DNA from: Gluconacetobacter azotocaptans
Lineage (GTDB): Bacteria; Pseudomonadota; Alphaproteobacteria; Acetobacterales; Acetobacteraceae
Direction: 5' to 3'
Assembly (NCBI RefSeq): GCF_014174355.1
Contig: NZ_JABEQF010000014.1
Location: 1-64,000, forward strand
DNA length: 64,000 bases
A program made the position numbers and the translations under genes. Shown one piece after another: positions 1-64,000 of this stretch. The notes under the pieces are model-generated. The model did no database searches and was not told the DNA's origin. It saw only the letters and a list, made by a program, of their open reading frames with translations. Numbering within the stretch: position 1 is the stretch's first letter; each line of letters begins with the position of its first letter.

Positions 1-174
1 GATAGTGCTCGGGTCATGATCGCCGGCCCCCATCCCGGCAATCAGGATGAATCAGATTTTGACCAATATGGGAATCCAAAAACGACTCAATTAGATCAGA
101 TTATGCTCTAGAACGGTCTCTAGTCGCAGATGCAGACGAAATGCTGTTTCCATCTCTTATTCGATCTCTCACTA

Positions 175-2619
175 TCATATGGCAACATTATCGAGCGCCG
201 ATTGAGCCTTGTCCTTTTGATATCCGGATACCAGCACGCCAATTCGCTCGCGGCCATAGTTTACGAGTGACTCTAGCCAGCTATTGATCTGGAATTTATG
301 CCCACTGTCCAAGCGGACACTTACCAGATTATACGTTCGCACGATCTCTGCGAGAGTCTCGAAAGGATAGTGCTGTGGGTCGTTTTGGCGTAGAATCTTG
401 TCAGTAAGGGTAACTGCTTCTTTGAAATCTCTAAATAGGTCGGCTGTGGTACGGGTGGTTTTTGCCGCTCGCATCATTAGAAATTTTGCGCGCCGGTCGT
501 TGAGTTGACGACGGTCGTAAGTCGTTCTGGTGCGGCGTTCGATTTCAGAGGCTTCACTATATCCCTGCTCGAGAAACTTTTCCGCGTCATTAAAGGCGTC
601 GACCTCGCATTTGGCCATGTGCCATTGAAGCCAGAAAAGTGGCCTTCGTCTGATTTGCAGTTCCTGCTTGTTATGTTCGAAGAACCTGTCAATTGCGTCG
701 CTATCAGCGACGACCTTGGAAAGGATGGAAAAACGCATCAGTTGTTCGAACATGCGCTGCTCGAAAGAATTGCGACTGACTGAGGCAAGGTTTTTCAGCA
801 CGAAGACTATGGTATCAACGATTTCGATGTCGTCGAACAAATTTTGAAGAATGTTCTGAGCCCCGATTGAGGGTATTGTTTCGATAATTCCGGCGTTCCG
901 GCGGATGAGGCGAAAAGCGCCATCACCGGCCCTCGCATTGATCCTGTCGATGAGCGCACCATAGTCTATTTCCATCACATTGGATAAGAAGGTAAGCGGT
1001 GCATTTTCGCCGATATTGGTGACATAGAGTGCGGCAATAATCGCTTCGCGTTCAGATTTATTAAGTGATAGCTTGTTGAATTCTTCTCGATACCGTTCGG
1101 AAACGTAATCCGACTGAAGTAACCTCAAGAGGAAATGCGGTAGGCTCGCCTGACAAGTATCGTTGATGAAACGAAGCCGCGCATCTTGATCAAGCTTATG
1201 AAAATCACGCCATCCGGCGATTTGATCGGCCAAGTCGCTCAGATCGCGCGCTTCACTCTGAGAGAGACTGGCCAAAGTAATTTTCTGAAAACTGCGGAAG
1301 TCGAGAAGCGACTTGAGGCTATCAGGGCTGGCATCTAGCGCCACGGCCCGGCTTGTTAATATCAGAACGCCGTCTTGACCATCAAACTGACGTGCGATGC
1401 TCACAAGCCGTTCCCTCGGCAGATCAAAGCAGTTCTCAATGATCAGTGCGGCGTTCGGTACGTAGCTAAGAATTTCTGCGATTTCGTTAAGTATGTTCTC
1501 ATAAGCTTGGCGCAGCCGGTAGACAGGTCTTGCGCCTGATAGGCGATAGGCAAGATCGGTTGTAAGTATGGACTTACCATCACAAGCGTAACCATCATAA
1601 AGTACGATTCGGGTATCACATGTGATAGAATCAAGTGTTTGTTTGATGGCGCTGCGTTGTATGTGGTACTCTGATATATCGTTGGATGCGTCCCGCGCGA
1701 GTTGTGAGGGCTCGATCTTACCATAGAGAAACAAGTCTTCGATCTGCGCTCGCGTGGGAACCGTTGCAGCGGGATCCGGAGGTGTGTACTTCACGAAACT
1801 GGTAAGGTGTGGCTCTTTCGGTGTTTTTTTGGCTAAAAGCTGCTTGATGGTGGTGGCAAGCCCGATCCTACCGATGAAAAGAGGGGTGCCAAGCCGCTTT
1901 TGAGCTGCTACAACATCAGGGTTGGCTTCGGCAGTCGGGCGATTGATGAAGAAGGCCTTGGCACGTAAACCTGTCAGGTCGTTGATCGCCTGGTTAAGAT
2001 GAAAATCGCCAGCATTGAACCCGACAAAAACCACTATCTGGGCCTGATCAATGTCACGGCGGAAACGTTCAAGCCAGTTCTTTACATGGGTGAGCTTCGA
2101 GTAGCTTTCGGCACCGAGTACGCAGCTTTCGCGAAAGTTATGTATGTCCCATTTCCGCACATAGCCGTGCAGATGGATAATTTCGAGGTTTGTCGTGGCC
2201 GTTTTGGGATCATCGGTGTTGTTGAGAGGGTCGACCTGTCTGTGCGCGGCCTGCGCCGCAATTTCGAGCGCATTATCGTAATTTGTCGTGTAGACCACTT
2301 GCCAAGGATAGCGCAACAGATCGGTCATATCACCGGTCGAGTCAGAAACCGTGAATTGCTCTTTTAGAAGCGTCATCATGCCGTTGTCGGCAATCTTCTC
2401 CTGTAGTGCATCTGCGGCATTTTGCAGATCTTTGTATGGGGGGGTCTGATGGAGTGCGGTATTAAAGAGGTCTAGCAGTTGTGCACCCGTGCCGAGTGTT
2501 TCATCAGGCTTGAAATTCAGACAATCTGCAGAAAACCCAGCGCCGCAAAACAGAATACCACCGCCCTTGCGAGCTAGGTCGAGACGCCTTGCCAACTCAT
2601 CCAAAGAGTTTCGCTCCAT
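175..2619 (-). CDS. SIR2-like domain / P-loop NTPase protein, candidate defence protein
   Basis: An 814-residue protein. The N-terminal third looks like a SIR2-like NAD-binding/hydrolase domain: GAGFSAD at about 25-31, TTNYDN at 111-116, HLHG with the likely catalytic His at 149-152, and GFNAGD at 200-205. A second module begins near 335 with a P-loop GYACDGKS (343-350), a Walker-B-like stretch (AALIIEN, about 391-397) and a sensor-like LILTSR (about 419-424), as in STAND-type NTPases. The remaining 350 residues are helical and I do not recognise them. SIR2-like domains fused to NTPase modules occur in anti-phage systems that deplete NAD+; this role is inferred from architecture only. Base composition is clearly lower in GC than the genes from 3.4 kb onward, suggesting horizontal acquisition. 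No partner gene is visible on its right; the left side is cut by the window. Confidence 0.8.
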   Translation of the reverse strand: MERNSLDELARRLDLARKGGGILFCGAGFSADCLNFKPDETLGTGAQLLDLFNTALHQTPPYKDLQNAADALQEKIADNGMMTLLKEQFTVSDSTGDMTDLLRYPWQVVYTTNYDNALEIAAQAAHRQVDPLNNTDDPKTATTNLEIIHLHGYVRKWDIHNFRESCVLGAESYSKLTHVKNWLERFRRDIDQAQIVVFVGFNAGDFHLNQAINDLTGLRAKAFFINRPTAEANPDVVAAQKRLGTPLFIGRIGLATTIKQLLAKKTPKEPHLTSFVKYTPPDPAATVPTRAQIEDLFLYGKIEPSQLARDASNDISEYHIQRSAIKQTLDSITCDTRIVLYDGYACDGKSILTTDLAYRLSGARPVYRLRQAYENILNEIAEILSYVPNAALIIENCFDLPRERLVSIARQFDGQDGVLILTSRAVALDASPDSLKSLLDFRSFQKITLASLSQSEARDLSDLADQIAGWRDFHKLDQDARLRFINDTCQASLPHFLLRLLQSDYVSERYREEFNKLSLNKSEREAIIAALYVTNIGENAPLTFLSNVMEIDYGALIDRINARAGDGAFRLIRRNAGIIETIPSIGAQNILQNLFDDIEIVDTIVFVLKNLASVSRNSFEQRMFEQLMRFSILSKVVADSDAIDRFFEHNKQELQIRRRPLFWLQWHMAKCEVDAFNDAEKFLEQGYSEASEIERRTRTTYDRRQLNDRRAKFLMMRAAKTTRTTADLFRDFKEAVTLTDKILRQNDPQHYPFETLAEIVRTYNLVSVRLDSGHKFQINSWLESLVNYGRERIGVLVSGYQKDKAQSALDNVAI

Positions 2620-3151
2620 AGATCCCAGCTCCTAAATTTGATTTTATTTCCAAATAACACTATATCTTCTCATAGAGATGTCGAGAAGCTTTGGTCGACG
2701 CAGTCCAGATGACTTCGACATGCATGAACGGCCGATTATGTAATGCTCGGACCCAAGGATAAAGACCTTGTCGAAGGTCGGTCCTCAACATTTCTGCATG
2801 TCAATATCCGTTTTGTGCGACTACACATCCAAAAGCGTTCTTGCTCCTTATTGTTCAACTCGGCGGTAAAGAGATTGTGATGCTTATGTCTGCTATGCGG
2901 AGAACTCTCCTAGGCACCTATGTCCGACATGAGGGCGAAAGCTGCCGGCAGGCATCTGATGCCAACGTCCGCTACTGAGAATTTCGTGCCCGAAAGCGGA
3001 CCGACTGCCACCGGCCAAATTACGATGCGTCTCGAATGTCCGGTTCCTCGCAATCTCATTTCCTAACGGACCGGCAGCACCTCACCCAATCATCCGCGTT
3101 TGCACCGGTGGAATCGCCAAGGAAAAATTATCATCGTTGCGCACATGTGGC
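2620..3151. other. Gene-free accessory intergenic region
   Basis: About 530 bases upstream of the SIR2-like gene without a convincing reading frame. It has the same lower GC as that gene. The only structure I see is a 51-base element with inverted ends at 2883-2933, described separately. The accessory block ends where an interspersed palindromic repeat starts, near 3152. Confidence 0.5.
2883..2933. repeat. 51-bp element with 8-bp inverted ends, copy A
   Basis: Begins CTTATGTC and ends GACATGAG, which are inverted repeats with one mismatch. A second copy at 32887-32938 shares the inverted ends, the inner block GCTATGCGGA and the order of parts, while the loop differs. Each copy lies upstream of a lower-GC minus-strand accessory gene (about 264 and 345 bases from the start codons). 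Function unknown. Confidence 0.55.
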
Positions 3152-3262
3152 CTTGTCCTTGACCTCCAAAGGGCAGGGAACTTTGGAAACCCAGGACTTT
3201 ATGAAACGAATGGGATGCAAGGGCCGAGGCCCTTGCCGGGTTCGGGCAGAGCCCGAGCTGAC
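3152..3262. repeat. Interspersed intergenic palindromic repeat, copy 1
   Basis: Composite of short palindromes seen many times in this window: an AAAGGGCAG/CTTTGG arm, then CAAGGGCCGAGGCCCTTG, then a GGGTTCGGGC/GCCCGA arm. It lies at the junction between the lower-GC accessory block and core sequence. Just to its right, GAGGCTGTTTCAAA at about 3279-3292 resembles an IS5-type terminal repeat. Confidence 0.7.
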
Positions 3263-3376
3263 CTTGCGACGTAGAGGCTGTTTCAAAGGGGGAGAATGTC
3301 GCGAAGTGGTAAGCCCGGCGTGTGTTGCCCAGCCTCGGCGTCGGATCGCCGACGGAACCGTTTTAAACGCAGCCCC

Positions 3377-4204
3377 TCACAACCGCCGGTCGCGCTTGAT
3401 CCTGTCCCACGCGGCGTTGATCTGGGCAATGCGGCCGGCGGCGGCGTCCACTTCGCGCGGGGTGGCGCCGCGGGCGGCCATGGCGTCGGGGTGGTGTTCG
3501 CGCACCAGGCGGCGCCATGTGACGCGGACTTCGCTGTCGGTGGCGGTGCGGGCGATGCCCAGTACAGTGTAGGCGTCGATTTCGCTGACGCCGGGGCGGG
3601 CACCGCCGTGCTCGGCGCGGTCCCAGCCGCCGGCGCTCAGCCCGAAGGCGCGATGCACCCGCCGCAGGAACTGAAGTTCCGCCGGGTGCAGCTCGCCTTC
3701 CGGCCCCACGTCGGCGCGGGCGATGGCGAACAGGGCGCCCAGGGCGTCTTCCAGCATTTCGGGGCGGTCGGGGAAGGCGCGGCCCAGTTCGAGGGCGAAG
3801 GCTTCGTAATCGTCCACGCGCTGCCGGGCATGGTCGAACAGGCGCCCGACCTCCTTTGCATTGTCGGCGGGCACCTGAAAGCGGCGCTTGAAGGCGTCGA
3901 TTTCCGACCGGTTCACCGGCCCGTCGCACTTGGCCAGCTTGGCCGAGAGAATCACGATGACCAGGCCGTAAAGCTGTTCGCGCTTGCCCATCACGGCGGC
4001 CAGCTTGGCGGCCACGAAGGCCGCTGCCCCGTTGGGGTCGGCGTTGCCGCGCGGCGCCCAGCGATCGGTCCAGCCACCTACCGGCGTTTGCAGGATCGAT
4101 CCGTTATCGGCCGCATGGCCCAGCACGGCGCCCAGCAGGCCGCCGACCGGCCCGCCGACCGCAAACCCCGCCACACTGCCGAACAGCTTTCCCCAGATCG
4201 CCAT
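3377..4204 (-). CDS. TerB/DnaJ-domain protein, DjlA-like co-chaperone
   Basis: 275 residues. A glycine-rich N-terminal segment (about residues 8-32) could be a short membrane-associating stretch. It is followed by a helical TerB-like region (about 75-190) and a C-terminal J domain (about 209-275) with YTVLGI and the HPD tripeptide at 238-240, which stimulates DnaK ATPase. This order matches the DjlA/TerB-J family, membrane-linked DnaK co-chaperones. The J domain is at the extreme C-terminus. It sits downstream of the queuosine operon on the same strand, separated by 26 bases from the small RHH gene, so read-through is possible. Client proteins cannot be inferred. Confidence 0.85.
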   Translation of the reverse strand: MAIWGKLFGSVAGFAVGGPVGGLLGAVLGHAADNGSILQTPVGGWTDRWAPRGNADPNGAAAFVAAKLAAVMGKREQLYGLVIVILSAKLAKCDGPVNRSEIDAFKRRFQVPADNAKEVGRLFDHARQRVDDYEAFALELGRAFPDRPEMLEDALGALFAIARADVGPEGELHPAELQFLRRVHRAFGLSAGGWDRAEHGGARPGVSEIDAYTVLGIARTATDSEVRVTWRRLVREHHPDAMAARGATPREVDAAAGRIAQINAAWDRIKRDRRL

Positions 4205-4230
4205 GGCCCCTGCTTAGCACGCACGGCCCT

Positions 4231-4509
4231 TCAACCCAAATCACCTTCCAAGGTTGCCCCGGTCTGCGCCCGGGCCTCCAGCAGGGCCGCCACCCGCAGG
4301 GCCGAGGCCAAGGGGCGGGTGGGGTCGCGGGCTGCGTCGATTCGGGCGATCAGCGCCGGCAGGCCCAGGCCGTGCGCCTGGGCCATGGCCTCCAGCGCCG
4401 TCCAGAATTCGGGCTCCAGCGCCACGCTGGTGCGATGGCCGGACAGGACCAGGCTGCGCTTGGCCAGCGCCCGGCCGCCGGGCAGGCGGAAGGCCGGTCC
4501 GCCGGTCAT
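4231..4509 (-). CDS. Small ribbon-helix-helix domain protein
   Basis: 92 residues. The core has the pattern [19 protein letters not shown], typical of the RHH_4 group of small ribbon-helix-helix proteins common in alphaproteobacteria: a beta strand followed by two helices. Such proteins are often annotated as DNA-binding or as aryl-sulfate sulfotransferase by error. The ATG overlaps the queG stop codon by 4 bases (ATGA), so it is translationally coupled to queG and probably the last gene of the queA operon. A regulatory role is plausible but not shown. Confidence 0.75.
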
Positions 4510-5600
4510 GCCGGCAGCCGCCCGACGGCCCAGCGCGCGGCCTCGGCCACCACGGGGTCGGCGTCGTTGCACAGCGCCTGCGCCGTGGGCCGCAATGCCG
4601 TCAGGCCCGAATTGCCGATGGCGACCAGCACGTTCCGCACGAATCGGTCGCGGCCGATCCGCTTGACCGGCGACCCCGCGAACAGGGCACGGAACGCGGC
4701 ATCGTCCAGACCCGCCAGTTCGGCTAGGCGGGGGGCGGTCAGTTCGTCGCGCGCCAGCAGCTTCATCTGGCGCGACTGCGTGGCGAAGCGGTTCCACGGG
4801 CACACCGCCAGACAGTCGTCGCAGCCATAGATCCGGTTGCCCATCGGGGCGCGGAATTCCTCGGGGATGGGGCCGGGGTTCTCGATCGTCAGATAGGACA
4901 GGCAGCGGCGCGCATCCATCCGCCACGGTTCGGGAAACGCCCCGGTGGGGCAGGCGTCCAGGCAGCGCCGGCAGGTGCCGCACCCCCCGCCCGACGGGGC
5001 GGAGCGCGGCAGCGCCAGGGTGGTGTAGACCTCGCCCAGGAACAGCCAGCTTCCGTGCCGCCGCGACACCAGGTTGGTATGCTTGCCCTGCCAACCCAGC
5101 CCGGCCCGTTCGGCCAGCGGCTTTTCCATCACCGGGGCGGTGTCGACGAACACCTTCACCTCGGGCACGGCCGCGCCCGGCCCGGCGTCCCGGGCGGCGG
5201 CGCGGGCGCCCTCGGCCACGACGAACTGGGCCAGGTGCTTCAGCATCCCCTTCACCACGTCATGGTAGTCGCGGTTGCGGGCATAGACCGAGATGTTCCC
5301 CCGGTCGGGCCGGCCCACCGTCGCCAGCGGGTCGTCGCCGGGCGCATAGGACAGGCCCAGCGCAATCACGCTGCGTGCCGCCGGCCACAGGGCGCGCGGG
5401 TCGCCGCGCTGGGCGGTGCGGTCGGCCAGCCAGCCCATCGACCCGTGATGCCCGGCCGCCAGGAAATCGGCCAGGCGGGTCCGGGCCTCGTCCCCCAGCG
5501 CGGCGTCGCAGAACCCCACCGCGTCGAACCCCAGCGCCAGCGCGCGGTCGCCGATCCGCTCACGCAGGGCCAGGGCCGCGTCGGGCGAGAGGTCCGCCAT
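4506..5600 (-). CDS. queG: Epoxyqueuosine reductase QueG
   Basis: 364 residues. Cobalamin-dependent enzyme that reduces epoxyqueuosine to queuosine in tRNA, the last step of Q synthesis. Two ferredoxin-like [4Fe-4S] motifs are present: [12 protein letters not shown] (Cys207, 210, 213, 217) and CDDCLAVCP (Cys260, 263, 267). The region around [10 protein letters not shown] (151-160) contains the conserved Asp of the active site. A HEAT-like C-terminus follows (about 310-364), as in the family. The start lies 3 bases after the tgt stop, and its own end overlaps the RHH gene. Gene order queA-tgt-queG groups the last three enzymatic steps of the pathway. Confidence 0.95.
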
Positions 5601-5603
5601 GGG

Positions 5604-6767
5604 TCAGGGAACCGGGGGAATGTCGGGGGGCGGCATCTCGTCCGGCGACCAGTCGTCCATCGCCCACTGGGCGCGCAGCCATGCGCCGTGCGCGTCCAGC
5701 GTGCCCTCGACGATGGCGGCGCGGATGCCGCGCATCAGGCGCTGGTAATAGGCGATGTTGTGCCAGGTCAGTAGCATCGGCCCCAGCATCTCGTTCGCGC
5801 GGAACAGGTGATGCAGGTAGGCGCGGCTGTGGCGGGTGCAGGCCAGGCAGTCGCAATGCGGCGAGATCGGGCGCAGGTCGTCGGCATGGCGGGCGTTGCG
5901 CAGGTTCAGCGTCCCGCGTTCGGTATAGGCGCGCGCGGTGCGCCCCGCCCGGGTGGGCATCACGCAGTCGAACATGTCGACACCGCGTTCCACCGCCCCC
6001 AGCAAATCGTCGGGCGTGCCGACGCCCATCAGGTAGCGCGGATGGTCCTGCGGGATCAGCGGCACCGTCGAATCCAGCGTCGCGAACATCAGCGCCTGCC
6101 CCTCGCCGACCGCCAGGCCGCCGATGGCATAGCCCTCGAAACCGATATCGGTCAGGGCGCGGACGCTTTCGGCCCGCAGTTCGGGCTCGGTCCCGCCCTG
6201 GATGATGCCGTACTGGGCATAGCCCGGGCGCGGCACGAAGGCTTCGCGGCAGCGCGCGGCCCAGCGCATCGACAGGCGCATCGACTGCGCGATGGTCTCG
6301 GTCGGCGCGGGCAGGGCCGGGCATTCGTCGAAACACATGGTGATGGTGGCATCCAGCGCGTTCTGGATGTCGGTCGAGCGTTCCGGCGTCAGCCGGTGCT
6401 TCGACCCGTCGATGTGCGAATTGAACGTCACTCCGTCCTGGTCCAGCTTGCGCAGCGCGCCCAGCGACATGACCTGGAACCCGCCGGAATCGGTCAGGAT
6501 GGGGCCGGGCCAGTCCATGAACCGGTGCAGCCCGCCCTGGGCGCGCACGCGCTCGGCCCCCGGACGCAGCATCAGATGGTAGGTGTTGCCCAGCACGATC
6601 CCCGCCCCGGTGGAGCGCACGGCGTCCATCGTCATCGCCTTCACCGTGCCGACGGTGCCGACGGGCATGAAGGTGGGCGTGGGCACGACGCCATGGGCGG
6701 TGTGCAGGTGCCCGGCGCGGGCGCGTCCGGCGCGGGCCTGCGCCACCCAGCGGAACGCGGTGCTCAT
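5604..6767 (-). CDS. tgt: Queuine/preQ1 tRNA-guanine transglycosylase
   Basis: 387 residues. Exchanges guanine 34 of GUN-anticodon tRNAs for preQ1. Features: [10 protein letters not shown] with the general-acid/base Asp (about 93), GGLAVGEG, the nucleophile-containing DCVMPTR (Asp267), and the zinc site CDCLAC plus His (Cys305, 307, 310, His336). Length and motif spacing match bacterial TGT. It overlaps the queA stop by 4 bases and is followed 3 bases later by queG, so the three form one operon. The preQ1-making genes (queC, D, E, F) are not in the window. Confidence 0.96.
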
Positions 6768-7828
6768 GCCGGCGCGCCGGGGCAGGGGGCGCGGTGCAGC
6801 AGGCAGGCGTCGCCGTAGGAATAGAACCGATAGCCGTCGGCGACGGCATGGGCGTAGGCGTCACGCATTCTCTGGTATCCGGCGAACGCGCAGACCAGCA
6901 TGAACAGGGTCGAGCGCGGCAGGTGGAAATTGGTCATCAGCATGTCCACCGCCCGGAAGCGGTAGCCCGGACGGATGAAGATGGCGGTGTCGCCGTCGAA
7001 GGGCCGGATTGTGCCGTCCGGCTCGGCGGCGCTTTCCAGCAGGCGCAGGGTCGTGGTGCCGACCGCGACGATGCGCCCGCCGGCGGCGCGGGTGGCGTTG
7101 ATGGCCGCCGCCGTTTCGGCGGTGATGACGCCCCGTTCGGCATGCATGCGGTGGGCGGCGATGCTGTCGCCCCGCATCGGCAGGAACGTCCCCGCGCCCA
7201 CATGCAGGGTCAGCGTCCGCCGCGCCACCCCCGCCGCGTCCAGCGCCGCCAGCAGGCCGGGCGTGAAATGCAGCCCCGCCGTGGGCGCCGCCACCGCGCC
7301 GCGATGTTCGGAAAAGATGGTGCGGTAATCGTCGCGGTCGGCCTCGGTCGGGCCGTCGGGCCGCGCGATATAGGGCGGCAGGGCCAGGGCGCCGGCCGTC
7401 TGCAGGAACGCATCGAAGGCCGGGCCCTCGGCGTCGAACCGCAGGATCACGCCGCCTTCGGCATCGCGCGACACGATGCCGGCCGTCGTCTCCACCCCGG
7501 CGAAGGTCAGCACGTCGCCCGCCCGCAACCGGCGCGCGTTGCGGGCCAGGGCGTGCCAGGTGCCGTCGGGCAGGATGCGGTCCAGCGTGATGCCGATCCG
7601 CGCTTCGCCGCGCCGCGCGTCCAGTTGCGCCGGGATCACGGCGGTGTCGTTGGCCACCAGCAGGTCGCCCGGCCGCAGCAGCGACGGCAGGTCGCGCACG
7701 ATGCGGTCCTGGAACGGCCCCGCCACCGGGATGTCCAGCAGGCGCGCGGAATCGCGCGGGCGGGCCGGGTGGTCGGCCACCAGCGCGGGCGGAAGGTCGA
7801 AATCGAAATCGGAGGCAAGATCGGTCAT
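6764..7828 (-). CDS. queA: S-adenosylmethionine:tRNA ribosyltransferase-isomerase QueA
   Basis: 354 residues. Transfers and isomerises the ribosyl part of SAM onto preQ1 in tRNA to give epoxyqueuosine. The N-terminus has the family signature [25 protein letters not shown]. Further on are [12 protein letters not shown], the APTAGLHFT block, HVGAGTFLP and the C-terminal block with YSYGDACLL. Length is normal. It is the first gene of the queA-tgt-queG-RHH unit; the 134 bases upstream, shared with a divergent small gene, must hold the promoter. Confidence 0.96.
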
Positions 7829-7962
7829 CGGACGCCCCGTTTACGGAATCCCGCCGCCCGTTGCCAGCATCGCGTGACGGTTGGACAACGCGCGCCCCCA
7901 CCGCCAGAATGGGGCGAACGCATCCGGGGGCCGCCCCCGGGCATGAAACGGGAACCGAACCG

Positions 7963-8184
7963 ATGTCCTATGCCGCACTGGACGCCGCGCGCGTCGCCAA
8001 AGCCTGCAAGGTCGCGCTGAGCGTGCTGGAAGCCAACCCCGAGACGTCCGAGGCGCATGTCCGCAAGACCCTGATGGTCCAGCGCATCGCCGCCCTGGCC
8101 GAGGCCGCGGCCGAATCGCCGGCCGGCGGCGGCGTCATCACCCTGACCTCGGAAGAATTCTGGCTGGTCAGCAAGAACTGGTAA
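7963..8184 (+). CDS. Small hypothetical protein
   Basis: 73 residues, no membrane segment. Composition is alanine-rich and helical, ending in TSEEFWLVSKNW. The ATG was chosen because the protein-like composition starts there; a weak GAACCGA ribosome-binding sequence precedes it. It is followed 29 bases later by the PEBP-like gene in the same orientation and may be co-transcribed with it. It is divergent from queA. I do not recognise the family. Confidence 0.6.
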   Translation: MSYAALDAARVAKACKVALSVLEANPETSEAHVRKTLMVQRIAALAEAAAESPAGGGVITLTSEEFWLVSKNW

Positions 8185-8213
8185 AACGCCTTCCCGACCG
8201 ACAGGACACTGAC

Positions 8214-8705
8214 ATGACATTCACGCTGACCAGCCGCGCCTTCACCGAAGGCGGCCGCCTGCCCGACGCGCAGGTGTTCGACGGCATGGGCTACCGCGGC
8301 GGCAACATCTCGCCCCCGCTGGCCTGGAGCGGCGCCCCCGTAGGGACCCGCAGCTTCGTCGTCACCCTGTACGACCCCGACGCGCCGACCGGCTCGGGGT
8401 GGTGGCACTGGGTGGTGGTCAACATCCCCGCCACCGTGACGTCCCTGCCCGCCGGCGCGGGGTCGGGCGACGCCGACCTGCCCGAAGGCGCGTCGATGAC
8501 CCGCACCGATTTTGGCGGCAACGCCTACGGCGGCGCGGCGCCCCCGCCGGGGCCGGCCCATCGCTACATCTTCACCGTGCACGCGCTGGACACCGAAACC
8601 CTGACCCTGCCGTCCGACGCATCGGGGGCGATGGTGGGCTTCTTCGTGCACAGCCATTCCCTGGGCTCGGCCAGCCTGACGGCGGTTTTCGGCAAGGACG
8701 GCTAG
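8214..8705 (+). CDS. YbhB/YbcL-family PEBP-like protein
   Basis: 163 residues. Matches the bacterial phosphatidylethanolamine-binding protein (Raf-kinase-inhibitor-like) fold: ISPPLAWSGAP near residue 30, the ligand-pocket segment YDPDAPTGSGWWHWVVVNIP around 52-71, GGAAPPPGPAHRY around 105-117, and a C-terminal helical end. No signal peptide, so probably cytoplasmic. The bacterial family has no firmly established substrate. It is followed directly by an intergenic palindromic repeat. Confidence 0.9.
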   Translation: MTFTLTSRAFTEGGRLPDAQVFDGMGYRGGNISPPLAWSGAPVGTRSFVVTLYDPDAPTGSGWWHWVVVNIPATVTSLPAGAGSGDADLPEGASMTRTDFGGNAYGGAAPPPGPAHRYIFTVHALDTETLTLPSDASGAMVGFFVHSHSLGSASLTAVFGKDG

Positions 8706-8812
8706 GCGGGGCGCTGCCCCGTACCCCGCCAAAGGCAGTCGCCTTTGGAAACCAATCGTCTGGAGTCCAGGGCCTCAGGCCCTGGTGGGTTCGGGCGAAG
8801 CCCGAGGAAACG
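8706..8812. repeat. Interspersed intergenic palindromic repeat, copy 2
   Basis: Lies between two convergent genes. Contains GGGGCGCTGCCCC, AAAGGCAGTCGCCTTT, CCAGGGCCTCAGGCCCTGG and TTCGGGCGAAGCCCGA as successive self-complementary arms. It could act as a bidirectional transcription terminator. Confidence 0.75.
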
Positions 8813-8816
8813 CGCC

Positions 8817-9734
8817 TCACGCCCCGGTATTGCGCCGCCACGGCAACAGAAAAGGGGCGCGGCCGTGGTGGCCGAAATGGGCGATGCGGGCTTCGTGCAG
8901 GTGCATTTCGCCGAATACCTGCAGGCGCATCATCAGCACCGTCGCCGCGGCCCCCAGGAACGGGGCCACGCAATAGATCCAGAACCCCTGCCACTGGCCG
9001 GAGAACAGCGCCGGCCCCAGGCTGCGCGCCAGATTGGTGCTGTCGCCCGACAGCCAGGCCTCGAACGGGTTCAGGGTGAAGAACAGCGGCCCGGCCAGCA
9101 GCGGCGTGGCCCAGCGCAGGCGGGCATGGCCGCCGGTAAACAGCAGGGCGGTGATCAGCAGCGCGGTGGTGCAGGCCTCGCCGGTGAAGGCCCAGGACAG
9201 CGGCACGCGGTCATAGGGCACGGTGGCGGCGAAATGCGTGGCGCCGGCCCACCCGCCCCAGCGCGGCCACAGCAGGCCCGCCAGCGCCACCAGGCCGGTG
9301 CCGATGACGGCCCCCGCCAGTTGCCCGGCCATGTAGCCGATCATGTCTCGCCAGGCCAGCCGGCCGGCCAGGGTGAAGGCCAGGGTCACCGACGGGCTGA
9401 CATGCCCGCCGCTGACCCGCCCGAAGGGCGACAGCGCCGCGATCGAGCCCCCCATGCCGAAGAACAGCCCCTGCAACGCGACCTGCAGGGCGGGATAGTC
9501 CGCCAGGACCCGCCCCACCGGGCTGGCCGCCGCCCCCAGCAGCACGTTGGTGGCGACCCCGAAGATCATCAGCATGATGGTGCCCGCGCATTCGCAGGCA
9601 TACAGGCGCGGATGGACCAGCCGGCCGGGATGCGGCGCGCCGGCCAGCGGACGGTCCTGCGGATGGGGATAGAGCGCCGGATTGTCCACCGGCGCCGCGA
9701 CGGGCGCCGAAGGAGGCGGGGGCGTGCCGGTCAT
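8817..9734 (-). CDS. MIP/aquaporin-family channel with both NPA motifs altered
   Basis: 305 residues with about six membrane segments. The family framework is intact: FFGMGGSIAALSPFG, then SGGHVSPSVTLAF where SGGHxNPAVT is normal (SPS at 113-115), and a second half with STNLARSLGPAL where the family has NPARSLGPA (NLA at 234-236, Arg237 conserved). Both selectivity Asn-Pro-Ala motifs are therefore changed: Asn and Ala lost in the first, Pro replaced in the second. It has extended, proline-rich N- and C-terminal tails. Water or glycerol transport cannot be assumed; another small solute is possible. It stands 9 bases after the VOC gene, so the two are likely co-transcribed. Confidence 0.85.
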   Translation of the reverse strand: MTGTPPPPSAPVAAPVDNPALYPHPQDRPLAGAPHPGRLVHPRLYACECAGTIMLMIFGVATNVLLGAAASPVGRVLADYPALQVALQGLFFGMGGSIAALSPFGRVSGGHVSPSVTLAFTLAGRLAWRDMIGYMAGQLAGAVIGTGLVALAGLLWPRWGGWAGATHFAATVPYDRVPLSWAFTGEACTTALLITALLFTGGHARLRWATPLLAGPLFFTLNPFEAWLSGDSTNLARSLGPALFSGQWQGFWIYCVAPFLGAAATVLMMRLQVFGEMHLHEARIAHFGHHGRAPFLLPWRRNTGA

Positions 9735-9743
9735 GGGCGGGCG

Positions 9744-10136
9744 CTACCCCTGATAGGACCCGATTTCGACCAGGTTGCCGTCCGGGTCCTGGCAATAGAC
9801 CGAGGTGATCGGCCCCAGCGCGCCCAGACGGGCCACCGGCCCCTCGGTCACGGTGACGCCGCAGCCTTCCAGATGCTCGATCACGTCGCCGCTGGACACG
9901 GCGGTGATGAAGCACAGGTCGTTGGTGCCCGGCAGCGCGTCGTCGGCGGTGGCCCAGCCCTCCGCCCCATGGGGGCGGAGGTTGATCTTCTGGCCGCCGA
10001 ATTTCAGCGCCGTCCGGTTGTTGCGGCCGTATTCCTCCCGCTCCATGCCCAGGACCCGCTGATACCAGGACGCCGAAACCTCCAGGTTGCGGACAGTGAT
10101 GACGATGTGGTCCAGCCGATCGACGGTAAAGCGCAT
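9744..10136 (-). CDS. VOC-superfamily protein (glyoxalase/dioxygenase fold)
   Basis: 130 residues, a single vicinal-oxygen-chelate unit. Metal-ligand positions look present: His in RLDHIVITV (about 10) and the terminal Glu in DGNLVEIGSY (about 125). DLCFIT in the middle aligns with the second strand repeat. The closest familiar group is the small VirK/FosX-like or glyoxalase-like VOC proteins; the substrate is unknown. It precedes the aquaporin-like gene by 9 bases. Confidence 0.85.
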   Translation of the reverse strand: MRFTVDRLDHIVITVRNLEVSASWYQRVLGMEREEYGRNNRTALKFGGQKINLRPHGAEGWATADDALPGTNDLCFITAVSSGDVIEHLEGCGVTVTEGPVARLGALGPITSVYCQDPDGNLVEIGSYQG

Positions 10137-10186
10137 GGAACAGGGATCTCCCTAGCTGTCGGGCCGCAGGGCGCGATCGCCCGGCC

Positions 10187-11851
10187 TCAGCCCGTCAGGC
10201 CATCGTAGAAATCATTCCCCTTGTCGTCGATGACGATGAAGGCGGGGAAATTCTCGACCTCGATCTTCCAGACCGCCTCCATGCCCAGTTCCGGATATTC
10301 CAGAACCTCGACCTTGCGGATGCAGTCCTTCGCCAGCCGCGCCGCCGGCCCGCCGACCGAACCCAGGTAGAAGCCGCCGTATGTATGGCAGGCCTCGCGC
10401 ACGGCCTTCGACCGGTTGCCCTTGGCCAGCATGACGAACGACCCGCCGGCTTCCTGCAACATGGCCACATAGCTGTCCATGCGCCCCGCCGTGGTCGGGC
10501 CGAACGAGCCGGTGGGCAGCCCGTCGGGCGTCTTGGCCGGGCCGGCGTAATAGACCGGGTGATCCTTCAGGTAGTCGGGCAGGCCCTCGCCGCGTTCCAG
10601 CCGTTCGCGGAACTTGGCATGGGCGATGTCGCGGGCCACCACCATGGTCCCGGTCAGCGACAGGCGCGTGCGGACGGGATAGCGCGACAGCAGGGCGCGG
10701 ATTTCGCTCATCGGCTGGTTCAGGTCCACCGGAACCACCTCGCCGTCCAGATGCTCGTCCGTCGTTTCCGGCAGGAAGCGGGCGGGGTCGGCCTCCAGCT
10801 GTTCCAGGAAGAAGCCGTCGGCGGTGATGCGCGCCTTGACCTGCCGGTCGGCCGAGCACGACACGCCGATGCCCACCGGCAGCGACGCGCCATGGCGGGG
10901 CAGGCGCACCACGCGCACGTCATGGCAGAAATACTTGCCGCCGAACTGCGCGCCGATGCCCAGGCGCTGCGTCAGCTTCAGGATCTCCTGCTCCATCTCC
11001 AGGTCGCGGAAGGCGTGGCCCTGGGGGCTGCCCTGGGTTGGCAGGGTGTCCAGCCAGCGCGTCGAGGCCAGCTTCACCGTCTCCAGCGTCTGTTCGGCCG
11101 ACATGCCGCCGATCACCACCGCCAGATGGTAGGGCGGGCAGGCCGAGGTGCCCAGCGTGCGGACCTTCACGTCCAGCCATTTCAGCAGGTTTTCCTTGCT
11201 GGACAGCAGGGCGCGGGTTTCCTGGAACAGGAAGGTCTTGTTGGCCGAGCCGCCGCCCTTGGCGACGAACATCAGGTCCATCTGCTCGGCATGGTAGTCG
11301 CCGGGCGCGGCCGAGATATGGAACTGCACCGGCAGGTTGGTGCCGGTGTTCGCTTCCTCGAACATCGACAGCGGGGCCATCTGCGAATAGCGCAGGCTGG
11401 TGCGGGTATAGGTGTCGTACACCCCGCGCGAGAACGCTTCCTCCTCGTTCCCGTCGATCCAGACGCGCTGGCCCTTCTTGCCGTAGACGATGGCCGTGCC
11501 GGTGTCCTGGCACATCGGCAGCACGCCGCCGGCGGCGATGCAGGCGTTCTTCAGCAGGTCCAGCGCCACGAAGCGGTCGTTGTCCGAAGCCTCGGGGTCC
11601 TTCAGGATCTTGGCCAGCTGCGCCAGATGGCCCGGGCGCAGCAGATGCGCGATGTCGTGGAAGGCGCGGGCGGCCAGCGCGCTCAGGGCCTCGGGGCGGA
11701 TGTGCAGCACGGTCCGCCCGTCGCAGACCGTGGTGTGCACCCCCTCGATCTCCAGCTTCTTCCACGGCGTGTCGTCGTCGTGCAGGGGAAAGAGGGGGCC
11801 ATAGACGAACGGCTTGAGCGCCGGCTTCGGCGGGGTGGTTGAAACATTCAA
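10187..11851 (-). CDS. Class I (Fe-S) fumarate hydratase
   Basis: 554 residues, single-chain class I fumarase: reversible hydration of fumarate to malate in the TCA cycle. An N-terminal alpha domain has CQDTGTA and the Cys of [15 protein letters not shown]; then SCSADRQ; and a C-terminal beta domain with [12 protein letters not shown]. The three cysteines expected to hold the oxygen-sensitive [4Fe-4S] cluster are present in these blocks. Length matches FumA/FumB. Monocistronic by spacing. Acetic acid bacteria often have class I or class II fumarase; the whole-genome complement is not visible here. Confidence 0.93.
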
Positions 11852-11951
11852 CGGACGATCTCCCTTGTGCCTGTCTCCCCCGGATTGGTTCCGGGTGGTA
11901 GCGGTTCACGGGACGCCCGGCCGCATCCGGGCGCTCCGGATGACGTGCGGT

Positions 11952-12503
11952 TCAGCCCTGGCCCGGTCCTTTCTTCCGAAAGGCCGCAAGGCTGACCACC
12001 TGCGACGAGGCCGGCGTTTCGGCCGGTTCGTCCCCTGCCGGGGCGGGGGCGGTGGCCTCGGCGTCCGGCGGGGTGGTTTCACCGTCCTCCTCCTCCGGCT
12101 CCGGCGCCGTGAAGCGCAGGGCCAGCCGGACGTGGGGGTCGGCGAAGGCCGTGATGGCGGGGACGGGGATGACCAGGATCGACCCGACGCCGCCGAAGGA
12201 CAGGCCGACCGACACGGTCTGCGCCGCGCGGTCCACCTTCAGGTCCCAGAACTGGTGCTGCAGCACGATCGTGATCTCGTGCGGGTACTGGGCGCGCAGG
12301 CGGGCGGGCATTTCCACACCCGGCCAGCCGGTCAGGAACGTGATGTAGAAATGATGCCCGTCGGGCAGGCCCTCGCGGCCCACATGATCCAGCGCGCGCA
12401 GCATGACGTCGCGGTACGCGTCCTCGATCCAGGCGTCGTAGGGTATGAGGCTGTCGGGAATCACGGTGTCGAAACCGTTTTCCTCATCGTGATCGTCGGA
12501 CAT
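11952..12503 (-). CDS. sspB: SspB, alphaproteobacterial ClpXP adaptor
   Basis: 183 residues. The core (about 15-130) matches alpha-type SspB: IPYDAWIEDAYRDVMLRAL, HHFYITFLTGWPGVE, a QFWDLKV strand and SFGGVGSILVIPVPAI. After an acidic, proline-rich linker, the C-terminal tail has the short basic/hydrophobic motif VVSLAAFRKK, the usual ClpX-docking XB segment. The adaptor delivers ssrA-tagged proteins to ClpXP. It lies directly downstream of the tmRNA gene on the same strand (about 180 bases), so the tag-maker and tag-reader genes are physically linked. Confidence 0.93.
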   Translation of the reverse strand: MSDDHDEENGFDTVIPDSLIPYDAWIEDAYRDVMLRALDHVGREGLPDGHHFYITFLTGWPGVEMPARLRAQYPHEITIVLQHQFWDLKVDRAAQTVSVGLSFGGVGSILVIPVPAITAFADPHVRLALRFTAPEPEEEDGETTPPDAEATAPAPAGDEPAETPASSQVVSLAAFRKKGPGQG

Positions 12504-12680
12504 GCGGACTACTCCGTACCGTCCGGCCCCCGTGATCGGGCGGCCGGCGCCTGATGGCCTTGCTGCTTCGCGCCACGCCGTGCCACAGGTTCAAGCCATG
12601 CGTCAAACGCCGCCCCCTGGCAAGGGATGGACCTGCGGATCAGCTTCACGAAGCGGATATGATGCCACGTCCGGGCGATA

Positions 12681-12990
12681 AAGTGGGAGGGCTTCTGTTG
12701 CCCGGTGCCCTCCCGAACCGCGCTTGTCACTTATGCAGCGACAGCGAGCACCTCAGAGTTATCGTTGGCACTTGTGATTTAGCCCGATGACGGTGGTACA
12801 ATACCGGGCAAAAGGCAGGTCTTTACCATGCGTGTCGAGCCTGTTTCGTCCCCATGGCTCCCTGCCCCGAAGGGTCGTAGCGGAGAGCGTTCTGGTGGAG
12901 ACGCCGGGTACCGCCCCCGGGTCCACAACAATTATTCCACATGCCGTTTATCGCCATAGCCAAGGGGCGAACCCCTCCGGCACCATGGGA
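12681..12990 (-). ncRNA. ssrA: tmRNA, permuted two-piece alphaproteobacterial type
   Basis: Read on the minus strand, the acceptor piece comes first and ends in CCA at 12895-12893. It has a 5-bp T-stem (CCGGG/CCCGG) with the loop GGCGGTA, and the acceptor strand CGTCTCC. The coding piece starts at 12853 with GGGGACG, which pairs with CGTCTCC over 7 bp including a G3-U70 wobble, the alanine identity element. The excised spacer is about 39 nt (12854-12892). The tag frame at 12769-12731 encodes ANDNSEVLAVAA and ends in TAA. A hairpin with 8-bp arms (12685-12692 / 12707-12714) closes the coding piece. Outer ends are estimates. Rescues stalled ribosomes; sspB follows downstream. Confidence 0.93.
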
Positions 12991-13101
12991 TATAGGGTCG
13001 GCGACCGCCGTTGGCAAGCGGTGTGGCGCACGCCACGGTCGCGAAGCGGGAGGTTTCGTGATATGCGCCCCCCTCGGACCTCACGGACAAGGCGGAAGCA
13101 G

Positions 13102-14052
13102 ATGTTTTCAACGGACCAGCAATCGGAAATCGACGCCGCCCGCGCCGGCTGGGCCCAGACCCGCCGCACCGTCGTCCCCGCCGCCGAGGACGCGCTGTAC
13201 ACCCCCCTGCCGGTGCTGGAGACCGGATTCGTCCGTCTGATCGATTATATGGGCGGCGACGAAGGCATCGTGCAGGGCGCGCGGGTGTCGTACGGCAAGG
13301 GCACGCGCAGCACCTCGGACGACCGGGGACTGATCCGCTACCTGATGCGCAACCGGCACACCAGCCCGTTCGAGCTGGCGGTGGCCAAGTTCCACGTCCG
13401 CGCGCCCATCTTCGTCACCCGGCAGTGGTTCCGCCACCGCACCGCCAGCATCAACGAATATTCCGCGCGCTATTCGGTGCTGGAGAAGGAATTCTACTTC
13501 CCCCGGCCCGAGGACATCGCCCGCCAGTCGTCCAGCAACAAGCAGGGGCGCGGCGACAGCCTGCCCGCCGACGCCGCCGAACAGGTGCTGGCCCTGCTGC
13601 GCGAGGATGCCACGCGCTGCTACGACCATTATCTGGAAATGCTGAACCAGGACGAGGCCGGCAACGTCGTCGACCCCACGCGCCCGGTGGTGGCGCGCGA
13701 ACTGGCGCGCATGACCCTGCCGGTCAATGTGATGACGCAGTTCTACTGGCAGATCAATCTGTGGAACCTGCTGCATTTCCTGCGGCTGCGCGCCGACGCC
13801 CACGCCCAGTACGAAATCCGCGCCTATGCCGACGCCATCCTGACGCTGGTCGAACGCTGGGTGCCCCAGACCTTCGAGGCCTTCCGCGACTACATGCAGG
13901 AAGCCGCCCTGCTGTCCGGCCCGGCGCTGCGCGCCCTGCGCGCGGTCCTGGCCGGCGACGGCACGGTCGACCTGCAGGCGGCCGGCCTGTCGAAGCGCGA
14001 GGCGGCGGAGCTGATCGCCCTGCTGCCCGAAATCGGCTCGCGCGCCCGCTGA
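13102..14052 (+). CDS. thyX: Flavin-dependent thymidylate synthase ThyX
   Basis: 316 residues from the chosen ATG. FAD/NADPH-dependent methylation of dUMP to dTMP. The family motif RHRTASINEYSARY is at 111-124. Also typical are ARVSYGKGTRS, RHTSPFE and the C-terminal VPQTFEAFRDY. The frame stays open far upstream, but that part overlaps the tmRNA on the other strand and is not protein-like. The start at 13102 follows AAGGCGGAAG at a good distance and begins the conserved region. It is divergent from ssrA-sspB. Many Acetobacteraceae rely on ThyX rather than ThyA; whether thyA also exists is not visible here. Confidence 0.95.
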   Translation: MFSTDQQSEIDAARAGWAQTRRTVVPAAEDALYTPLPVLETGFVRLIDYMGGDEGIVQGARVSYGKGTRSTSDDRGLIRYLMRNRHTSPFELAVAKFHVRAPIFVTRQWFRHRTASINEYSARYSVLEKEFYFPRPEDIARQSSSNKQGRGDSLPADAAEQVLALLREDATRCYDHYLEMLNQDEAGNVVDPTRPVVARELARMTLPVNVMTQFYWQINLWNLLHFLRLRADAHAQYEIRAYADAILTLVERWVPQTFEAFRDYMQEAALLSGPALRALRAVLAGDGTVDLQAAGLSKREAAELIALLPEIGSRAR

Positions 14053-14069
14053 AGGCGGCGCATCGGGGG

Positions 14070-14135
14070 AAGGCCGGGCCCCCGGCCCGGCCCGGCCCCG
14101 GCAAGGGCCTTGGCCCTTGCATCTCCGTCCGTTTC
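14070..14135. repeat. Interspersed intergenic palindromic repeat, copy 3 (short)
   Basis: Contains CGGGCCCCCGGCCCG and CAAGGGCCTTGGCCCTTG arms directly behind the thyX stop, and may serve as its terminator. It lacks the longer TTCGGGC arm of other copies. Confidence 0.6.
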
Positions 14136-14315
14136 AGGACGTCCCGGGCACAGGCACAAAGCAGCCTGCACCGCTACCCGTTAAATATAAACTTCATTAT
14201 GCGGCCCCCTGAAGATTTCATAGACTCATGCAAGTGGTCTACGTCGCGGTGCGGGGGCGGATATCGGGTTCACGGCATCGGCAGAAAGACGAGAAAATAA
14301 TCGAAGGGATGCCCC

Positions 14316-16184
14316 GTGCGCTCGCCTGGTATTAAACTGTCCCTGGGCATCATTTTATTATTGATTGCCGTTTCCTGCATTGTTTCCGGAAAGTTTTCGA
14401 TAAACGGCCTGACCCGCGTCAACGACCGGGTGGAAAAGATCGCCCACCAGTCGCTTGCCAGCCTGAAGATCCTGGCCGCGATCGACAATCAGATCCGGAC
14501 GTTCCGCGCGGTCGAGATCAAGCAGCTTACGACGTCATCGCCCGAAGAATTCGCAACGCTTTCCAGCAACAGCAGCGCGATTTCCGAAAAGATCGCGCAT
14601 GCTATCGACGCCTACGTGCCTTTCATCAATTCGGACGACGATCAGGCCCTGTTCCACAATCTTCAGGAAGAATGGTCCGAATATGAAGAGTACCACGACA
14701 CGACGTTCAAGAACTGGGTCGTCGCGCAGGACAAGAGCCATGCCCTTCTGAACGAAGGCCAGCAGCTGATCGAGTTGCAGGAGAAAGTGTCCGGCACCCT
14801 CACGTCATTCATGAACGGCAGCATCAATAACGCGGCGTCCTATGCGCTGGATTCCGGCGTGACCTACAGGACGACGCTGCGGCGGGTCTATGCGGCCTAT
14901 GTCGCCCTGTTCGTTGTCATGGTCGTTGCCGTCCTTGTGGTGGTGTACAACATTCTGCGGCCCCTTCAGAAAATCAATGTGTCCATCACCAGATTGGCCG
15001 GCGGCCAGACGGACCTGACTTTTCCGCTGGCGCACAGGGGGGATGAAATCGGCGCGATCTCCCGTTCGCTGGACGTGTTCCGCGCCGCCGCCATCGCAAA
15101 ACGGAAGCTGGAGCAGGACGCCGAAATCCAGCGCCGGCACGCCGAGGCCGAACGGGTCGCCATTCAGGAAAAAGCCGAAGCCGAGGCCCGGGAGTGGCTG
15201 CGCAAGGCCACGGGCGCCCTGGCCGCCGGCCTGAAGCGGATGGCCGGGGGCGACCTGTCCTTCCAGATCGAGACCGAATTTTCAAAGGCGTTCGAGCCCC
15301 TGCGCCATGATTTCAACCAGTCCCTGGCGCAGCTTGCCGCGACATTTTCCCAGATGTCCGGCGCCATTCACGTCATAAGCGACGGCACCCACGGGCTGGC
15401 GGCCGGGGCCGACACCCTGGCGCGCCGCACCGAAACGCAGGCGGCGGCCCTGGAACAGACGGCGGCCGCCGTGGCGGGCATCACCCGAAGCGTGGGCGAT
15501 ACCGCAAAACGGTCCGAGGACGCCCAGCAGATCGGCGCGCGGGCGCGCCAGTCCGCCGCGACGTCGACCGCCATCACCAACGACGCCGAAGCGGCCATGA
15601 ACCGCATCGAACAGGGCTCGGCGCAGATTGCCGCGATCGTCGACGTGATCGACAGCATCGCCTTCCAGACCAATATCCTGGCGCTGAACGCCAGCGTCGA
15701 GGCCGCACGGGCCGGGACGGCCGGCCGGGGCTTTGCCGTCGTCGCCACCGAAGTGCGGTCGCTGGCGCAGAAATCGGCCAAAGCCGCCCTGGATGTCCGG
15801 ACGGTGATCCGCCAGACCGCCGCCGACGTGCAGGAGGGCGCGGGCCGCGTCAAGGATTGCAGCAGGGCGCTGCGGAAGATCGCGTCGTTCATCGGCCAGA
15901 TGGGCCAGCACCTGGACGCCATCGCCATCGCGGCCCGCGAACAATCGTCCAGCCTGGCGGAAATCAACGCCGCCGTGGGGTCGCTGGACCAGACGACCCA
16001 GCAGAACACCACCGTCGCCGACCAGTTCCACGCGACCTCCCGCAGCCTGGCGGACGAAAGCGGCAGGCTCAACGGGCTGGTCAGGCAGTTCAGCCTGCCG
16101 GAAACCGACGTCGCCGGGCAGCACGCCGCATTCCCCGACCACGCGGCGTCGGGCCGGGTGCTGCTGGCCGCTCACGAAGAATGA
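14316..16184 (+). CDS. Methyl-accepting chemotaxis protein
   Basis: 622 residues from a GTG start preceded by GAAGGG. First membrane segment about 8-25, then a periplasmic four-helix-type sensor region (about 35-190), a second membrane segment (about 195-215) and a HAMP domain (about 215-270) with LARGGQ-like and EIGAISRSL. A helical linker is followed by the cytoplasmic signalling domain, whose hairpin tip reads IAFQTNILALNASVEAARAG around 450-469. It transmits ligand signals to CheA/CheW. No che genes are adjacent, so this is an orphan receptor gene. Ligand unknown; the sensor resembles the 4HB_MCP group only in helical content. Confidence 0.92.
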   Translation: MRSPGIKLSLGIILLLIAVSCIVSGKFSINGLTRVNDRVEKIAHQSLASLKILAAIDNQIRTFRAVEIKQLTTSSPEEFATLSSNSSAISEKIAHAIDAYVPFINSDDDQALFHNLQEEWSEYEEYHDTTFKNWVVAQDKSHALLNEGQQLIELQEKVSGTLTSFMNGSINNAASYALDSGVTYRTTLRRVYAAYVALFVVMVVAVLVVVYNILRPLQKINVSITRLAGGQTDLTFPLAHRGDEIGAISRSLDVFRAAAIAKRKLEQDAEIQRRHAEAERVAIQEKAEAEAREWLRKATGALAAGLKRMAGGDLSFQIETEFSKAFEPLRHDFNQSLAQLAATFSQMSGAIHVISDGTHGLAAGADTLARRTETQAAALEQTAAAVAGITRSVGDTAKRSEDAQQIGARARQSAATSTAITNDAEAAMNRIEQGSAQIAAIVDVIDSIAFQTNILALNASVEAARAGTAGRGFAVVATEVRSLAQKSAKAALDVRTVIRQTAADVQEGAGRVKDCSRALRKIASFIGQMGQHLDAIAIAAREQSSSLAEINAAVGSLDQTTQQNTTVADQFHATSRSLADESGRLNGLVRQFSLPETDVAGQHAAFPDHAASGRVLLAAHEE

Positions 16185-16327
16185 CCGCCTTTCTGCGGGA
16201 CATTCCCGGTGCGCCCTGCGGCCCGATGGAATGCGCACACACGGGCGACGGCAACGCCCCTCAGGGGGCAGCGCGGAACCAATAGCATCGGCAAGGGTTC
16301 GCTCTCTGCCCACACGAGGATTCCGAC

Positions 16328-17123
16328 ATGCCTCTCCGTCATCCTTCTCTTGCGCGCCGGGGCTTTGTCCGTCTGGTGGGCTCCGGCGCCGCTCTCCTGT
16401 CCTGCGCGTGTGGACGCGCTCATGCGCAGCAGCCCGCCGAGCATGGCGGCGATATTCCGGGGGCGAAGAAGTCCACGAAGAGCATCATGCTGGGCATGGG
16501 GGCTGATCTGCTCCAGAATGACAGCCCCATCCGCTCGATCAACATGTGTTTGAACGGGTTTCATTTTTATGCTGACGATATGGGCCGCCAGATCGAGGCC
16601 CATCATTATTGCACGCACATCAACGAAGAATTTTTCCAGTGCGTGATTTACGACGGAAACAAATCCGATTCCCGCCTGATCGGTATCGAGTATATCGTTT
16701 CCGAACGCCTTTTTAAGCCTCTGCCTGAAGAGGAAAAACCGCTCTGGCACAGCCACAGGCACGAGACGACAGCGGGCGAACTGGTCATGCCAGGCCTTCC
16801 GCAAGCCGTCGAACATACGGCGATCGCCGGCCTGGTCTCCACATATGGCAAAACATGGCATACGTGACAGGTCGACAGGAATTCCGCGCTCCCCCTGGGG
16901 CATCCCGCAACTGATGATGGGATTCACGGCCGACGGTCAGCTCAAGCCCGAACTGGTTCGGAGCCGGGACAGGGAACTTGGAATCAGCACCGCCGCCGTG
17001 AAGAAAGCCCGCGCCGATCTGGCACGGACGGCCCCCCGGCCCGACCCGGGCGCCGACGGGTGGCAGGACGGTACATCACCCCAGCTCGTTCTCAACGAGA
17101 TGCCGCTCAGGAACAGACGTTAG
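16328..17123 (+). pseudogene. DUF1264 (OBAP-type) protein gene with nonsense and frameshift lesions
   Basis: The first 179 codons match the DUF1264 family, with a twin-arginine/lipoprotein-like leader (RRGFVRLVGSG...LLSCAC), GFHFYADDMGRQIEAHHYC and RLIGIEYIVSERLFK. A TGA at 16865-16867 replaces the Trp of TYGKTWHTWQVDR; after it, the same frame still reads QVDRNSALPLG. Then a G run at 16897-16900 shifts the frame, and the family C-terminus (PQLMMGFTADGQ...PELVRSRDRELGI) continues in another frame to 17123. Two independent lesions make a pseudogene likely. The family is related to plant oil-body-associated proteins and has no known reaction. Confidence 0.85.
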
Positions 17124-17215
17124 CATGATGTGAATGAACGCCGTCCTTGCCGGGTTCGGTGGCCGGTATTTTGGGGTTCGTACCTGACAGATACGATCAG
17201 CCGGCCGGAAAACGA

Positions 17216-17815
17216 TTACTGCTCCTTTTTAAACAAATCCTGGAAGATCAGCGGGCCCCAAACGCGGCCACGTGCATGGACCAATGCGCCACCTTCGTTG
17301 ATCTTTCCCAGCTTGACGGGGGCGAATCCGAGTTGCTTGGCCAGGGCCGCCACGGGAGCGGTCGCATCCTCGTCGTCGCTCGACAGAAAGACGACCCGGT
17401 GGCCGCCCTCGACGACCGGATCGGTCGCCAGGGTGGCCGCAATCAGGTGATTGAACGCTTTCACGAACCTGGCGCCGGTGAATGCCTTTGCGGCGAAGGC
17501 GGAGGACAGGAGACCGTCCATCTCCTCAAGGGGAGCCAGCGAGTTCATCGCGTCGATGATTGTCTTGCCTTTCCAGTCCGGCAGGGCCTTCGCAACTTCG
17601 CGATGCTGCTCAAACGGGACCGCCAGGATGATGGTGTCGGCCTCAAGCGCATCCCGCAGCGACCTGGCGACGACCGTAGGGCCAATCGCCCGGGCCTGCG
17701 GCGCTAATACCTCAGGTGGCCGGCGGCTCGCGACGGTCACGTCGATGTTTTTACGGGCGAAGGCGTGGGCGAGGGCCTGACCGATCTTGCCAAATCCGAC
17801 AATCGTGTAGCTCAT
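17216..17815 (-). CDS. NADPH-dependent F420-reductase-like oxidoreductase
   Basis: 199 residues from the chosen ATG. Rossmann start SYTIVGFGKIGQALA at residues 2-16, then TVASRRPP (phosphate of NADPH expected near SRR), DTIILAVPF and a C-terminal block with VKLGKINEGG. This is the NADP oxidoreductase coenzyme-F420-type fold, here probably an NADPH-binding reductase of unknown substrate. The start at 17815 has GGAAAAG 6 bases upstream; an in-frame ATG 24 bases earlier has no clear ribosome-binding site. It lies in the same direction as the SDR gene upstream, 122 bases away. Confidence 0.82.
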   Translation of the reverse strand: MSYTIVGFGKIGQALAHAFARKNIDVTVASRRPPEVLAPQARAIGPTVVARSLRDALEADTIILAVPFEQHREVAKALPDWKGKTIIDAMNSLAPLEEMDGLLSSAFAAKAFTGARFVKAFNHLIAATLATDPVVEGGHRVVFLSSDDEDATAPVAALAKQLGFAPVKLGKINEGGALVHARGRVWGPLIFQDLFKKEQ

Positions 17816-17937
17816 TGTGCTTTTCCAATCCGTGTTCATATTGATGCTGCGGGCAGGCCGACCGTGCGGCGCGGAAGTCGCTCACCATGGACACGCTCAT
17901 TCCGCCGGTCAGCCGCTTCCCGCGATCCGGCGCGCGT

Positions 17938-18672
17938 TCAGATGGCCGAGAAGCCGCCGTCGACAGACAACTCCACCCCATTCACGAAGCTCGAATCATC
18001 TGAAGCAAGAAACAGTGCGGCAGTCGCAATTTCCTCGGGGCGTCCCATCTTTCCCCGTGGGATCAGGGATTCAAACATCTGCTTCGCTTCTTCGGTCAGA
18101 ACCTGGTCCTGCATCGGTGTGGCGATCGGTCCGGGATGCAGCACGTTCACCCGGATGTTCCTGCCCTTCAGTTCGTTGAGCCACCCGCGTGCGAAAGCGT
18201 GCAGCGTCGCCTTGCTCGCCGCATACACGCTGTAACCCGGGAAACCTTTGATCGAAGCGACTGACCCGGTCATGAAGATCGATCCGCCATCGTTGAACAG
18301 CGGCAACGCCTTCTGAACCGTAAACAGCGTGCCGCGCGCGTTCAGGTTGAAGGTCGCATCGAAGTGCTGCTCGGTAATCTCGCCCAGCGGGACGGCTTCG
18401 CCCGTGCCGGCGCTCGCGTACAGGACGTCGATCTTGCCCTTTTCCCGCTTGACCGTGTCGAACAGGCGGTCGAGGTCGTCGAGATTGGCCGCGTCGCCGC
18501 GCACGCCGGTCACGTTCCGGCCAATCAGCCTGACGGCCTCGTCAAGCGCCTCCTGCCTTCGGCCGGTGATGAAGACATAGGCGCCTTCTTCAACGAACCG
18601 CCTGGCGCTCGCCAGCGCCATGCCGCTCGATCCACCCGTGATGACTGCAACCTTACCTTCGAGCTTTCCCAT
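17938..18672 (-). CDS. SDR-family oxidoreductase
   Basis: 244 residues. Classical short-chain dehydrogenase: VAVITGGSSGMALA (cofactor loop, residues 8-21, last Gly of GxxxGxG replaced by Ala), ITGRR after strand 2 suggesting NADP(H), NLDDLDR, the catalytic Tyr/Lys in YAASKATLHAF, and HPGPIATPM. The start at 18672 follows AAAGGAAAAG; the upstream in-frame extension is not conserved-looking. It is divergent from a LysR gene, the usual arrangement for regulator and target. Substrate unknown. Confidence 0.9.
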   Translation of the reverse strand: MGKLEGKVAVITGGSSGMALASARRFVEEGAYVFITGRRQEALDEAVRLIGRNVTGVRGDAANLDDLDRLFDTVKREKGKIDVLYASAGTGEAVPLGEITEQHFDATFNLNARGTLFTVQKALPLFNDGGSIFMTGSVASIKGFPGYSVYAASKATLHAFARGWLNELKGRNIRVNVLHPGPIATPMQDQVLTEEAKQMFESLIPRGKMGRPEEIATAALFLASDDSSFVNGVELSVDGGFSAI

Positions 18673-18948
18673 GACTTTTCCTTTCGGGTTTCGTCTCTGA
18701 TTGTTCGGGACATTCCCCGTGAGGATCAAAATGGGGCGGCTGTCTTCAGGCGTTGAGTGCGCAATCGCGCATATCGGTGGTGCGAAATCGATCCGGACCG
18801 CCGATGGACGTCGGGTCGGACGATCGGTGCTCGCTGTTTGGAAACCGAGGAAAACCGGTTGCTATCTGCTCTAATGATGGGTTGTTATGAAGCACGATCT
18901 GTCGGATATGGGCTGTGAAAGGCGCACCCAGCGGTGCCGGAGTGCACC
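18673..18948. promoter_or_regulatory. Divergent SDR/LysR intergenic control region
   Basis: 276 bases between the starts of the divergent SDR and LysR genes. LysR proteins normally bind such regions at T-N11-A palindromes. Several short A/T-rich candidates exist, but none stands out enough to place an operator. Confidence 0.4.
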
Positions 18949-19845
18949 ATGATTGACTGGGACGATGTTCGTTACTTCCTGGCCGTCGCGCGCGGCGGCT
19001 CGGTACGGGCTGCCGCCGGCCACCTCGGGGTCAATCACTCGACCGTGCTGCGCCGCATCGCACAGCTCGAGAAACACCTCGGGGCGCATATGTTCGAAAA
19101 GCTGCCCTCGGGCTACCGCCTGACCGCAGCGGGTGAGGAGATCCTCGGGTTCGCGAACCAGATGGAAGCGTCATCGCGCCAACTGGAGACGCGCGTTTTC
19201 GGTCGCGACCAGAGCGTGCGCGGACGTCTGCGCGTGACGCTACCGCCGTTCCTCGCAACACATCTGCTGATGCCGGATCTTGCCGATTTCGCGCGGATGC
19301 ATCCGGACATCGAGATGGAACTCCTGCCAGCCGGTGAAGTCGCGAATCTGACGAACCGGGAAGCTGACGTCGCCATCCGTATCGTGCAGGACCGGGAAAC
19401 ACTGCCACTCAATCTTCACGGCGTGATTGGGCCTGCCTTGTTCAGCAGCATCTATATGTCTCGCGATCGCCTGACCTCCTGGCGTGCGGGTGTGCCTGAC
19501 CCGATGCGCTGGATCGTCATAAACAATGATGGACTTCCGGGCTGGGCTCGAGAAGGAGAGGTTCGCACCACGGGGGCTCCGTTCAGGACGCCGGACGCTG
19601 AAGCGCAGATTGTCGCAGCACGGCAGGGGATCGGGATGACGAAACTGCCATGCTTCGTCGGCGATGCCGACCCGCTGCTGGTGAGAGTACCTGGCACCGA
19701 CCTGCATGGGCATGGAACGCTCTGGCTTCTCACGCAGGGGGAGACACGCAAGACGAAGCGCGTGCGGCTCTTCATTGAGTTCGTATCCCGCAGACTTGCC
19801 GCGCACGCCTTGCTTCTCGCGGGGCTGTCCCTATCGCGCGACTGA
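18949..19845 (+). CDS. LysR-family transcriptional regulator
   Basis: 298 residues from ATG at 18949. N-terminal winged HTH (about 3-60: YFLAVARGGSVRAAAGHLGVNHSTVLRRIAQLE), then a dimerisation helix and an effector domain. The VNHSTVLRRI recognition helix and GYRLT wing match the LysR subgroup that often controls adjacent dehydrogenases. It is transcribed away from the SDR gene at 17938-18672, its likely target. The alternative GTG at 18934 would add five residues; the ATG fits the family better. Confidence 0.9.
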   Translation: MIDWDDVRYFLAVARGGSVRAAAGHLGVNHSTVLRRIAQLEKHLGAHMFEKLPSGYRLTAAGEEILGFANQMEASSRQLETRVFGRDQSVRGRLRVTLPPFLATHLLMPDLADFARMHPDIEMELLPAGEVANLTNREADVAIRIVQDRETLPLNLHGVIGPALFSSIYMSRDRLTSWRAGVPDPMRWIVINNDGLPGWAREGEVRTTGAPFRTPDAEAQIVAARQGIGMTKLPCFVGDADPLLVRVPGTDLHGHGTLWLLTQGETRKTKRVRLFIEFVSRRLAAHALLLAGLSLSRD

Positions 19846-20007
19846 CGCCCGATAGGGCTGATGTGCCGACAGAGAACGAATGATCCGACAAGGGGCACCA
19901 CCAGAATGTCGGGTTCTTGATTTTTTCCACCAGAACCTGACATTCCGCTTTCCCGCCCAATCAGCCGTTTTTGCGAACGGCATAATCGTCCCCCAAGGCC
20001 ACCGACG

Positions 20008-21168
20008 TTATGAATGTGATGGGATGCAAGGACCTCGGTCCTTGCCGGGTTCGGGCGACACCCGGCCCCTCCTGCGATGGTCCGTCGCGCGGTAGAGCTT
20101 GCGGCGCTCGAACGACGAGCCGATGCCCAGGGCCTCGCGGTATTTGACCACCGTGCGGCGCGACAGGGCGAAGCCGATCTGGTGCAGCGCCTGGACGATC
20201 CGTGCGTCGGACAGCACCGCGTCGGGCGATTCCTCGTGGATCAGGCGGCGGATGTGGGCGCGGGCGGCCACGGTCGTCGGCGATGCGCCGCATCGTCAGC
20301 GGGCGCAGCGCCTCCGGCCCGCGCATCATGAAATCGGCCTGTCGGAACAGGATATGTTCGCCCACCACCATCAGGCTGTGCTGACGCCGCACCAGCGCAT
20401 GTACCGGCCAGCGCGCGCCCGACAGCCAGCCGGCGACACGTCTGCGTTCGTCCTCGTGGCGCAGGGTTCCCAGCCGGCCGGCCAGGGCGGCGTTCAGCCC
20501 GACCGTCTCGGGACAGGTCCTGCGCCGCCGCCACGCGCCACGTGCCGTTGGGGCCTTCCTGCACGATCAGGTCGGGGATGCGCGTCTGGACGGGGTCGGC
20601 CGCGTCCTCGGCCCACGGGCGCGGGTTCAGCGCGCGCAGTTCGGCGATCATCTCGGCCAGGTCGTCGGCGTCCACGCCACAGGCCGCGCGCAGCCGGTTC
20701 CGCTCGCCCCGCGCCAGCAGGTCCAGGTTGGCCAGCAGCGCCGCCATGGCGGGGTCGAACCTGTTGCGCGCCTGCAACTGCACCGCGAGGCATTCCGCCA
20801 GCGACATCGCCGCCACCCCCACCGGGTTGAAGCGCATCAGCCGCTGGCGCACCGCCTCGATGCGTTCGGGCGCGACGTTCAGGCGGCGGGCCAGTTCCGC
20901 CCGGTCGGCGGTCAGCCGCCCTGCCGCGTCCAGTTCGTCGATCAGCATCGCGCCGATCCGCCGGTCGGTGCCGTCGGGCATCGCCCGCATCACCTGCCGC
21001 AGCAGCCGTTCGCGGATGGTCATGGGGCCGGCCGGCACGCGCAGGGTGGCGTCGTCCAGCCCCCCGGCTTCGGCGGGCCGGGCCTTCGCCCGCGAGCGTC
21101 GGGAGGTCGAAACGTTCCAGCAGGGGGGTGCCCCCTGCCAGCCATTGAAAGCCGGTCTGTCGATCCAT
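20008..21168 (-). pseudogene. rpoN: Decayed rpoN (RNA polymerase sigma-54)
   Basis: Three reading frames together give a damaged sigma-54. The core-binding domain is clear at 21038-20515 (LIDELDAAGRL, MRFNPVGVAAMSLAECLAVQL, LNPRPW). At 20510-20512 an extra base in a C run (minus strand) shifts the frame; the match continues as TVGLNAALAGRLG...EHILFRQADFMM...LRPLTMRRIADD. Near 20275 about 50-60 residues, including the central HTH, are missing. The frame then changes again to RRLIHEESPDAVLSDARIV and the RpoN box SRRTVVKYREALG. The Gln-rich N-terminal region I is replaced by repeat-derived sequence before PLLERFD. At least three lesions make this non-functional. Whether another rpoN exists elsewhere is not visible. 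Confidence 0.9.
20019..20072. repeat. Interspersed intergenic palindromic repeat, copy 4
   Basis: GATGGGATGCAAGGACC followed by CTCGGTCCTTG and a TTCGGGCGACACCCGG arm. It directly abuts the 3' end of the rpoN remnant. Confidence 0.65.
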
Positions 21169-21221
21169 GACCGGGGTCCAGGGCCTCAGGCCCTGGTGGG
21201 TTCGGACAAAGCCCGACCTTG
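21119..21221. repeat. Interspersed intergenic palindromic repeat, copy 5
   Basis: Contains CAGGGGGGTGCCCCCTG, CCAGGGCCTCAGGCCCTGG and a GGTTCGGAC/GCCCGA arm. It reaches into the 5' end of the rpoN remnant where region I should be, so repeat insertion may have removed it. Confidence 0.7.
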
Positions 21222-21271
21222 CCCGCCCCGCCGTATCTGACGTTCAGGGGGCCAAGCCGGCGGGCAGGAGG

Positions 21272-22792
21272 TTATTTGGAACGCGCGGCGGCGGTGTAGA
21301 AGCCCTCGACATCGTGCCACAGGGCGGCGCGGCTTTCGGGGCGGGTGTAGAGCATGTGGCCGCCGGGATATATGTGCAGGCCGATGCGGTCGGCGCCGAC
21401 GGGGATGTGGTCGTGGGTCCAGCGGGTGGTGCCGAAGGGGCAGGCCATGTCGAAATAGCCGTTGGCGACGAAGATATGCAGCCCCGGGTCCAGCGCCAGC
21501 AGCTTGCGCAGCAGCGCCACCTGGTCGGTCATGGGCGATCCCTTGTCGCCCCAGCCCCACGCACCGTTGACCTCCATGCTCAGCAGGTCGTACGTCAGTT
21601 CGGTGCGAAAGCCCAGTTCGTTCGCCGCATAGCCGGCGAAGGCGTTGCCGTAGGCGCGGCCGAAGCCCGACAGGGTCATTTCCGGACTGTCGTTGTTGTC
21701 GATGCCCTCGGGGTAGGGGTCGGCGATGGATTGCGTGAAATCGTACAGCCCGTACAACCGCCCGTCGCGGCTGCGCACGTCGTGGGACATCGGGTCCAGC
21801 GCGCCGCGCTGCTTGGCGACGACGGCTTCGGGCAGGCCGGTGCGCCGGGCGACCTCGGCATAGAATTTCTGCGCGTCCGCGCCCTGCGGCGGCGTGTTGG
21901 CCAGCGTCGTCAGATAGGGGCCGAAGGCGTAGCGATAGGCGTCGTCCACGGCGGCCGGCGTCAACTGGTGCGTCGCGTCCAGATGGGCGGCGATGAAGGT
22001 GGGCAGCGTCATGGCCGAGGCCACGGGGTTGTTGGCGGTGTCCAGGAACTGCATCTGGATGGCCGGCGAGATCATGACGATGCCGTTGACGATCAGGTTC
22101 TGCTGCTGCTGCAACTGCCACGCGACCTGGATCGAGCGGATGCCGCCATAGCTTTCGCCCACCAGATAGTGCGGCGACGCCTGCCGGCCGTTCTGGCCCA
22201 CCCACAGTTCGATGGCCTTGGCGAAGGCCCCGCCGTCCCTGGTCACGCCGTAATAGGCGGCGGCCGCCTTGTGCGGGTCGATGGGGCGGCTGTAGCCGGT
22301 GCCCACCGCGTCGATGAACACCATGTCGGTGGCCGGAAGCCAGCTGTCGGGATTGTCCGCCAGATGGGCCGCCCCGCCGTCGGTGGGCTGGTCGGCGGGA
22401 AATTCCAGCATCCGCGGGCCGGCCGCGCCCAGGTTGAGGTAGGCCGTGCCCGCGCCCGGCCCGCCGTTGAAGAAGAACGACACCGGCCGGTTCTGCGCGG
22501 CGGCGCCGTCCTGCGTGTAGGCGACGTAGAAGACCTTGGCCCCCGGCTTGCCGTCGTCGTCGCGCAGGCTCAGCGTGCCGGCATGGGCGGTGTAGGCGAT
22601 GGTACGGCCGCCGATGGTCAGGCGATGCCGGGTGATGGAATCGGCGGGCAGCAGGCCGGCCTGGCCGCCTTCCGCCGCGTCGGGCTTCGGCGCGTCGGCC
22701 TTGGGGGCCTCGGCCGGCTTGTCGGCGGCGAAGGCAGGAGTCGCAAGGCAGGCCGAGGCCAGCAGCAGGGCGGCAAGGCGGGTGCGCGGCAT
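21272..22792 (-). CDS. S10-family serine carboxypeptidase-like protein, exported
   Basis: 506 residues with a signal peptide (about 1-23, ending AFAA). Alpha/beta-hydrolase of peptidase family S10: oxyanion segment FFFNGGPGAGTA (about 103-114), nucleophile Ser in GESYGG, catalytic Asp expected near NGYFDMACP, and His in YPGGHMLYTR. Bacterial members are periplasmic or secreted and poorly characterised. The Lys/Ala/Pro-rich stretch after the signal peptide is a linker. It is followed downstream by a palindromic repeat next to the rpoN remnant. Confidence 0.9.
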   Translation of the reverse strand: MPRTRLAALLLASACLATPAFAADKPAEAPKADAPKPDAAEGGQAGLLPADSITRHRLTIGGRTIAYTAHAGTLSLRDDDGKPGAKVFYVAYTQDGAAAQNRPVSFFFNGGPGAGTAYLNLGAAGPRMLEFPADQPTDGGAAHLADNPDSWLPATDMVFIDAVGTGYSRPIDPHKAAAAYYGVTRDGGAFAKAIELWVGQNGRQASPHYLVGESYGGIRSIQVAWQLQQQQNLIVNGIVMISPAIQMQFLDTANNPVASAMTLPTFIAAHLDATHQLTPAAVDDAYRYAFGPYLTTLANTPPQGADAQKFYAEVARRTGLPEAVVAKQRGALDPMSHDVRSRDGRLYGLYDFTQSIADPYPEGIDNNDSPEMTLSGFGRAYGNAFAGYAANELGFRTELTYDLLSMEVNGAWGWGDKGSPMTDQVALLRKLLALDPGLHIFVANGYFDMACPFGTTRWTHDHIPVGADRIGLHIYPGGHMLYTRPESRAALWHDVEGFYTAAARSK

Positions 22793-22825
22793 GAACGATC
22801 CTTGTGGTTGTATGGGGAATGGGGA

Positions 22826-22876
22826 AGGGAAGGCCGGGCGCTGCCCGACCCCGGCAAGGGCCGAGGCCTTTGCGTT
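22826..22876. repeat. Interspersed intergenic palindromic repeat, copy 6 (short)
   Basis: CGGGCGCTGCCCG and CAAGGGCCGAGGCCTTTG arms between the S1/P1 nuclease stop and the S10 peptidase start, on the same strand. Confidence 0.6.
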
Positions 22877-22880
22877 GCGG

Positions 22881-23819
22881 TCAGCGCGGCTGGACCAGCG
22901 TGGGCACAGGCGCCGGCAGGGCCGCGTTCAGCACGTCCGCCAGCCGCACGCCCGCCTGTTCCAGACGAACCTGGATCACCGGCCACGCCGCCTGGTCGTA
23001 GGCGTCGCCCAGCGCGTTGCCCGTCTTCGGCAGGTCGGCATACGTCACGTCGCGCGCCAGGGCGTGGCTTTCGTTGGCCCAGGCGGTGACGGTGGCGTCC
23101 AGCGATCCGGGCAGGCCCTGCGGCGCCCAGGCCGCTGCCTGACCGGGGGTGATCGCGGCGTTCAGCAGGTCGGCCTCGTGGCGGGCGCGGGCCAGGTCGA
23201 TGGAATAATGCGGCCCGGTCGCCAGGCCGGTTTCATGCTCCAGGATCGCCTCGTCCCACAGGGAATGGAGGTTGAGGTGCCCGTTCCGCGTTTCGCCGAA
23301 ATAGCTGACCTTGACCATGTTGCCGCCCTTGTCATGGTCGCGTTCGGCGGCATGCAGCGGCTGGTGGAGATCGCCCACCAGATGCACCACCCATTTCAGG
23401 GCGACCAGCCGTTTCGCGCGCGGGGCATGCGCGTCGCCCAGGACGCGGGCCAGTTCGGGCAGGCGCTCGACCACGCAGTTGCGGTCGGGGCAATCGGCGG
23501 CGGCGTAGGCCGGGGCGTCGACGTCGATGTCGACATAATGCCAGGGCAGCGTTTCCGGTGCGCCGCCCTTGTCGTGCGGGATATGGCCGATCGTGTCGGG
23601 CCACGACGCCACCTGGTCCATCGTCTGGTGCCCTTCCAGGGCCAGCAGGTCGGCGACCTGCCGGGCGGCGGCCGGGGTCAGGCGGGCCTCGGCGATGTCG
23701 GCGACGATCGCATGTCCGTTGCCGCCCCAGGCCAGGGCGGGCCGTGCCGCCCCTGCGCCCAGGCCCGCCGCCAGCGCCATGCCGCCCAGGACTCGTAGAC
23801 CCACCCGACGTAAACCCAT
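22881..23819 (-). CDS. S1/P1-type nuclease, exported
   Basis: 312 residues; ATG at 23819 preceded by AAGGAGAA. Signal peptide about 1-30 (ending ARPALA). The mature enzyme starts WGGNGH, giving the N-terminal Trp and His of the trinuclear zinc site. Other ligands: Asp in ASWPDTIGH, His in LPWHYVDID, His/Asp/His in HLVGDLHQPLH, and His/Asp in GHLNLHSLWDEAIL. This full set supports an active single-strand nuclease/3'-nucleotidase in the periplasm, for nucleic-acid scavenging. The upstream in-frame extension lacks a signal peptide and is not used. Confidence 0.93.
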   Translation of the reverse strand: MGLRRVGLRVLGGMALAAGLGAGAARPALAWGGNGHAIVADIAEARLTPAAARQVADLLALEGHQTMDQVASWPDTIGHIPHDKGGAPETLPWHYVDIDVDAPAYAAADCPDRNCVVERLPELARVLGDAHAPRAKRLVALKWVVHLVGDLHQPLHAAERDHDKGGNMVKVSYFGETRNGHLNLHSLWDEAILEHETGLATGPHYSIDLARARHEADLLNAAITPGQAAAWAPQGLPGSLDATVTAWANESHALARDVTYADLPKTGNALGDAYDQAAWPVIQVRLEQAGVRLADVLNAALPAPVPTLVQPR

Positions 23820-23981
23820 TCCCGTTCTCCTTCGTCCCGCGACCCCCCCGGCCCGCGTTTGCCAACGACAGTTATTCGTTTCGCCGGGGAATGTGCAATC
23901 CCGGCAAGGTCGGGCCGCTGGACAAGCGCGACCGGTGCGGCTTATTAATGAACCGATCGGATCATGAATGGAGGCGTCCCG

Positions 23982-24560
23982 ATGGCCCGGCCCGTCGACC
24001 CCGACCTGCGGCCCCGGCTGCTGGAGAAAATCATCGCCTATGTCCGCGAAAACGGCGTGGCGGCGTTTTCGCTGCGGCCGCTGGCGGCGGCGATCGGGAC
24101 CAGTCACCGGACGATCCTGTATCATTTCGGATCGCGCGAGCAGTTGCTGTGCACCGTGTTCGACACGATGCGCGAGGCCGCGGCGCGCGAGGTCGAGGCC
24201 CGTCTGCCCACGCATGGCGACCCGCGCGCGATCTATCGGGCGCTGTGGCGGCATCTGGCCAGCCCGGACATGCGCCCGACCCTGCGGCTGTTTTACGAAA
24301 TGTACGCCATCGCCACGCGCGACCCGCAACGGTTCGGCGATTACGCGCGGCGCACCGCGCACTTCTGGCTGGAGACCATCAGCCTGCGCTTTCGCAACGC
24401 CGGCGCGCCGCCCGAGCGGGCGCGGCTGCTGGGCGGGATGACCATCGCGCTGCTGCGCGGCGCGACGCTGGAACTGGCCGCGACGGACGAGGCCGAGCGC
24501 CTGACCGGCGTGGTCGATGCGTTTTTCGACCTGCTGCCGCCGGCGGGGCAGGCCGCATGA
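23982..24560 (+). CDS. TetR-family transcriptional regulator
   Basis: 192 residues from ATG 23982, which has GGAGG 9 bases upstream; an earlier ATG at 23964 overlaps that site. HTH at about 12-58 (AAAIGTSHRTILYHFGSREQLL), with a helical ligand domain after it. It overlaps the following membrane-protein gene by 4 bases (ATGA), so it likely controls its own operon: regulator, DUF1624-type acyltransferase, DUF2834 protein. Ligand unknown. Confidence 0.88.
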   Translation: MARPVDPDLRPRLLEKIIAYVRENGVAAFSLRPLAAAIGTSHRTILYHFGSREQLLCTVFDTMREAAAREVEARLPTHGDPRAIYRALWRHLASPDMRPTLRLFYEMYAIATRDPQRFGDYARRTAHFWLETISLRFRNAGAPPERARLLGGMTIALLRGATLELAATDEAERLTGVVDAFFDLLPPAGQAA

Positions 24561-25717
24561 ACCGGCCCGAACGCATCGAAGGCATCGACGCCGCGCGCGG
24601 GGCGATCATGCTGATCATGGCGACCGATCATGTGAATGCGCTGGTGGTGCGCCGCCATTCGGTCGAATTCTGGGCAGGGGCCTGGACACGGTACGGCACC
24701 GGCGCGGCCGACCTGCTGCAGCTTGGGTTCCGCGTCCTGTCCGACCTGTGCGCACCGGGGTTCTTCTTCTGGATGGGCGCGGGGGTCGCGCTGCTGGCCA
24801 GCCGCCGGGCGGACTGGCCCGGCCGGCGGCTGGCCGGGCATGTGGCGCTGCGCGGGCTGATCCTGGTGCTGCTGAGCTGGGTGATCGAGGTGCCGGCATG
24901 GGTGGTGGGCATCCATGGCGACCGGACGGGCGCGCATCCCGGCGGCTGGCCCGGCGCGGGGCCGGCGATCGGCCTGCCGGTCACGGTGCTGACCACGCTG
25001 GGGATCTGCACGATGGTGTTGGCATTGATGCAGCCCCTGATGCGGCGACGCGCGGCGATGGTGCTGCCGGCGATGCTGGCGCTGGCGGGGCTGTGCGTGC
25101 TGTCGCCGTCGCTGTTCCTGCCCGGCGACGCGGGCCGGCCGGTGGGGATGCCGGCGCGGCTGGGGCTGGTGGCGGGGCAGACGGGCGGGCTGTATGTCGA
25201 ATATCCGGTGCTGCCCTGGCTGGGGGTGGCCCTGCTGGGGCACGTGTTCGCCCGGTTCCTGATCGGGTGGCGGGCGGCGACGCTGCGGGCGGTGGCGTGG
25301 ATCGGCATCGTCTGCCTGCTGGCGGCCATCCTGCTGCGCTGGCATGGCACGTTCGGCAATCTGCGCCCGCCGCGCGACGGGTCGTGGCGGGAATTCTTCA
25401 ATCTGGTGAAATACCCGCCCGCGCCGGTGTTCGTGCTGGCGATGCTGGGGGGCAATCTGTGCCTGTTCCGCGCCCTGTCGCGGCCCGGGCGGGTGGGGCG
25501 GTTCTGCGCCGGGTTCGGGCGGGCGCCGCTGCCGTTCTACCTGGCGCATCTGTGGCTGTTCGCCGTGATCGGCGCCGTGTTTTTCCCGATGGGCACGCAG
25601 TACGGCGTGGGGGTGCTGGTCTGGCTGGCCGGGCTGTGGCCGCTGCGGCGGCTGTGCCTGGGCTTCGCCCGGATGCGGCGGAACAGGCCGGCGTCGTCCT
25701 GGGTGCATCTGTTCTGA
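24557..25717 (+). CDS. DUF1624 / heparan-alpha-glucosaminide N-acetyltransferase-like membrane protein
   Basis: 386 residues with about 9-10 membrane segments. N-terminal RIEGIDAARGAIMLIMATDHV matches the DUF1624 signature (usually RhxxhDxhRGhxhhhMhhdH) with the conserved His on the first helix. Proteins of this group transfer acyl groups across the membrane; the substrate here is unknown. Translationally coupled to the TetR gene. The C-terminus is basic. Confidence 0.85.
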   Translation: MNRPERIEGIDAARGAIMLIMATDHVNALVVRRHSVEFWAGAWTRYGTGAADLLQLGFRVLSDLCAPGFFFWMGAGVALLASRRADWPGRRLAGHVALRGLILVLLSWVIEVPAWVVGIHGDRTGAHPGGWPGAGPAIGLPVTVLTTLGICTMVLALMQPLMRRRAAMVLPAMLALAGLCVLSPSLFLPGDAGRPVGMPARLGLVAGQTGGLYVEYPVLPWLGVALLGHVFARFLIGWRAATLRAVAWIGIVCLLAAILLRWHGTFGNLRPPRDGSWREFFNLVKYPPAPVFVLAMLGGNLCLFRALSRPGRVGRFCAGFGRAPLPFYLAHLWLFAVIGAVFFPMGTQYGVGVLVWLAGLWPLRRLCLGFARMRRNRPASSWVHLF

Positions 25718-25723
25718 AAAGAC

Positions 25724-26074
25724 ATGGGATCATCAATGAAAATACGGCATCTGTATCTGGGCCTGTGCGTGCCGGGCGTGGTCGTGCCCTATGCGTTCTT
25801 CCTGCCCTGGCTGCTGGACCACGGGCTGGGCGGCGGGCGGTTCCTGCGCGACCTGGCGGCGAACCGCATCAGCCTGTTCTGCGCGGCGGATGTGGTGATC
25901 TCCGCGATCGTGCTGTTCCGCTTCGCCGGGGTGGAGCGCAGGGAAGGGCGGCTGGAGCGGCTGTGGCCGGTCTATGCGGCGACCCTGCTGGTAGGGGTGT
26001 CGTTCGGCCTGCCGCTGATGCTGTATCTGCGGCAGGTGACGATGGAGGGAGCGCGCCCCGGGGCAGCGCCCTGA
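25724..26074 (+). CDS. DUF2834-like small membrane protein
   Basis: 116 residues, three membrane segments: LYLGLCVPGVVVPYAFFLPWL, then SLFCAADVVISAIVLFRFAG, then VYAATLLVGVSFGLPLMLYL. Fits the DUF2834 family of unknown role. It starts 6 bases after the acyltransferase stop; an ATG at 25736 is an alternative start. It is the last gene of the TetR operon and converges on sthA. Confidence 0.82.
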   Translation: MGSSMKIRHLYLGLCVPGVVVPYAFFLPWLLDHGLGGGRFLRDLAANRISLFCAADVVISAIVLFRFAGVERREGRLERLWPVYAATLLVGVSFGLPLMLYLRQVTMEGARPGAAP

Positions 26075-26080
26075 GGCCGG

Positions 26081-27535
26081 TCACGGGGCAGCGCCCGGCG
26101 GGTCCGGCGGCGGCGGCTCGGACGGCCCGCAGGTGTCGCGCGGCGTGATGCGGTTCCAGGCGTCGAAGGCGGCGACCTTGTACGCTTCGGCCAGGGTCGG
26201 ATAATTGAAGGTGGCGTCGAGGAAATAATCCAGCGTGCCGCCCAGGTTGAGCACCGCCTGCCCGATATGGATCAGTTCGGTCGCGCCCTCGCCCATGATG
26301 TGCACGCCCAGCAGCCTGCGCGTGTCCAGCGCGATCACCAGTTTCAGCATGCCGCCGCGCAGCCCCATGATGTTCCCGCGCGAGGTCTCGCGGAAGCGGG
26401 CGATGCCGCATTCGTAGGGCACGCCCCGGGCGCGGGCGTCTTCCTCGCTCATGCCCACGGTCGAGATTTCCGGCACGGAATAGATGCCGTAGGGGAAGAA
26501 TTCGGGCGCGGGCGGCACGTGCTGCTGGAAGGCGTGGCACGCCGCGATGCGCCCCTGCTCCAGCGAGGTCGAGGCCAGCGAGGGAAAGCCGATCACGTCG
26601 CCGGTCGCGTAAATATGGGGGACGGCGGTCTGGAAGGTCTTCGGATCGACCTTCAGCCGGCCGCGCGTGTCGGCCTGCAGCCCGCAGGCCGCGAGGTTGA
26701 GCTGGTCGGTCGCGCCCGCGCGGCCGCCGGTATACAGCAGCATGTCCGCGCGCACGCGCTGCCCGCCTTCCAGCATCGCCACCGGCTGCCCGGATTCGAT
26801 CCGGATGGCCTCCAGACGCGTGCCCAGGCGGAAATTCATCCCATGGTCGCGCAACTGGTGCATGAAGCCGGCGATCACTTCGCGATCGACGAAATCGAGG
26901 ATGCTGTCGCGGGATTCGATGAGGGTCACCCGCACGTCCAGCGCGCTGAAGATGGTGGCGTATTCGATGCCGATGACCCCGCCGCCCACCACCGTCAGCG
27001 CGCGCGGCAGCCGGTCGAGGCTGATGATGCCGTCGCTGTCCAGCACGATGCTGTCGTCGAAGGGCACATGCGCCGGCCGGTGGGGCCGCGTCCCCACCGC
27101 GATGACGACCTTGTCGGCCGAGACCGTGCGGGTGTCGCCGGCCGGGGTCAGGATGCCGATGCGATGCCCGTCCACGAAATGGGCCAGCCCGCGCTGCACG
27201 GCCACCCCGTTGCGCGAGAACTGGTGGTCCAGCACATCGACCTCGTAATCCAGCGTCTTGGCCAGGCGGGCGCGCAGGTCGTCGGCGTCGATGTCGGTCT
27301 TGACCCGATAGGCCATGCCGTAGAAGCCACGCTCGCGCCAGCCGGTCAGGTTGAGCACGGTTTCGCGCAGGGTTTTCGACGGGATGGTGCCGCTATGGAC
27401 CGAGACCCCGCCGACACGCGCCTGCCGGTCGATCACCAGCACCGAACGCCCGAATTTGGCGGCCTGAATCGCGGCGCGCCGGCCCGAGGGGCCACTGCCG
27501 ATGACGACGAGATCGTACGCGTGGGGGTCTGCCAT
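26081..27535 (-). CDS. sthA: Soluble pyridine nucleotide transhydrogenase
   Basis: 484 residues. FAD-dependent enzyme that exchanges hydride between NADPH and NAD+. FAD motif IGSGPSGRRAA (12-22). The region that carries the redox disulfide in lipoamide dehydrogenases reads GGVSVHSGTIPSKTLRE, lacking the CxxxxC pair as expected for SthA. A second Rossmann motif is VVGGGVIGIEYA, and YATGDVIG and the C-terminal dimer domain are present. No operon partner; it converges on the TetR operon with 6 bases between stops. Confidence 0.94.
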   Translation of the reverse strand: MADPHAYDLVVIGSGPSGRRAAIQAAKFGRSVLVIDRQARVGGVSVHSGTIPSKTLRETVLNLTGWRERGFYGMAYRVKTDIDADDLRARLAKTLDYEVDVLDHQFSRNGVAVQRGLAHFVDGHRIGILTPAGDTRTVSADKVVIAVGTRPHRPAHVPFDDSIVLDSDGIISLDRLPRALTVVGGGVIGIEYATIFSALDVRVTLIESRDSILDFVDREVIAGFMHQLRDHGMNFRLGTRLEAIRIESGQPVAMLEGGQRVRADMLLYTGGRAGATDQLNLAACGLQADTRGRLKVDPKTFQTAVPHIYATGDVIGFPSLASTSLEQGRIAACHAFQQHVPPAPEFFPYGIYSVPEISTVGMSEEDARARGVPYECGIARFRETSRGNIMGLRGGMLKLVIALDTRRLLGVHIMGEGATELIHIGQAVLNLGGTLDYFLDATFNYPTLAEAYKVAAFDAWNRITPRDTCGPSEPPPPDPPGAAP

Positions 27536-27636
27536 GCACGCCTCCTGCCCGCTGTGGCCCGCCTGTCAGGCGGGCGCGGTCTGCAGGGCAACGCGCGTAT
27601 GCGTCACGGGGCGGCAGGGGGCGGGCGGTTATATGG

Positions 27637-27766
27637 GAAAAGGAAGGTCGGGCGCTGCCCGAACCCGGCAAGGGCTTCGGCCCTTGCATCCCATTCGTTG
27701 ACCTATGATCGGGGTCCAAGGCCTCAGGCCCTGGTGGGTTCGGGCAAGGCCCGACCTTCCTCGGCC
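27637..27766. repeat. Interspersed intergenic palindromic repeat, copy 7 (two units)
   Basis: Contains TCGGGCGCTGCCCGA, CAAGGGCTTCGGCCCTTG, ATCCCATTCG, then CAAGGCCTCAGGCCCTGG and TTCGGGCAAGGCCCGA. The two halves are arranged like two facing units. It lies between sthA and the MFS exporter. Confidence 0.75.
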
Positions 27767-27787
27767 CGGATCTGGAGGAGTGCGGGA

Positions 27788-28975
27788 TCAGGTCGTCCGT
27801 TTTTCGGCGATGCGGATGTCGCCCACGGTCACCACCCAGATCGCGAAGCCGGTGGCGGCCAAGCCGCAGCCGACCCAGCCGACGGACGTCCAGCCCCAGC
27901 CGGCCGCGATGGCCAGGCCGCCCAGCCACGGGCCAAGGGCGTTGGCGATGTTGAAGGCGCTCTGGTTCAGGGCGGCGGCCAGGGCCTCGGCCCCGGTGGC
28001 GATGTCCAGCAGGCGCGACTGGATCACCGTGGCCAGCCCGCCGCCGCAGCCGATCATGAAAAGGACCGGCAGCAGCGTGCGCATGTCGTGCGCCGACCCG
28101 GAAAACGCCGCCAGCGCCGCCACATTCAGCAGCAGCGTGCCGCCGATGGTGGGCATCATGCGGCGGTCGGCGGCCCAGGCGCAGGCCACGGTGCCGACCG
28201 TCAGCCCCGCGCCGAACACCGCCAGCGCCACGGGCAGCAGGGCCGGCGGGGCGTGGGTGACCGCCGCCATGACCGAGGCCAGGTAGGTATAGACGCAGAA
28301 GATGCCGCCGAACCCGATGGCCCCGATGGCCAGCGTCAGCCAGACCTGCCGCATGCCCAGCGCGCGCAGCTCGGTCATCGCGCTGGCGTCGGGGCGCGGG
28401 GTGTCGGCGGGCGCCAGCGCCAGGATCAGCAGCGCCGTGGCCAGGGCGATGGCCGCGATCAGGCAGAAGGCCCATCGCCACCCCACAAGCTGCCCGATGC
28501 CGTTTGCCAGCGGTACCCCGCCGATGGTGGCCAGCGTCAGGCCCAGCACCACCCGCGCCACGGCCTGCGCGCGGCGGTTGGGCGGCACCAGCCCGGAGGC
28601 GACCAGCCCGGCAATGCCGAAATAGGCGCCGTGCGGCAGGCCGCTGAGAAAGCGGAAGGCCAGCAGCGCACCATAGGTCGGGGCGACCGCGCTGAGGCCG
28701 TTGCCCAGCATGTAGAACAGCATCATGCCGATCAGCATGATCTTCCGGCTGATCCGCGCGCTGAACAGGGCGATCAGCGGCGCGCCCACGCAGACGCCGG
28801 CGGCATAGGCGACGATGGCATGTCCCGCCTCGGGCACCGAGACGCCAAGGCTGGCGGCCATCATGGGCACCAGGCTCATGGCCGCGAATTCCGCCGTGCC
28901 GATCGCGAAGCCGCCCAGGGCCAGGGCGAAGAAGATCCATCCCGTGTGGCGGGCGGTGTGGGGGTGTCGGGTCAT
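27788..28975 (-). CDS. MFS transporter, DHA1 / AraJ-like efflux family
   Basis: 395 residues from ATG 28975, 12 membrane segments. Features of the arabinose-efflux/DHA1 group: FAIGTAEFAAMSLVPMMA in helix 1, FSARISRKIMLIGMM in loop 2-3, and FRFLSGLPHGAYFG in helix 4. Helix 7 starts LTLAIGAIGFGGIFCVYTYLA. Probably a proton-driven exporter of sugars, drugs or purine-like compounds; the substrate cannot be set. It follows the HPF-like gene on the same strand by about 109 bases. Confidence 0.9.
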   Translation of the reverse strand: MTRHPHTARHTGWIFFALALGGFAIGTAEFAAMSLVPMMAASLGVSVPEAGHAIVAYAAGVCVGAPLIALFSARISRKIMLIGMMLFYMLGNGLSAVAPTYGALLAFRFLSGLPHGAYFGIAGLVASGLVPPNRRAQAVARVVLGLTLATIGGVPLANGIGQLVGWRWAFCLIAAIALATALLILALAPADTPRPDASAMTELRALGMRQVWLTLAIGAIGFGGIFCVYTYLASVMAAVTHAPPALLPVALAVFGAGLTVGTVACAWAADRRMMPTIGGTLLLNVAALAAFSGSAHDMRTLLPVLFMIGCGGGLATVIQSRLLDIATGAEALAAALNQSAFNIANALGPWLGGLAIAAGWGWTSVGWVGCGLAATGFAIWVVTVGDIRIAEKRTT

Positions 28976-29084
28976 GCGGGGTCCGTCCTGGATGCGTCGT
29001 CCGTCGATTGCGGGCGGACAACGCATAGAACGGATCGCCACCGGGCCGAAGAGCCGATCGCGCCCGTCCGGACGGAGACGGGCC

Positions 29085-29654
29085 TCAACTGGCGGGATAA
29101 GGCGTATCGAGCAGATAGACCATGCCGGCGCGCAGGCCGTCCGAATCCTCGGCGGGGGCCAGGCGCACCTTGCTGCCCACCCGCAGGCGGTCGAAGGCGT
29201 CGCCGGCGACGCTGGTGCGGTCGAAGGCGATGTCCTGCCCGTCGTCGGTCGCGATGACGCCGCTGCCGGCCGCCGCGTCCAGCAGGGTGATCCGCCCGCG
29301 GGCCAGCGGGGACGGGCGGAGCGCCGCGCGGTCGCCGCGCGTGCGCACATGGTCCTCGACCCGGCGGACGGCGGCGTCGAAGGCATCGCGCACCGTCACG
29401 TAGGGGTCGGCATGCGCCGGGTCGCGCGGGTTGTCGTGCGAGACCACGATAGGGCCGCCGGGGGCGAAGATCTCGATGGTCGCCGTATACAGAAACCCCC
29501 GCTGCTGGTGGCGGTGCAGGGCGGCGATCGTGACGTGGCAGCCCATGATGTCGTCCTCGAACCGGTCGAGGCGCGCGGCGCGGTCGCGGATGCGGGCCTC
29601 CAGCGCGGGCGAGGGCTCCAGGCCCTTGAAGGTGATTTGCAGGGGAACGATCAT
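29085..29654 (-). CDS. HPF/RaiA-like ribosome-associated protein fused to a cold-shock-like domain
   Basis: 189 residues from ATG 29654 (GAGGACAAGG upstream). The N-terminal part (about 1-110) matches hibernation-promoting-factor folds: PLQITFKGLEPSPALEARIRDRAARL, and DPYVTVRDAFDAAVRRVEDH. The C-terminal part (about 122-180) reads like a cold-shock OB fold: GRITLLDAAAGSGVIATDDGQDIAF, with DRLRVGSKVRL. The aromatic RNA-binding residues of CspA are largely missing (VIAT and IAFD instead of FGFI and VFFH). Likely binds ribosomes under stress; the OB domain might bind RNA weakly. Confidence 0.82.
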   Translation of the reverse strand: MIVPLQITFKGLEPSPALEARIRDRAARLDRFEDDIMGCHVTIAALHRHQQRGFLYTATIEIFAPGGPIVVSHDNPRDPAHADPYVTVRDAFDAAVRRVEDHVRTRGDRAALRPSPLARGRITLLDAAAGSGVIATDDGQDIAFDRTSVAGDAFDRLRVGSKVRLAPAEDSDGLRAGMVYLLDTPYPAS

Positions 29655-29909
29655 GGGCCTTGTCCTCGTGGTTCGAGGCGCGCCCGATGGGCAACACGGG
29701 CGGTGCCGTTCCATGGAAACGTGGGGGCGGCCACGCGGTTCCGGCCCCGTGGTTGCGGCCGGGCGGCAGGCGGGGCATGACGCGAGAGTATGGCCTGCCT
29801 GACAAAAAAGCTTCTTACCGCAAGGCCGGTTCGTGCGTTACACTATGACACGGATCCGGCCGCACGCACGGTGCGTGGGTGTTGGACGATCCGGAACCGG
29901 AGACAGACG

Positions 29910-30110
29910 ATGCCGGCACAAACCATCAAGAGGGACGGCCCGCCCGACGCGCCGCCCCGGGCCATCGTCTCCGCCCCGACCGAGCCGACGCCCCCCGTGT
30001 CGTCCGCCCTGTCGACCGCCGAGGCCGAACGTCGCGACCCCGCCACCCGTACCCCGGCCCAGATTCACGCCGCCCATCGCGCGCGCCTGCGCCGCGTGCG
30101 CCGACGCTGA
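29910..30110 (+). CDS. Small hypothetical protein
   Basis: 66 residues, Pro/Ala/Thr-rich with a very basic end (AHRARLRRVRRR). Preceded by a GGAGACAG ribosome-binding sequence. No membrane segment. No family recognised, and the composition could arise by chance in high-GC DNA, so confidence is low. Confidence 0.35.
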   Translation: MPAQTIKRDGPPDAPPRAIVSAPTEPTPPVSSALSTAEAERRDPATRTPAQIHAAHRARLRRVRRR

Positions 30111-30146
30111 CGCGCGGGACGGCCCTTCTGGTTTTCACGCCAAGGG

Positions 30147-30527
30147 TCAGGTGATGTCGCCCGGGATGCGGCAGATGGCCTCGATATTATGGCCGTCGGG
30201 GTCGAGGATGTAGGCGGCATAATAATCCGGCCCATAGGCGGGGCGCAGGCCGGGCGAGCCGTGGTCGCGCGCGCCCGCCGCCAGCGCGGACAGGTGGAAA
30301 TCCTGCACCATCGCCTGGCTGTCGGCCGTGAAGGCGACATGGGTGCGGCCCACCGGGGCGTCCTGCAGGGTCAGCCAGAAGAACGGCGCGTCGCCTTCCA
30401 GCCCGTAGCCGGCATAGGATGTCTCGTCGCCCGCCGTGCAGGCCAGGCCCAGCGGCGCCAGCACCCGGTCGTAGAAGGCGCGGGCGCGTGGAATGTGTGT
30501 CACCGCGATCGAGACATGGTCGATCAT
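30147..30527 (-). CDS. VOC-superfamily protein
   Basis: 126 residues. Single VOC module: MIDHVSIAVT (His4 ligand), ARAFYDRVLAPLGL, THVAFTA (second ligand) and DPDGHNIEAI (terminal Glu). This matches small glyoxalase/bleomycin-resistance-like proteins; the substrate is unknown. Monocistronic by spacing. Confidence 0.87.
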   Translation of the reverse strand: MIDHVSIAVTHIPRARAFYDRVLAPLGLACTAGDETSYAGYGLEGDAPFFWLTLQDAPVGRTHVAFTADSQAMVQDFHLSALAAGARDHGSPGLRPAYGPDYYAAYILDPDGHNIEAICRIPGDIT

Positions 30528-30694
30528 GACCGGCCCCCGTGTCGTCCGGCCCGGCTGTCATCCGGCCTGGGTCGGTGCAATGCAAGGCGGAAATGATGGC
30601 ACGGCGGCGCGCGGGCCGGCGATCACGCCTGTGCGACGGCGAGGGTTCGTGATCGGGCCCGGCGTGCATTTGGCGTGTATTTTCAAGCAGGCTT

Positions 30695-30931
30695 TCAGCG
30701 TTCTTGCAGGCTGCGGGCCAACCGGTCGGCGCGGCGGTCGGCCGCGCGGGCGTTGATCACGGCGAAGGCGTGGGCGACGCCGATGGCCCACAGCAGCAGG
30801 CCGGGCACCAGCATGAAGAACAGCCCGAACAGCGAGGCGAACCAGACCAGCCCGTTCAGCACCGCCTGGAACGGACGACCTGCCAGCAGCAGCCCCAGGG
30901 GCGAGCAGAACAGGCTGATGAAATAGAGCAT
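30695..30931 (-). CDS. Small two-helix membrane protein (YqaE/Pmp3-like appearance)
   Basis: 78 residues. Two membrane segments (about 3-20 and 28-55: LVWFASLFGLFFMLVPGLLLW), with AIGVAHAFAVINARAADRRADRL as an amphipathic C-terminus. The arrangement and the terminal HAFAVI resemble YqaE/Pmp3-type proteolipids, but similarity is loose. ATG at 30931 is the start that begins the hydrophobic part. Bordered by a palindromic repeat upstream. Confidence 0.65.
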   Translation of the reverse strand: MLYFISLFCSPLGLLLAGRPFQAVLNGLVWFASLFGLFFMLVPGLLLWAIGVAHAFAVINARAADRRADRLARSLQER

Positions 30932-30957
30932 TGGGGCAGGTCCTCTTGGAAGCGGGG

Positions 30958-31055
30958 GGCCGGCCTCGGGGCGCTGCCCTGAAACCCGCCAAAAGCCATC
31001 GGCCTTTGGACACCAATCTGTTGATCGGGGGGCGGGGGTCAAGGGGCCGAGGCTT
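30958..31055. repeat. Interspersed intergenic palindromic repeat, copy 8
   Basis: GGGGCGCTGCCCTG, AAAAGCCATCGGCCTTTGG and GGGGCCGAGGCTTGCC parts in the usual order but degenerate. The cytochrome c fragment starts inside its right end. Confidence 0.6.
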
Positions 31056-31257
31056 GCCACGGCGCCACTGGCCGACCTCTTCACCTATATCCGGCGGGCC
31101 ATGCCACAGATGGCGCTGGGCACGCTGTCCCCCCGACGACACGGTATCGCTGGTCGCCTTCCTGCTGCGGCAAAACGGAACGGCGCCCGGCAAGACACCG
31201 CTTGTCGCCAACCCCGCGGGTGCTGACACGAGTGGTCTTTCCCTTTGCTGGCAGTGA
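31049..31257 (+). pseudogene. Cytochrome c C-terminal fragment, frameshifted
   Basis: Translates as PLADLFTYIRRAMPQMALGTLSP in one frame, then DDTVSLVAFLLRQNGTAPGKTPL in the next. The C run at 31129-31134 has one base too many to keep the frame. This is the distal part of a dehydrogenase-type class I cytochrome c domain: the axial Met is in AMPQM, and the CxxCH haem site would lie upstream but is absent. The fragment is held between two copies of the intergenic repeat and has no start. Confidence 0.75.
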
Positions 31258-31265
31258 GGCACCCT

Positions 31266-31382
31266 AAGTTCGGGCGCTGCCCGAACCCGGCAAGGGCCGA
31301 GGCCCTTGCATCCCATTCGTTTTATGAAGTCCTGGGTTTCCAAAGGGATGGTCCTTGGATGGGTTAAGGGAACATCCTTTCT
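31266..31382. repeat. Interspersed intergenic palindromic repeat, copy 9
   Basis: TTCGGGCGCTGCCCGAA, CAAGGGCCGAGGCCCTTG, ATCCCATTCGTTTTATGAAG and CCTGGGTTTCCAAAGG. It marks the left border of a lower-GC segment. The following 300 bases to 31678 hold no gene I can support, only a GGGCCC-loop-GGGCCC hairpin near 31433. Confidence 0.75.
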
Positions 31383-31678
31383 TTGGCGATTATACCGTTG
31401 CAAACATGGCTGCAATGGCCGGGTAAACGGAAGGGCCCGCTTTAGGGCCCCAAACCGAGAGAAGCAGTCTTTCACGCTGCTGCGGATTATTGACGACGAT
31501 GCAGTTCTGGCGGGTAATCAAATGATCCGCTGTTGCGCAACATTACAGAATAGCGCATTGAGAATGCATCCCCCGCCCAGATGACGGAATTTGACATTCC
31601 CGCCAGTATCGTCAGCATTCATTCCTCGTTATCCTTCATCTCGCCGCAGTCGCAGATTGGATCAAGATCTAACGGGGC

Positions 31679-32542
31679 CTAGTCAGGGTAGGATGCTTCC
31701 ATTTCCCGCCATATACCTTCTACCTGCAAGGCCGCTTTTAAGTTTTTGCGAACGTCTGAGAGAACTGGTGGATATATAATTCCAAGCTTTGACCCTACCA
31801 CACTTTTGTAATCAGATTTTTGAATGGCAATAACTTTATCGATCATTTGGACAGAAACTTCGAGAAACTGAAAGCTGTTCCCGATCTCAACCCTCGATAT
31901 TGAGGTTTGTGTTTTAATATCGATATGAAGTTCTTCGAGACTACGACCTTTTTTTGTCGCTGGGACTGTCGCGGCGTCGATGAGTTTGTTTCGTTCGCGA
32001 AGGATGATGCGGAGGTCTCGTGCGAATGACTCTATCCAACCACACCCTTTTACCAAGTCGGCATGCTTATTAAGCAAAAACGAAAGATCGCTGAATGCGT
32101 CAATGGCAACTAGATGTGGTTCTGGAACCCGGCGAAATGCGTCTGGGAGGAATTTCTGTATATTCTTGTGAAGTTCGGATTGGAGATTTGATTGCTTCGC
32201 AGCGGATTCAAAAATGTCGAGAGCACCTCGGCTCGCCATATAATGAGGGAGAACTTGCTGCATCACGGTGTGGATTGCGGACTCAAGATTGAAGGTCAAA
32301 GCCACAAACGTCGCTCCAATCTGTGCAAGTTCATCCTCCCGCCGCTTGCGATCCTCCTTGCGTTTGTCACGACGGGTCCTGAGGCAGTCCTGTAATTGCG
32401 CCGCGCCGAAGCCGAGTAAAGCTCCAATTGCCGTTGGAATGCCAGTATGCCAGTCCCATCCATTCGAGTGCTTCGCAATCTGGTTTAGGGACGAGATGAT
32501 AGCGTCTAGTTGACTACTCGAAATCTCTAGTGATGTCGGCAT
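31679..32542 (-). CDS. Hypothetical membrane-anchored coiled-coil protein
   Basis: 287 residues. One probable membrane segment near 33-51 (GIPTAIGALLGFGAAQLQD), directly followed by a strongly charged helical stretch (about 53-75, RTRRDKRKEDRKRREDELAQ) and a mostly helical remainder. I do not recognise a family. Base composition is much lower in GC than neighbours, and it stands between a repeat copy and a gene-free stretch, so acquisition by transfer is likely. Architecture (helix, charged coil, soluble domain) occurs among membrane effectors and among unrelated orphan genes alike. Confidence 0.7.
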   Translation of the reverse strand: MPTSLEISSSQLDAIISSLNQIAKHSNGWDWHTGIPTAIGALLGFGAAQLQDCLRTRRDKRKEDRKRREDELAQIGATFVALTFNLESAIHTVMQQVLPHYMASRGALDIFESAAKQSNLQSELHKNIQKFLPDAFRRVPEPHLVAIDAFSDLSFLLNKHADLVKGCGWIESFARDLRIILRERNKLIDAATVPATKKGRSLEELHIDIKTQTSISRVEIGNSFQFLEVSVQMIDKVIAIQKSDYKSVVGSKLGIIYPPVLSDVRKNLKAALQVEGIWREMEASYPD

Positions 32543-33055
32543 CTATTCACTCCAATAGGTATTAGGATCTGTTAGATCTGAAGGTTACTCCTATATATGA
32601 GGAATGACCGAAAGCAATGCGACGCAGATTTTCACGGACGAAGCCTGGGCGGTTTTCCACCGTGATGTATCAATCTGAAAATTAGTCGATTTGGTTTGTT
32701 TCCTCGCGTGATATGTTCACAGTCCGACAATATTATTTTTTTCAGACTGCCAAGCCTCAGTAGTCATAGATCGCAACAAAGGCGATTGCCGTCTGTGTGC
32801 TACATTCCGTCAAGCAGATAGATGGTGCAGATCGGCGAAGCGGAATTTTTGCTGTCGGTCAAACTTAGCCGTGGGAGGCCGTACACCTCATGTCCGCTAT
32901 GCGGAAAGCAATAAAGTGTCTTGTAAGTCCGACATGAGGCGAAGGCGGACTGACAGCAATGTTCGGCTGAAAAATTAGGAAAGTGGACGCCTTACCGGGG
33001 TTCATGATCTTCTGACCGCATAGACTGCCTTAACGCGGTCGAATATGCTCGCAAC
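32543..33055. other. Gene-free accessory intergenic region
   Basis: 513 bases with low GC and no convincing reading frame. Holds the second copy of the inverted-end element at 32887-32938. The right part contains the promoter region of the metallophosphoesterase gene. Confidence 0.5.
32887..32938. repeat. 52-bp element with 8-bp inverted ends, copy B
   Basis: Perfect inverted ends CTCATGTC and GACATGAG, with GCTATGCGGA inside. Homologous to 2883-2933. Confidence 0.6.
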
Positions 33056-33793
33056 ATGAAGATTGCTGTGATAGCCGATGTCCATGGTAACAGCCTGGCT
33101 CTTGAAGCCGTGCTGCGCGATATTACAAATGAAAATCCCGACCTGATCGTCAATCTGGGCGATCTGGTTTCCGGGCCGTTCGACCCTGCCCGTAGTGCCG
33201 ATCTTCAGATGTCGCTTCCTGCCGTGACGTTAGCTGGCAATCACGAGCGCCAGTTGCTCACAGGCGGGACAGGCGCCTCCGACACCTTTGCGCGCCCTCG
33301 ACTGTCGGAAGAACACTGGAAATGGCTCGGATCGCTTCACGGTTCATTGACGCTGCTGGAAGGCCGGGTATTCGCCTGTCATGGCAGTCCTGCGGGAGGG
33401 GACCTGGATTACTTCCTGGAAGATGTCTCGACGGGCCATGCCCGGCTGGATAGTCCTGACATTATCCGTCGCCGCCTGGTCGGGGCCGGTGACGTTCAAC
33501 TCGTGTTGTGTGGGCACACCCATATCCCGAGGGTCGTCATGATCGACGGCATTCTCATCGTTAACCCTGGCAGCGTTGGTATGCCTGCCTATGACGACGA
33601 TCGACCGGTCGCACATGTCATGGAGGCAGGCAGTCCACACGCGCGATATGCTCTGGTAACCCGGTCGCCCGCAGGATGGAATGTCGATCTACGGGCAATT
33701 CCCTATGATTTCGAAGCGGCTGCGCAACAAGCTGAGCATGCCGGTCGGCCCGAAATCGCATTCGGAGTGCGAACAGGTCGAATGCCCCGCTAA
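33056..33793 (+). CDS. Metallophosphoesterase, YfcE/calcineurin-like
   Basis: 245 residues. Di-metal site motifs in order: IADVHGN (8-14), NLGDLVSGP (about 38-46), GNHE (about 64-67), ACHGSP (about 103-108) and CGHTHIP (about 142-148), followed by INPGSVGMPAYDD-type substrate loop (VNPGSVG). The set is complete, so catalysis on phosphodiesters or phosphomonoesters is expected; the substrate is unknown. Intermediate GC content. Possibly part of the acquired segment that begins at 31.4 kb. Confidence 0.9.
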   Translation: MKIAVIADVHGNSLALEAVLRDITNENPDLIVNLGDLVSGPFDPARSADLQMSLPAVTLAGNHERQLLTGGTGASDTFARPRLSEEHWKWLGSLHGSLTLLEGRVFACHGSPAGGDLDYFLEDVSTGHARLDSPDIIRRRLVGAGDVQLVLCGHTHIPRVVMIDGILIVNPGSVGMPAYDDDRPVAHVMEAGSPHARYALVTRSPAGWNVDLRAIPYDFEAAAQQAEHAGRPEIAFGVRTGRMPR

Positions 33794-34059
33794 ATGGTGC
33801 TGAGAGCAGGCGCTTTCCGTGCGACTCGCGACGCACAGCTTAAACGTCTGAGTTGAGGCGTAACCAGTCGTGGATTGCGGTTTTTGCGAATCAAGTAATG
33901 GGCAGATGAGGCGGGTTGGGTCGGGCAGTACAGTTATGGTTCAGGATGTTATATTTTTGTTCATGATTTGGGGGCTGGCTGGTTCCTGCTATGCCCTGTC
34001 TTTCCGAAACGGCAATTCCTGTTAGGCTGCGGGTCACATCGTGCAAGGAGGTGGGTCGC

Positions 34060-34848
34060 ATGACCGCTCGCAGGTCTTTCGTCATTTTTGCCGTTGTCGC
34101 GGCGCTGGGTGCCGGGGCGGCGGTGCCGGCTTCGGCGCAGTCGGCGTTGTCGCTGTCGCGGCGGGGCACGAGTGTGGGCATTGCCGCAGCGCTGGGCAAC
34201 CGCGACCGGCCCGAGGCCGACCGCGCGGCGGATGCCAACCGCAAGCCGGCTGCCCTGCTGGCCTTTGCCGGCCTGCGGCGCGGGATGAACGTCGCGGACA
34301 TCATGCCCGGCAGGGGCTATTTTACGCGGATCTTCAGCAATGTCGTCGGCGCGGACGGCCATGTGTGGGCCGTCGTCCCGGCCGAACGGGTAGCGAAGAA
34401 GCCGGACGCGGCGGATGCGGTCAAGGCGATCGCCGCCGATGCGTCTTTCGGCAACGTGACGGTGCTGGTCCAGCCGCTGGATGCGATCAGCATTCCCAAA
34501 CCGCTCGATCTCGCCTGGACATCGCAGAACTATCACGACGTCTATTACGGCAGCGGGGCCGATGCGGCGCTGGCGCTGGACAAGGCGGTGTTCGCGGCGT
34601 TGCGCCGGGGCGGCATTTTCATGGTGGTGGACCATGTGGCCAATCCGGGCATGACCCCGGACGCCGTCCGCACGCTGCATCGTATCGACCCGGCCCTCAT
34701 TCGTCGGCAGGTCGAGGCCGTCGGGTTCCATTTCGAGGGCGAGAGCAAGGTGCTGGCCAATGGGCAGGACACGCACAGCCTTCCCGTCTTCGACCCGTCG
34801 ATTCGCGGCCATACCGACCAGGTGGTGTTGAAGTTCCGCAAGCCCTGA
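34060..34848 (+). CDS. Exported class I methyltransferase-like protein
   Basis: 262 residues from ATG 34060, preceded by AAGGAGGTG. Signal peptide about 1-27 (ending ASAQS). A methyltransferase fold follows: GMNVADIMPGRGYFTRIFSNVVG resembles motif I (here MPGRGYF in place of E/DxGxGxG), with VWAVVP after strand 2 and a motif-IV-like DLAWTSQNYHDVYY. Such proteins are annotated as SAM-dependent methyltransferases although exported, and SAM is not expected in the periplasm; the altered motif I suggests they may not methylate. It starts a two-gene unit with the lipase-like lipoprotein. Confidence 0.82.
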   Translation: MTARRSFVIFAVVAALGAGAAVPASAQSALSLSRRGTSVGIAAALGNRDRPEADRAADANRKPAALLAFAGLRRGMNVADIMPGRGYFTRIFSNVVGADGHVWAVVPAERVAKKPDAADAVKAIAADASFGNVTVLVQPLDAISIPKPLDLAWTSQNYHDVYYGSGADAALALDKAVFAALRRGGIFMVVDHVANPGMTPDAVRTLHRIDPALIRRQVEAVGFHFEGESKVLANGQDTHSLPVFDPSIRGHTDQVVLKFRKP

Positions 34849-34877
34849 TCTCTTCCTTTCCTGACGGAGCCGCGCTC

Positions 34878-36071
34878 ATGAAACGACTGCCTGTCCTGAT
34901 GATCGGCGTGCTGATGCCGGCCCTGGCCGCGTGCCAGCAGGCGGCGCCTCCTGCCCCGGCACCCGTCGTGCAGCCTGTGGCGGTGGCCGGCAGCCTGACC
35001 GCGCAGGCCCCGCTTGCGGCGGCCGACAGCGTGCCGGGCGCGGGGCAGGCCCTGACGATCAGCTATCTGTCGACCGATGGCGTGACCGGATCGGGCCTGG
35101 TGCCGGTCACGGGCGAGGTGATCTATCCCGCCGGTCCGGCGCCCGCCGGCGGATGGCCGATCGTGGCGTGGGCGCATGGCACGGTGGGCATCGCCGATAT
35201 CTGCGCCCCGTCGCGCAACCCGCATTCCGCGCGCGACAAGACTTATCTGGCCGAATGGCTGCATCGGGGCTTTGCGATCGTCGCCACCGACTATCAGGGG
35301 CTGGGCAGTGACGGCACCCACCCCTATCTGAATGCGCGCGCCGAGGCTTACAGCGTGCTCGACGGCATCCGCGCCGCACTGTCCGGACTGCCGGATCTGC
35401 GCAACCGGGTCATGATCGTCGGCCAGTCGCAGGGGGCGGGCGCTGCCTTCGCGGCCACCGCCTATGCGCCGGAGTACGCGCCCGCGCTGGATATTCGCGG
35501 CACGGTGGCCACCGGCATTCCCTACATGACGCCGCAGATCGCGAAGGCGCTGACGGCCGGCGCGCACGGGAAGAAGGCGCCCAAGGACGACCCCCTGGTG
35601 GCCTATGCCCTGCTGATGGGCGCTTCGACAGCCGGGCTGGACCCGTCCTTCGATGCGTCGGCGGCCTTCACCCCCAGGGCGATGAAGGCGTTCCATGCGG
35701 CGTCCTCGGTCTGTTTTCCCGACCTGTTCGACAGGGTCAAGGCCGATCACCTGACGCAGGCCAATGCCTTCGCGCCGGGGATTGACACCGCCCTGGCGCC
35801 GAGTTTCCGTGCCATGGCCTTCCCGACATTGAAGCTGCGGACGCCGCTTTTCGTGGGCACGGGGGCCAGGGACCGGGACGTCGCGCCCGATGGGCAGCTT
35901 CTGCTGGTGAAGGATGCCTGCCGCGCGGGAACGATCGTTCAGGCGCATCTCTACAAGGGGCTGGACCATTCCCAGACGGTGATGGCGTCCGTTCCGGATT
36001 CGGCGGCCTTCACGCGGGCGGTGATGGCGGGCGGGCCGGTTCAGCCGTCCTGCTCACCCGTCGGCCGGTAA
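34878..36071 (+). CDS. Secretory-lipase-like lipoprotein, alpha/beta hydrolase
   Basis: 397 residues. Lipobox LAAC at about 16-19 predicts outer- or inner-membrane lipoprotein anchoring. Alpha/beta-hydrolase features: PIVAWAHGTVG (oxyanion strand), YQGLGSDG, nucleophile Ser in VGQSQGAGAA (about 179-188), an Asp in GARDRDV and His in GLDHSQTV. It resembles the secretory lipase (LIP) family. It lies 29 bases after the methyltransferase-like gene and ends at a palindromic repeat. Confidence 0.87.
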   Translation: MKRLPVLMIGVLMPALAACQQAAPPAPAPVVQPVAVAGSLTAQAPLAAADSVPGAGQALTISYLSTDGVTGSGLVPVTGEVIYPAGPAPAGGWPIVAWAHGTVGIADICAPSRNPHSARDKTYLAEWLHRGFAIVATDYQGLGSDGTHPYLNARAEAYSVLDGIRAALSGLPDLRNRVMIVGQSQGAGAAFAATAYAPEYAPALDIRGTVATGIPYMTPQIAKALTAGAHGKKAPKDDPLVAYALLMGASTAGLDPSFDASAAFTPRAMKAFHAASSVCFPDLFDRVKADHLTQANAFAPGIDTALAPSFRAMAFPTLKLRTPLFVGTGARDRDVAPDGQLLLVKDACRAGTIVQAHLYKGLDHSQTVMASVPDSAAFTRAVMAGGPVQPSCSPVGR

Positions 36072-36074
36072 GGT

Positions 36075-36196
36075 CACGTCGGGCGTTGCCCGAACCCGCC
36101 AGGGCCTGAGGCCCTGGACCCTGCTTATGGATGAAACGAGCGGGTTTCCAAAGGGTGATGCCCTTTGGCGGGTTTCAGGGCAGCGCCCTGAGGGGC
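36075..36196. repeat. Interspersed intergenic palindromic repeat, copy 10
   Basis: TCGGGCGTTGCCCGA, CCAGGGCCTGAGGCCCTGG, GGTTTCCAAAGGG, then CCCTTTGGCGGG and AGGGCAGCGCCCTGA. It lies between convergent genes and touches the end of crcB, so a terminator role is possible. Confidence 0.75.
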
Positions 36197-36197
36197 C

Positions 36198-36641
36198 TCA
36201 CGCGCGGTCGGCTGCGTTCTGCCGGTCCGGGGCGGGGCCCGAGTGATTGAGGGCGTCGGCGGCCAGGAAGCCGGCGTAGACGCTGATGAGGCACAGGACG
36301 ACGGACAGGCCCACGTTCAGGGCGGCGCGTCCGGGGGCGCCGCCGCGCAGCAGGTCGAGGGTCTGCAGGCTGAAGGACGAGAAGGTGGTGTATCCGCCGC
36401 AGAGTCCCACCATGAAGACCAGGCGCGTCAGGTCCGACGCGGGGTGGCGGCCGGCGGCGATGGTCAGCGTGCCGAAAAACGCGATGGCGAACGAGCCGGT
36501 CGTGTTGATCAGGATCGTGCCCCACGGCAGCGCCTGGCTCCAGCGCGCGGTGGCCAGCCCCACCCAGTAGCGGGCGATCGTGCCCAGGGCGCCGCCGGCC
36601 CCGATGGCCAGGGTGGTCAGCAGTTTATGCGGGTCCAGCAC
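36198..36641 (-). CDS. crcB: Fluoride exporter CrcB/Fluc
   Basis: 147 residues, four membrane segments. GTG start at 36641 with AGGAAAA upstream. Fluc signatures: [13 protein letters not shown] (15-27), [16 protein letters not shown] (41-56) with the polar-track Asn, and [16 protein letters not shown] (79-94). Acts as a dimeric fluoride channel. It follows the universal stress gene by 32 bases, probably one operon. No fluoride riboswitch is visible in the short spaces before either gene. Confidence 0.92.
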
Positions 36642-36673
36642 GCGGTATTTTCCTGTCTTCGCGGATGGGGCGT

Positions 36674-37498
36674 TCAGTGCTGCATCCAGGTGGGAATGTC
36701 CGGGCGGTCCAGGATATGGGTGGTGACGCTGCCCAGCAGGCGGTCGTGCAGCCGGCCGTGGGCGAATGCGCCCATGACGATCAGGTCGCACCCGTCGTCG
36801 TGCGCGGTGGCCAGGATCTGTTCGGCCGCGTCGATCGGCGAGGCCGGGGGCGCGGTCCGGGCCTGGCCCGGCAGCGGCGCGCAGGTGGGCGGCAGCCCGG
36901 CCGGCGGCGGCGTGTCCGACTGGCGCAGCAGGGCCAGATGTTCCGCCTGGCGCAGCACGGCGCCGGCCGAGGCGAAGGCCCGGCGGCAGGGTTCGGTGTC
37001 CTTCCACGCCAGCAGGATGCGCGCGCCGACCGGACGGTTCCAGCCCGGCGGCACGAACAGCACGGGCCGGCCGGAGTCGAACAGGGCGGCGTGGGTGGCG
37101 CGGCGCTTCTGGTCGCTGTCGTGGGGCTGGGGAAAGCCGATCACGATCAGCGCGGCGTCGCCGGCATAGCCCGCGATGATGCGTCCGACCGAAATCTCGG
37201 GGTCCAGCCAGTTGGCCTCGACCGAAGGGGAGACCTGCCCGTCGGCCCGCGCGGCCGACAGCCAGGCGCGGAAGCGGGTGTGCAGGTCGTTTGCCCAGCC
37301 GCGCTGCGCGTCGCGCAGCTCTGTGGTGCGCTGTTCGGTCAGGATGTTCTCGGTGGGCAGGATGGTGTCCTGCGGCGGTTCGCGGGCGGCCAGCACGTCA
37401 AGCCGGGCGCCGCCGACGCGGTGCAGGATCTCGGCGGCGGCCGCCAGCAGGCCCGGGGCATGCTCGGGCCGGTTGAGGATGACCAGGATTCCGTTCAT
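36674..37498 (-). CDS. Universal stress protein family protein
   Basis: 274 residues, long enough for two UspA-type halves. The C-terminal half has [18 protein letters not shown] and ends with [25 protein letters not shown], the G-2x-G-9x-G(S/T) nucleotide-binding signature. The N-terminal half ([22 protein letters not shown]...) is a degenerate Usp fold. A single protein made of two such folds is common in proteobacteria. It is first in an operon with crcB. Confidence 0.87.
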
Positions 37499-37560
37499 GG
37501 GGGTGACCCTTCCTCTTGGCCCTGCCCCGAACCCGGCCGGGCCGGGCCGGGGGCGGGCGG

Positions 37561-38799
37561 TCAGGGCGTCAGGGGCTTTTCATAGACGCGGTGGCGCTTG
37601 CACGGTTCGGGCACGATGCGTTCGATCAGGCGGCGCATCGGCATGTTGGTTTCCAGGATCCAGCCCAGTTCGATCATGCGATAGGGCAGGGTGCGGCCCC
37701 GGCGCATCAGCTCGCCGATGATCAGCGCGGGCAGGATGGCGCCCAGCGCCGTGCCTTCCAGGTCCTTGCTGACGCCCAGCAGGATGACGCGGGCCGAATG
37801 GAAGCGGTGGCGCAGCAGCCGCATGGCCAGCCGGACCCAGCCGAGGGGCGAGGGCGCGCCGCCTAGGTCGCCCACGGCGTCGTAGATGTTGGGCACCACC
37901 AGGGCCACCGCCACGGGCTCGCCCTTCTGTTCGATCAGCACGTAATGCTCGGGGCGCAGCAGGGGCTGCATCTGCGCGACCATGGTGGTGATGTCCTCGC
38001 GCGTCAGGTCGACGGCGCCCCAGCTTCGGCGCCAGGCGTCGTTGTACAGGCGGCGCAGGATCTCGGCGTCCTCGGCCAGGCGGCCCTTGCGCAGGCCGCG
38101 CGTGGTCACGCTGCCCAGCCGGCCTTCGCCCAGGCGCAGGCCCGACGGCAGGGGCAGCGCGGCCTCGGCCTCGGGGCCCATCTGCATCTGGTAGGCCAGC
38201 ACGTCCATCGCCTTGGCGAAGCCGCAGGCCTCGACCAGCGGGGGCAGCCAGTGCGGGTGCCACGGCATGGCGATCATGGGGGGCATCTGCTGCCCGTCCA
38301 CCATCAGCCCGTATTCGCCGTTGTAGTTCAGCAGGAACGGCCCGCGCGCCACGCTGGCCCCCTGGGCGCGCAGCCACGCGCAGGCGGCGTCCAGCAAGGG
38401 GGCCACGACGGCGATATCGTCGATGGCGTCCAGCGCGCCGAAGAAGCCGACATTTTGGCCCTCGCGCGGGGCCACCAGGTCGTCGATCTGCGCCGAGACG
38501 CGGCCGACCGGCCGGCCGTCGCGCATCGCCAGGAACAGGCGCGCGCGGCCGCGCCGGAAGAAGGCGTTCTTCTTCGGTTCCACCAGGTCGCGCTGTTCCA
38601 TGTCCAGCGGCGGGACGTATCCCGGCTGGCCGGCATAAAGCCGCCGCGGCAGGGTGACGAAGGCCGACAGCAGGCGCTTGCCCTCGACGGGCACGATCGT
38701 GACAGGGGCCGACGCTGGAAGGGCGGATACGGACGTGTCGGCGTCGATGGACGGGGTGTCGTGGGCTGCGGTCCGGGCAGAAGAACGTTCAATCTGCAT
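37561..38799 (-). CDS. YghO-like protein with GNAT-like regions
   Basis: 412 residues from ATG 38799. The protein has an N-terminal region with LFLAMRDGRPVGRVSAQIDD (acetyltransferase-like strand pair, about 84-103), a middle NYNGEYGLMVDG, and a C-terminal region with LIEQKGEPVAVALVVPN and ILGVSKDLEGTALGA-type acceptor loop (LLGVSKDLEGTALGAILP). This matches a broadly distributed family often annotated as N-acetyltransferase, YghO-like, or wrongly as dATP pyrophosphohydrolase. The reaction is unknown. The extended upstream frame to 38886 is not needed. Confidence 0.72.
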   Translation of the reverse strand: MQIERSSARTAAHDTPSIDADTSVSALPASAPVTIVPVEGKRLLSAFVTLPRRLYAGQPGYVPPLDMEQRDLVEPKKNAFFRRGRARLFLAMRDGRPVGRVSAQIDDLVAPREGQNVGFFGALDAIDDIAVVAPLLDAACAWLRAQGASVARGPFLLNYNGEYGLMVDGQQMPPMIAMPWHPHWLPPLVEACGFAKAMDVLAYQMQMGPEAEAALPLPSGLRLGEGRLGSVTTRGLRKGRLAEDAEILRRLYNDAWRRSWGAVDLTREDITTMVAQMQPLLRPEHYVLIEQKGEPVAVALVVPNIYDAVGDLGGAPSPLGWVRLAMRLLRHRFHSARVILLGVSKDLEGTALGAILPALIIGELMRRGRTLPYRMIELGWILETNMPMRRLIERIVPEPCKRHRVYEKPLTP

Positions 38800-38962
38800 G
38801 TATGAATTCTGCCACCATCCCACTGTCGCGCCCACCATCGCACCCACGCTTGCGGAGGCCGATATAACGGACGGGGGCCAGAACATACAGCCCGAAAGGA
38901 TGGAAAACGAAGCGTTATTTCCGTAATATCCCGAAACGATTCTCGCGACCGGAGGAGAAGGC

Positions 38963-39319
38963 GTGGACGCCGAGCCGAAACAGCTTCAGCAGGCGATGCA
39001 GCGGGCGGCGCCCGCCGGGGTGATGCTGTCGTTCCGCCCGATGTTCGGCGGTATCATGGGCTATGCGGACGGGCGGCCGGTCGCGTCGCTGTCGAACGTG
39101 GGGCTGGCGCTGAAGCTGGCGGGCGCCGACCGGGTGGAGATGCTGGCGCTGCCCGGGGCGGCGCCGCTGCGCTACGAACCCGACGCGCCGCCCAGCAAAT
39201 CCTACGTCGTGCTGCCCGGCGCCCTGCTGGCCGACGCCCACGGGCTGCGCGGCTGGATCGCCCGCGCGGCGGCGGGGCTGCCGCCCCGGGCCGGGAAAAA
39301 GGGCCGCGTGCGGGCCTGA
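38963..39319 (+). CDS. TfoX/Sxy N-terminal domain protein
   Basis: 118 residues from a GTG start with GGAGGAG upstream. It has the TfoX-N fold: SFRPMFGGIMGYADGRPVASL, VGLALKLAGADR and PSKSYVVLP. It has only the N-terminal domain; TfoX of Haemophilus, a competence regulator, also has a C-terminal domain. In alphaproteobacteria these short proteins have no established function. It ends in a basic Lys/Arg tail. Confidence 0.85.
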   Translation: MDAEPKQLQQAMQRAAPAGVMLSFRPMFGGIMGYADGRPVASLSNVGLALKLAGADRVEMLALPGAAPLRYEPDAPPSKSYVVLPGALLADAHGLRGWIARAAAGLPPRAGKKGRVRA

Positions 39320-39337
39320 CGAACGGGAAGGGCGGGC

Positions 39338-40168
39338 TCAGTCTTCGCCCAGGGCGCGGTCCAGCTCGTCCTTGTCCATCCGGGCGCTGTGGGCGGGGGT
39401 GGGGAAGGCGCCGGACTGGACCTCGTCCACATACTGGCGCAGAGCGGTTTCGATCGCGGTGCCGATGTCGGCGTAGCGGCGGGCATGGCGGGGCGATTTG
39501 CCGTCGTACAGGCCCAGCACGTCGTGCCACACCTGCACCTGCCCGTCGCAGCCCGCGCCCGCGCCGATGCCGATCACCGGAATCCGCAGCCGACGCGACA
39601 CTGCCTCGGCCAGCGGGGCGGGCACCAGTTCCAGCACCAGGGCGAAGGTGCCGGCGTCTTCCAGCGCCCGGGCGTCGGCCAGCAGCCGCCGGGCCTCGGC
39701 CGCCTGCCGGGCCTGCACGCGCAGGCCCAGCGTGTGCTGCGCCTGCGGCGTCAGGCCCAGGTGGCCCATCACCGGCACGCCCAGCTCGGTCAGGCGGCGG
39801 ACGATGGGCACGATCGGGGCGCCGCCTTCCAGCTTCACGGCCTGGACGCCGGCCTGCTGCATCATGCGGCGGGCGGCGGTCATGGCGTCGGCCTCGGTCG
39901 CGTAGGTCAGGAAGGGCAGGTCGGCGACGACGAAGGCGTGGCTGGTGCCCCGCACCACCGCCGCCGCGTGGCGGATCATGTCGTCCAGCGTGACCGGCAG
40001 GGTGGTGTCGTGGCCGTACACCACCATGCCCAGCGAATCGCCGACCAGCACGATCGGCACGCCCGCGCGTTCGGCCAGCCGGGCCGAGGGAAAGTCGTAG
40101 GCCGTCAGCATGACGATTCGCCGGCCCGCCTGCTTCATGGCCTGAAGGTCGAAGAGCGTGGTTCGCAT
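39338..40168 (-). CDS. panB: 3-methyl-2-oxobutanoate hydroxymethyltransferase
   Basis: 276 residues from ATG 40168. First committed step of pantothenate synthesis: ketovalerate to ketopantoate using methylene-THF. Motifs: [40 protein letters not shown] (Mg-binding Asp of VGDS), [19 protein letters not shown] and [17 protein letters not shown]. Full length. panC is not adjacent. Confidence 0.95.
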
Positions 40169-40215
40169 CGGCAGATCCGCCTTGTCGGTGGGGGCGCGGG
40201 AAGGTCGGGCGCGGG

Positions 40216-40776
40216 TCAAGGGCAATGCGCCTGGCCCACCTCGCGGCGCATGGCGCAGCGGCGGTGCAGGCCGTGGGCGGCTTCCTCGGCCAGGATGGCG
40301 CGCAGGCGCGGGGTCAGGGCGTCGTCGTCCAGCAGGGTAAAGCCCGCGCGGGCATAGAACGGCGCGTTCCACGGCACGTCGCGGAAGGTGGTCAGCGTCA
40401 CGGCGGACAGGCCGTGGGCGGCGGCATGCCGCGCGGCATGGTCCAGCAGGCGGCGGCCCAGGCCCTGCCCCTGCCGGTCGGCGCGGACCGACAATTCCCG
40501 GATGTGCAGGACGCGGCCGTCCTCGGCCGCCACGCCGGCGGTCAGGAAGCCGGTGAGGCCGGTCGCATCCTCGGTCACCCAGCAGGTGCCCTGCGCGATC
40601 GCTTCCAGGTGGCCGTCGGCCGGCATGACGTCGTGGCTGGCGATCCAGGCCAGGTCGGGCAGGGCCAGGAACGACGCGCCGGCCGAGCGTTCGACATCGG
40701 GCAGGCCGGGGGCGTCCGCCGGGCGGGCGGTGCGCAGGGTGGCCGCGGCCGGCGGCGGGGCGGGGGCGCGCGTCAT
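40216..40776 (-). CDS. GNAT-family N-acetyltransferase
   Basis: 186 residues. RPADAPGL at the start, strand 4 [24 protein letters not shown] with the acetyl-CoA pyrophosphate loop (RQGQGLG at about 101-107), and the terminal [11 protein letters not shown]. Acceptor unknown. It overlaps the EamA gene stop by 4 bases (ATGA) and is therefore coupled to it; the pair may handle one toxic metabolite, by acetylation and export. Confidence 0.88.
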
Positions 40777-41624
40777 GCCAGGCGCAGCACGACGGCGCCG
40801 GTCGCGATGACGGCGGCGGCGGCCATGCGGGTGCGGCCGATCCGTTCGTGCAGGATCATGCCGGCGATCAGCATGGCGAAGACGATCGAGGTTTCGCGCA
40901 GGGCGGCGATGACGGCGATGGGCGCGCGGGTCATCGCCCACAGCGCCAGCCCGTAGGACACCAGCGTTCCGGCCCCGCCGGCCAGGCCGGGCAGCAGGCC
41001 GCCGCGCAGGGCCCCCAGCGCGCCCACCCCGCGCGTCGCCGCGATCCAGACCAGCAGGGGCGGGCTGGAGGCCAGGAAAAGCCACAGCGTATAGGCCGCC
41101 GGCGCGCCCGACAGCCGGGCCCCGGTGCCGTCGACCAGCGTGTAGGTCGCGATCACCACCGCGTTCAGCAGCGCCAGCACGGTGCCGGCGCGGCCGCCCT
41201 GGCCATGCCCCGCCAGCGTCAGGGCCAGCACCCCGCAACAGATCAGCCCGATGCCCGCCCAGGCCGCGCCGGGCAGGGCCATGCCGGCCCACAGCGCGCC
41301 CGCGCCGGCCACCAGCACCGGGGCGGTGCCACGCATCAGCGGATAGACGCGGCCCATGTCCGCCACCCGATAGGCACTGGCCACCAGCACGTAATAAAGC
41401 ATCTGCAACACGATCGACGCGCCCAGGTAAGGCCAGCTTGCCCGGGCCGGCGGGTGCACGAACGGCAGCAGGACGGCGGCGATGACGCCGGCCGCCCCGG
41501 TGACCAGGGCGGTGGTCATCAGCTTGTCCCGCCCGCCCTTGACGATGGCGTTCCATGTGGCGTGCAGCAGGGCCGCGAACAACATGATGGCGAAGATCCC
41601 GGCGGTCAGGTGGTGTGGCGTCAT
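40773..41624 (-). CDS. EamA/DMT-family transporter
   Basis: 283 residues, 10 membrane segments in two EamA repeats. [18 protein letters not shown] starts repeat one; [29 protein letters not shown] is the characteristic end of repeat two. Probably an exporter of amino acids or other small metabolites. Translationally coupled to the downstream GNAT gene. Start at 41624 chosen as first ATG of the hydrophobic protein. Confidence 0.9.
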
Positions 41625-41699
41625 GGCCGGTATCCGTGCGGTGATGGGCGGGCCGGCGATCCCGTCCGGCGGTTCGGGTCCGGCATAGCGCCTTTGAAC

Positions 41700-41775
41700 C
41701 GGTTTCCCAATGGGCGGATATAAAATCCCGGGTTTCCAAGGGGCCGCACCTTCGGGGGGCAAGGGCGAAACCCGT
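41700..41775. repeat. Degenerate intergenic palindromic repeat, copy 11
   Basis: GGTTTCCCAATGGGCGG, GGGTTTCCAAGGGGCCG and GGGGGCAAGGGCGAAACCCG parts, in the gap between the AsmA-like and EamA genes. Only partly matches other copies. Confidence 0.45.
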
Positions 41776-41779
41776 GCCG

Positions 41780-44170
41780 TCAGGGCCTGTTGCCGGGCTG
41801 TGGCGTCCGCGACTGCCGCGCCATCCAGATCGCCCGGATTTCGGGGGCATCCAGCCTGTGCGGGTCGGCGGGCTCGGGCTTGGCGACGGGGGGCGGAGGG
41901 CGTCTGGCGGACGGGTGCCGGGCGGGCCGGGCGGGGGGCGGCTTGCGCGGCGTCGGGTGGGATGCCGGTGCGATGGGGCGCGGTGTCGGGGGCGGGGCGG
42001 CGGGCGGGGCCGGAAGGGCGGCGCGCAGGGTGCGGGTGCAGGCCGATGCCACGCCGCTGCCGGGCTGGAGGGTCGCCAGCAGTGCCGGCGCCAGGGTGAC
42101 GAGGTCGGGGCCACCGGCCGCCGCCCGCGCGGAAGCGGTCTCGGCCCCCGGCAGGATCGACGGGTTGGCCAGCGGGCCGGTGATGCGGGCGGTGTCGGGG
42201 GACGACACGGTCTGGGCGGTGTCCGGGGGTGTCGGGCGGGGGCGGGCGGGCTGCGTCGCCAGCGTGTAGTCCAGGGTGTCGCGGCGCAGGTCGGCGGTGC
42301 CGCGGCCCAGCGTGCGGCCGGCGTCGGTGTCCAGCAGGGTCGCGACCGACAGCAGGCCGTCGCGCAGCGGCAGGTCGGCGATGAGGCAGCGCGTGTCGGT
42401 CGGTTTCGGAAAGCCCAGCGCGGACAGGACGGGGCGGCCGATGGGCAGGCCCAGCAGGGCGGGCAGCAGGGCGAACAGGTCGCCGCCGCGATCCAGCGCC
42501 AGCGCCAGGCGGCCGGTGCCGTGCGCGAGCAGGCCGGCCGCCGACAGCCCCGTGGCGTCGAGGCGCGCGTGGCCGCCGACGATACCTTTGACGCCGGGCA
42601 TATCGGCCCCGGTGGTATCCGCGACCGCCCGCGTCAGGCGCGCCAGGTCCAGATGCGTGGCGTCGATGAGGAGGCGGGCGGTGATCCCGGCCCCGGTGGC
42701 GGCCCCGGTGGCGGTTTCGCTGGCGACCTCGGTGGCGGCCCCCGGGGCGGTCTCACTGGCGGTCTCGCTGGCGGTCTCGTCGGGTGGGTCGGCGGGGGTC
42801 AGGGCCATGGCTCCGGACAGCGTGCCGCCGTCCAGCCCGGCCGCCAGCCGGCGCAGGTCCAGCGCGCCGTCGTGCAGGGCGATGTCGGCCTCGACATGAT
42901 CCAGGCGGGTGGCGTGGCGGGTGATCTGCGCGGCGCGGTAGCGCAGCCGGCCCTTGATCGCGCGCAGCCGGGCGACGGGGAACGGCGCGGCGAACGAGAG
43001 ATCGCGCAGCAGGTCCGCCGCGTCGGTCGCGGCGAGGAGCCCGGCCAGATCCTTCAGATCCACGTGGAGGGAATGCAGGTCGGCCTCCAGGGCCGGCACG
43101 GCGGCATGGAGATCCAGCCGCAGGGTGCCGTCCAGGTCGCTCGACCCCAGTTTGCCGCGCAGGTCGTCGACCCGCAGGGTGGCGCCGTCATAGTCCACGG
43201 CGCCGGCGGCCGAATAGGCGGGCGTGTTGGGGATCGGCAGGCCGGTCAGCGACGACAGCAGCGACAGGTCGGGGCCCGAGACGTGGCCCGACATGTGGAC
43301 GGACACGGGCGCGCCGGCCAGGGCCAGCGGGTTGACGAGGGTGCCTTCCAGCGCCGCCAGGGTCCGGCCCCCGTGCACCATCAGCGTGATGGGGTAGGGG
43401 CGGTCGGACCGGGCCAGCGTCAGCGGCCCGCCGCTGACCAGGTGCCCGTCGACCGGCCGGCCGTCGTAGGTGCCATGCAGGTCGGCGACGATCCGGCCCC
43501 GAGGCCCCTCCGGGTCCGCGTTGTCGGGCGGGGTGGTGTAGACCCCCACCGTCAGGTCCACGCCGCGCCGGGCGTCCGTGACATCCATCCGGCCGTTGGT
43601 GACGCGCAGGTCGCCGATGTCGGGCAGGGCCGGCTGGCCGGTGGCGGCCGAGGGCGCGTCGGCGGTGATGTTGTCGGTGCCGTCGGCGCGGCGCACGACG
43701 CTGACCCGGGGGGTATCGACCGCGACCAGAGGGAAGGACATCCTGTGCTGGTGCAGGTAGGTCCAGAGGTCGAACCAGATGACGACCTGGCGCGCGGTGG
43801 CGAAGGGCCGGCCTTCGTCCTCGAACCCCCAGGGCTGCCCGATGGTCAGGCCGTCGAGGGTAAGGATGACGACGCGCCCCGGCCGGACGTGCAGGTGGGC
43901 GATGGTGGTCCGGCGGTTCAGCAGGGCGGTGGCGCGCGAATCGATCAGCGGCACGAACCAGTCCCACGACCAGGGCAGCAGCACCAGCACGCAGATCAGC
44001 ACCAGGACGGCAAGGTCCAGCATCCTGGCCAGGCGCGACGGGCGCCGGCGCCGTGGAAAGGGACGCCATGGGGGTGGGCGTGACTGGGATTCGCCCGATG
44101 GGGATTGCCGCGCGGGGGGCTGGCGCGCGGGGGACCTGCGCGCCGGGCGGGGGTGCGCCGCGCTGGTCAC
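41780..44170 (-). CDS. AsmA-family protein
   Basis: 796 residues. Pro/Arg-rich cytoplasmic N-terminus, one membrane helix (about 50-70, LDLAVLVLICVLVLLPWSW), then a long beta-rich periplasmic region typical of AsmA/TamB-like proteins, with repeated LRVTNGRMDV- and LDGTLRLDL-type strands and the family block GKLGSSDLDGTL. These proteins bridge the periplasm and are linked to outer-membrane lipid transport. An inserted low-complexity stretch near 475-505 (repeats of ETAS/ETAP/GAAT) and a Pro/Arg-rich C-terminal tail (about 700-770) are unusual. Confidence 0.85.
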   Translation of the reverse strand: MTSAAHPRPARRSPARQPPARQSPSGESQSRPPPWRPFPRRRRPSRLARMLDLAVLVLICVLVLLPWSWDWFVPLIDSRATALLNRRTTIAHLHVRPGRVVILTLDGLTIGQPWGFEDEGRPFATARQVVIWFDLWTYLHQHRMSFPLVAVDTPRVSVVRRADGTDNITADAPSAATGQPALPDIGDLRVTNGRMDVTDARRGVDLTVGVYTTPPDNADPEGPRGRIVADLHGTYDGRPVDGHLVSGGPLTLARSDRPYPITLMVHGGRTLAALEGTLVNPLALAGAPVSVHMSGHVSGPDLSLLSSLTGLPIPNTPAYSAAGAVDYDGATLRVDDLRGKLGSSDLDGTLRLDLHAAVPALEADLHSLHVDLKDLAGLLAATDAADLLRDLSFAAPFPVARLRAIKGRLRYRAAQITRHATRLDHVEADIALHDGALDLRRLAAGLDGGTLSGAMALTPADPPDETASETASETAPGAATEVASETATGAATGAGITARLLIDATHLDLARLTRAVADTTGADMPGVKGIVGGHARLDATGLSAAGLLAHGTGRLALALDRGGDLFALLPALLGLPIGRPVLSALGFPKPTDTRCLIADLPLRDGLLSVATLLDTDAGRTLGRGTADLRRDTLDYTLATQPARPRPTPPDTAQTVSSPDTARITGPLANPSILPGAETASARAAAGGPDLVTLAPALLATLQPGSGVASACTRTLRAALPAPPAAPPPTPRPIAPASHPTPRKPPPARPARHPSARRPPPPVAKPEPADPHRLDAPEIRAIWMARQSRTPQPGNRP
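42692..42782. repeat. Low-complexity coding repeat inside the AsmA-like gene
   Basis: Short repeated units (GGCGGTCTCGCT, GGTGGCGGCCCC and variants) encode the Thr/Ala/Ser/Glu-rich stretch. Likely expanded by slippage and variable in length between strains. Confidence 0.6.
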
Positions 44171-44309
44171 GCGCGCGCCGGCCGGCCCCGCCCGGGCGGG
44201 GATGCGATCCGAAGGTCGGCCGGCCGGGCGGGGCGTCTGGCATGCATGTCCCGGGGGGAACGCAGCGGGGCGCGGCGGGTTGCGCCGGCCCGGCGTTCGG
44301 ATCGGTCGT

Positions 44310-46934
44310 TCAGGGCGTTCCGGCCGGCGTCCCGCCTGGCGGGGGCAGAAGCTGCACGGTGCTGACCGGGCGGGCCAGGCGAATGCCCTCGTGCATGAAG
44401 CGCTGGGCCAGGCGGCGGTTGAATTCGCGCTGCACGCCCCAGCGGGCGGTGTCGGTGCAGCGCACCTGGCCGGCCAGGGTGACGGCCTGGGCCGAGACCG
44501 CGTTGACCCCCCAGTATTCCAGGTCGCCCAGCATGCCGGGCGCGAAGGCCGGGTCCTGGCGCATGCCGGCGACGATGTCCTTCAGCACCTCGCCCGCGTG
44601 GTCGGCGTCCTGGTCAGGGGCGATGTCCACGCTGACGGCGGCGTTGCCCAGGCCGCGATTGGTGTTGGTCACGGTCGATACCGCGCTGAAGGGGATGATG
44701 TGGACCGACCCGTCGGCCGCGCGCAGGCGCAGGGTGCGGATGGACAGGGTTTCCACCGCCCCCGACAGGCCGCCGGCGGTGACCCAGTCGCCGACCTCCA
44801 TCGCGTTTTCCAGCAGCAGGAAGATGCCGGTGATGAAATCCTGCACCAGCTTCTGCGACCCGAAGCCCACCGCCACGCCGATGATCCCGGCGCCGGCCAG
44901 CAGCGGCGCGATGTCCAGGCCGATCTGGCTGAGCATGGTCATGGCCAGGACGATGACCAGGCACACCATCAGCACCGTCCGCAGGATGGGCGCCAGCGTG
45001 CGCAGCCGCATGGCCCGCAGGCTCTGGTTGCTGGTGGCGTAGCGGTCGATCTGCCGGTCCAGCGCCCCGTTGACGTATTCCCACAGCGTAAGGCCGACCG
45101 CCACCGCCACCACGATGGTGCCCGCCGCCGAGACCAGGCGCCGGCCGATGCGCCCGTCGCCGAACCACTGGAACGCCGGCATCCCCCAGGCCTGCATCAG
45201 CGCGACCAGCCCGGCGGCGGCCAGCGCCCAGGCCAGGACGCGCCGGGCGATGGGGTAATAGCGCGCGCCGCGCCGCGACAGGTCGGACAGCCGGCCGTCG
45301 GCGTCGGGGCCCGGCTGGAAGGTGCGGTCCAGCAGGCCGAACAGGATGATGGCCAGCACGCGGAAGGCGACCAGCACGGCGGCGGCGGCCAGGAACAGGC
45401 GCCACACCCGCTGGTAGCCGTCGGGGATCTGCGCGGCCCACACCAGCCACAGCGCGAAATCCAGCACCAGCGCCACGATCCACCAGCCGTCGGCCAGCCC
45501 GTCGAAGATGCTGTTGGCCAGGCGGGGGTGGATCTGCCGCAGGGGACGCAGGACGTTGGCGACCGGCCGACGGACGCGCACGATCAGGGTGGCGACCAGC
45601 AGATGCTCGACCAGCACGATCAGCCGGCCGATGGCGTCCTGTCCCCGGTCGGGCAGGTCCAGCACCTGGCCCACGTTGGCCACGCACAGGGCGACGATGG
45701 GCACCAGCGCCAGGCCGGTCATCCACCAGGCCAGCAGGGCCGCCGTCCCGTCGCGCAGGGGCAGGGGGCGCAGGTGCGGCAGGCGCGGCGACAGCAGGGC
45801 GTTCAGCACCACGTTCACCAGGCGGGCGATGGCGTAGGAATCGGCCACGATCAGGATGACGGCCAGCATGCGGGGCTCGTCGGTCAGGGCCGGGGCGGCC
45901 AGGTTGGCCACGCCGAAGAACACTGCCGGCGGCAGCACGTCCAGCACCAGCCGCAGCAGCACCCACGGCGCCAGCCGCAGCGTCCGGACCGTGCGCCGGC
46001 GCAGGCGGGCGTCGCGTTCGCGCTGGGCGGCGGCGGCCCGGTCCGCATTGTCATGCACGTCGTCGGGGTGGGTGGTGTCGGGGGTGTCGGCGGGCGGCGC
46101 GACGGGCAGCGGGGGCGGCGGCTGGATCTGGCCCGCCAGGCGGGCGTCCAGCCGCCGCACCCGCCGCGCCAGGGGAATGGACAGGCCGCGTTCCACCACG
46201 ATGCCGGCCAGCATGACCAGCGCCAGCCGCCACGACAGGCCGGTCAGCAGCGCGCGTGATCCGGGGTGGCGCACCATGCGGCCGAACCATGTGCCGACAT
46301 CCCGCAGGTCGACGAACAGGCCACCGAACGCCTTGACCCTCTGGCCCACGGTCAGGGCCGCGCCGGTCAGGCCCGTCAGCATTTCGGCGCCCAGGCTGCC
46401 CGGCGCCAGCGCGAGCTGGTGCGGGGCGGCGGCCGGGGGCGTCGCGGCCGGCGCGGCGGGGGCGGCACCAGGGGCAGCGGCAGGGGCGGCCGGGGCCGAG
46501 GCCGGAGCAGGTGTCGCGGGGGCGGTGCGGGCCGGAACGGTGATGACGGGGGCGGTGATGACCCGGGCGGCGGGCGCGGCCGCCGCGGGGGGCGCCTCGC
46601 GCAGGGTAGCGGGATCGGGCAGGTCGCCCAGAGTGCGCAGGTCCTGCAGGAAGGCCGCGCGGCGATCGGGATCGCTCAACGTGCCGACCAGGTGCCGGAT
46701 GCGGGCCTGGTCCATCTGGGCCTGGTCGGGCGGCGCGGACTGGGCCTGGGTTGGAGGCGGAGCGGGCGGCGGCGCGGGGGATTGCGCCTGGCCGGGCACG
46801 AGCGGAAGCAGCAGGGCGATCAGGCACGCCGGCAGCAGCGCCAGGGCGCGGGGTCCGCGCCGCCGGCCGGTGCCGTGTCGTGAGGGCGGGGTGGGGTCAG
46901 GGTGACGATGCATGCCGCGTGCATCCGCTTGCAT
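44310..46934 (-). CDS. Large mechanosensitive channel, MscS family
   Basis: 874 residues; ATG 46934 is preceded by AGGAGG. N-terminal basic region and signal-like helix (about 25-45), an Ala/Pro-rich periplasmic linker (to about 220), about ten membrane helices, and a C-terminal MscS domain: the pore-lining helix and beta-domain read AGAGIIGVAVGFGSQKLVQDF, then ENAMEVGDWV and VHIIPFSAVSTVTN. It protects against hypo-osmotic shock. The size and extra helices are those of the MscK/YbiO-like subgroup. Downstream of it is the AsmA-like gene on the same strand, 139 bases away. Confidence 0.92.
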   Translation of the reverse strand: MQADARGMHRHPDPTPPSRHGTGRRRGPRALALLPACLIALLLPLVPGQAQSPAPPPAPPPTQAQSAPPDQAQMDQARIRHLVGTLSDPDRRAAFLQDLRTLGDLPDPATLREAPPAAAAPAARVITAPVITVPARTAPATPAPASAPAAPAAAPGAAPAAPAATPPAAAPHQLALAPGSLGAEMLTGLTGAALTVGQRVKAFGGLFVDLRDVGTWFGRMVRHPGSRALLTGLSWRLALVMLAGIVVERGLSIPLARRVRRLDARLAGQIQPPPPLPVAPPADTPDTTHPDDVHDNADRAAAAQRERDARLRRRTVRTLRLAPWVLLRLVLDVLPPAVFFGVANLAAPALTDEPRMLAVILIVADSYAIARLVNVVLNALLSPRLPHLRPLPLRDGTAALLAWWMTGLALVPIVALCVANVGQVLDLPDRGQDAIGRLIVLVEHLLVATLIVRVRRPVANVLRPLRQIHPRLANSIFDGLADGWWIVALVLDFALWLVWAAQIPDGYQRVWRLFLAAAAVLVAFRVLAIILFGLLDRTFQPGPDADGRLSDLSRRGARYYPIARRVLAWALAAAGLVALMQAWGMPAFQWFGDGRIGRRLVSAAGTIVVAVAVGLTLWEYVNGALDRQIDRYATSNQSLRAMRLRTLAPILRTVLMVCLVIVLAMTMLSQIGLDIAPLLAGAGIIGVAVGFGSQKLVQDFITGIFLLLENAMEVGDWVTAGGLSGAVETLSIRTLRLRAADGSVHIIPFSAVSTVTNTNRGLGNAAVSVDIAPDQDADHAGEVLKDIVAGMRQDPAFAPGMLGDLEYWGVNAVSAQAVTLAGQVRCTDTARWGVQREFNRRLAQRFMHEGIRLARPVSTVQLLPPPGGTPAGTP

Positions 46935-47167
46935 GGAACCTCCTGTGGGCAAGGGGGCGGCCAGGCGGCGGCGTGACGGGGCCTCCGGTCGGTGCTGGTC
47001 GTTTCCGGCCGGGCCTGGCGGCCGTGGGGCGGGTGGTACGGGGGCGGCGCGCGCAGGCTTCCGGCGCGCCGCCCCGACCGCGGGGATGACGGGACAACGT
47101 GCCGCGCGGCGGGTGGGTTGCCCCCGGACCGGGGGCGCAGGTGACGCGACGTGGCGGGCGGGGTGCT

Positions 47168-47434
47168 TCAGGCCGTCGGCAGCAGGTCCGGCGGAACCTG
47201 CTGGACCCGCAGCCGGATGACGCGCCCCAGGGCGTCCAGATCGGCCTGCACGCCGGGCATGATGTCGCGGATCGCCACCGTGGCGCGGGTCTGCGATGTC
47301 ATGTCGATGATCGTGACGGGCATGGGGACGGGCATCGCCATCGACGCGGGCGCGGCGCAGTCGGCGGGTGGCAGGTGTGTCGCCATCAGGGGGCCGGACC
47401 CACCCGGGGCCGGATCGACGGTTGCGGCCTTCAT
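47168..47434 (-). CDS. Small hypothetical protein
   Basis: 88 residues, no membrane helix. The second half (TSQTRATVAIRDIMPGVQADLDALGRVIRL) looks like a folded helix-strand unit; the first half is Pro/Ala/Met-rich. GGAGG lies 10 bases before the ATG. No family recognised. Confidence 0.5.
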   Translation of the reverse strand: MKAATVDPAPGGSGPLMATHLPPADCAAPASMAMPVPMPVTIIDMTSQTRATVAIRDIMPGVQADLDALGRVIRLRVQQVPPDLLPTA

Positions 47435-47567
47435 TGCAGCGGGCCTCCGTGCTGGTGTGTCGGGCGCGATGCGGGCGTCGCGCCCCTTATTCCGAACAGG
47501 CGGGCGGGGCCGGGGTTTCCGGCGGGGGCCGGGCCTCACCGAAGCGTTACGCCGGCGCGGCGGGCGG

Positions 47568-47630
47568 TGGGATCGGGCTTTGCCCGAATTCACCGGGGCC
47601 GGAGGCCCAGGGGCCCGATTCATCAGGATA
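47568..47630. repeat. Interspersed intergenic palindromic repeat, copy 12 (degenerate)
   Basis: TCGGGCTTTGCCCGA and GGGGCCGGAGGCCCAGGGGCCC arms in the gap between two minus-strand genes. Confidence 0.5.
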
Positions 47631-47673
47631 TATAACGGGTTTTCGCGGCGCACCCTTCCATGTGGCTGGCGGA

Positions 47674-48345
47674 TCAGGGCGGTTCGCGGACATGTGCCAG
47701 AAACCATCGGGTCGCGTGATCGACGACCTGGTCCAGCGTGCCGGGTTCCTCGAACAGATGGGTCGCGCCGGGGACGATCACCAGATCGCGCTCGCACTGC
47801 ATCGCGCGCAGGGCCGCGCGGTTCAGGGCCAGCACGTCGTCGTCCCGGCCGCCGACGATCAGCAGGGTCGGCGACTGCACGCGGGCCAGCGCGGTGGCGC
47901 CGGCCAGGTCGGGGCGGCCGCCGCGCGAGACGATGGCGGCGATGCGGGCCGTATCGGTGGACGCCGCCAGCAGGGCGGCGGCGGCACCGGTGCTGGCGCC
48001 GAAATAGCAGATGGGCAGCGCTGCCAGATGGGCGGCCTGGCGCACCCACTGCGTGGCGCCGGCCAGCCGTGCGGCCAGCAGGGGGATGTCGAACACCTTC
48101 CGGCGGTCCTGGTCCTCGTTGTTGCGCAGCAGGTCGACCAGCAGGGTCGCCAGCCCGGCGCGGTGCAGCGCGTGGGCGACATGGGTGTTGCGCGGGCTGA
48201 AGCGCCCGCTGCCGCTGCCATGGGCGAACAGAACCAGCCCGTGCGCTTCCCGCGGGACGCCCAGCACGCCGATCGTCTCGCCGGCCTGTACCGTGGTGGT
48301 TTCGACCGTCTGGAAGGGTCCGTCCGTGTGACAACTGGACTTCAT
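47674..48345 (-). CDS. Dienelactone-hydrolase-like alpha/beta hydrolase
   Basis: 223 residues. LVLFAHGSGSGRFSPRN near 38-54 forms the oxyanion loop, the nucleophile lies in YFGASTGAAAA (Ser about 120), Asp in GGRDDDVLALN and His in GATHLFEEPGTL. The same small hydrolases are usually found fused or adjacent to phosphoribosyltransferases in bacteria; none is adjacent here. Substrate unknown. Confidence 0.88.
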   Translation of the reverse strand: MKSSCHTDGPFQTVETTTVQAGETIGVLGVPREAHGLVLFAHGSGSGRFSPRNTHVAHALHRAGLATLLVDLLRNNEDQDRRKVFDIPLLAARLAGATQWVRQAAHLAALPICYFGASTGAAAALLAASTDTARIAAIVSRGGRPDLAGATALARVQSPTLLIVGGRDDDVLALNRAALRAMQCERDLVIVPGATHLFEEPGTLDQVVDHATRWFLAHVREPP

Positions 48346-48552
48346 TGCCCTGTCCCCCGGGCTGGTGGGGGCGTCAACGCCCGTCCGCCGCCCGGGTTGC
48401 GCCCGGCGAACGGGGGGCCGGTGCGCGACGCGCTATGCGCCAGGCGCCCGTTGCGGCGCGGGGGGCTTCGGCGGCATGGTTGCGGGACCCCGCCCGCGTC
48501 GCCCCCGTCGGGGGGCGTCCGGCGCATCCGCCCAGAAGGAAGGGACGCATTC

Positions 48553-49311
48553 ATGACCGCCATCGACACACCCGCATCCGGCACGATCGTCGTCACCGGC
48601 GGCGCGCGCGGCATCGGCCAGGCGATCTGCCGGGCGCTGGCGGGCGCCGGCTATGCCGTTGCCATCAATTACGCCCACAGCGCGGCGCAGGCCGACGAAC
48701 TGGCGCAGGCCATCCGGGCGGCGGGCGGACGGGCGGCGGCGATCCGGGCCGACATCGGCGATCCGGCGCAGATCCCGGGCCTGTTCGCGGCGGCCGAGGC
48801 GGAACTCGGCCCGCTGGTGGGGCTGGTGAACAATGCGGGCATCCTGGGCGACAAGGCCCGCATCGACGAACTGGACGCGGCGGGGCTGGCCACCCTGCTG
48901 GCCGTCAACGTGACGGGCAGCATCCTGGCAGCCGGCGAGGCGGTGCGGCGGCTGTCCACCCGGCATGGCGGCAAGGGGGGCGCGATCGTCAATATCTCGT
49001 CGGTGGCGGCGCGCCTGGGCGGCCTGCCCGGGCTGGTGCCCTATGCGGCGACCAAGGGCGCGATCGAGACCTTCACCAAGGGGCTGGCCACCGAGGTGGC
49101 GCGCGAGGGGGTGCGGGTCAACGCGGTGGCGCCGGGCCTGACGGCGACCGACATGGTGTCGCCCGAGACGGCGAAATACGCCGCCGAGTCGGGCGTGCCG
49201 ATGGGGCGCGTCGGCACGCCGGACGAGATCGCCGCGGCCGTGCTGTATCTGCTGTCGCCGGCGGCGTCGTACGTCACGGGCGCGTCGCTGACGGTGTCGG
49301 GCGGGCGCTGA
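48553..49311 (+). CDS. SDR-family oxidoreductase
   Basis: 252 residues. TGGARGIGQAI (cofactor loop, about 15-25), NNAG at about 97, Ser in VNISSV, catalytic Tyr/Lys in YAATKGAIETF, then APGLTATDM and a C-terminal SGGR. The closest general match is the glucose/ribitol-dehydrogenase-like classical SDR group. AAGGAAGGG precedes the ATG. Substrate unknown. Confidence 0.92.
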   Translation: MTAIDTPASGTIVVTGGARGIGQAICRALAGAGYAVAINYAHSAAQADELAQAIRAAGGRAAAIRADIGDPAQIPGLFAAAEAELGPLVGLVNNAGILGDKARIDELDAAGLATLLAVNVTGSILAAGEAVRRLSTRHGGKGGAIVNISSVAARLGGLPGLVPYAATKGAIETFTKGLATEVAREGVRVNAVAPGLTATDMVSPETAKYAAESGVPMGRVGTPDEIAAAVLYLLSPAASYVTGASLTVSGGR

Positions 49312-49360
49312 GGGTCATGCGCGGATCACCGGCGCAGGGCACGTTCATGGGCTGCCGCAT

Positions 49361-49855
49361 ATGAGCACGCTGCGCATTCGCCGCTTTGTCCCGGCCGACG
49401 CGCAAGGTGTGATGGGTGTGATACTTCCCATCCAGCGGGAAGAATTCGGCATCCCGATTACGGCGGAAGATCAGCCGGACCTGCATTCGATTCCGTCCTT
49501 CTACCAGAGCGGCGTCGGCGATTTCCTGGTGGCGGAGGAGGGCGGCCATGTCGTGGGCACGGTCGGCCTGAAGGATATCGGGGCCGGGCAGGCGGCGTTG
49601 CGCAAGATGTTCGTCGCCCCGGCCTGGCGGGGGCGGGAGCATGGTGTCGCGCAGGCGCTTCTGCAGAACATGCTGGGCCATGCGCGCGGCCGCGCGGTGC
49701 GCGACATCTTCCTGGGGACGACGGACGCATTCGCCGCAGCCCATCGCTTCTACGAGAAGAACGGTTTTCGCCGGATCGACCCCCGGTCCCTGCCGGGTTC
49801 CTTTCCAAGAATGGCCGTGGATACACGCTTCTACGGCTTGAGACTGGGGTCGTGA
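49361..49855 (+). CDS. GNAT-family N-acetyltransferase
   Basis: 164 residues. LRIRRFVPADAQGV at the start, VGTVGLKDIGAGQAALRKMFVAPAWRG as strands 3-4, and FYEKNGFRRI at the end. The acetyl-CoA loop reads WRGREHGVAQALL, where the usual Q/R-x-x-G-x-G/A is preserved as RGREHGVA. Acceptor unknown. It borders the left arfB copy. Confidence 0.88.
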   Translation: MSTLRIRRFVPADAQGVMGVILPIQREEFGIPITAEDQPDLHSIPSFYQSGVGDFLVAEEGGHVVGTVGLKDIGAGQAALRKMFVAPAWRGREHGVAQALLQNMLGHARGRAVRDIFLGTTDAFAAAHRFYEKNGFRRIDPRSLPGSFPRMAVDTRFYGLRLGS

Positions 49856-49864
49856 TTTTTCGAT

Positions 49865-50286
49865 CTAGTCGTCATGCCGCAGGGCGCGTCCGCGCTTGAT
49901 GCTGGCGCGGTGGGCCTTGCCGTCCAGCCGGCGCTGGCGGGCGGCGCGGCCGGGGCGGGTGGCGACGCGGAAGGCGGGGCGGTGCGCGGCCTCGCGGATC
50001 AGGGCGGCCAGCCGTTCGACCGCGTCCTCGCGGTTGCGTGCTGGGTGCGGAAGCGCCGGGCGGTGATGACGATGACGCCGTCGCGCGTGGCGCGGCTGCC
50101 CGCGACCTCGAGCAGGCGGGCGCGTACCCGTTCGGACAGCGCGGGCGAGCGCGCGGCGTCGAAGCGTAGCTGCGCCGCCGTCGCCACCTTGTTGACGTTC
50201 TGCCCGCCGGGGCCGGAGGCGAGGATGTAGCTGACCTCCAGCTCGGACTCGGCCAGGGACAGTCCGGGAAGGATCGGGATTGCCAT
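49865..50286 (-). pseudogene. arfB: arfB copy 1, frameshifted
   Basis: Nearly identical to the intact copy at 58171-58590. The first 80 codons read the ribosome-rescue hydrolase with SGPGGQNVNK (GGQ at 27-29). One base is missing at about 50038-50040 (GTTGCGTGCTG here, GTTGCGCTGCTG in copy 2). After this the frame ends early, while the true C-terminal basic tail (KAHRASIKRGRALRHDD) remains in another frame. The basic tail enters the mRNA channel and is essential in this family, so this copy should be inactive. Confidence 0.88.
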
Positions 50287-50310
50287 GCGCGTGGCATAGC
50301 ATGTATCGCG
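49865..50310 (+). repeat. Left direct repeat (arfB copy 1 and upstream 24 bp)
   Basis: About 445 bases nearly identical to 58171-58614 in the same orientation, ending in GCATAGCATGTATCGCG. Only a handful of substitutions, one missing base and one three-base difference at the stop are seen. The two repeats bracket a 7.9-kb lower-GC segment. Confidence 0.85.
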
Positions 50311-50319
50311 TCGCTGTCG

Positions 50320-51219
50320 TCAGCCTGCGTCCAGGTCTTCTCGTGGTCCTGCCCATAGCGCCGCTATGCGCGGTATGCTCCATCCAAACCTCGCTCCCAG
50401 GGTGGAAACGGCGATCAATGTAGCTCCGATGTACTGGACGACTGTCAAGCGATGACCATAAACTAAATTATCACAGAGAATCGCCACGAGCGGATATATG
50501 AACGTCAAGGAACTTATCGTTGCGGTACTCAAATGCGGGTATGCCTTAAACATCAAGGCGTAACATAGCCCTGTAAGAATTACACCAGCACCCACGATCC
50601 ATCCCCACGCCGACCAACCGGGCAGATGGCTATAGTTCGCGAACGGCGCCAAAAGCACGGCGCCGGTTGCAAGTTGCCAGAATGTCGTGATTTCTGCGCG
50701 CTGGTTGCGGATGCCCTTGGTAATGAGGGTGATGAGTGCGTAGGCAGCGGCGGCTAATAACGCAAGCGTCACGCCGATCAACGCATGATCTCCACCAGGC
50801 ATTCCTTTGAAGAGCAGCCCACTGGAAAGTGCTACACCAATAAATGCGGCTATAATCCATGAAATTTGCAAGCGCGTCACTTTTTCCTTGAGGAACAAGG
50901 CTCCGGAAATAATGATAAAAAATGGCTGAATATGATAAATTATTGTTGCCGTTGCAATCGACGTCAGTCCATAGGCCGTAAAGAATAAAACCCAGGAACA
51001 CACTATGAGTGCGCCGCATGCCATGGCCGCGATGATATTGCGCGTATGGAAGTGAGAAAACAAACCACGAGACAGACACCAAATACCGAGGGATATAGCG
51101 CCGAATGCACAGCGCCAGAATACGAAATTTATTGGGTCAAGGGTGCTTTGCACGACGAAGACACCAATAGTTCCGGAAAGCGCCATTGCGACGGCGAGTT
51201 GAAGGGATGGGGATTGCAT
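50320..51219 (-). CDS. EamA/DMT-family transporter
   Basis: 299 residues with 10 membrane segments. FVFWRCAFGAISLGIW in repeat one, SIATATIIYHIQPFFIIISGALFLKEKV as the end of repeat one, and ISSLTFIYPLVAILCDNLVYG in repeat two. Likely a small-metabolite or amino-acid exporter. GC content is clearly lower than that of core genes. It is transcribed away from a lysR remnant at 51805, an arrangement normal for exporter and regulator. Confidence 0.9.
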   Translation of the reverse strand: MQSPSLQLAVAMALSGTIGVFVVQSTLDPINFVFWRCAFGAISLGIWCLSRGLFSHFHTRNIIAAMACGALIVCSWVLFFTAYGLTSIATATIIYHIQPFFIIISGALFLKEKVTRLQISWIIAAFIGVALSSGLLFKGMPGGDHALIGVTLALLAAAAYALITLITKGIRNQRAEITTFWQLATGAVLLAPFANYSHLPGWSAWGWIVGAGVILTGLCYALMFKAYPHLSTATISSLTFIYPLVAILCDNLVYGHRLTVVQYIGATLIAVSTLGARFGWSIPRIAALWAGPREDLDAG

Positions 51220-51252
51220 GATCCTCTCCTTTTTTACTCTACGAAGCAGCCA

Positions 51253-51561
51253 TCAGGACGTTTTTTTGGCAGGTGAGACTATTGGAGGCGCTGGAATATC
51301 AAGGCTTAGTGGAAATTCCAAGTGAGGGCTAAACGAGTCGTAAGGGCATGAGATATGGCCTTCTGTTGTCGGTTTGCGCGTAAATGTTGGATCTGGAACC
51401 GGATGGTCGCCCACCGTTTCCAGAGCATCAGAATCTTCATCTCTGACGCCGAATTCTGCGAGAATGCGAATTATGTCAAGACCACCAACGGTGACAAAAC
51501 GATCCTTCACATAGGTTTCATGTATATCGCGCAGCAATCCGTTCATCTGTATTTTATGCAT
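51253..51561 (-). CDS. Hypothetical protein upstream of the DMT exporter
   Basis: 102 residues, no membrane helix. The N-terminal half is helical (LLRDIHETYVKDRF, DIIRILAEFGV); the second half is Pro/Ser-rich and may be disordered or out of frame with a lost C-terminus. 33 bases upstream of the EamA gene on the same strand. Not recognised. It could be the N-terminal part of a longer, broken gene. Confidence 0.45.
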   Translation of the reverse strand: MHKIQMNGLLRDIHETYVKDRFVTVGGLDIIRILAEFGVRDEDSDALETVGDHPVPDPTFTRKPTTEGHISCPYDSFSPHLEFPLSLDIPAPPIVSPAKKTS

Positions 51562-51804
51562 GGATATGAATTTTCTCTATCACCATAAAAGAAATGAATC
51601 GTAACCTGTCGCAATATGGAAGACGCGTACGTGGCTCTTCGAGCCGTCGCGCACGTTGGCACCGCACACCACGGTGGAGCTGCCGTCGTTTAGTCACGGG
51701 GAACTTTGCAGCATTCCTCTCCTCCAGCTTCCAATTGTAAGGCGTGCCGCAAATTAGAGAAACGATAATTTGACGTAAGTTGCATTAGGAATCATGATGG
51801 TAAG

Positions 51805-52130
51805 ATGACACGTGCACTCGATCTTCTGCTGATTCGCACCTTCGTCACTGTGGCCGATCGCGCCAGCATGACAAACGCGGCGAATAAGCTGCGTTTGACG
51901 CAGGGAGCGGTCAGTCAACATGTCAGGCGATTGGAAGACTAATCGAGTCGGTCGCTGTTTGAGCGTGCGCGTGGTGGTCTGAGACTGACTTCGTTGGGAG
52001 AACGCCTGCTGGGCAAGGCCCGGCATCTTCCTGCTCTTAACGATGAAATATGGGGGGGACTTGGACGAGCACGCCCTCACAAGGCAAGTTGCGTCTCCCT
52101 GCATCATCCCAGACAATGCAGAAACCATGC
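51805..52130 (+). pseudogene. LysR regulator remnant (HTH part)
   Basis: Reads MTRALDLLLIRTFVTVADRA...LTQGAVSQHVRRLED, then a TAA at 51940-51942 where the paralogue has Gln. The same frame continues with RSLFERARGGLRLTSLGERLLGKARHL; near 52055 other frames take over (GKLRL is in a third frame) and similarity ends. The intact paralogue at 55326-56192 matches position by position (LTQGAVSQHVRRLEDQL, ERLLGKARYLLALNDDIW). Nonsense mutation, frameshifts and loss of the effector domain show decay. Confidence 0.82.
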
Positions 52131-52151
52131 TCTTTTCCTCCATCATGGATT

Positions 52152-52173
52152 CCTCCTTCAAAAACGAAGGAGG
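52152..52173. terminator. Short perfect hairpin, possible terminator
   Basis: CCTCCTTC, loop AAAAAC, GAAGGAGG: an 8-bp perfect stem. Not followed by a clear T run, so termination is uncertain. It lies just after the lysR remnant. Confidence 0.35.
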
Positions 52174-52384
52174 GGCAGTTTCTCTTCGCCTGACATGGCT
52201 GACTCGGACTAAAAGGGAGGATTAAGGTGAGCGATCATACGCAGGATATGCCCGAGAGGGACGCACGGTAGAATGAACAGCCACGCTGGGACCGGGATCC
52301 GTGTGTCGGATATCTTCTTCGGGCAGTGAACTTGAGTGATCGGCGCGGCACGGGGTCCATCAACTGATTGGTCAGGAAGACGTC

Positions 52385-53224
52385 TTGGCGCGCACTTACG
52401 AAAGAAATACCACGCGATATTGGTTCGACAATGATCTTCCCGGCCTCAGCCTGATGTGTGCGGACTTTACGAGACAGGATTATCCGCCGCATCTGCATGA
52501 CGGCTTTGTCATCGCCATTACCGAGGCAGGCGGATCGATCATCAAAAGCCGCGGCGTTGTGGATGAGGCGCGCCCCTCATCGCTGTTGGTTTTCAACCCG
52601 GACGAGCCCCACGCGGGTACAATGGGACGCAGTCAGCACTGGCGCTATCGATCCCTATATCTGTCTGATGACGCGATCAAGGTCGTGGCGCAAGGTCTCG
52701 GCATCGACGATATTCCGCGTTTTAATAGAAATATTTTCCTTGATCCTGATCTGATCCAGAGTTTTCTATCGTTACATTATTGTCTTGATGGCAATACGAA
52801 TGGGCTCCGCCGCCAAGAATTGCTAATCGGCACTTTTGGGAGTCTGTTTCGACGCCATGGTCATGGTGGCAGTGTTATTGATCGTGCCCCACGAGATCGC
52901 ATGCTGATCCGACAGGTCATGCAGAGGATGACGGATCAATTCGCGGATGATTTGAGTCTGGAGGAATTAAGCCGGTCGGTCGGTTTAACTCCGTTTCAAC
53001 TGATCGGCCTTTTCAAGCGTGGTATCGGTCTGACCCCGCACGCATATTTAATGCAGATCCGCTTGGAGCATGCTCGTGATTACCTTCGGCGTGGCATACC
53101 CATTGCACAGGCCGCCGTAATGGCTGGGTTCTATGACCAGAGCGCGTTCACAACCTATTTTCGGCGCTGTCACGGAATCACGCCCAAGCAGTTTGTGAAG
53201 GCCATCCGTCAGGTGGAATCCTGA
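52385..53224 (+). CDS. AraC-family transcriptional regulator
   Basis: 279 residues from a TTG start; no better ATG fits. N-terminal cupin-like arabinose-binding type domain (YPPHLHDGFVIAITEAGG, about 32-49; LLVFNPDEPHAG). Two HTH motifs at the C-terminus: LSLEELSRSVGLTPFQLIGLFKRGIGLTPHAYL and IPIAQAAVMAGFYDQSAFTTYFRR with the AraC signature HGITPKQF. It lies 82 bases before the AlaX gene in the same direction and probably controls it with the following permease. Confidence 0.9.
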   Translation: MARTYERNTTRYWFDNDLPGLSLMCADFTRQDYPPHLHDGFVIAITEAGGSIIKSRGVVDEARPSSLLVFNPDEPHAGTMGRSQHWRYRSLYLSDDAIKVVAQGLGIDDIPRFNRNIFLDPDLIQSFLSLHYCLDGNTNGLRRQELLIGTFGSLFRRHGHGGSVIDRAPRDRMLIRQVMQRMTDQFADDLSLEELSRSVGLTPFQLIGLFKRGIGLTPHAYLMQIRLEHARDYLRRGIPIAQAAVMAGFYDQSAFTTYFRRCHGITPKQFVKAIRQVES

Positions 53225-53306
53225 ACGGTCTTTCCAACGCAATTTTCGCCAATCTTTTCTTCTCGAAAAGACGGACGCTCCTGATTTTGAGATTCAGGAG
53301 TACCGT

Positions 53307-54026
53307 ATGTCGCCGCGTGCCTTTTATCATGACCATCCCGAGACCTTGTGTCTCCAGACCGAGATCATTGCCTCGCAGCCCGGACGTGTCCGGCTGGCGC
53401 ACTCGCCGTTCTTTCCCGGTGGCGGTGGCCAGATGGCGGATCGCGGCATGCTGCGCTGGCAGCATGGGGAACTACCGGTGACGGGATTTGAAGGAAGCGG
53501 GAGGGATCAGTGGATCGTGCTGAGCGATCCCGATGCGGATATTACGGGTACCGTGGAAGCTGTTGTCGATCCGGCCTTTCGGCAGATGATGCGCGAACTG
53601 CATACCGGCACGCACATCCTGAATGCTCTTGTGTTTCAGAATTTCGATGGCGCCTTGGTGACGGGCGTTCAGATGAACGAGGACGGCACCGCCCGCATGG
53701 ATTTCGATGTGCCGGACGCGGACAATGGTCGACTGCGATCGCTCGAAGCTCCGATCAATGATGTGCTCCGGCAGAATCTCCCAGTGACAGATAGCTATGC
53801 CGGAATCGAACAGGCGGCGAAGGAGCACGGTCTGATCCGTTCGCGATCCGTGGCCCCGCCACCAACCCCAGACGGCACGATTCGGATCGTCGAAATTCGT
53901 GGCCTGGACCGGCAAGCCTGCGGTGGTACGCATCTGGCTGAAACTGGCATGTCCCGACCCATCTGCATTCTCAAGATTGAAAACAAGGGACGTCATAATC
54001 GGCGAGTCCGCATTGGTCTGGCATAG
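53307..54026 (+). CDS. AlaX-type alanyl-tRNA editing protein
   Basis: 239 residues. Stand-alone relative of the AlaRS editing domain that deacylates mischarged Ser- or Gly-tRNA(Ala). Zinc ligands: HTGTH at about 98-102 and CGGTH at about 205-209. The N-terminal substrate loop reads FFPGGGGQMADRG, which matches the HPxGGGQPxDxG family loop. Between the AraC gene and an amino-acid permease, so probably co-regulated with transport of the same amino acid. Start ATG at 53307 preceded by GGAGTACCGT. Confidence 0.92.
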   Translation: MSPRAFYHDHPETLCLQTEIIASQPGRVRLAHSPFFPGGGGQMADRGMLRWQHGELPVTGFEGSGRDQWIVLSDPDADITGTVEAVVDPAFRQMMRELHTGTHILNALVFQNFDGALVTGVQMNEDGTARMDFDVPDADNGRLRSLEAPINDVLRQNLPVTDSYAGIEQAAKEHGLIRSRSVAPPPTPDGTIRIVEIRGLDRQACGGTHLAETGMSRPICILKIENKGRHNRRVRIGLA

Positions 54027-54040
54027 GAGCGGATGTCATC

Positions 54041-55323
54041 ATGGATACGGTTGATATCCCAACTGGATCGGTAAGCCTGCGGCGCGCTTTGGGGTTGCGG
54101 GCTGCCGTTGCCCTTGGTGTCGGGGGTACGATTGGCGGAGGAATTTTTGTCCTGATCGGCAATGCGGCGATGCTTTCCGGACCTGCGGCATTGCTGGCTT
54201 TTGGGCTCGCATTCGTCGTGGCTCTTTTGATCGCTCTGCCTTATGCGGAACTCGCCTGCCGTTATCCCACGGCAGGGGGCGGTTATGCTTTCGTGCGCGA
54301 AGTGCTTGGTCACGAATGGGGATTTCTGATGGGGTGGGTATTCTGGGGCTCCTATGTCTTCATCAGTGGCTACGTCACGTTTGGTTTCGGGGGATATTTG
54401 AGCGCTCTGACTGGTATACCGTCGCTTCTCGGTGCCCTCGGGCTTGTGGCAGTGTGTACCCTGATCAATGTCGTGGGTGTGAAACTGTCAGGGCAGGTCC
54501 AGCAGGCGATCATCGTCCTCGCGCTGGCCGGATTATCGGGTTTTGTTCTGCTGGGCCTGCCGTCAATCACGGTCACATATTTCCATCCGTGGATGCCCCA
54601 TGGCATGGCTGGGGTCATGTCGGCCACGCTGATGGCCTTTCTAGCCTTCGGCGGCTTCGACATGGTCGCTGCCGCGGGGGAAGAGGTGGCGCGACCGGAG
54701 CGCAATCTGCCACTGGCGATTCTGCTGACGCTGGGGATTGTCCTGTTCGTCTACCTTGCCGTCGCCTTCGTCGCTCTGGGGACGTTGGGGTGGCGCAGTC
54801 GTCAGCTCCGTTAGCGGATGCCGCACGTATTTTCCTCGGTCGCAACGGGGAAAAGGGGATCGCTCTGGTGGCAGTCCTGACGACGGCGGCAACGGGAAAT
54901 GCCGTTTTGGTGGTCACGTCGCGGATTTGTTTCGCAATGGCGCGCGACGGGCTCCTACCGGGAGCGCTGGCCCGCGTCCAGATGAGCACGGGGGTGCCGT
55001 GGGCCGCGACCTTGCTGAGCGCGGGGATGCTCGGTGTGGTTGCTTTGACGGGGTCGCTCCGGCTTGCGACGGCGATCGGCGGATGCCTCTACGTACTGCA
55101 CTTTATTCCCTCGCTCCTGGTCCTCATAAGTCTGCGAAAGCGCGATGATATATTGCCGCCGTTCCGGATGCCGCTTCCGACTATTTTGCTGCCACTCGCC
55201 CTTGGCGTATCCGGGCTCATGCTCGTGGCTAGTGGCGGGCTGGGAATGCTCGGAGGGCTGATTTGGATCGGAATTGGCGCGTGTCTTCGGTGGTTGAAAC
55301 CGATGGTTCGACGGCATTTATGA
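54041..55323 (+). pseudogene. APC-superfamily amino-acid permease, frameshifted
   Basis: Frame one (54041-54814) gives the first 7 helices: LGVGGTIGGGIFVLIGNAA with the G-rich substrate loop, YPTAGGGYAFVREVLG, FLAFGGFDMVAAAGEEVARPERNLPLAI. A missing G in the run at 54787-54790 stops it. The second frame continues from about 54788 (DAARIFLGRNGEKGIALV...RICFAMARDGLLPGALARV) to 55323 and completes a normal-length protein of about 427 residues. Only one lesion is seen and it is in a homopolymer, so either a recent inactivation or a base-call error. It lies 14 bases after the AlaX stop. Confidence 0.82.
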
Positions 55324-55325
55324 GG

Positions 55326-56192
55326 TCACGCAGCCTGTCGAAACTGTGAAAATGTGGCTCGCAAAGCGCGGGCCATTTCAGTCGCGGCTGACGATATGGA
55401 TTTTGCGGAGAGATGGAGAGTGATTGCAAATGATGACAGATCGGGCAGCCCGGCGTCGCTGAGAATGGTGAGATCTGCCGGGATGGTGGATGACAGCCAG
55501 GCGGTCACGGCGAGATCTGCTCTTACCGTCGTGGCTGTCGCTTCGATGCTGCCCGCTTCGAACGCGCTTCGCCAAGTGAGCCCGCTTTTACGCAGTGCCT
55601 CGAGGATGACAGGACGAAAGGCGCAGGTGCGTGCCACCATCGAAATAGGTAACGGACGGCGACGATAGGCCTGGCCGCCCCGGGCGCCCACCCACACCAG
55701 CCTGTCCACTGTCAGACATTCGCCTGTCTCATGTCCCGCAGGCTCTTCAATGACCGCGAGGTCCAACTCTCCCTTCGCGAGAGCGACTTTCAGTTCAGGG
55801 GAGGCAGAGCAGACGAGGGACAATTCGACGTGGGGATGGGCGTCCGAGAACGCTTTCAAGGCCGGCGCGATACTGGTGCCGATCAGGTCTGGAGGTACAC
55901 CGAGGCGCAATTTCCCCTTGATAGCGTGGCCTTCCAGATCTTCCCAGATGTCATCATTAAGCGCGAGGAGATAGCGCGCCTTACCGAGCAGACGCTCCCC
56001 CAAAACAGTAAGAATCAGCCCGCCACGCGTTCGTTCAAACAGGGCGCCTCCCAATTGATCTTCCAGGCGACGGACGTGCTGGCTGACGGCACCTTGTGTC
56101 AGATGCAGCGCATTCGCGGCAATCGTCATGCTGTCATGGTCGGCAACAGTGACGAAAGTGCGGATCAGGGCGAGATCAAGCGTGCGTGCCAT
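55326..56192 (-). CDS. LysR-family regulator, LysG/ArgP-like position
   Basis: 288 residues from ATG 56192. HTH at about 3-60 (IRTFVTVADHDSMTIAANALHLTQGAVSQHVRRLE), then an effector domain. It is divergent from a LysE-family exporter gene 97 bases away, the normal arrangement of the lysG-lysE type, so it probably senses the exported amino acid. Its stop is 2 bases past the permease stop, in convergent orientation. Paralogue of the remnant at 51805. Confidence 0.9.
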   Translation of the reverse strand: MARTLDLALIRTFVTVADHDSMTIAANALHLTQGAVSQHVRRLEDQLGGALFERTRGGLILTVLGERLLGKARYLLALNDDIWEDLEGHAIKGKLRLGVPPDLIGTSIAPALKAFSDAHPHVELSLVCSASPELKVALAKGELDLAVIEEPAGHETGECLTVDRLVWVGARGGQAYRRRPLPISMVARTCAFRPVILEALRKSGLTWRSAFEAGSIEATATTVRADLAVTAWLSSTIPADLTILSDAGLPDLSSFAITLHLSAKSISSAATEMARALRATFSQFRQAA

Positions 56193-56289
56193 AGCGGCAT
56201 TATAGATCGTAATGGCCGACACATCAAACCATCGTTTTTCTAATGGATTGTCGCAACTTACATTCAGGTCGCGACAGGGAGAAAAAACG
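56193..56289. promoter_or_regulatory. Divergent lysR / lysE-type control region
   Basis: 97 bases between divergent regulator and exporter start codons, A/T-rich compared to surroundings. The operator should be here, but a single T-N11-A palindrome cannot be chosen by eye. Confidence 0.45.
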
Positions 56290-56883
56290 ATGGCCACAGA
56301 GGGACTGTTATCGCTTGCCGTGTTCACAATGGCGTCCACGGTGACGCCAGGCGGCGCGACAACGATGGCGACAGCTTCTGGCGCGCATTTCGGATACCGC
56401 CAGACTCTTCCCTTGATGGCGGGGATTGCGGTCGGGCTTGGCTCGATGACGGCTGGTACCGCCGTCGGACTGGGGGCGATCATCATAAATGCACCGCGAT
56501 TCCAGATGGCGATGAAAGTCGTTGGAACGGTCTATCTGCTCTGGCTCGCTTGGCGGATCAGTCGGAATGGGCCACCGCGTCAGGCGAGCATGGCGCGCCC
56601 TGCACGGTTTCTGTCGGGCCTCTGGCTGACGTGGCATAACCCGAAGGGTTGGGCGATCGCGCTCGGTGCGGCGGCATCCTTCGCGGGTATCGCCAGCAGC
56701 CCCTTGATTCTGGCGTCGCTTCTGGGCCTTGCATTTGGCATTTCTGCGATCCTGTCGCTGTCACTCTGGTGCATGGCGGGCTTGGTGGTGGGGCGTTTAT
56801 TGCGTACTGACCGTCAATGGCACCTCCTGAACGCCGCGCTGGGCATTCTCCTTGCATTATCGATTGCGCCGATGTGGTTCTGA
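56290..56883 (+). CDS. LysE/RhtB-family amino-acid exporter
   Basis: 197 residues from ATG 56290 (AGGGAGAAAAAA upstream), six membrane segments. STVTPGGATTMATASGAHFGYRQTLPLM matches the family start (TPGPNxxxxxxxxxxxGxrxG) with GG for GP. WHNPKGWAIAL corresponds to the fifth helix block (NPKAxxF). Likely exports an amino acid. Its regulator is the divergent LysR gene. Confidence 0.9.
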   Translation: MATEGLLSLAVFTMASTVTPGGATTMATASGAHFGYRQTLPLMAGIAVGLGSMTAGTAVGLGAIIINAPRFQMAMKVVGTVYLLWLAWRISRNGPPRQASMARPARFLSGLWLTWHNPKGWAIALGAAASFAGIASSPLILASLLGLAFGISAILSLSLWCMAGLVVGRLLRTDRQWHLLNAALGILLALSIAPMWF

Positions 56884-56889
56884 CGCGGG

Positions 56890-57885
56890 ATGTGCGGGCA
56901 GCCACGCGGACGTGCCCGACGCTCTCAGATCGTCTTTCCATTTGCGGCCAGAGTGGCTTTGTTGATCCTGCCTCTCTTATGGACCGTCGGCGATGTATCG
57001 GCGTCGAGAGCGGATGAGGCCCCTTCCCACCAATGGTACACAGGGAGCCTGATGTCACCATCGGGTGCCCTGCCAGTTGGAGGAATCCTCGTCATGGAGC
57101 CCTACGTCGCGTTTCAGTGCGCGAATGATCGGTTTGATGCCGTTGGTCGGAATCAGTCGCTCGCCGCGTCGTCATGCACGATAAGCAATTTTACCGCCAT
57201 CAAATATGGAGTGACCCGTTCGCTCAGTCTACAAGCTATTCCTACGATTGCGCGTAATAAAGATGCCCGAAAGTGGGGTAACTTGGGATTCGGCGATCTG
57301 CCGGTGGATATCATGTGGCGCGTTCTCGACGAGGATTCGCGCCATCGATACCCCACTCTATCGTTCCTGAGCGGTATAAGCTTTCCGACCGGGCGGTACC
57401 AGAAGCTTGATTCCATGGCCGACGCGATGGGATCGGGAGGATGGCAGCTGCGTATAGGGCTTGCGGCGCAGTCGCTGCAAACGATGCCGAATAATCGACC
57501 ACTGCGTTTGCGCGGATGGCTTGCATTCCACGTGCCACTTGGTCGCGTTTCCGTCCGGGGGCTGAATGCTTACGGCCTTCCCGCAAGTATGGCGTCCACA
57601 GTGAGGGTGGGCATGTCAGGGCAAGGTGGTGTGGCCGGAGAATATGGTGTTGATCGCCATTGGGTGCTCGCTTTCGATTTGGTTCGGAATTGGTCGAATG
57701 GAAACAGGATCTATCGGTCGAGGCGCAGTGCAGAGCCATCAAGCGGCGATTGGGAGGTCGCTCCGGCCGTCGAATATAATTGGTCGGCGAAGTTGGGGAT
57801 CATTGCGGGCGCTGTGATCCCCATGGTCGGGCATAACGAGGCTAGAGAGTTTGTAGGACAGGCTGCTGTCAATATTGTATTCTAA
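56890..57885 (+). CDS. Outer-membrane beta-barrel 'transporter' (MetA-type) protein
   Basis: 331 residues. Signal peptide-like hydrophobic stretch near 18-40. Then a beta-rich protein with GILVMEPYVAFQ, FTAIKYGVTRSLSLQAIPTI, FLSGISFPTG, and a C-terminal strand ending in Phe (VGQAAVNIVF), as expected for BAM-dependent insertion. It resembles the phenol-degradation-MetA-type putative transporter family. It follows the LysE-type gene by 6 bases, so both are likely one transcript. Substrate unknown. Confidence 0.8.
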   Translation: MCGQPRGRARRSQIVFPFAARVALLILPLLWTVGDVSASRADEAPSHQWYTGSLMSPSGALPVGGILVMEPYVAFQCANDRFDAVGRNQSLAASSCTISNFTAIKYGVTRSLSLQAIPTIARNKDARKWGNLGFGDLPVDIMWRVLDEDSRHRYPTLSFLSGISFPTGRYQKLDSMADAMGSGGWQLRIGLAAQSLQTMPNNRPLRLRGWLAFHVPLGRVSVRGLNAYGLPASMASTVRVGMSGQGGVAGEYGVDRHWVLAFDLVRNWSNGNRIYRSRRSAEPSSGDWEVAPAVEYNWSAKLGIIAGAVIPMVGHNEAREFVGQAAVNIVF

Positions 57886-58023
57886 CCATGATAGGCATGG
57901 CACGGTGCACGAGCCTCCTGTATCAACATCGCGGTCGATCGCTGGTCAAAGGCGGACAGACAGCCGGTTATGCTGACCTGACCAGCAGAGCCTATCCGGG
58001 ATTTTGTGCGGGGCCAGTTACTC

Positions 58024-58165
58024 TCAGAGGGTGAAGCGTTCGCCGAAGATGATGGCGAACTGCGTTTTAGCCTCGGTCCATTCACGTGGCGGGCGCTTCC
58101 AGTCCTGCGCCAGGTGATTGAGCACGAGATATCGCAACTTCATCGCGGCCGCCAATGACAACTGC
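58024..58165 (-). pseudogene. IS256-type transposase C-terminal stub
   Basis: Minus-strand frame reads SLAAAMKLRYLVLNHLAQDW followed by KRPPREWTEAKTQFAIIFGERF and a stop at 58024-58026. This is the C-terminus of IS256-family transposases, where a KLxYL...W...REWxxAxxQFAIxF pattern is typical. The rest of the element is missing; the sequence runs directly into arfB copy 2 at 58171. It marks the right junction of the inserted segment. Confidence 0.8.
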
Positions 58166-58170
58166 CTGTC

Positions 58171-58590
58171 CTAGTCGTGCCGCAGGGCGCGTCCGCGCTT
58201 GATGCTGGCGCGGTGGGCCTTGCCGTCCAGCCGGCGCTGGCGGGCGGCGCGGCCGGGGCGGGTGGCGACGCGGAAGGCGGGGCGGTGCGCGGCCTCGCGG
58301 ATCAGGGCGGCCAGCCGTTCGACCGCGTCCTCGCGGTTGCGCTGCTGGGTGCGGAAGCGCCGGGCGGTGATGACGATGACGCCGTCGCGCGTGGCGCGGC
58401 TGCCCGCGACCTCGAGCAGGCGGGCGCGTACCCGTTCGGACAGCGCGGGCGAGCGCGCGGCGTCGAAGCGTAGCTGCGCCGCCGTGGCCACCTTGTTGAC
58501 GTTCTGCCCGCCGGGGCCGGAGGCGAGGATATAGCTGACCTCCAGCTCGGACTCGGCCAGGGACAGTCCTGGAAGGATCGGGATTGCCAT
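58171..58590 (-). CDS. arfB: Peptidyl-tRNA hydrolase ArfB, intact copy
   Basis: 139 residues. Stalled-ribosome rescue hydrolase: ASGPGGQNVNKVATA with the catalytic GGQ at 27-29, then the alpha/beta domain and the basic tail KAHRASIKRGRALRHD that enters the empty mRNA channel. Intact, unlike the left copy; the stop codon differs by three bases. It backs up the tmRNA pathway encoded at 12.7 kb. The start is conserved in both copies. Confidence 0.93.
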   Translation of the reverse strand: MAIPILPGLSLAESELEVSYILASGPGGQNVNKVATAAQLRFDAARSPALSERVRARLLEVAGSRATRDGVIVITARRFRTQQRNREDAVERLAALIREAAHRPAFRVATRPGRAARQRRLDGKAHRASIKRGRALRHD

Positions 58591-58614
58591 GCGTACGGCA
58601 TAGCATGTTTCGCG
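58171..58614 (+). repeat. Right direct repeat (arfB copy 2 and upstream 24 bp)
   Basis: Partner of 49865-50310; the identity covers the whole gene plus GGCATAGCATGT and a few further bases, then stops. Right border of the 7.9-kb segment. Confidence 0.85.
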
Positions 58615-58664
58615 CCGCCGCGCGTGCTATCGGTTGGGTCGCGAAACGGAAACAGGGGGAACGC

Positions 58665-59297
58665 ATGCCGGGTACGACCAATCTGATCGCCTTCGCGCTG
58701 GTGGCGCTGGGCATGGCGCTGACGCCGGGGCCGAACATGATCTATCTGGTCTCGCGGTCGATCTGCCAGGGCTGGCGGGCGGGGCTGGTGTCGCTGGGCG
58801 GGGTGGCGCTGGGCTTTGTCATCTACATGCTGTGCGCCGCGTTCGGCATTACCGCGCTGCTGCTGGCGGTGCCCCATGCCTATGACGCGCTGCGCCTGGG
58901 CGGGGCGGCGTATCTGCTGTATCTGGCGTGGCAGGCGATCCGCCCCGGCGGACGCTCGCCGTTCCAGGTGCGCGACCTGCCCGTCGACGGGCCGGGCCGG
59001 CTGTTCGTGATGGGGTTCGTCACCAACCTGCTGAACCCCAAGATCGCGGTCATGTACCTGTCGCTGCTGCCGCAGTTCGTCCAGCCGGGCCACGGCGGGG
59101 TGCTGGCGCAGTCGCTGACGCTGGGCAGCACGCAGATCCTGGTCAGCATCGCGGTGAATACGGCGATCGCGCTGGCGGCCGGGTCGATCGCATCCTTCCT
59201 GACCACGCGCCCGCGCTGGGCCATGGTGCAGCGCTGGCTGATGGCCACCGTGCTGGGTGGGCTGGCGGTCCGCATGGCGCTGGAGAGCCGGCGCTGA
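58665..59297 (+). CDS. LysE/RhtB-family exporter
   Basis: 210 residues from ATG 58665 (CAGGGGGA upstream). Canonical family start MALTPGPNMIYLVSRSICQGWRAG, six helices, and FVTNLLNPKIAVMYLSLLPQF in the fifth helix. High GC, core-like, unlike the LysE-type gene inside the segment. Exports an amino acid or homoserine-like compound. Divergent from arfB copy 2. Confidence 0.92.
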   Translation: MPGTTNLIAFALVALGMALTPGPNMIYLVSRSICQGWRAGLVSLGGVALGFVIYMLCAAFGITALLLAVPHAYDALRLGGAAYLLYLAWQAIRPGGRSPFQVRDLPVDGPGRLFVMGFVTNLLNPKIAVMYLSLLPQFVQPGHGGVLAQSLTLGSTQILVSIAVNTAIALAAGSIASFLTTRPRWAMVQRWLMATVLGGLAVRMALESRR

Positions 59298-59322
59298 GCG
59301 TCCGTGTCCGGCCATCCGGATT

Positions 59323-60576
59323 TCAGCCCGTCGCGTCGGGGGGAGGGGCGGCCTGCAGGCCCCATATGCGCCGGGACATCAGCAGGGCCGCCACGCTGAG
59401 CAGGATGATGCCGGCGCCGATGCCCAGCCACCGCCGTGTCCCGACCATGTGCGCCATCGGCCCGCACAGGGCGAACCCCACCGGCCCCATTCCCACCGCG
59501 ACCAGGCTGAACAGGGCGTTGACGCGCGACAGGACGGTGTGCGGGATCTGTTCCTGGACGGCGGTCTGGACCGTGACGTTCAGGACGGCCAGCGCCGCGC
59601 CGAAGACGGCGCTGCCCAGCGCCAGCACCAGCACGGGCACATGCAGTGCCAGCATGACCAGCGGCAGGGTCAGCAGGGCGGCGGCCAGTTCGAACGCGAC
59701 GAGGGGCCGGGCAGGGTGAATGCGCAGGACCAGCAGGCCGCCGAGGACGCCGCCCATGCCGGTGGCGGAGGACACCAGGCCCCATAGCCGGGCGCCATCG
59801 GGCCGGGAGGCCAGCAGAACGGGGCCCAGGACGAAGAACGGGGCGAAGGCGACGAGATCCAGCAGCCCGTACTGCGCGGTCACCAGCCGCAGCCAGCCGT
59901 GCGTGCGGAATTCGCGCCAGCCCAGGCGAAAATCATGGAGGAACGAGGCCGGCGGCGGCCTGTCGCGCATGGCGGTGCGGATCAGCGCCAGGCAGCACGC
60001 GCTGATGGCGTACGACGTCGCGTCGAGGCCGATCGCCAGGGGGGCGTTGCCCAGGCTGACCAGCAGGCCGCCCAGCGAAGGCCCCACGATGGCGGTCAGC
60101 GAACTGGAGATGCTGAGCAGCCCATTGGCCTGCCGGATGCGATGCCTGCCGGCGATCTCGGGGATCAGGCCGGTTTCCGCGGGCCCGTAAAAGGCATTGC
60201 CGATGCCCAGGCAGGCGACCAGGGCCAGCAGCGCGGGCAGCGGCGGATGACGGAGCGTCAGCACGCCCGCCAGCAGGCTCTGGCTGACGCAGCGCAGCAG
60301 GTCGGCCCCGATCATCAGGCGACGCCGGGGCCAGCGGTCGCCCACCACCCCGCCGGCCAGCATCAGGACGATCGTCGGCGCCGTCTGCGCCGCCAGCACC
60401 AGTCCGATCGTCGTGGCGGAACGACCGCGCGCCAGCAGGGCAAAGGTCATCGCCACCGGAATGATGGCCGAGCCGAGCGTCGACGACGTCGTGGCCACGA
60501 AGAACAGGCAGAAGTCGCGTTCGCGCAGCAGCGCCCGGTATTGGCCGCGCGGACGGGCAGCGGGGACAGGTTCCAT
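59323..60576 (-). CDS. MFS transporter, EntS-like
   Basis: 417 residues from ATG 60576, 12 membrane segments. ERDFCLFFVATTSSTLGSAIIPVAMTF in helix 1, GVVGDRWPRRRLMIGADLLR in loop 2-3, and GIGNAFYGPAETGLIPEI in helix 4 match the MFS_3/enterobactin-exporter-type group. Substrate unknown; no siderophore genes in the window. Faces the LysE gene, convergently. Confidence 0.88.
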   Translation of the reverse strand: MEPVPAARPRGQYRALLRERDFCLFFVATTSSTLGSAIIPVAMTFALLARGRSATTIGLVLAAQTAPTIVLMLAGGVVGDRWPRRRLMIGADLLRCVSQSLLAGVLTLRHPPLPALLALVACLGIGNAFYGPAETGLIPEIAGRHRIRQANGLLSISSSLTAIVGPSLGGLLVSLGNAPLAIGLDATSYAISACCLALIRTAMRDRPPPASFLHDFRLGWREFRTHGWLRLVTAQYGLLDLVAFAPFFVLGPVLLASRPDGARLWGLVSSATGMGGVLGGLLVLRIHPARPLVAFELAAALLTLPLVMLALHVPVLVLALGSAVFGAALAVLNVTVQTAVQEQIPHTVLSRVNALFSLVAVGMGPVGFALCGPMAHMVGTRRWLGIGAGIILLSVAALLMSRRIWGLQAAPPPDATG

Positions 60577-60771
60577 GACCGGCGTAGCATTCCCCCATGC
60601 GCCCATGCCCGCCGGTCTGCCGCGCGGACGTGCCGTTTCGCGGCGCTCTCGCGCGGCAAGATGCGTTTTCAGACGGGTTCGGAAAGAGGCTTCCGACCCA
60701 ACGCGCCGTGGGTCGGATCGTTCATCGCCCCGGGCGCGGCATGACGCTGCGTGGCAGGGCGCTTCGCGCGG

Positions 60772-61659
60772 TCAGACGATCTGCGCGGGCTCCACGTCCA
60801 GTGCCGGGCCGCGATGGGTGGCGAGGTACCAGGCGACCGCGGCCAGGACGACGGCCCCCCCGGCCAGGACCGTGCCGCCGGGGCGTTCGTCGTAGAAGAT
60901 CCAGACCCACAGCGGGCCCAGCACCACGTCGAGCATGGAGACGAACCCGGCCTCGCCGGACGGGATCAGGCGGCCGCCGGCCAGCACCAGCACGTAGGCG
61001 AACCCGGTCGTCAGCACCCCGAACAGGGCGCAGGCCACAAGCTGGGCCGGCGTGGGGAGGGTGGCCTGCGCCAGCGGGGCCGCCAGCAACATGCACCCCG
61101 CGGCGGCCAGCGCGCTCATGACCGTGGTGTCCATCGTGGGATGGCGCCTGGCGTGGACAAGCTGGAGGGCGAAGCTGGCGGTCGTGACGATGGCGGCCCC
61201 GATGCCCAGCAGGTCGTGCGCGGTCGCGGCCGCGCCGGCCATGAGGACGATGCCGCCCAGGGCGACGGCGCCGGCGGCCAGGAAGCGTTTCGTCACCCGC
61301 TCGCGCAGCCACACGAAGGCGACCCCCGTCGCGATGAACGGCAGCGCCGCGTAGATGGTCATGACGTTCGCCACCGTCGTCATGTCCAGCGCGATGACGT
61401 AGCTGATGGACGAGGCGACCGACAGGGCGATGGCGGTCAGTTCGGTCCGGCCCGGTCGCGGGAGGGCCCGCAGCGGCCTGGCGCGGCGGCGCACGAGGGC
61501 GAGGGCGCCGAGCGTGAGGAAGGCGAACAGCGACCGCCAGGCGACGATGGTCCAGGAATCGAGGGCGGCCATCCGGACGAACAGCCCGGCCGTGCTCCAC
61601 AGCACGGCGGACAGGGCGACGAGGGCGACACCATAGTGACGATCCGGAACGCGCGCCAT
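60772..61659 (-). CDS. EamA/DMT-family transporter
   Basis: 295 residues from ATG 61659, 10 membrane segments, two EamA repeats. LSAVLWSTAGLFVRMA at the start, NVMTIYAALPFIATGVAFVWLRERV closes repeat one, and FVSMLDVVLGPLWVWIFYDERP closes repeat two. Likely exports a small metabolite. Monocistronic by spacing. Confidence 0.9.
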   Translation of the reverse strand: MARVPDRHYGVALVALSAVLWSTAGLFVRMAALDSWTIVAWRSLFAFLTLGALALVRRRARPLRALPRPGRTELTAIALSVASSISYVIALDMTTVANVMTIYAALPFIATGVAFVWLRERVTKRFLAAGAVALGGIVLMAGAAATAHDLLGIGAAIVTTASFALQLVHARRHPTMDTTVMSALAAAGCMLLAAPLAQATLPTPAQLVACALFGVLTTGFAYVLVLAGGRLIPSGEAGFVSMLDVVLGPLWVWIFYDERPGGTVLAGGAVVLAAVAWYLATHRGPALDVEPAQIV

Positions 61660-61745
61660 GACGACCCCGTAACGAGTGGACAGGGGCTGGTAGCAGATTG
61701 CCGGGTCGTCCGCCAGCCCGGGCCGCATGCCGAAAGCCGAAAGGG

Positions 61746-62660
61746 TCAGGCCCTGCCTTGCAGGTAGTCGGCCAGGCTTCGCGCCAGATGGTCGAACACG
61801 GTCCTGACGCGCCGCATGCGTTTCAGGTCCTCGTGCATGACGACCCACATTTCCAGCGGGAGCGAGAACAGGTCGGGCAGCACGGGCACCAGGCCGGGCG
61901 CGCGCCGGGCCAGCGGGTGCTGGCAGATGCCGATGCCGCCCCCCGCGCGGATCGCCGCGAGCTGCGCGACATGGTTGTCGGTCCGCAGGGCGAAATCGTC
62001 ACGCGACAGGTCCAGCCCGGCCTGGTTGACCATGGCCAGGTCGCCCGCGGCGCGGTCGGGGCCGATCAGCGCGAAGCGGGGCAGGTCGGCCAGCCGCGCC
62101 GGCAGGCCGTGCCGCCCCACATAGGCGGGGGCGGCGAACAGCCCCAGCGGCACCGCGCCGATCCGGCGGGCGTGCAGGGCCGCCTGGACCGGCCGCGCCA
62201 TGCGGACCGCGATGTCGGCATCCCGGCGCAGCAGGTCCTCGTTCCGGTTGCCCAGATGGAGTTCGAGGCGCAGGCGCGGATGGCGGGCGCGCAGGGCGGC
62301 GAGCATCGGCGGCAGGATTTCCGTGCCCACGATCTCGCTGGCCGTCACGCGCACCGTGCCGGCCACGCCATCGGCCGGCCCCGACGCGGCCCGCGCGAAC
62401 GCGGCGGCGGCCGAGGCCATGGCCGCCGCATGCCCGGCCAGCACCAGCGCGTCGGGCGTGGGCTGCAACCCGGCGGGCGAGCGCGTGAACAGCACCGTCC
62501 CGATGCTGTGTTCCAGCGCGTCCAGCCGCCGGCGCACGGTCGGCTGCGCCACATGCAGCGCCCGCGCCGCCGCCGACAGGCTGCCTTCCGTCAGGATGGC
62601 CAGGAAGACGCGCTGGTTGTCCCAGTCGAAATGGCTGAGGTCGGAGGGGACGAGGTTCAT
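61746..62660 (-). CDS. LysR-family transcriptional regulator
   Basis: 304 residues from ATG 62660. HTH about 13-72 (FLAILTEGSLSAAARALHVAQPTVRRRLDALE), SPAGLQPTPDA wing, then the effector domain with VRVTASEIVGTEILPPML. Divergent from the epimerase-type gene at 62751, its probable target. Confidence 0.9.
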   Translation of the reverse strand: MNLVPSDLSHFDWDNQRVFLAILTEGSLSAAARALHVAQPTVRRRLDALEHSIGTVLFTRSPAGLQPTPDALVLAGHAAAMASAAAAFARAASGPADGVAGTVRVTASEIVGTEILPPMLAALRARHPRLRLELHLGNRNEDLLRRDADIAVRMARPVQAALHARRIGAVPLGLFAAPAYVGRHGLPARLADLPRFALIGPDRAAGDLAMVNQAGLDLSRDDFALRTDNHVAQLAAIRAGGGIGICQHPLARRAPGLVPVLPDLFSLPLEMWVVMHEDLKRMRRVRTVFDHLARSLADYLQGRA

Positions 62661-62750
62661 ACATTTCAGACTAGCTGATGGACGTGTTTTGACAATTCCG
62701 TTCATCCCGAAAATCGGCTGCCCTTGTGCCCCGTTCACAGGAGGCCACAC
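62661..62750. promoter_or_regulatory. Divergent LysR/epimerase control region
   Basis: 90 bases between divergent start codons. A TTGACA-like -35 is at about 62690 in the + direction, pointing to the epimerase gene; the -10 is poorly conserved. AGGAGG lies just before the ATG at 62751. Confidence 0.45.
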
Positions 62751-63722
62751 ATGAGTACACCCAGGACCGCATTGGTCGTCGGCGCGCGCGGCGGCATTGG
62801 CGGCGCGGTCGCGCGCAGCCTGCTGCGCCATGGCTGGCGGGTGCGCGGCCTGGCGCGCCGCCCGGCCGGCGACGTGCCGGGGATGGAGTGGATCGCGGGC
62901 GATGCGATGGACCGGGCGGCCGTGGTGCGGGCCGCCCAGGGCGTGCAGGCGGTCATCCACGCCGTGAACCCGCCCGGCTACCGGAACTGGGACACGCTGG
63001 TCCTGCCGATGCTGGACAACAGCATGGCCGCGGCGCTGGCCGCCGGCGCGCGGCTGGTGCTGCCCGGCACCGTCTATAATTTCGGCCCCGACGCGTTTGC
63101 CGACCCCGGCGAGGACGCGCCGCAACGCCCGCTGACTCGCAAGGGCGCGATCCGCGTCGAGATGGAGCGCCGCCTGCGCGATGCGGTTCCGGCGGGGCTG
63201 CGGTCGCTGGTCGTACGCGCCGGCGACTATTTCGGCCCCGGCGCGGCCAGTAACTGGTTCGCACAGGGACTGGTCGGCGGCCGGCGGCCGGTGCGGGGCC
63301 TGACCGATCCGGGGCGGCCCGGCGTCGGGCACCAATGGGCCTATCTGCCCGATGTCGCGGAAACCATCGCCCGGCTGCTGGCGCGGGAGGACGATCTGGA
63401 CCCGGCGGCGCGCTTTCATCTGGCCGGGCACTGGGATGCGGACGGGACGGAGATGATCGCCGCCATCCGGCGGGCCCTGGGCCGGCCGTCCCTGCCGGTC
63501 CGGCGGTTTCCGTGGTGGCTGGTGAGCGTGGCCCGCCCGTTTGTGCCGTTCTGCCGCGAGATGCACGAAATGCGCTATCTGTGGCGCATGCCGCTGCGCC
63601 TGACTAACGGGAAGCTGGTGCGGTTTCTGGGCGATGAGCCGCACACGCCGCTGGATGTCGCGGTCGCGGCCGCGTTGGGGGATCTGAAGCAGCCTCTGCC
63701 CGAACAAGGGCTTTGCCCTTGA
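62751..63722 (+). CDS. NAD(P)-dependent epimerase/dehydratase-like protein
   Basis: 323 residues. Extended-SDR start ALVVGARGGIGGAVARSLLRHGW (about 6-28), VHAVNPPGY, a VYNFGPDAF segment where the YxxxK tyrosine normally lies, and RAGDYFGPGA. Catalytic Tyr/Lys are altered, so catalysis is uncertain. The last residues (LPEQGLCP) are encoded by the beginning of the intergenic repeat, so the natural C-terminus may have been changed by the repeat. Divergent from LysR. Confidence 0.85.
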   Translation: MSTPRTALVVGARGGIGGAVARSLLRHGWRVRGLARRPAGDVPGMEWIAGDAMDRAAVVRAAQGVQAVIHAVNPPGYRNWDTLVLPMLDNSMAAALAAGARLVLPGTVYNFGPDAFADPGEDAPQRPLTRKGAIRVEMERRLRDAVPAGLRSLVVRAGDYFGPGAASNWFAQGLVGGRRPVRGLTDPGRPGVGHQWAYLPDVAETIARLLAREDDLDPAARFHLAGHWDADGTEMIAAIRRALGRPSLPVRRFPWWLVSVARPFVPFCREMHEMRYLWRMPLRLTNGKLVRFLGDEPHTPLDVAVAAALGDLKQPLPEQGLCP

Positions 63723-63822
63723 CCCACCAAAGGGCAGTCGCCCTTTGGAAACCCAGGACTTTTAAAACGAATGGGATGCAAGGGCCGAGGCCCTTGCCGG
63801 GTTCGGGCGGAGCCCGACCTTC
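63692..63822. repeat. Interspersed intergenic palindromic repeat, copy 13
   Basis: CAAGGGCTTTGCCCTTG, AAAGGGCAGTCGCCCTTT, GGAAACCCAGGAC, GAATGGGATG, CAAGGGCCGAGGCCCTTG and TTCGGGCGGAGCCCGA: the most complete copy. It overlaps the 3' end of the epimerase-type gene. Confidence 0.8.
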
Positions 63823-63826
63823 CTGA

Positions 63827-63988
63827 GAGCCTGTTTGAAAATGCGCGCTGGCGGCGATCCGACGCGCGTTTTCTGCGCTCCGATGCTCACGGCCCATAAG
63901 GCCGCTCCGCTTCGGGGCTCGAAAACACACGTCGGGCGCTTCACTGCGTTCCGCTCTCGCTCGCCAGCCCACATTTTCAAACAGGCTC
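63827..63988. mobile_element. MITE-like element with 17-bp perfect inverted repeats
   Basis: 162 bases bounded by GAGCCTGTTTGAAAATG and its exact reverse complement CATTTTCAAACAGGCTC, flanked on both sides by TGA (63824-63826 and 63989-63991). There is no transposase gene inside. A 3-bp TNA-type duplication and GAGCCTGTTTG-like ends are characteristic of the IS5 family (IS1031 group), known in acetic acid bacteria. It is likely mobilised in trans. Confidence 0.82.
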
Positions 63989-64000
63989 TGAGACGTTATC

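Follow-up and report, generated by a model that had tools for sequence, protein, structure and literature searches.

Gene content and composition of the segment

The 64,000-nucleotide window analyzed here, from Gluconacetobacter azotocaptans, carries two arfB genes in direct orientation and ∼8.3 kb apart, with amino-acid transport genes, regulators and a truncated insertion sequence (IS) between them (Table 1). The genome groups with Gluconacetobacter, and comparison with G002, the nearest relative compared, delimits strain-specific DNA from ∼49313 to ∼58173. The sequence suggests an acquired, decaying segment of approximately 8.9 kb between an SDR gene and the resident arfB, with a cargo of amino-acid transport and AlaX functions. 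A preliminary description made from the letters alone had the segment framed by the two arfB copies. Those copies are there, but the strain-specific DNA begins outside the left one, at ∼49313, and includes the GNAT gene, which had been taken for the native left neighbor. That gene is lacking in G002 and was found in none of 13 congeners (0/13 at E 1e-10), and among 299 family genomes it has four relatives, with 55–62% identity. GC content is 0.65 in the GNAT gene, 0.51–0.59 in the pieces between the copies, and 0.70–0.76 in the SDR, arfB, and LysE genes. In consecutive 500-base steps across 50500–57999 it ranges from 0.50 to 0.64, in agreement with the lower GC described earlier for this interval.

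Table 1. Features of the segment and its right border, in order of position
Feature	Position	Strand	Evidence and remarks
GNAT acetyltransferase gene (49361–49855) with short flanks	49313..49864	+	Pfam PF00583; strain-specific; 65% GC
Left arfB copy (arfB′)	49865..50314	-	Disrupted by deletion of 1 nt; EamA adjoins its 5′ side; junction common to G003
EamA (DMT) transporter	50320..51219	-	Pfam PF00892; 93% over 503 bp to G003:C10
102-aa ORF, no family	51253..51561	-	No Pfam match; tblastn matches in L091, L092, L094, L095
Broken stretch with LysR-gene similarity	51754..52161	-	No Pfam match for the listed ORF; resembles LysR genes of L091/L092 at the DNA level; 70% to 55902–56244
AraC-type regulator	52385..53224	+	Pfam PF12833, PF02311
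AlaX-type alanyl-tRNA editing protein	53307..54026	+	Pfam PF07973; matches annotated alike
APC amino-acid permease gene, interrupted	54041..55323	+	Pfam PF00324/PF13520 on first piece
LysR-type regulator, ORF as listed	55326..56486	-	Pfam PF03466, PF00126 at residues 106–339
LysE-type exporter, divergent from LysR	56212..56883	+	Pfam PF01810
331-aa ORF, no family	56890..57885	+	No Pfam match
IS256-type stub	57990..58150	-	Terminal inverted repeat and C-terminal end of transposase gene; 96% to IS copy in G255
Right arfB copy	58174..58618	-	Intact; resident copy with conserved LysE neighbor
LysE-type gene, native neighbor of resident arfB	58665..59297	+	Pfam PF01810

In relatives, the matches to the two ends of the 102-aa ORF form separate blocks with about 580 nt between them, and the inside of the ORF therefore seems to be deleted. 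The first piece of the permease gene ends at 54814, and the ORF list places the remainder in another frame. The true start of the LysR-type regulator is probably near 56195, as judged by eye. We take the product of 53307..54026 to be AlaX from its domain and from plasmid annotation; its best relative (70%) belongs to another family of the class. The IS stub near the right border, noticed in the preliminary description, is real. Assigned to the IS256 family by eye, it starts at its terminal inverted repeat (∼57990), departs from intact copies at ∼58150 in a comparison with seven copies, and is cut there, some 20 nt from the stop codon of the right arfB; a search of the genome gave no further copy of the stub. 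Pfam scans of 11 ORFs from the segment, a set to which the second permease piece and the IS stub do not belong, recognized neither a recombinase nor a replication gene.

The two arfB copies and the empty site

A repeat search pairs 49871–50314 with 58174–58618, and pairwise alignment extends the left start to 49865. The copies are 98% identical and differ at about ten places: a 1-nt deletion at ∼50038 of the left copy, a single 3-nt indel adjoining the stop codon, three base changes within the gene's 5′ quarter, and additional mismatches ahead of the start codon. As the preliminary description had it, the left copy is broken and the right intact: the former is found as two pieces (residues 1–85 and 83–139), the latter as an unbroken 139-aa match with an RF-1 domain. 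Presumably the right copy is the one that serves in ribosome rescue, and the left, being redundant, is decaying. The genome, a draft of 57 contigs, contains no third copy; six extra matches span 27–86 nt. In a phylogenetic tree of the kind proposed earlier as a check, the two copies are sisters (support 99/96), which rules out old paralogues. Full homologous copies flank the insert, with the GNAT gene outside the left one. The border repeat takes in an entire gene (about 445 bp), not a short identical att sequence.

The corresponding site in G002 is empty. It reads SDR-arfB-LysE, with one arfB, neither the island nor the GNAT gene, and 12 nt from the SDR stop to arfB; a one-copy empty site had been named beforehand as support for insertion. 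The arfB-LysE stretch is continuous at 93.6% identity in G002 and 92.0% in G009. The whole segment is absent from every genome searched (299 from the family, a set that does not include all congeners). A plasmid or phage origin was considered and rejected: the segment has no megablast match in the plasmid collection, its protein relatives on plasmids are distant (best listed: AlaX 57%, EamA 50%, arfB 58%), and phages yield two distant arfB matches.

Linkage of arfB′ and EamA in other species

A ruined second arfB adjoins the same EamA gene in G. asukensis and G. sacchari, at a locus other than the one described here. G003:C10 repeats the order of our segment, with a 3′ fragment of arfB, a 5′ fragment, and EamA, and in G007:C36 the final 64 nt of one arfB are joined to the final 72 nt of EamA. 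Each remnant is preceded by a FemAB-like gene, the same in both genomes; at 12 further loci of this gene, in 11 congeners and in the G. azotocaptans genome itself, nothing matched the segment or arfB (0/12). The core FemAB-like gene is 79% identical to its G. asukensis (G003) counterpart, as against 93% for the EamA stretch. This disparity, together with the shared junction and remnants, indicates that arfB′ and EamA moved as a linked pair, found to date in three genomes and at two loci. With the empty site in G002, these remnants support the earlier suggestion of an insertion that brought its own arfB.

Mosaic structure of the arfB copies

Both copies look, from their sequences, like mosaics of the resident and EamA-linked types. 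Over the C-terminal 32 nt, each differs at 1/32 positions from the two EamA-linked tails and at 5–11/32 from 12 resident genes, G001 being as near as G002 (5/32); over the next 48 nt, each is identical to G002 (0/48) and differs from the G003 tail at 5/48. Eleven sites separate G002 from the G003 tail. In both copies five of the first six are tail-type and all of the last five are G002-type; at two of these tail-type sites G009 carries the tail letter as well, and the two may be ancestral. The outer parts of the copies differ from each other. The right copy lacks one codon, like both tails, and 6 of the 7 nt past its stop match the tails, while its upstream side is resident-type. The left copy has that codon, like 12/12 residents, and its upstream side is EamA-type. 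These border types are as expected for reciprocal hybrids, on the strength of one codon and 7 nt, where a 6/7 match has a chance probability of about 0.005 and was chosen after looking. The mosaic copies point to homologous recombination in arfB, and support the exchange between copies that had been proposed. Because both copies share a tail-type end and a resident-type core, conversion must be added to any crossover.

Comparison with known integration systems

Single-crossover integration by homologous recombination (Campbell-type integration) resembles the present case in its direct full gene copies at both borders, one of them broken, and in their mosaic sequence; unlike it, our segment has no recognized replicon and its donor form has not been seen. 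Site-specific genomic islands lie in tRNA, ssrA, or other conserved genes. They share with our segment a low-GC acquired stretch beside a conserved gene and a relative with an empty site, but here no recombinase is recognized, what is repeated is a complete gene and not a short att, and the resident gene is entire. The idea that arfB served as a site-specific attachment region consequently finds no support, with no recombinase recognized in the 11 ORFs scanned and a whole-gene repeat. An IS-flanked composite transposon, with IS copies at both ends, would likewise have an IS at a border; here a single truncated IS256-type stub is present, and no IS is recognized at the other border. The portion of PMC4131195 consulted describes islands in ssrA and tRNA genes and ArfB as a backup, and does not mention arfB as a target.

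A serine-recombinase element does lie inside arfB in another genome of the family (G142, contig C53), with its recombinase beside the split arfB and a full-length arfB of its own. It sits in the GGQ-coding stretch, and its own arfB lies about 70 nt past the junction and is different at the core. Like our locus, it combines acquired DNA with a second full-length arfB at the arfB locus; its large serine recombinase, 11-bp shared core, and split target are not seen in our segment. The recombinase has no match in the G. azotocaptans genome (E 1e-80), where both arfB copies are continuous at the core. Its identity is at most 33% in the best 15 of 20 plasmid records, and no relatives were confirmed in viral contigs. 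These contigs hold 15 arfB loci, four of which were inspected by ORF list. A recombinase fragment near arfB in G010 was rejected as a further case, as it lies within an insertion that starts in the next upstream gene (GST-like by eye), not in arfB. Two arfB matches on two similar contigs of G111, a 77% complete genome, were set aside.

Origin of the segment

We consider additive (Campbell-type) integration by one crossover in arfB the best explanation, and would give it about an even chance. The incoming segment would have carried its own arfB, already joined to EamA before arrival, on a donor that we infer to have been circular or repeated (IS stub-arfB′-EamA … ORF331). A single crossover in arfB with the chromosome, taken as the integration step, would leave a full gene at each border, and arfB′ and the resident arfB would have traded sequence by homologous recombination. 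Against this, the crossover-specific signal amounts to one codon and 7 nt of flank, no circular donor was seen and the plasmid collection holds no near match, the GNAT gene would have to have arrived separately, and gene conversion is needed besides. Otherwise, the history may have been insertion plus gene conversion: a donor fragment GNAT-arfB′-EamA-…-IS would have been placed between SDR and arfB by illegitimate or IS-linked joining, with arfB′ as a passenger and conversion later. Such a plain insertion is a real but lesser possibility. It covers the GNAT gene in the same event, it suits the 12-nt SDR-arfB interval of G002, and the conversion it invokes is required under any reading; under it, however, the 3′ border should be tail-type in the left copy and resident-type in the right, and the opposite is seen, on few letters.

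The other readings have much less in their favor. Short reads may have cross-joined two separate arfB loci across a nearly identical stretch of about 310 bases. The assembly is a draft, and a swap of flanks at arfB would yield one resident locus and a closed 8.3-kb loop. Such a loop would have to exist as a free circle, but the ORFs scanned include no recognized replication gene; moreover, the copies differ at about ten places and a single contig spans both, and we consider such an artefact improbable. A decayed site-specific element that targeted arfB, brought a replacement, and lost its recombinase has a precedent in the G142 element, but is very improbable here: the scanned ORFs include no recombinase, the resident arfB is whole and not split at the GGQ-coding stretch, the EamA-linked remnant lies behind a FemAB-like gene in two species, and the G142 recombinase occurs in 1/397 family genomes, G142 itself (E 1e-80). 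If arfB had first been duplicated locally in tandem and foreign DNA had then entered between the two genes, their position as sisters on the tree would fit. This scenario leaves the arfB-EamA junction shared with G003, the remnant in G007, and the tail-type C-terminus unexplained, and we regard it as barely credible. It is tempting to extend the G142 case and to speculate that mobile DNA repeatedly lands in arfB across the Acetobacteraceae, with invaders that bring a replacement arfB, G142 as the apparently intact form, and the arfB′-EamA units of G. azotocaptans, G. asukensis, and G. sacchari as decayed descendants of other such elements; we give this broader idea little credence.

The history of the segment seems unusual in detail and ordinary in kind. 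If the additive integration is correct, a housekeeping gene can travel along with foreign cargo, serve as a homologous arm, and leave a mosaic pair of which one copy decays. The G142 element, which interrupts a gene for ribosome rescue and brings a replacement for it, is a clean example on which to ask whether invaders have to safeguard this function.

The resident arfB and the borders of the strain-specific DNA

The two arfB copies of Gluconacetobacter azotocaptans (genome G000) align with 98% identity and differ by three substitutions within the gene's 5′ quarter, by further changes 5′ of the start, and by a 3-nt indel next to the stop codon. As the preliminary description had stated, the left copy also carries a 1-nt deletion and is broken, and the right copy is intact. 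The latter encodes an uninterrupted 139-aa protein with an RF-1 domain and a GGQ motif. The 4.13-Mb draft genome (57 contigs) yielded no third arfB. A search of 150 family genomes, two congeners among them, matched the right-copy protein in 108 (E 1e-25; ruined copies would escape detection at this threshold). More than one arfB place was seen in three: G000, G142 (another genus of the family), and G111, whose two matches lie on two similar contigs. In a phylogenetic tree the left and right copies are grouped (99/96), and the nearest relative in the sample, G002, joins the pair at 80/81.

Within a genus sample of 14 genomes (G000 included), a full arfB is present in 12 of the 13 congeners; none was found in Nguyenibacter vanlangensis LMG 31431 (G013; 87% complete, 1310 contigs). 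G002 has the order SDR-arfB-LysE, with a single arfB separated from the SDR stop by 12 nt. This is an empty site with one copy, which the preliminary description had named as support for an insertion. Because the arfB-LysE pair occurs in both G002 and the congener G009, the right copy is, as judged from gene order, the resident one. A GNAT gene lies to the left of the left copy; it was found in 0 of 13 congeners and has four relatives among 299 family genomes (55–62% identity). Its distribution, together with the G002 empty site, sets the approximate limits of the strain-specific DNA (see table). The lower GC reported between the arfB copies also holds, at 0.51–0.59 versus 0.70–0.76 in SDR, arfB, and LysE.

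The neighbours of arfB vary within the genus (loci L042–L055): MgsA/RarA-type in several genomes, SDR in G002, and HflX-like (by eye) in G009. The region around arfB is therefore often rearranged. ARAGORN also places a tmRNA gene in the window, and the strain therefore probably has trans-translation besides arfB.

Coordinates of features in the window and at comparison loci
Feature	Locus	Positions	Remark
tmRNA gene	window	12640-12985	ARAGORN
Strain-specific DNA	window	~49313 to ~58173	
Left arfB copy	window	49871-50314	repeat search; aligned stretch begins 49865
Shortened ORF	window	51253-51561	
Right arfB copy	window	58174-58618	repeat search
G142 element with split arfB	L122 (contig C53)	~7039-13528	
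Split arfB, first part	L122	~7039-7136	~100 nt
Split arfB, remainder	L122	13188-13528	
Shared junction sequence	L123	10242-10252	11 bp
Insertion upstream of arfB	L053 (G010)	~10737-17494	~6.8 kb

Remnants of a linked arfB-EamA pair in congeners

The left copy adjoins EamA, and remnants of the same pair survive in two congeners. On contig C10 of G. asukensis LMG 27724 (G003), the 3′ end of arfB (111 nt) is followed by ~50 nt of 5′ end, the 3′ half of EamA, and a transposase-like ORF, with arfB and EamA arranged as at the left copy of G000. On contig C36 of G. sacchari LMG 19747 (G007), the final 64 nt of an arfB are fused to the final 72 nt of EamA. The same FemAB-like gene precedes both remnants, and each genome has a full arfB elsewhere; the 12 remaining FemAB-like gene loci (11 congeners and G000) contain no arfB or segment match. 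All three EamA-adjoining arfB copies are broken, each differently.

Full EamA genes with 86–87% protein identity occur in G. sacchari (on a different contig), G011, and N. vanlangensis, and none shows an arfB within the loci examined. G000 encodes an EamA paralogue elsewhere (57%), with relatives in G002 and G009 (57–58%). The EamA stretches of G000 and G. asukensis are 93% identical over 503 bp, whereas their FemAB-like genes are only 79% identical, which argues for horizontal transfer.

Probable recombination within arfB

Both copies resemble the EamA-linked tails (the arfB remnants of G. asukensis and G. sacchari) in one part and the resident genes in another. Their C-terminal 32 nt differ from the two tails at 1 of 32 positions and from 12 residents at 5–11; the adjoining 48 nt differ at 0 positions from G002 and at five from the G. 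asukensis tail. Where G002 and the tail have different letters, both copies are tail-type at five of the first six sites and G002-type at all of the last five. Two of the five tail-type letters are also present in G009 and may be ancestral. One codon is absent from the right copy and both tails and present in the left copy and 12/12 residents, and beyond the stop the right copy equals the tails at 6/7 nt. On the 5′ side, the left copy runs into EamA and the right copy towards LysE. By these few letters, the 3′ edge of the left copy reads as resident-type and its 5′ side as EamA-type; for the right copy, the 3′ edge reads as tail-type and the 5′ side as resident.

These border types would arise if the resident arfB had crossed over with an arfB′ borne by a circular or repeated donor molecule and the arfB core had additionally been changed by conversion; we regard this account as having about an even chance of being correct. 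Plain insertion of the segment, with later conversion between the two arfB copies, seems the less likely account.

The preliminary description had also suggested arfB as an attachment region. The form that such an element would take is seen in G142, where ~6 kb of DNA lies within arfB at the GGQ-coding stretch and splits the resident gene; arfB is unsplit in G028, of the same genus. The same 11 bp are present at both junctions. The element has its own full arfB ~70 nt past the left junction (76.6% to the G028 arfB, with a differing core), and encodes a DNA methylase and a 586-aa large serine recombinase, the latter adjoining the right junction. The features that define this element were not seen in the window segment (for the recombinase, among the 11 ORFs scanned), and the attachment-region idea is not upheld for it. 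Among open-licence papers, judged by title or the opening of the abstract, we found none on arfB as an integration site, nor any on islands or recombinase elements that supply an additional copy of their target; such absence is weak evidence.

In congener G010 an insertion lies upstream of arfB; it starts within a GST-like gene (by eye) and contains a recombinase-domain fragment, a RelB-type gene, and a DUF2840 gene. Two viral contigs (L128 and L130) carry arfB-like genes no more than a few hundred bases from the locus and contig end, possibly marking provirus edges.

Content and decay of the segment

The segment contains, in order, EamA, a shortened ORF, a broken LysR-like stretch, AraC, AlaX, an interrupted APC permease, LysR, LysE, and a 331-aa ORF. 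The ends of the shortened ORF match relatives in which they lie ~580 nt farther apart; the EamA beside it is intact. Next to the right arfB, the IS256-type stub noted earlier is confirmed; it starts at its own inverted repeat and is cut within the transposase gene. Parts of the segment are matched in 11 of 299 family genomes, G000 included (E 1e-20), and the other 10 have pieces only. Outside the family but within the class, 10 of 11 relatives have AraC matches at the same locus as AlaX. Judging from these gene families, the segment likely once served in amino-acid transport and tRNA-Ala editing.
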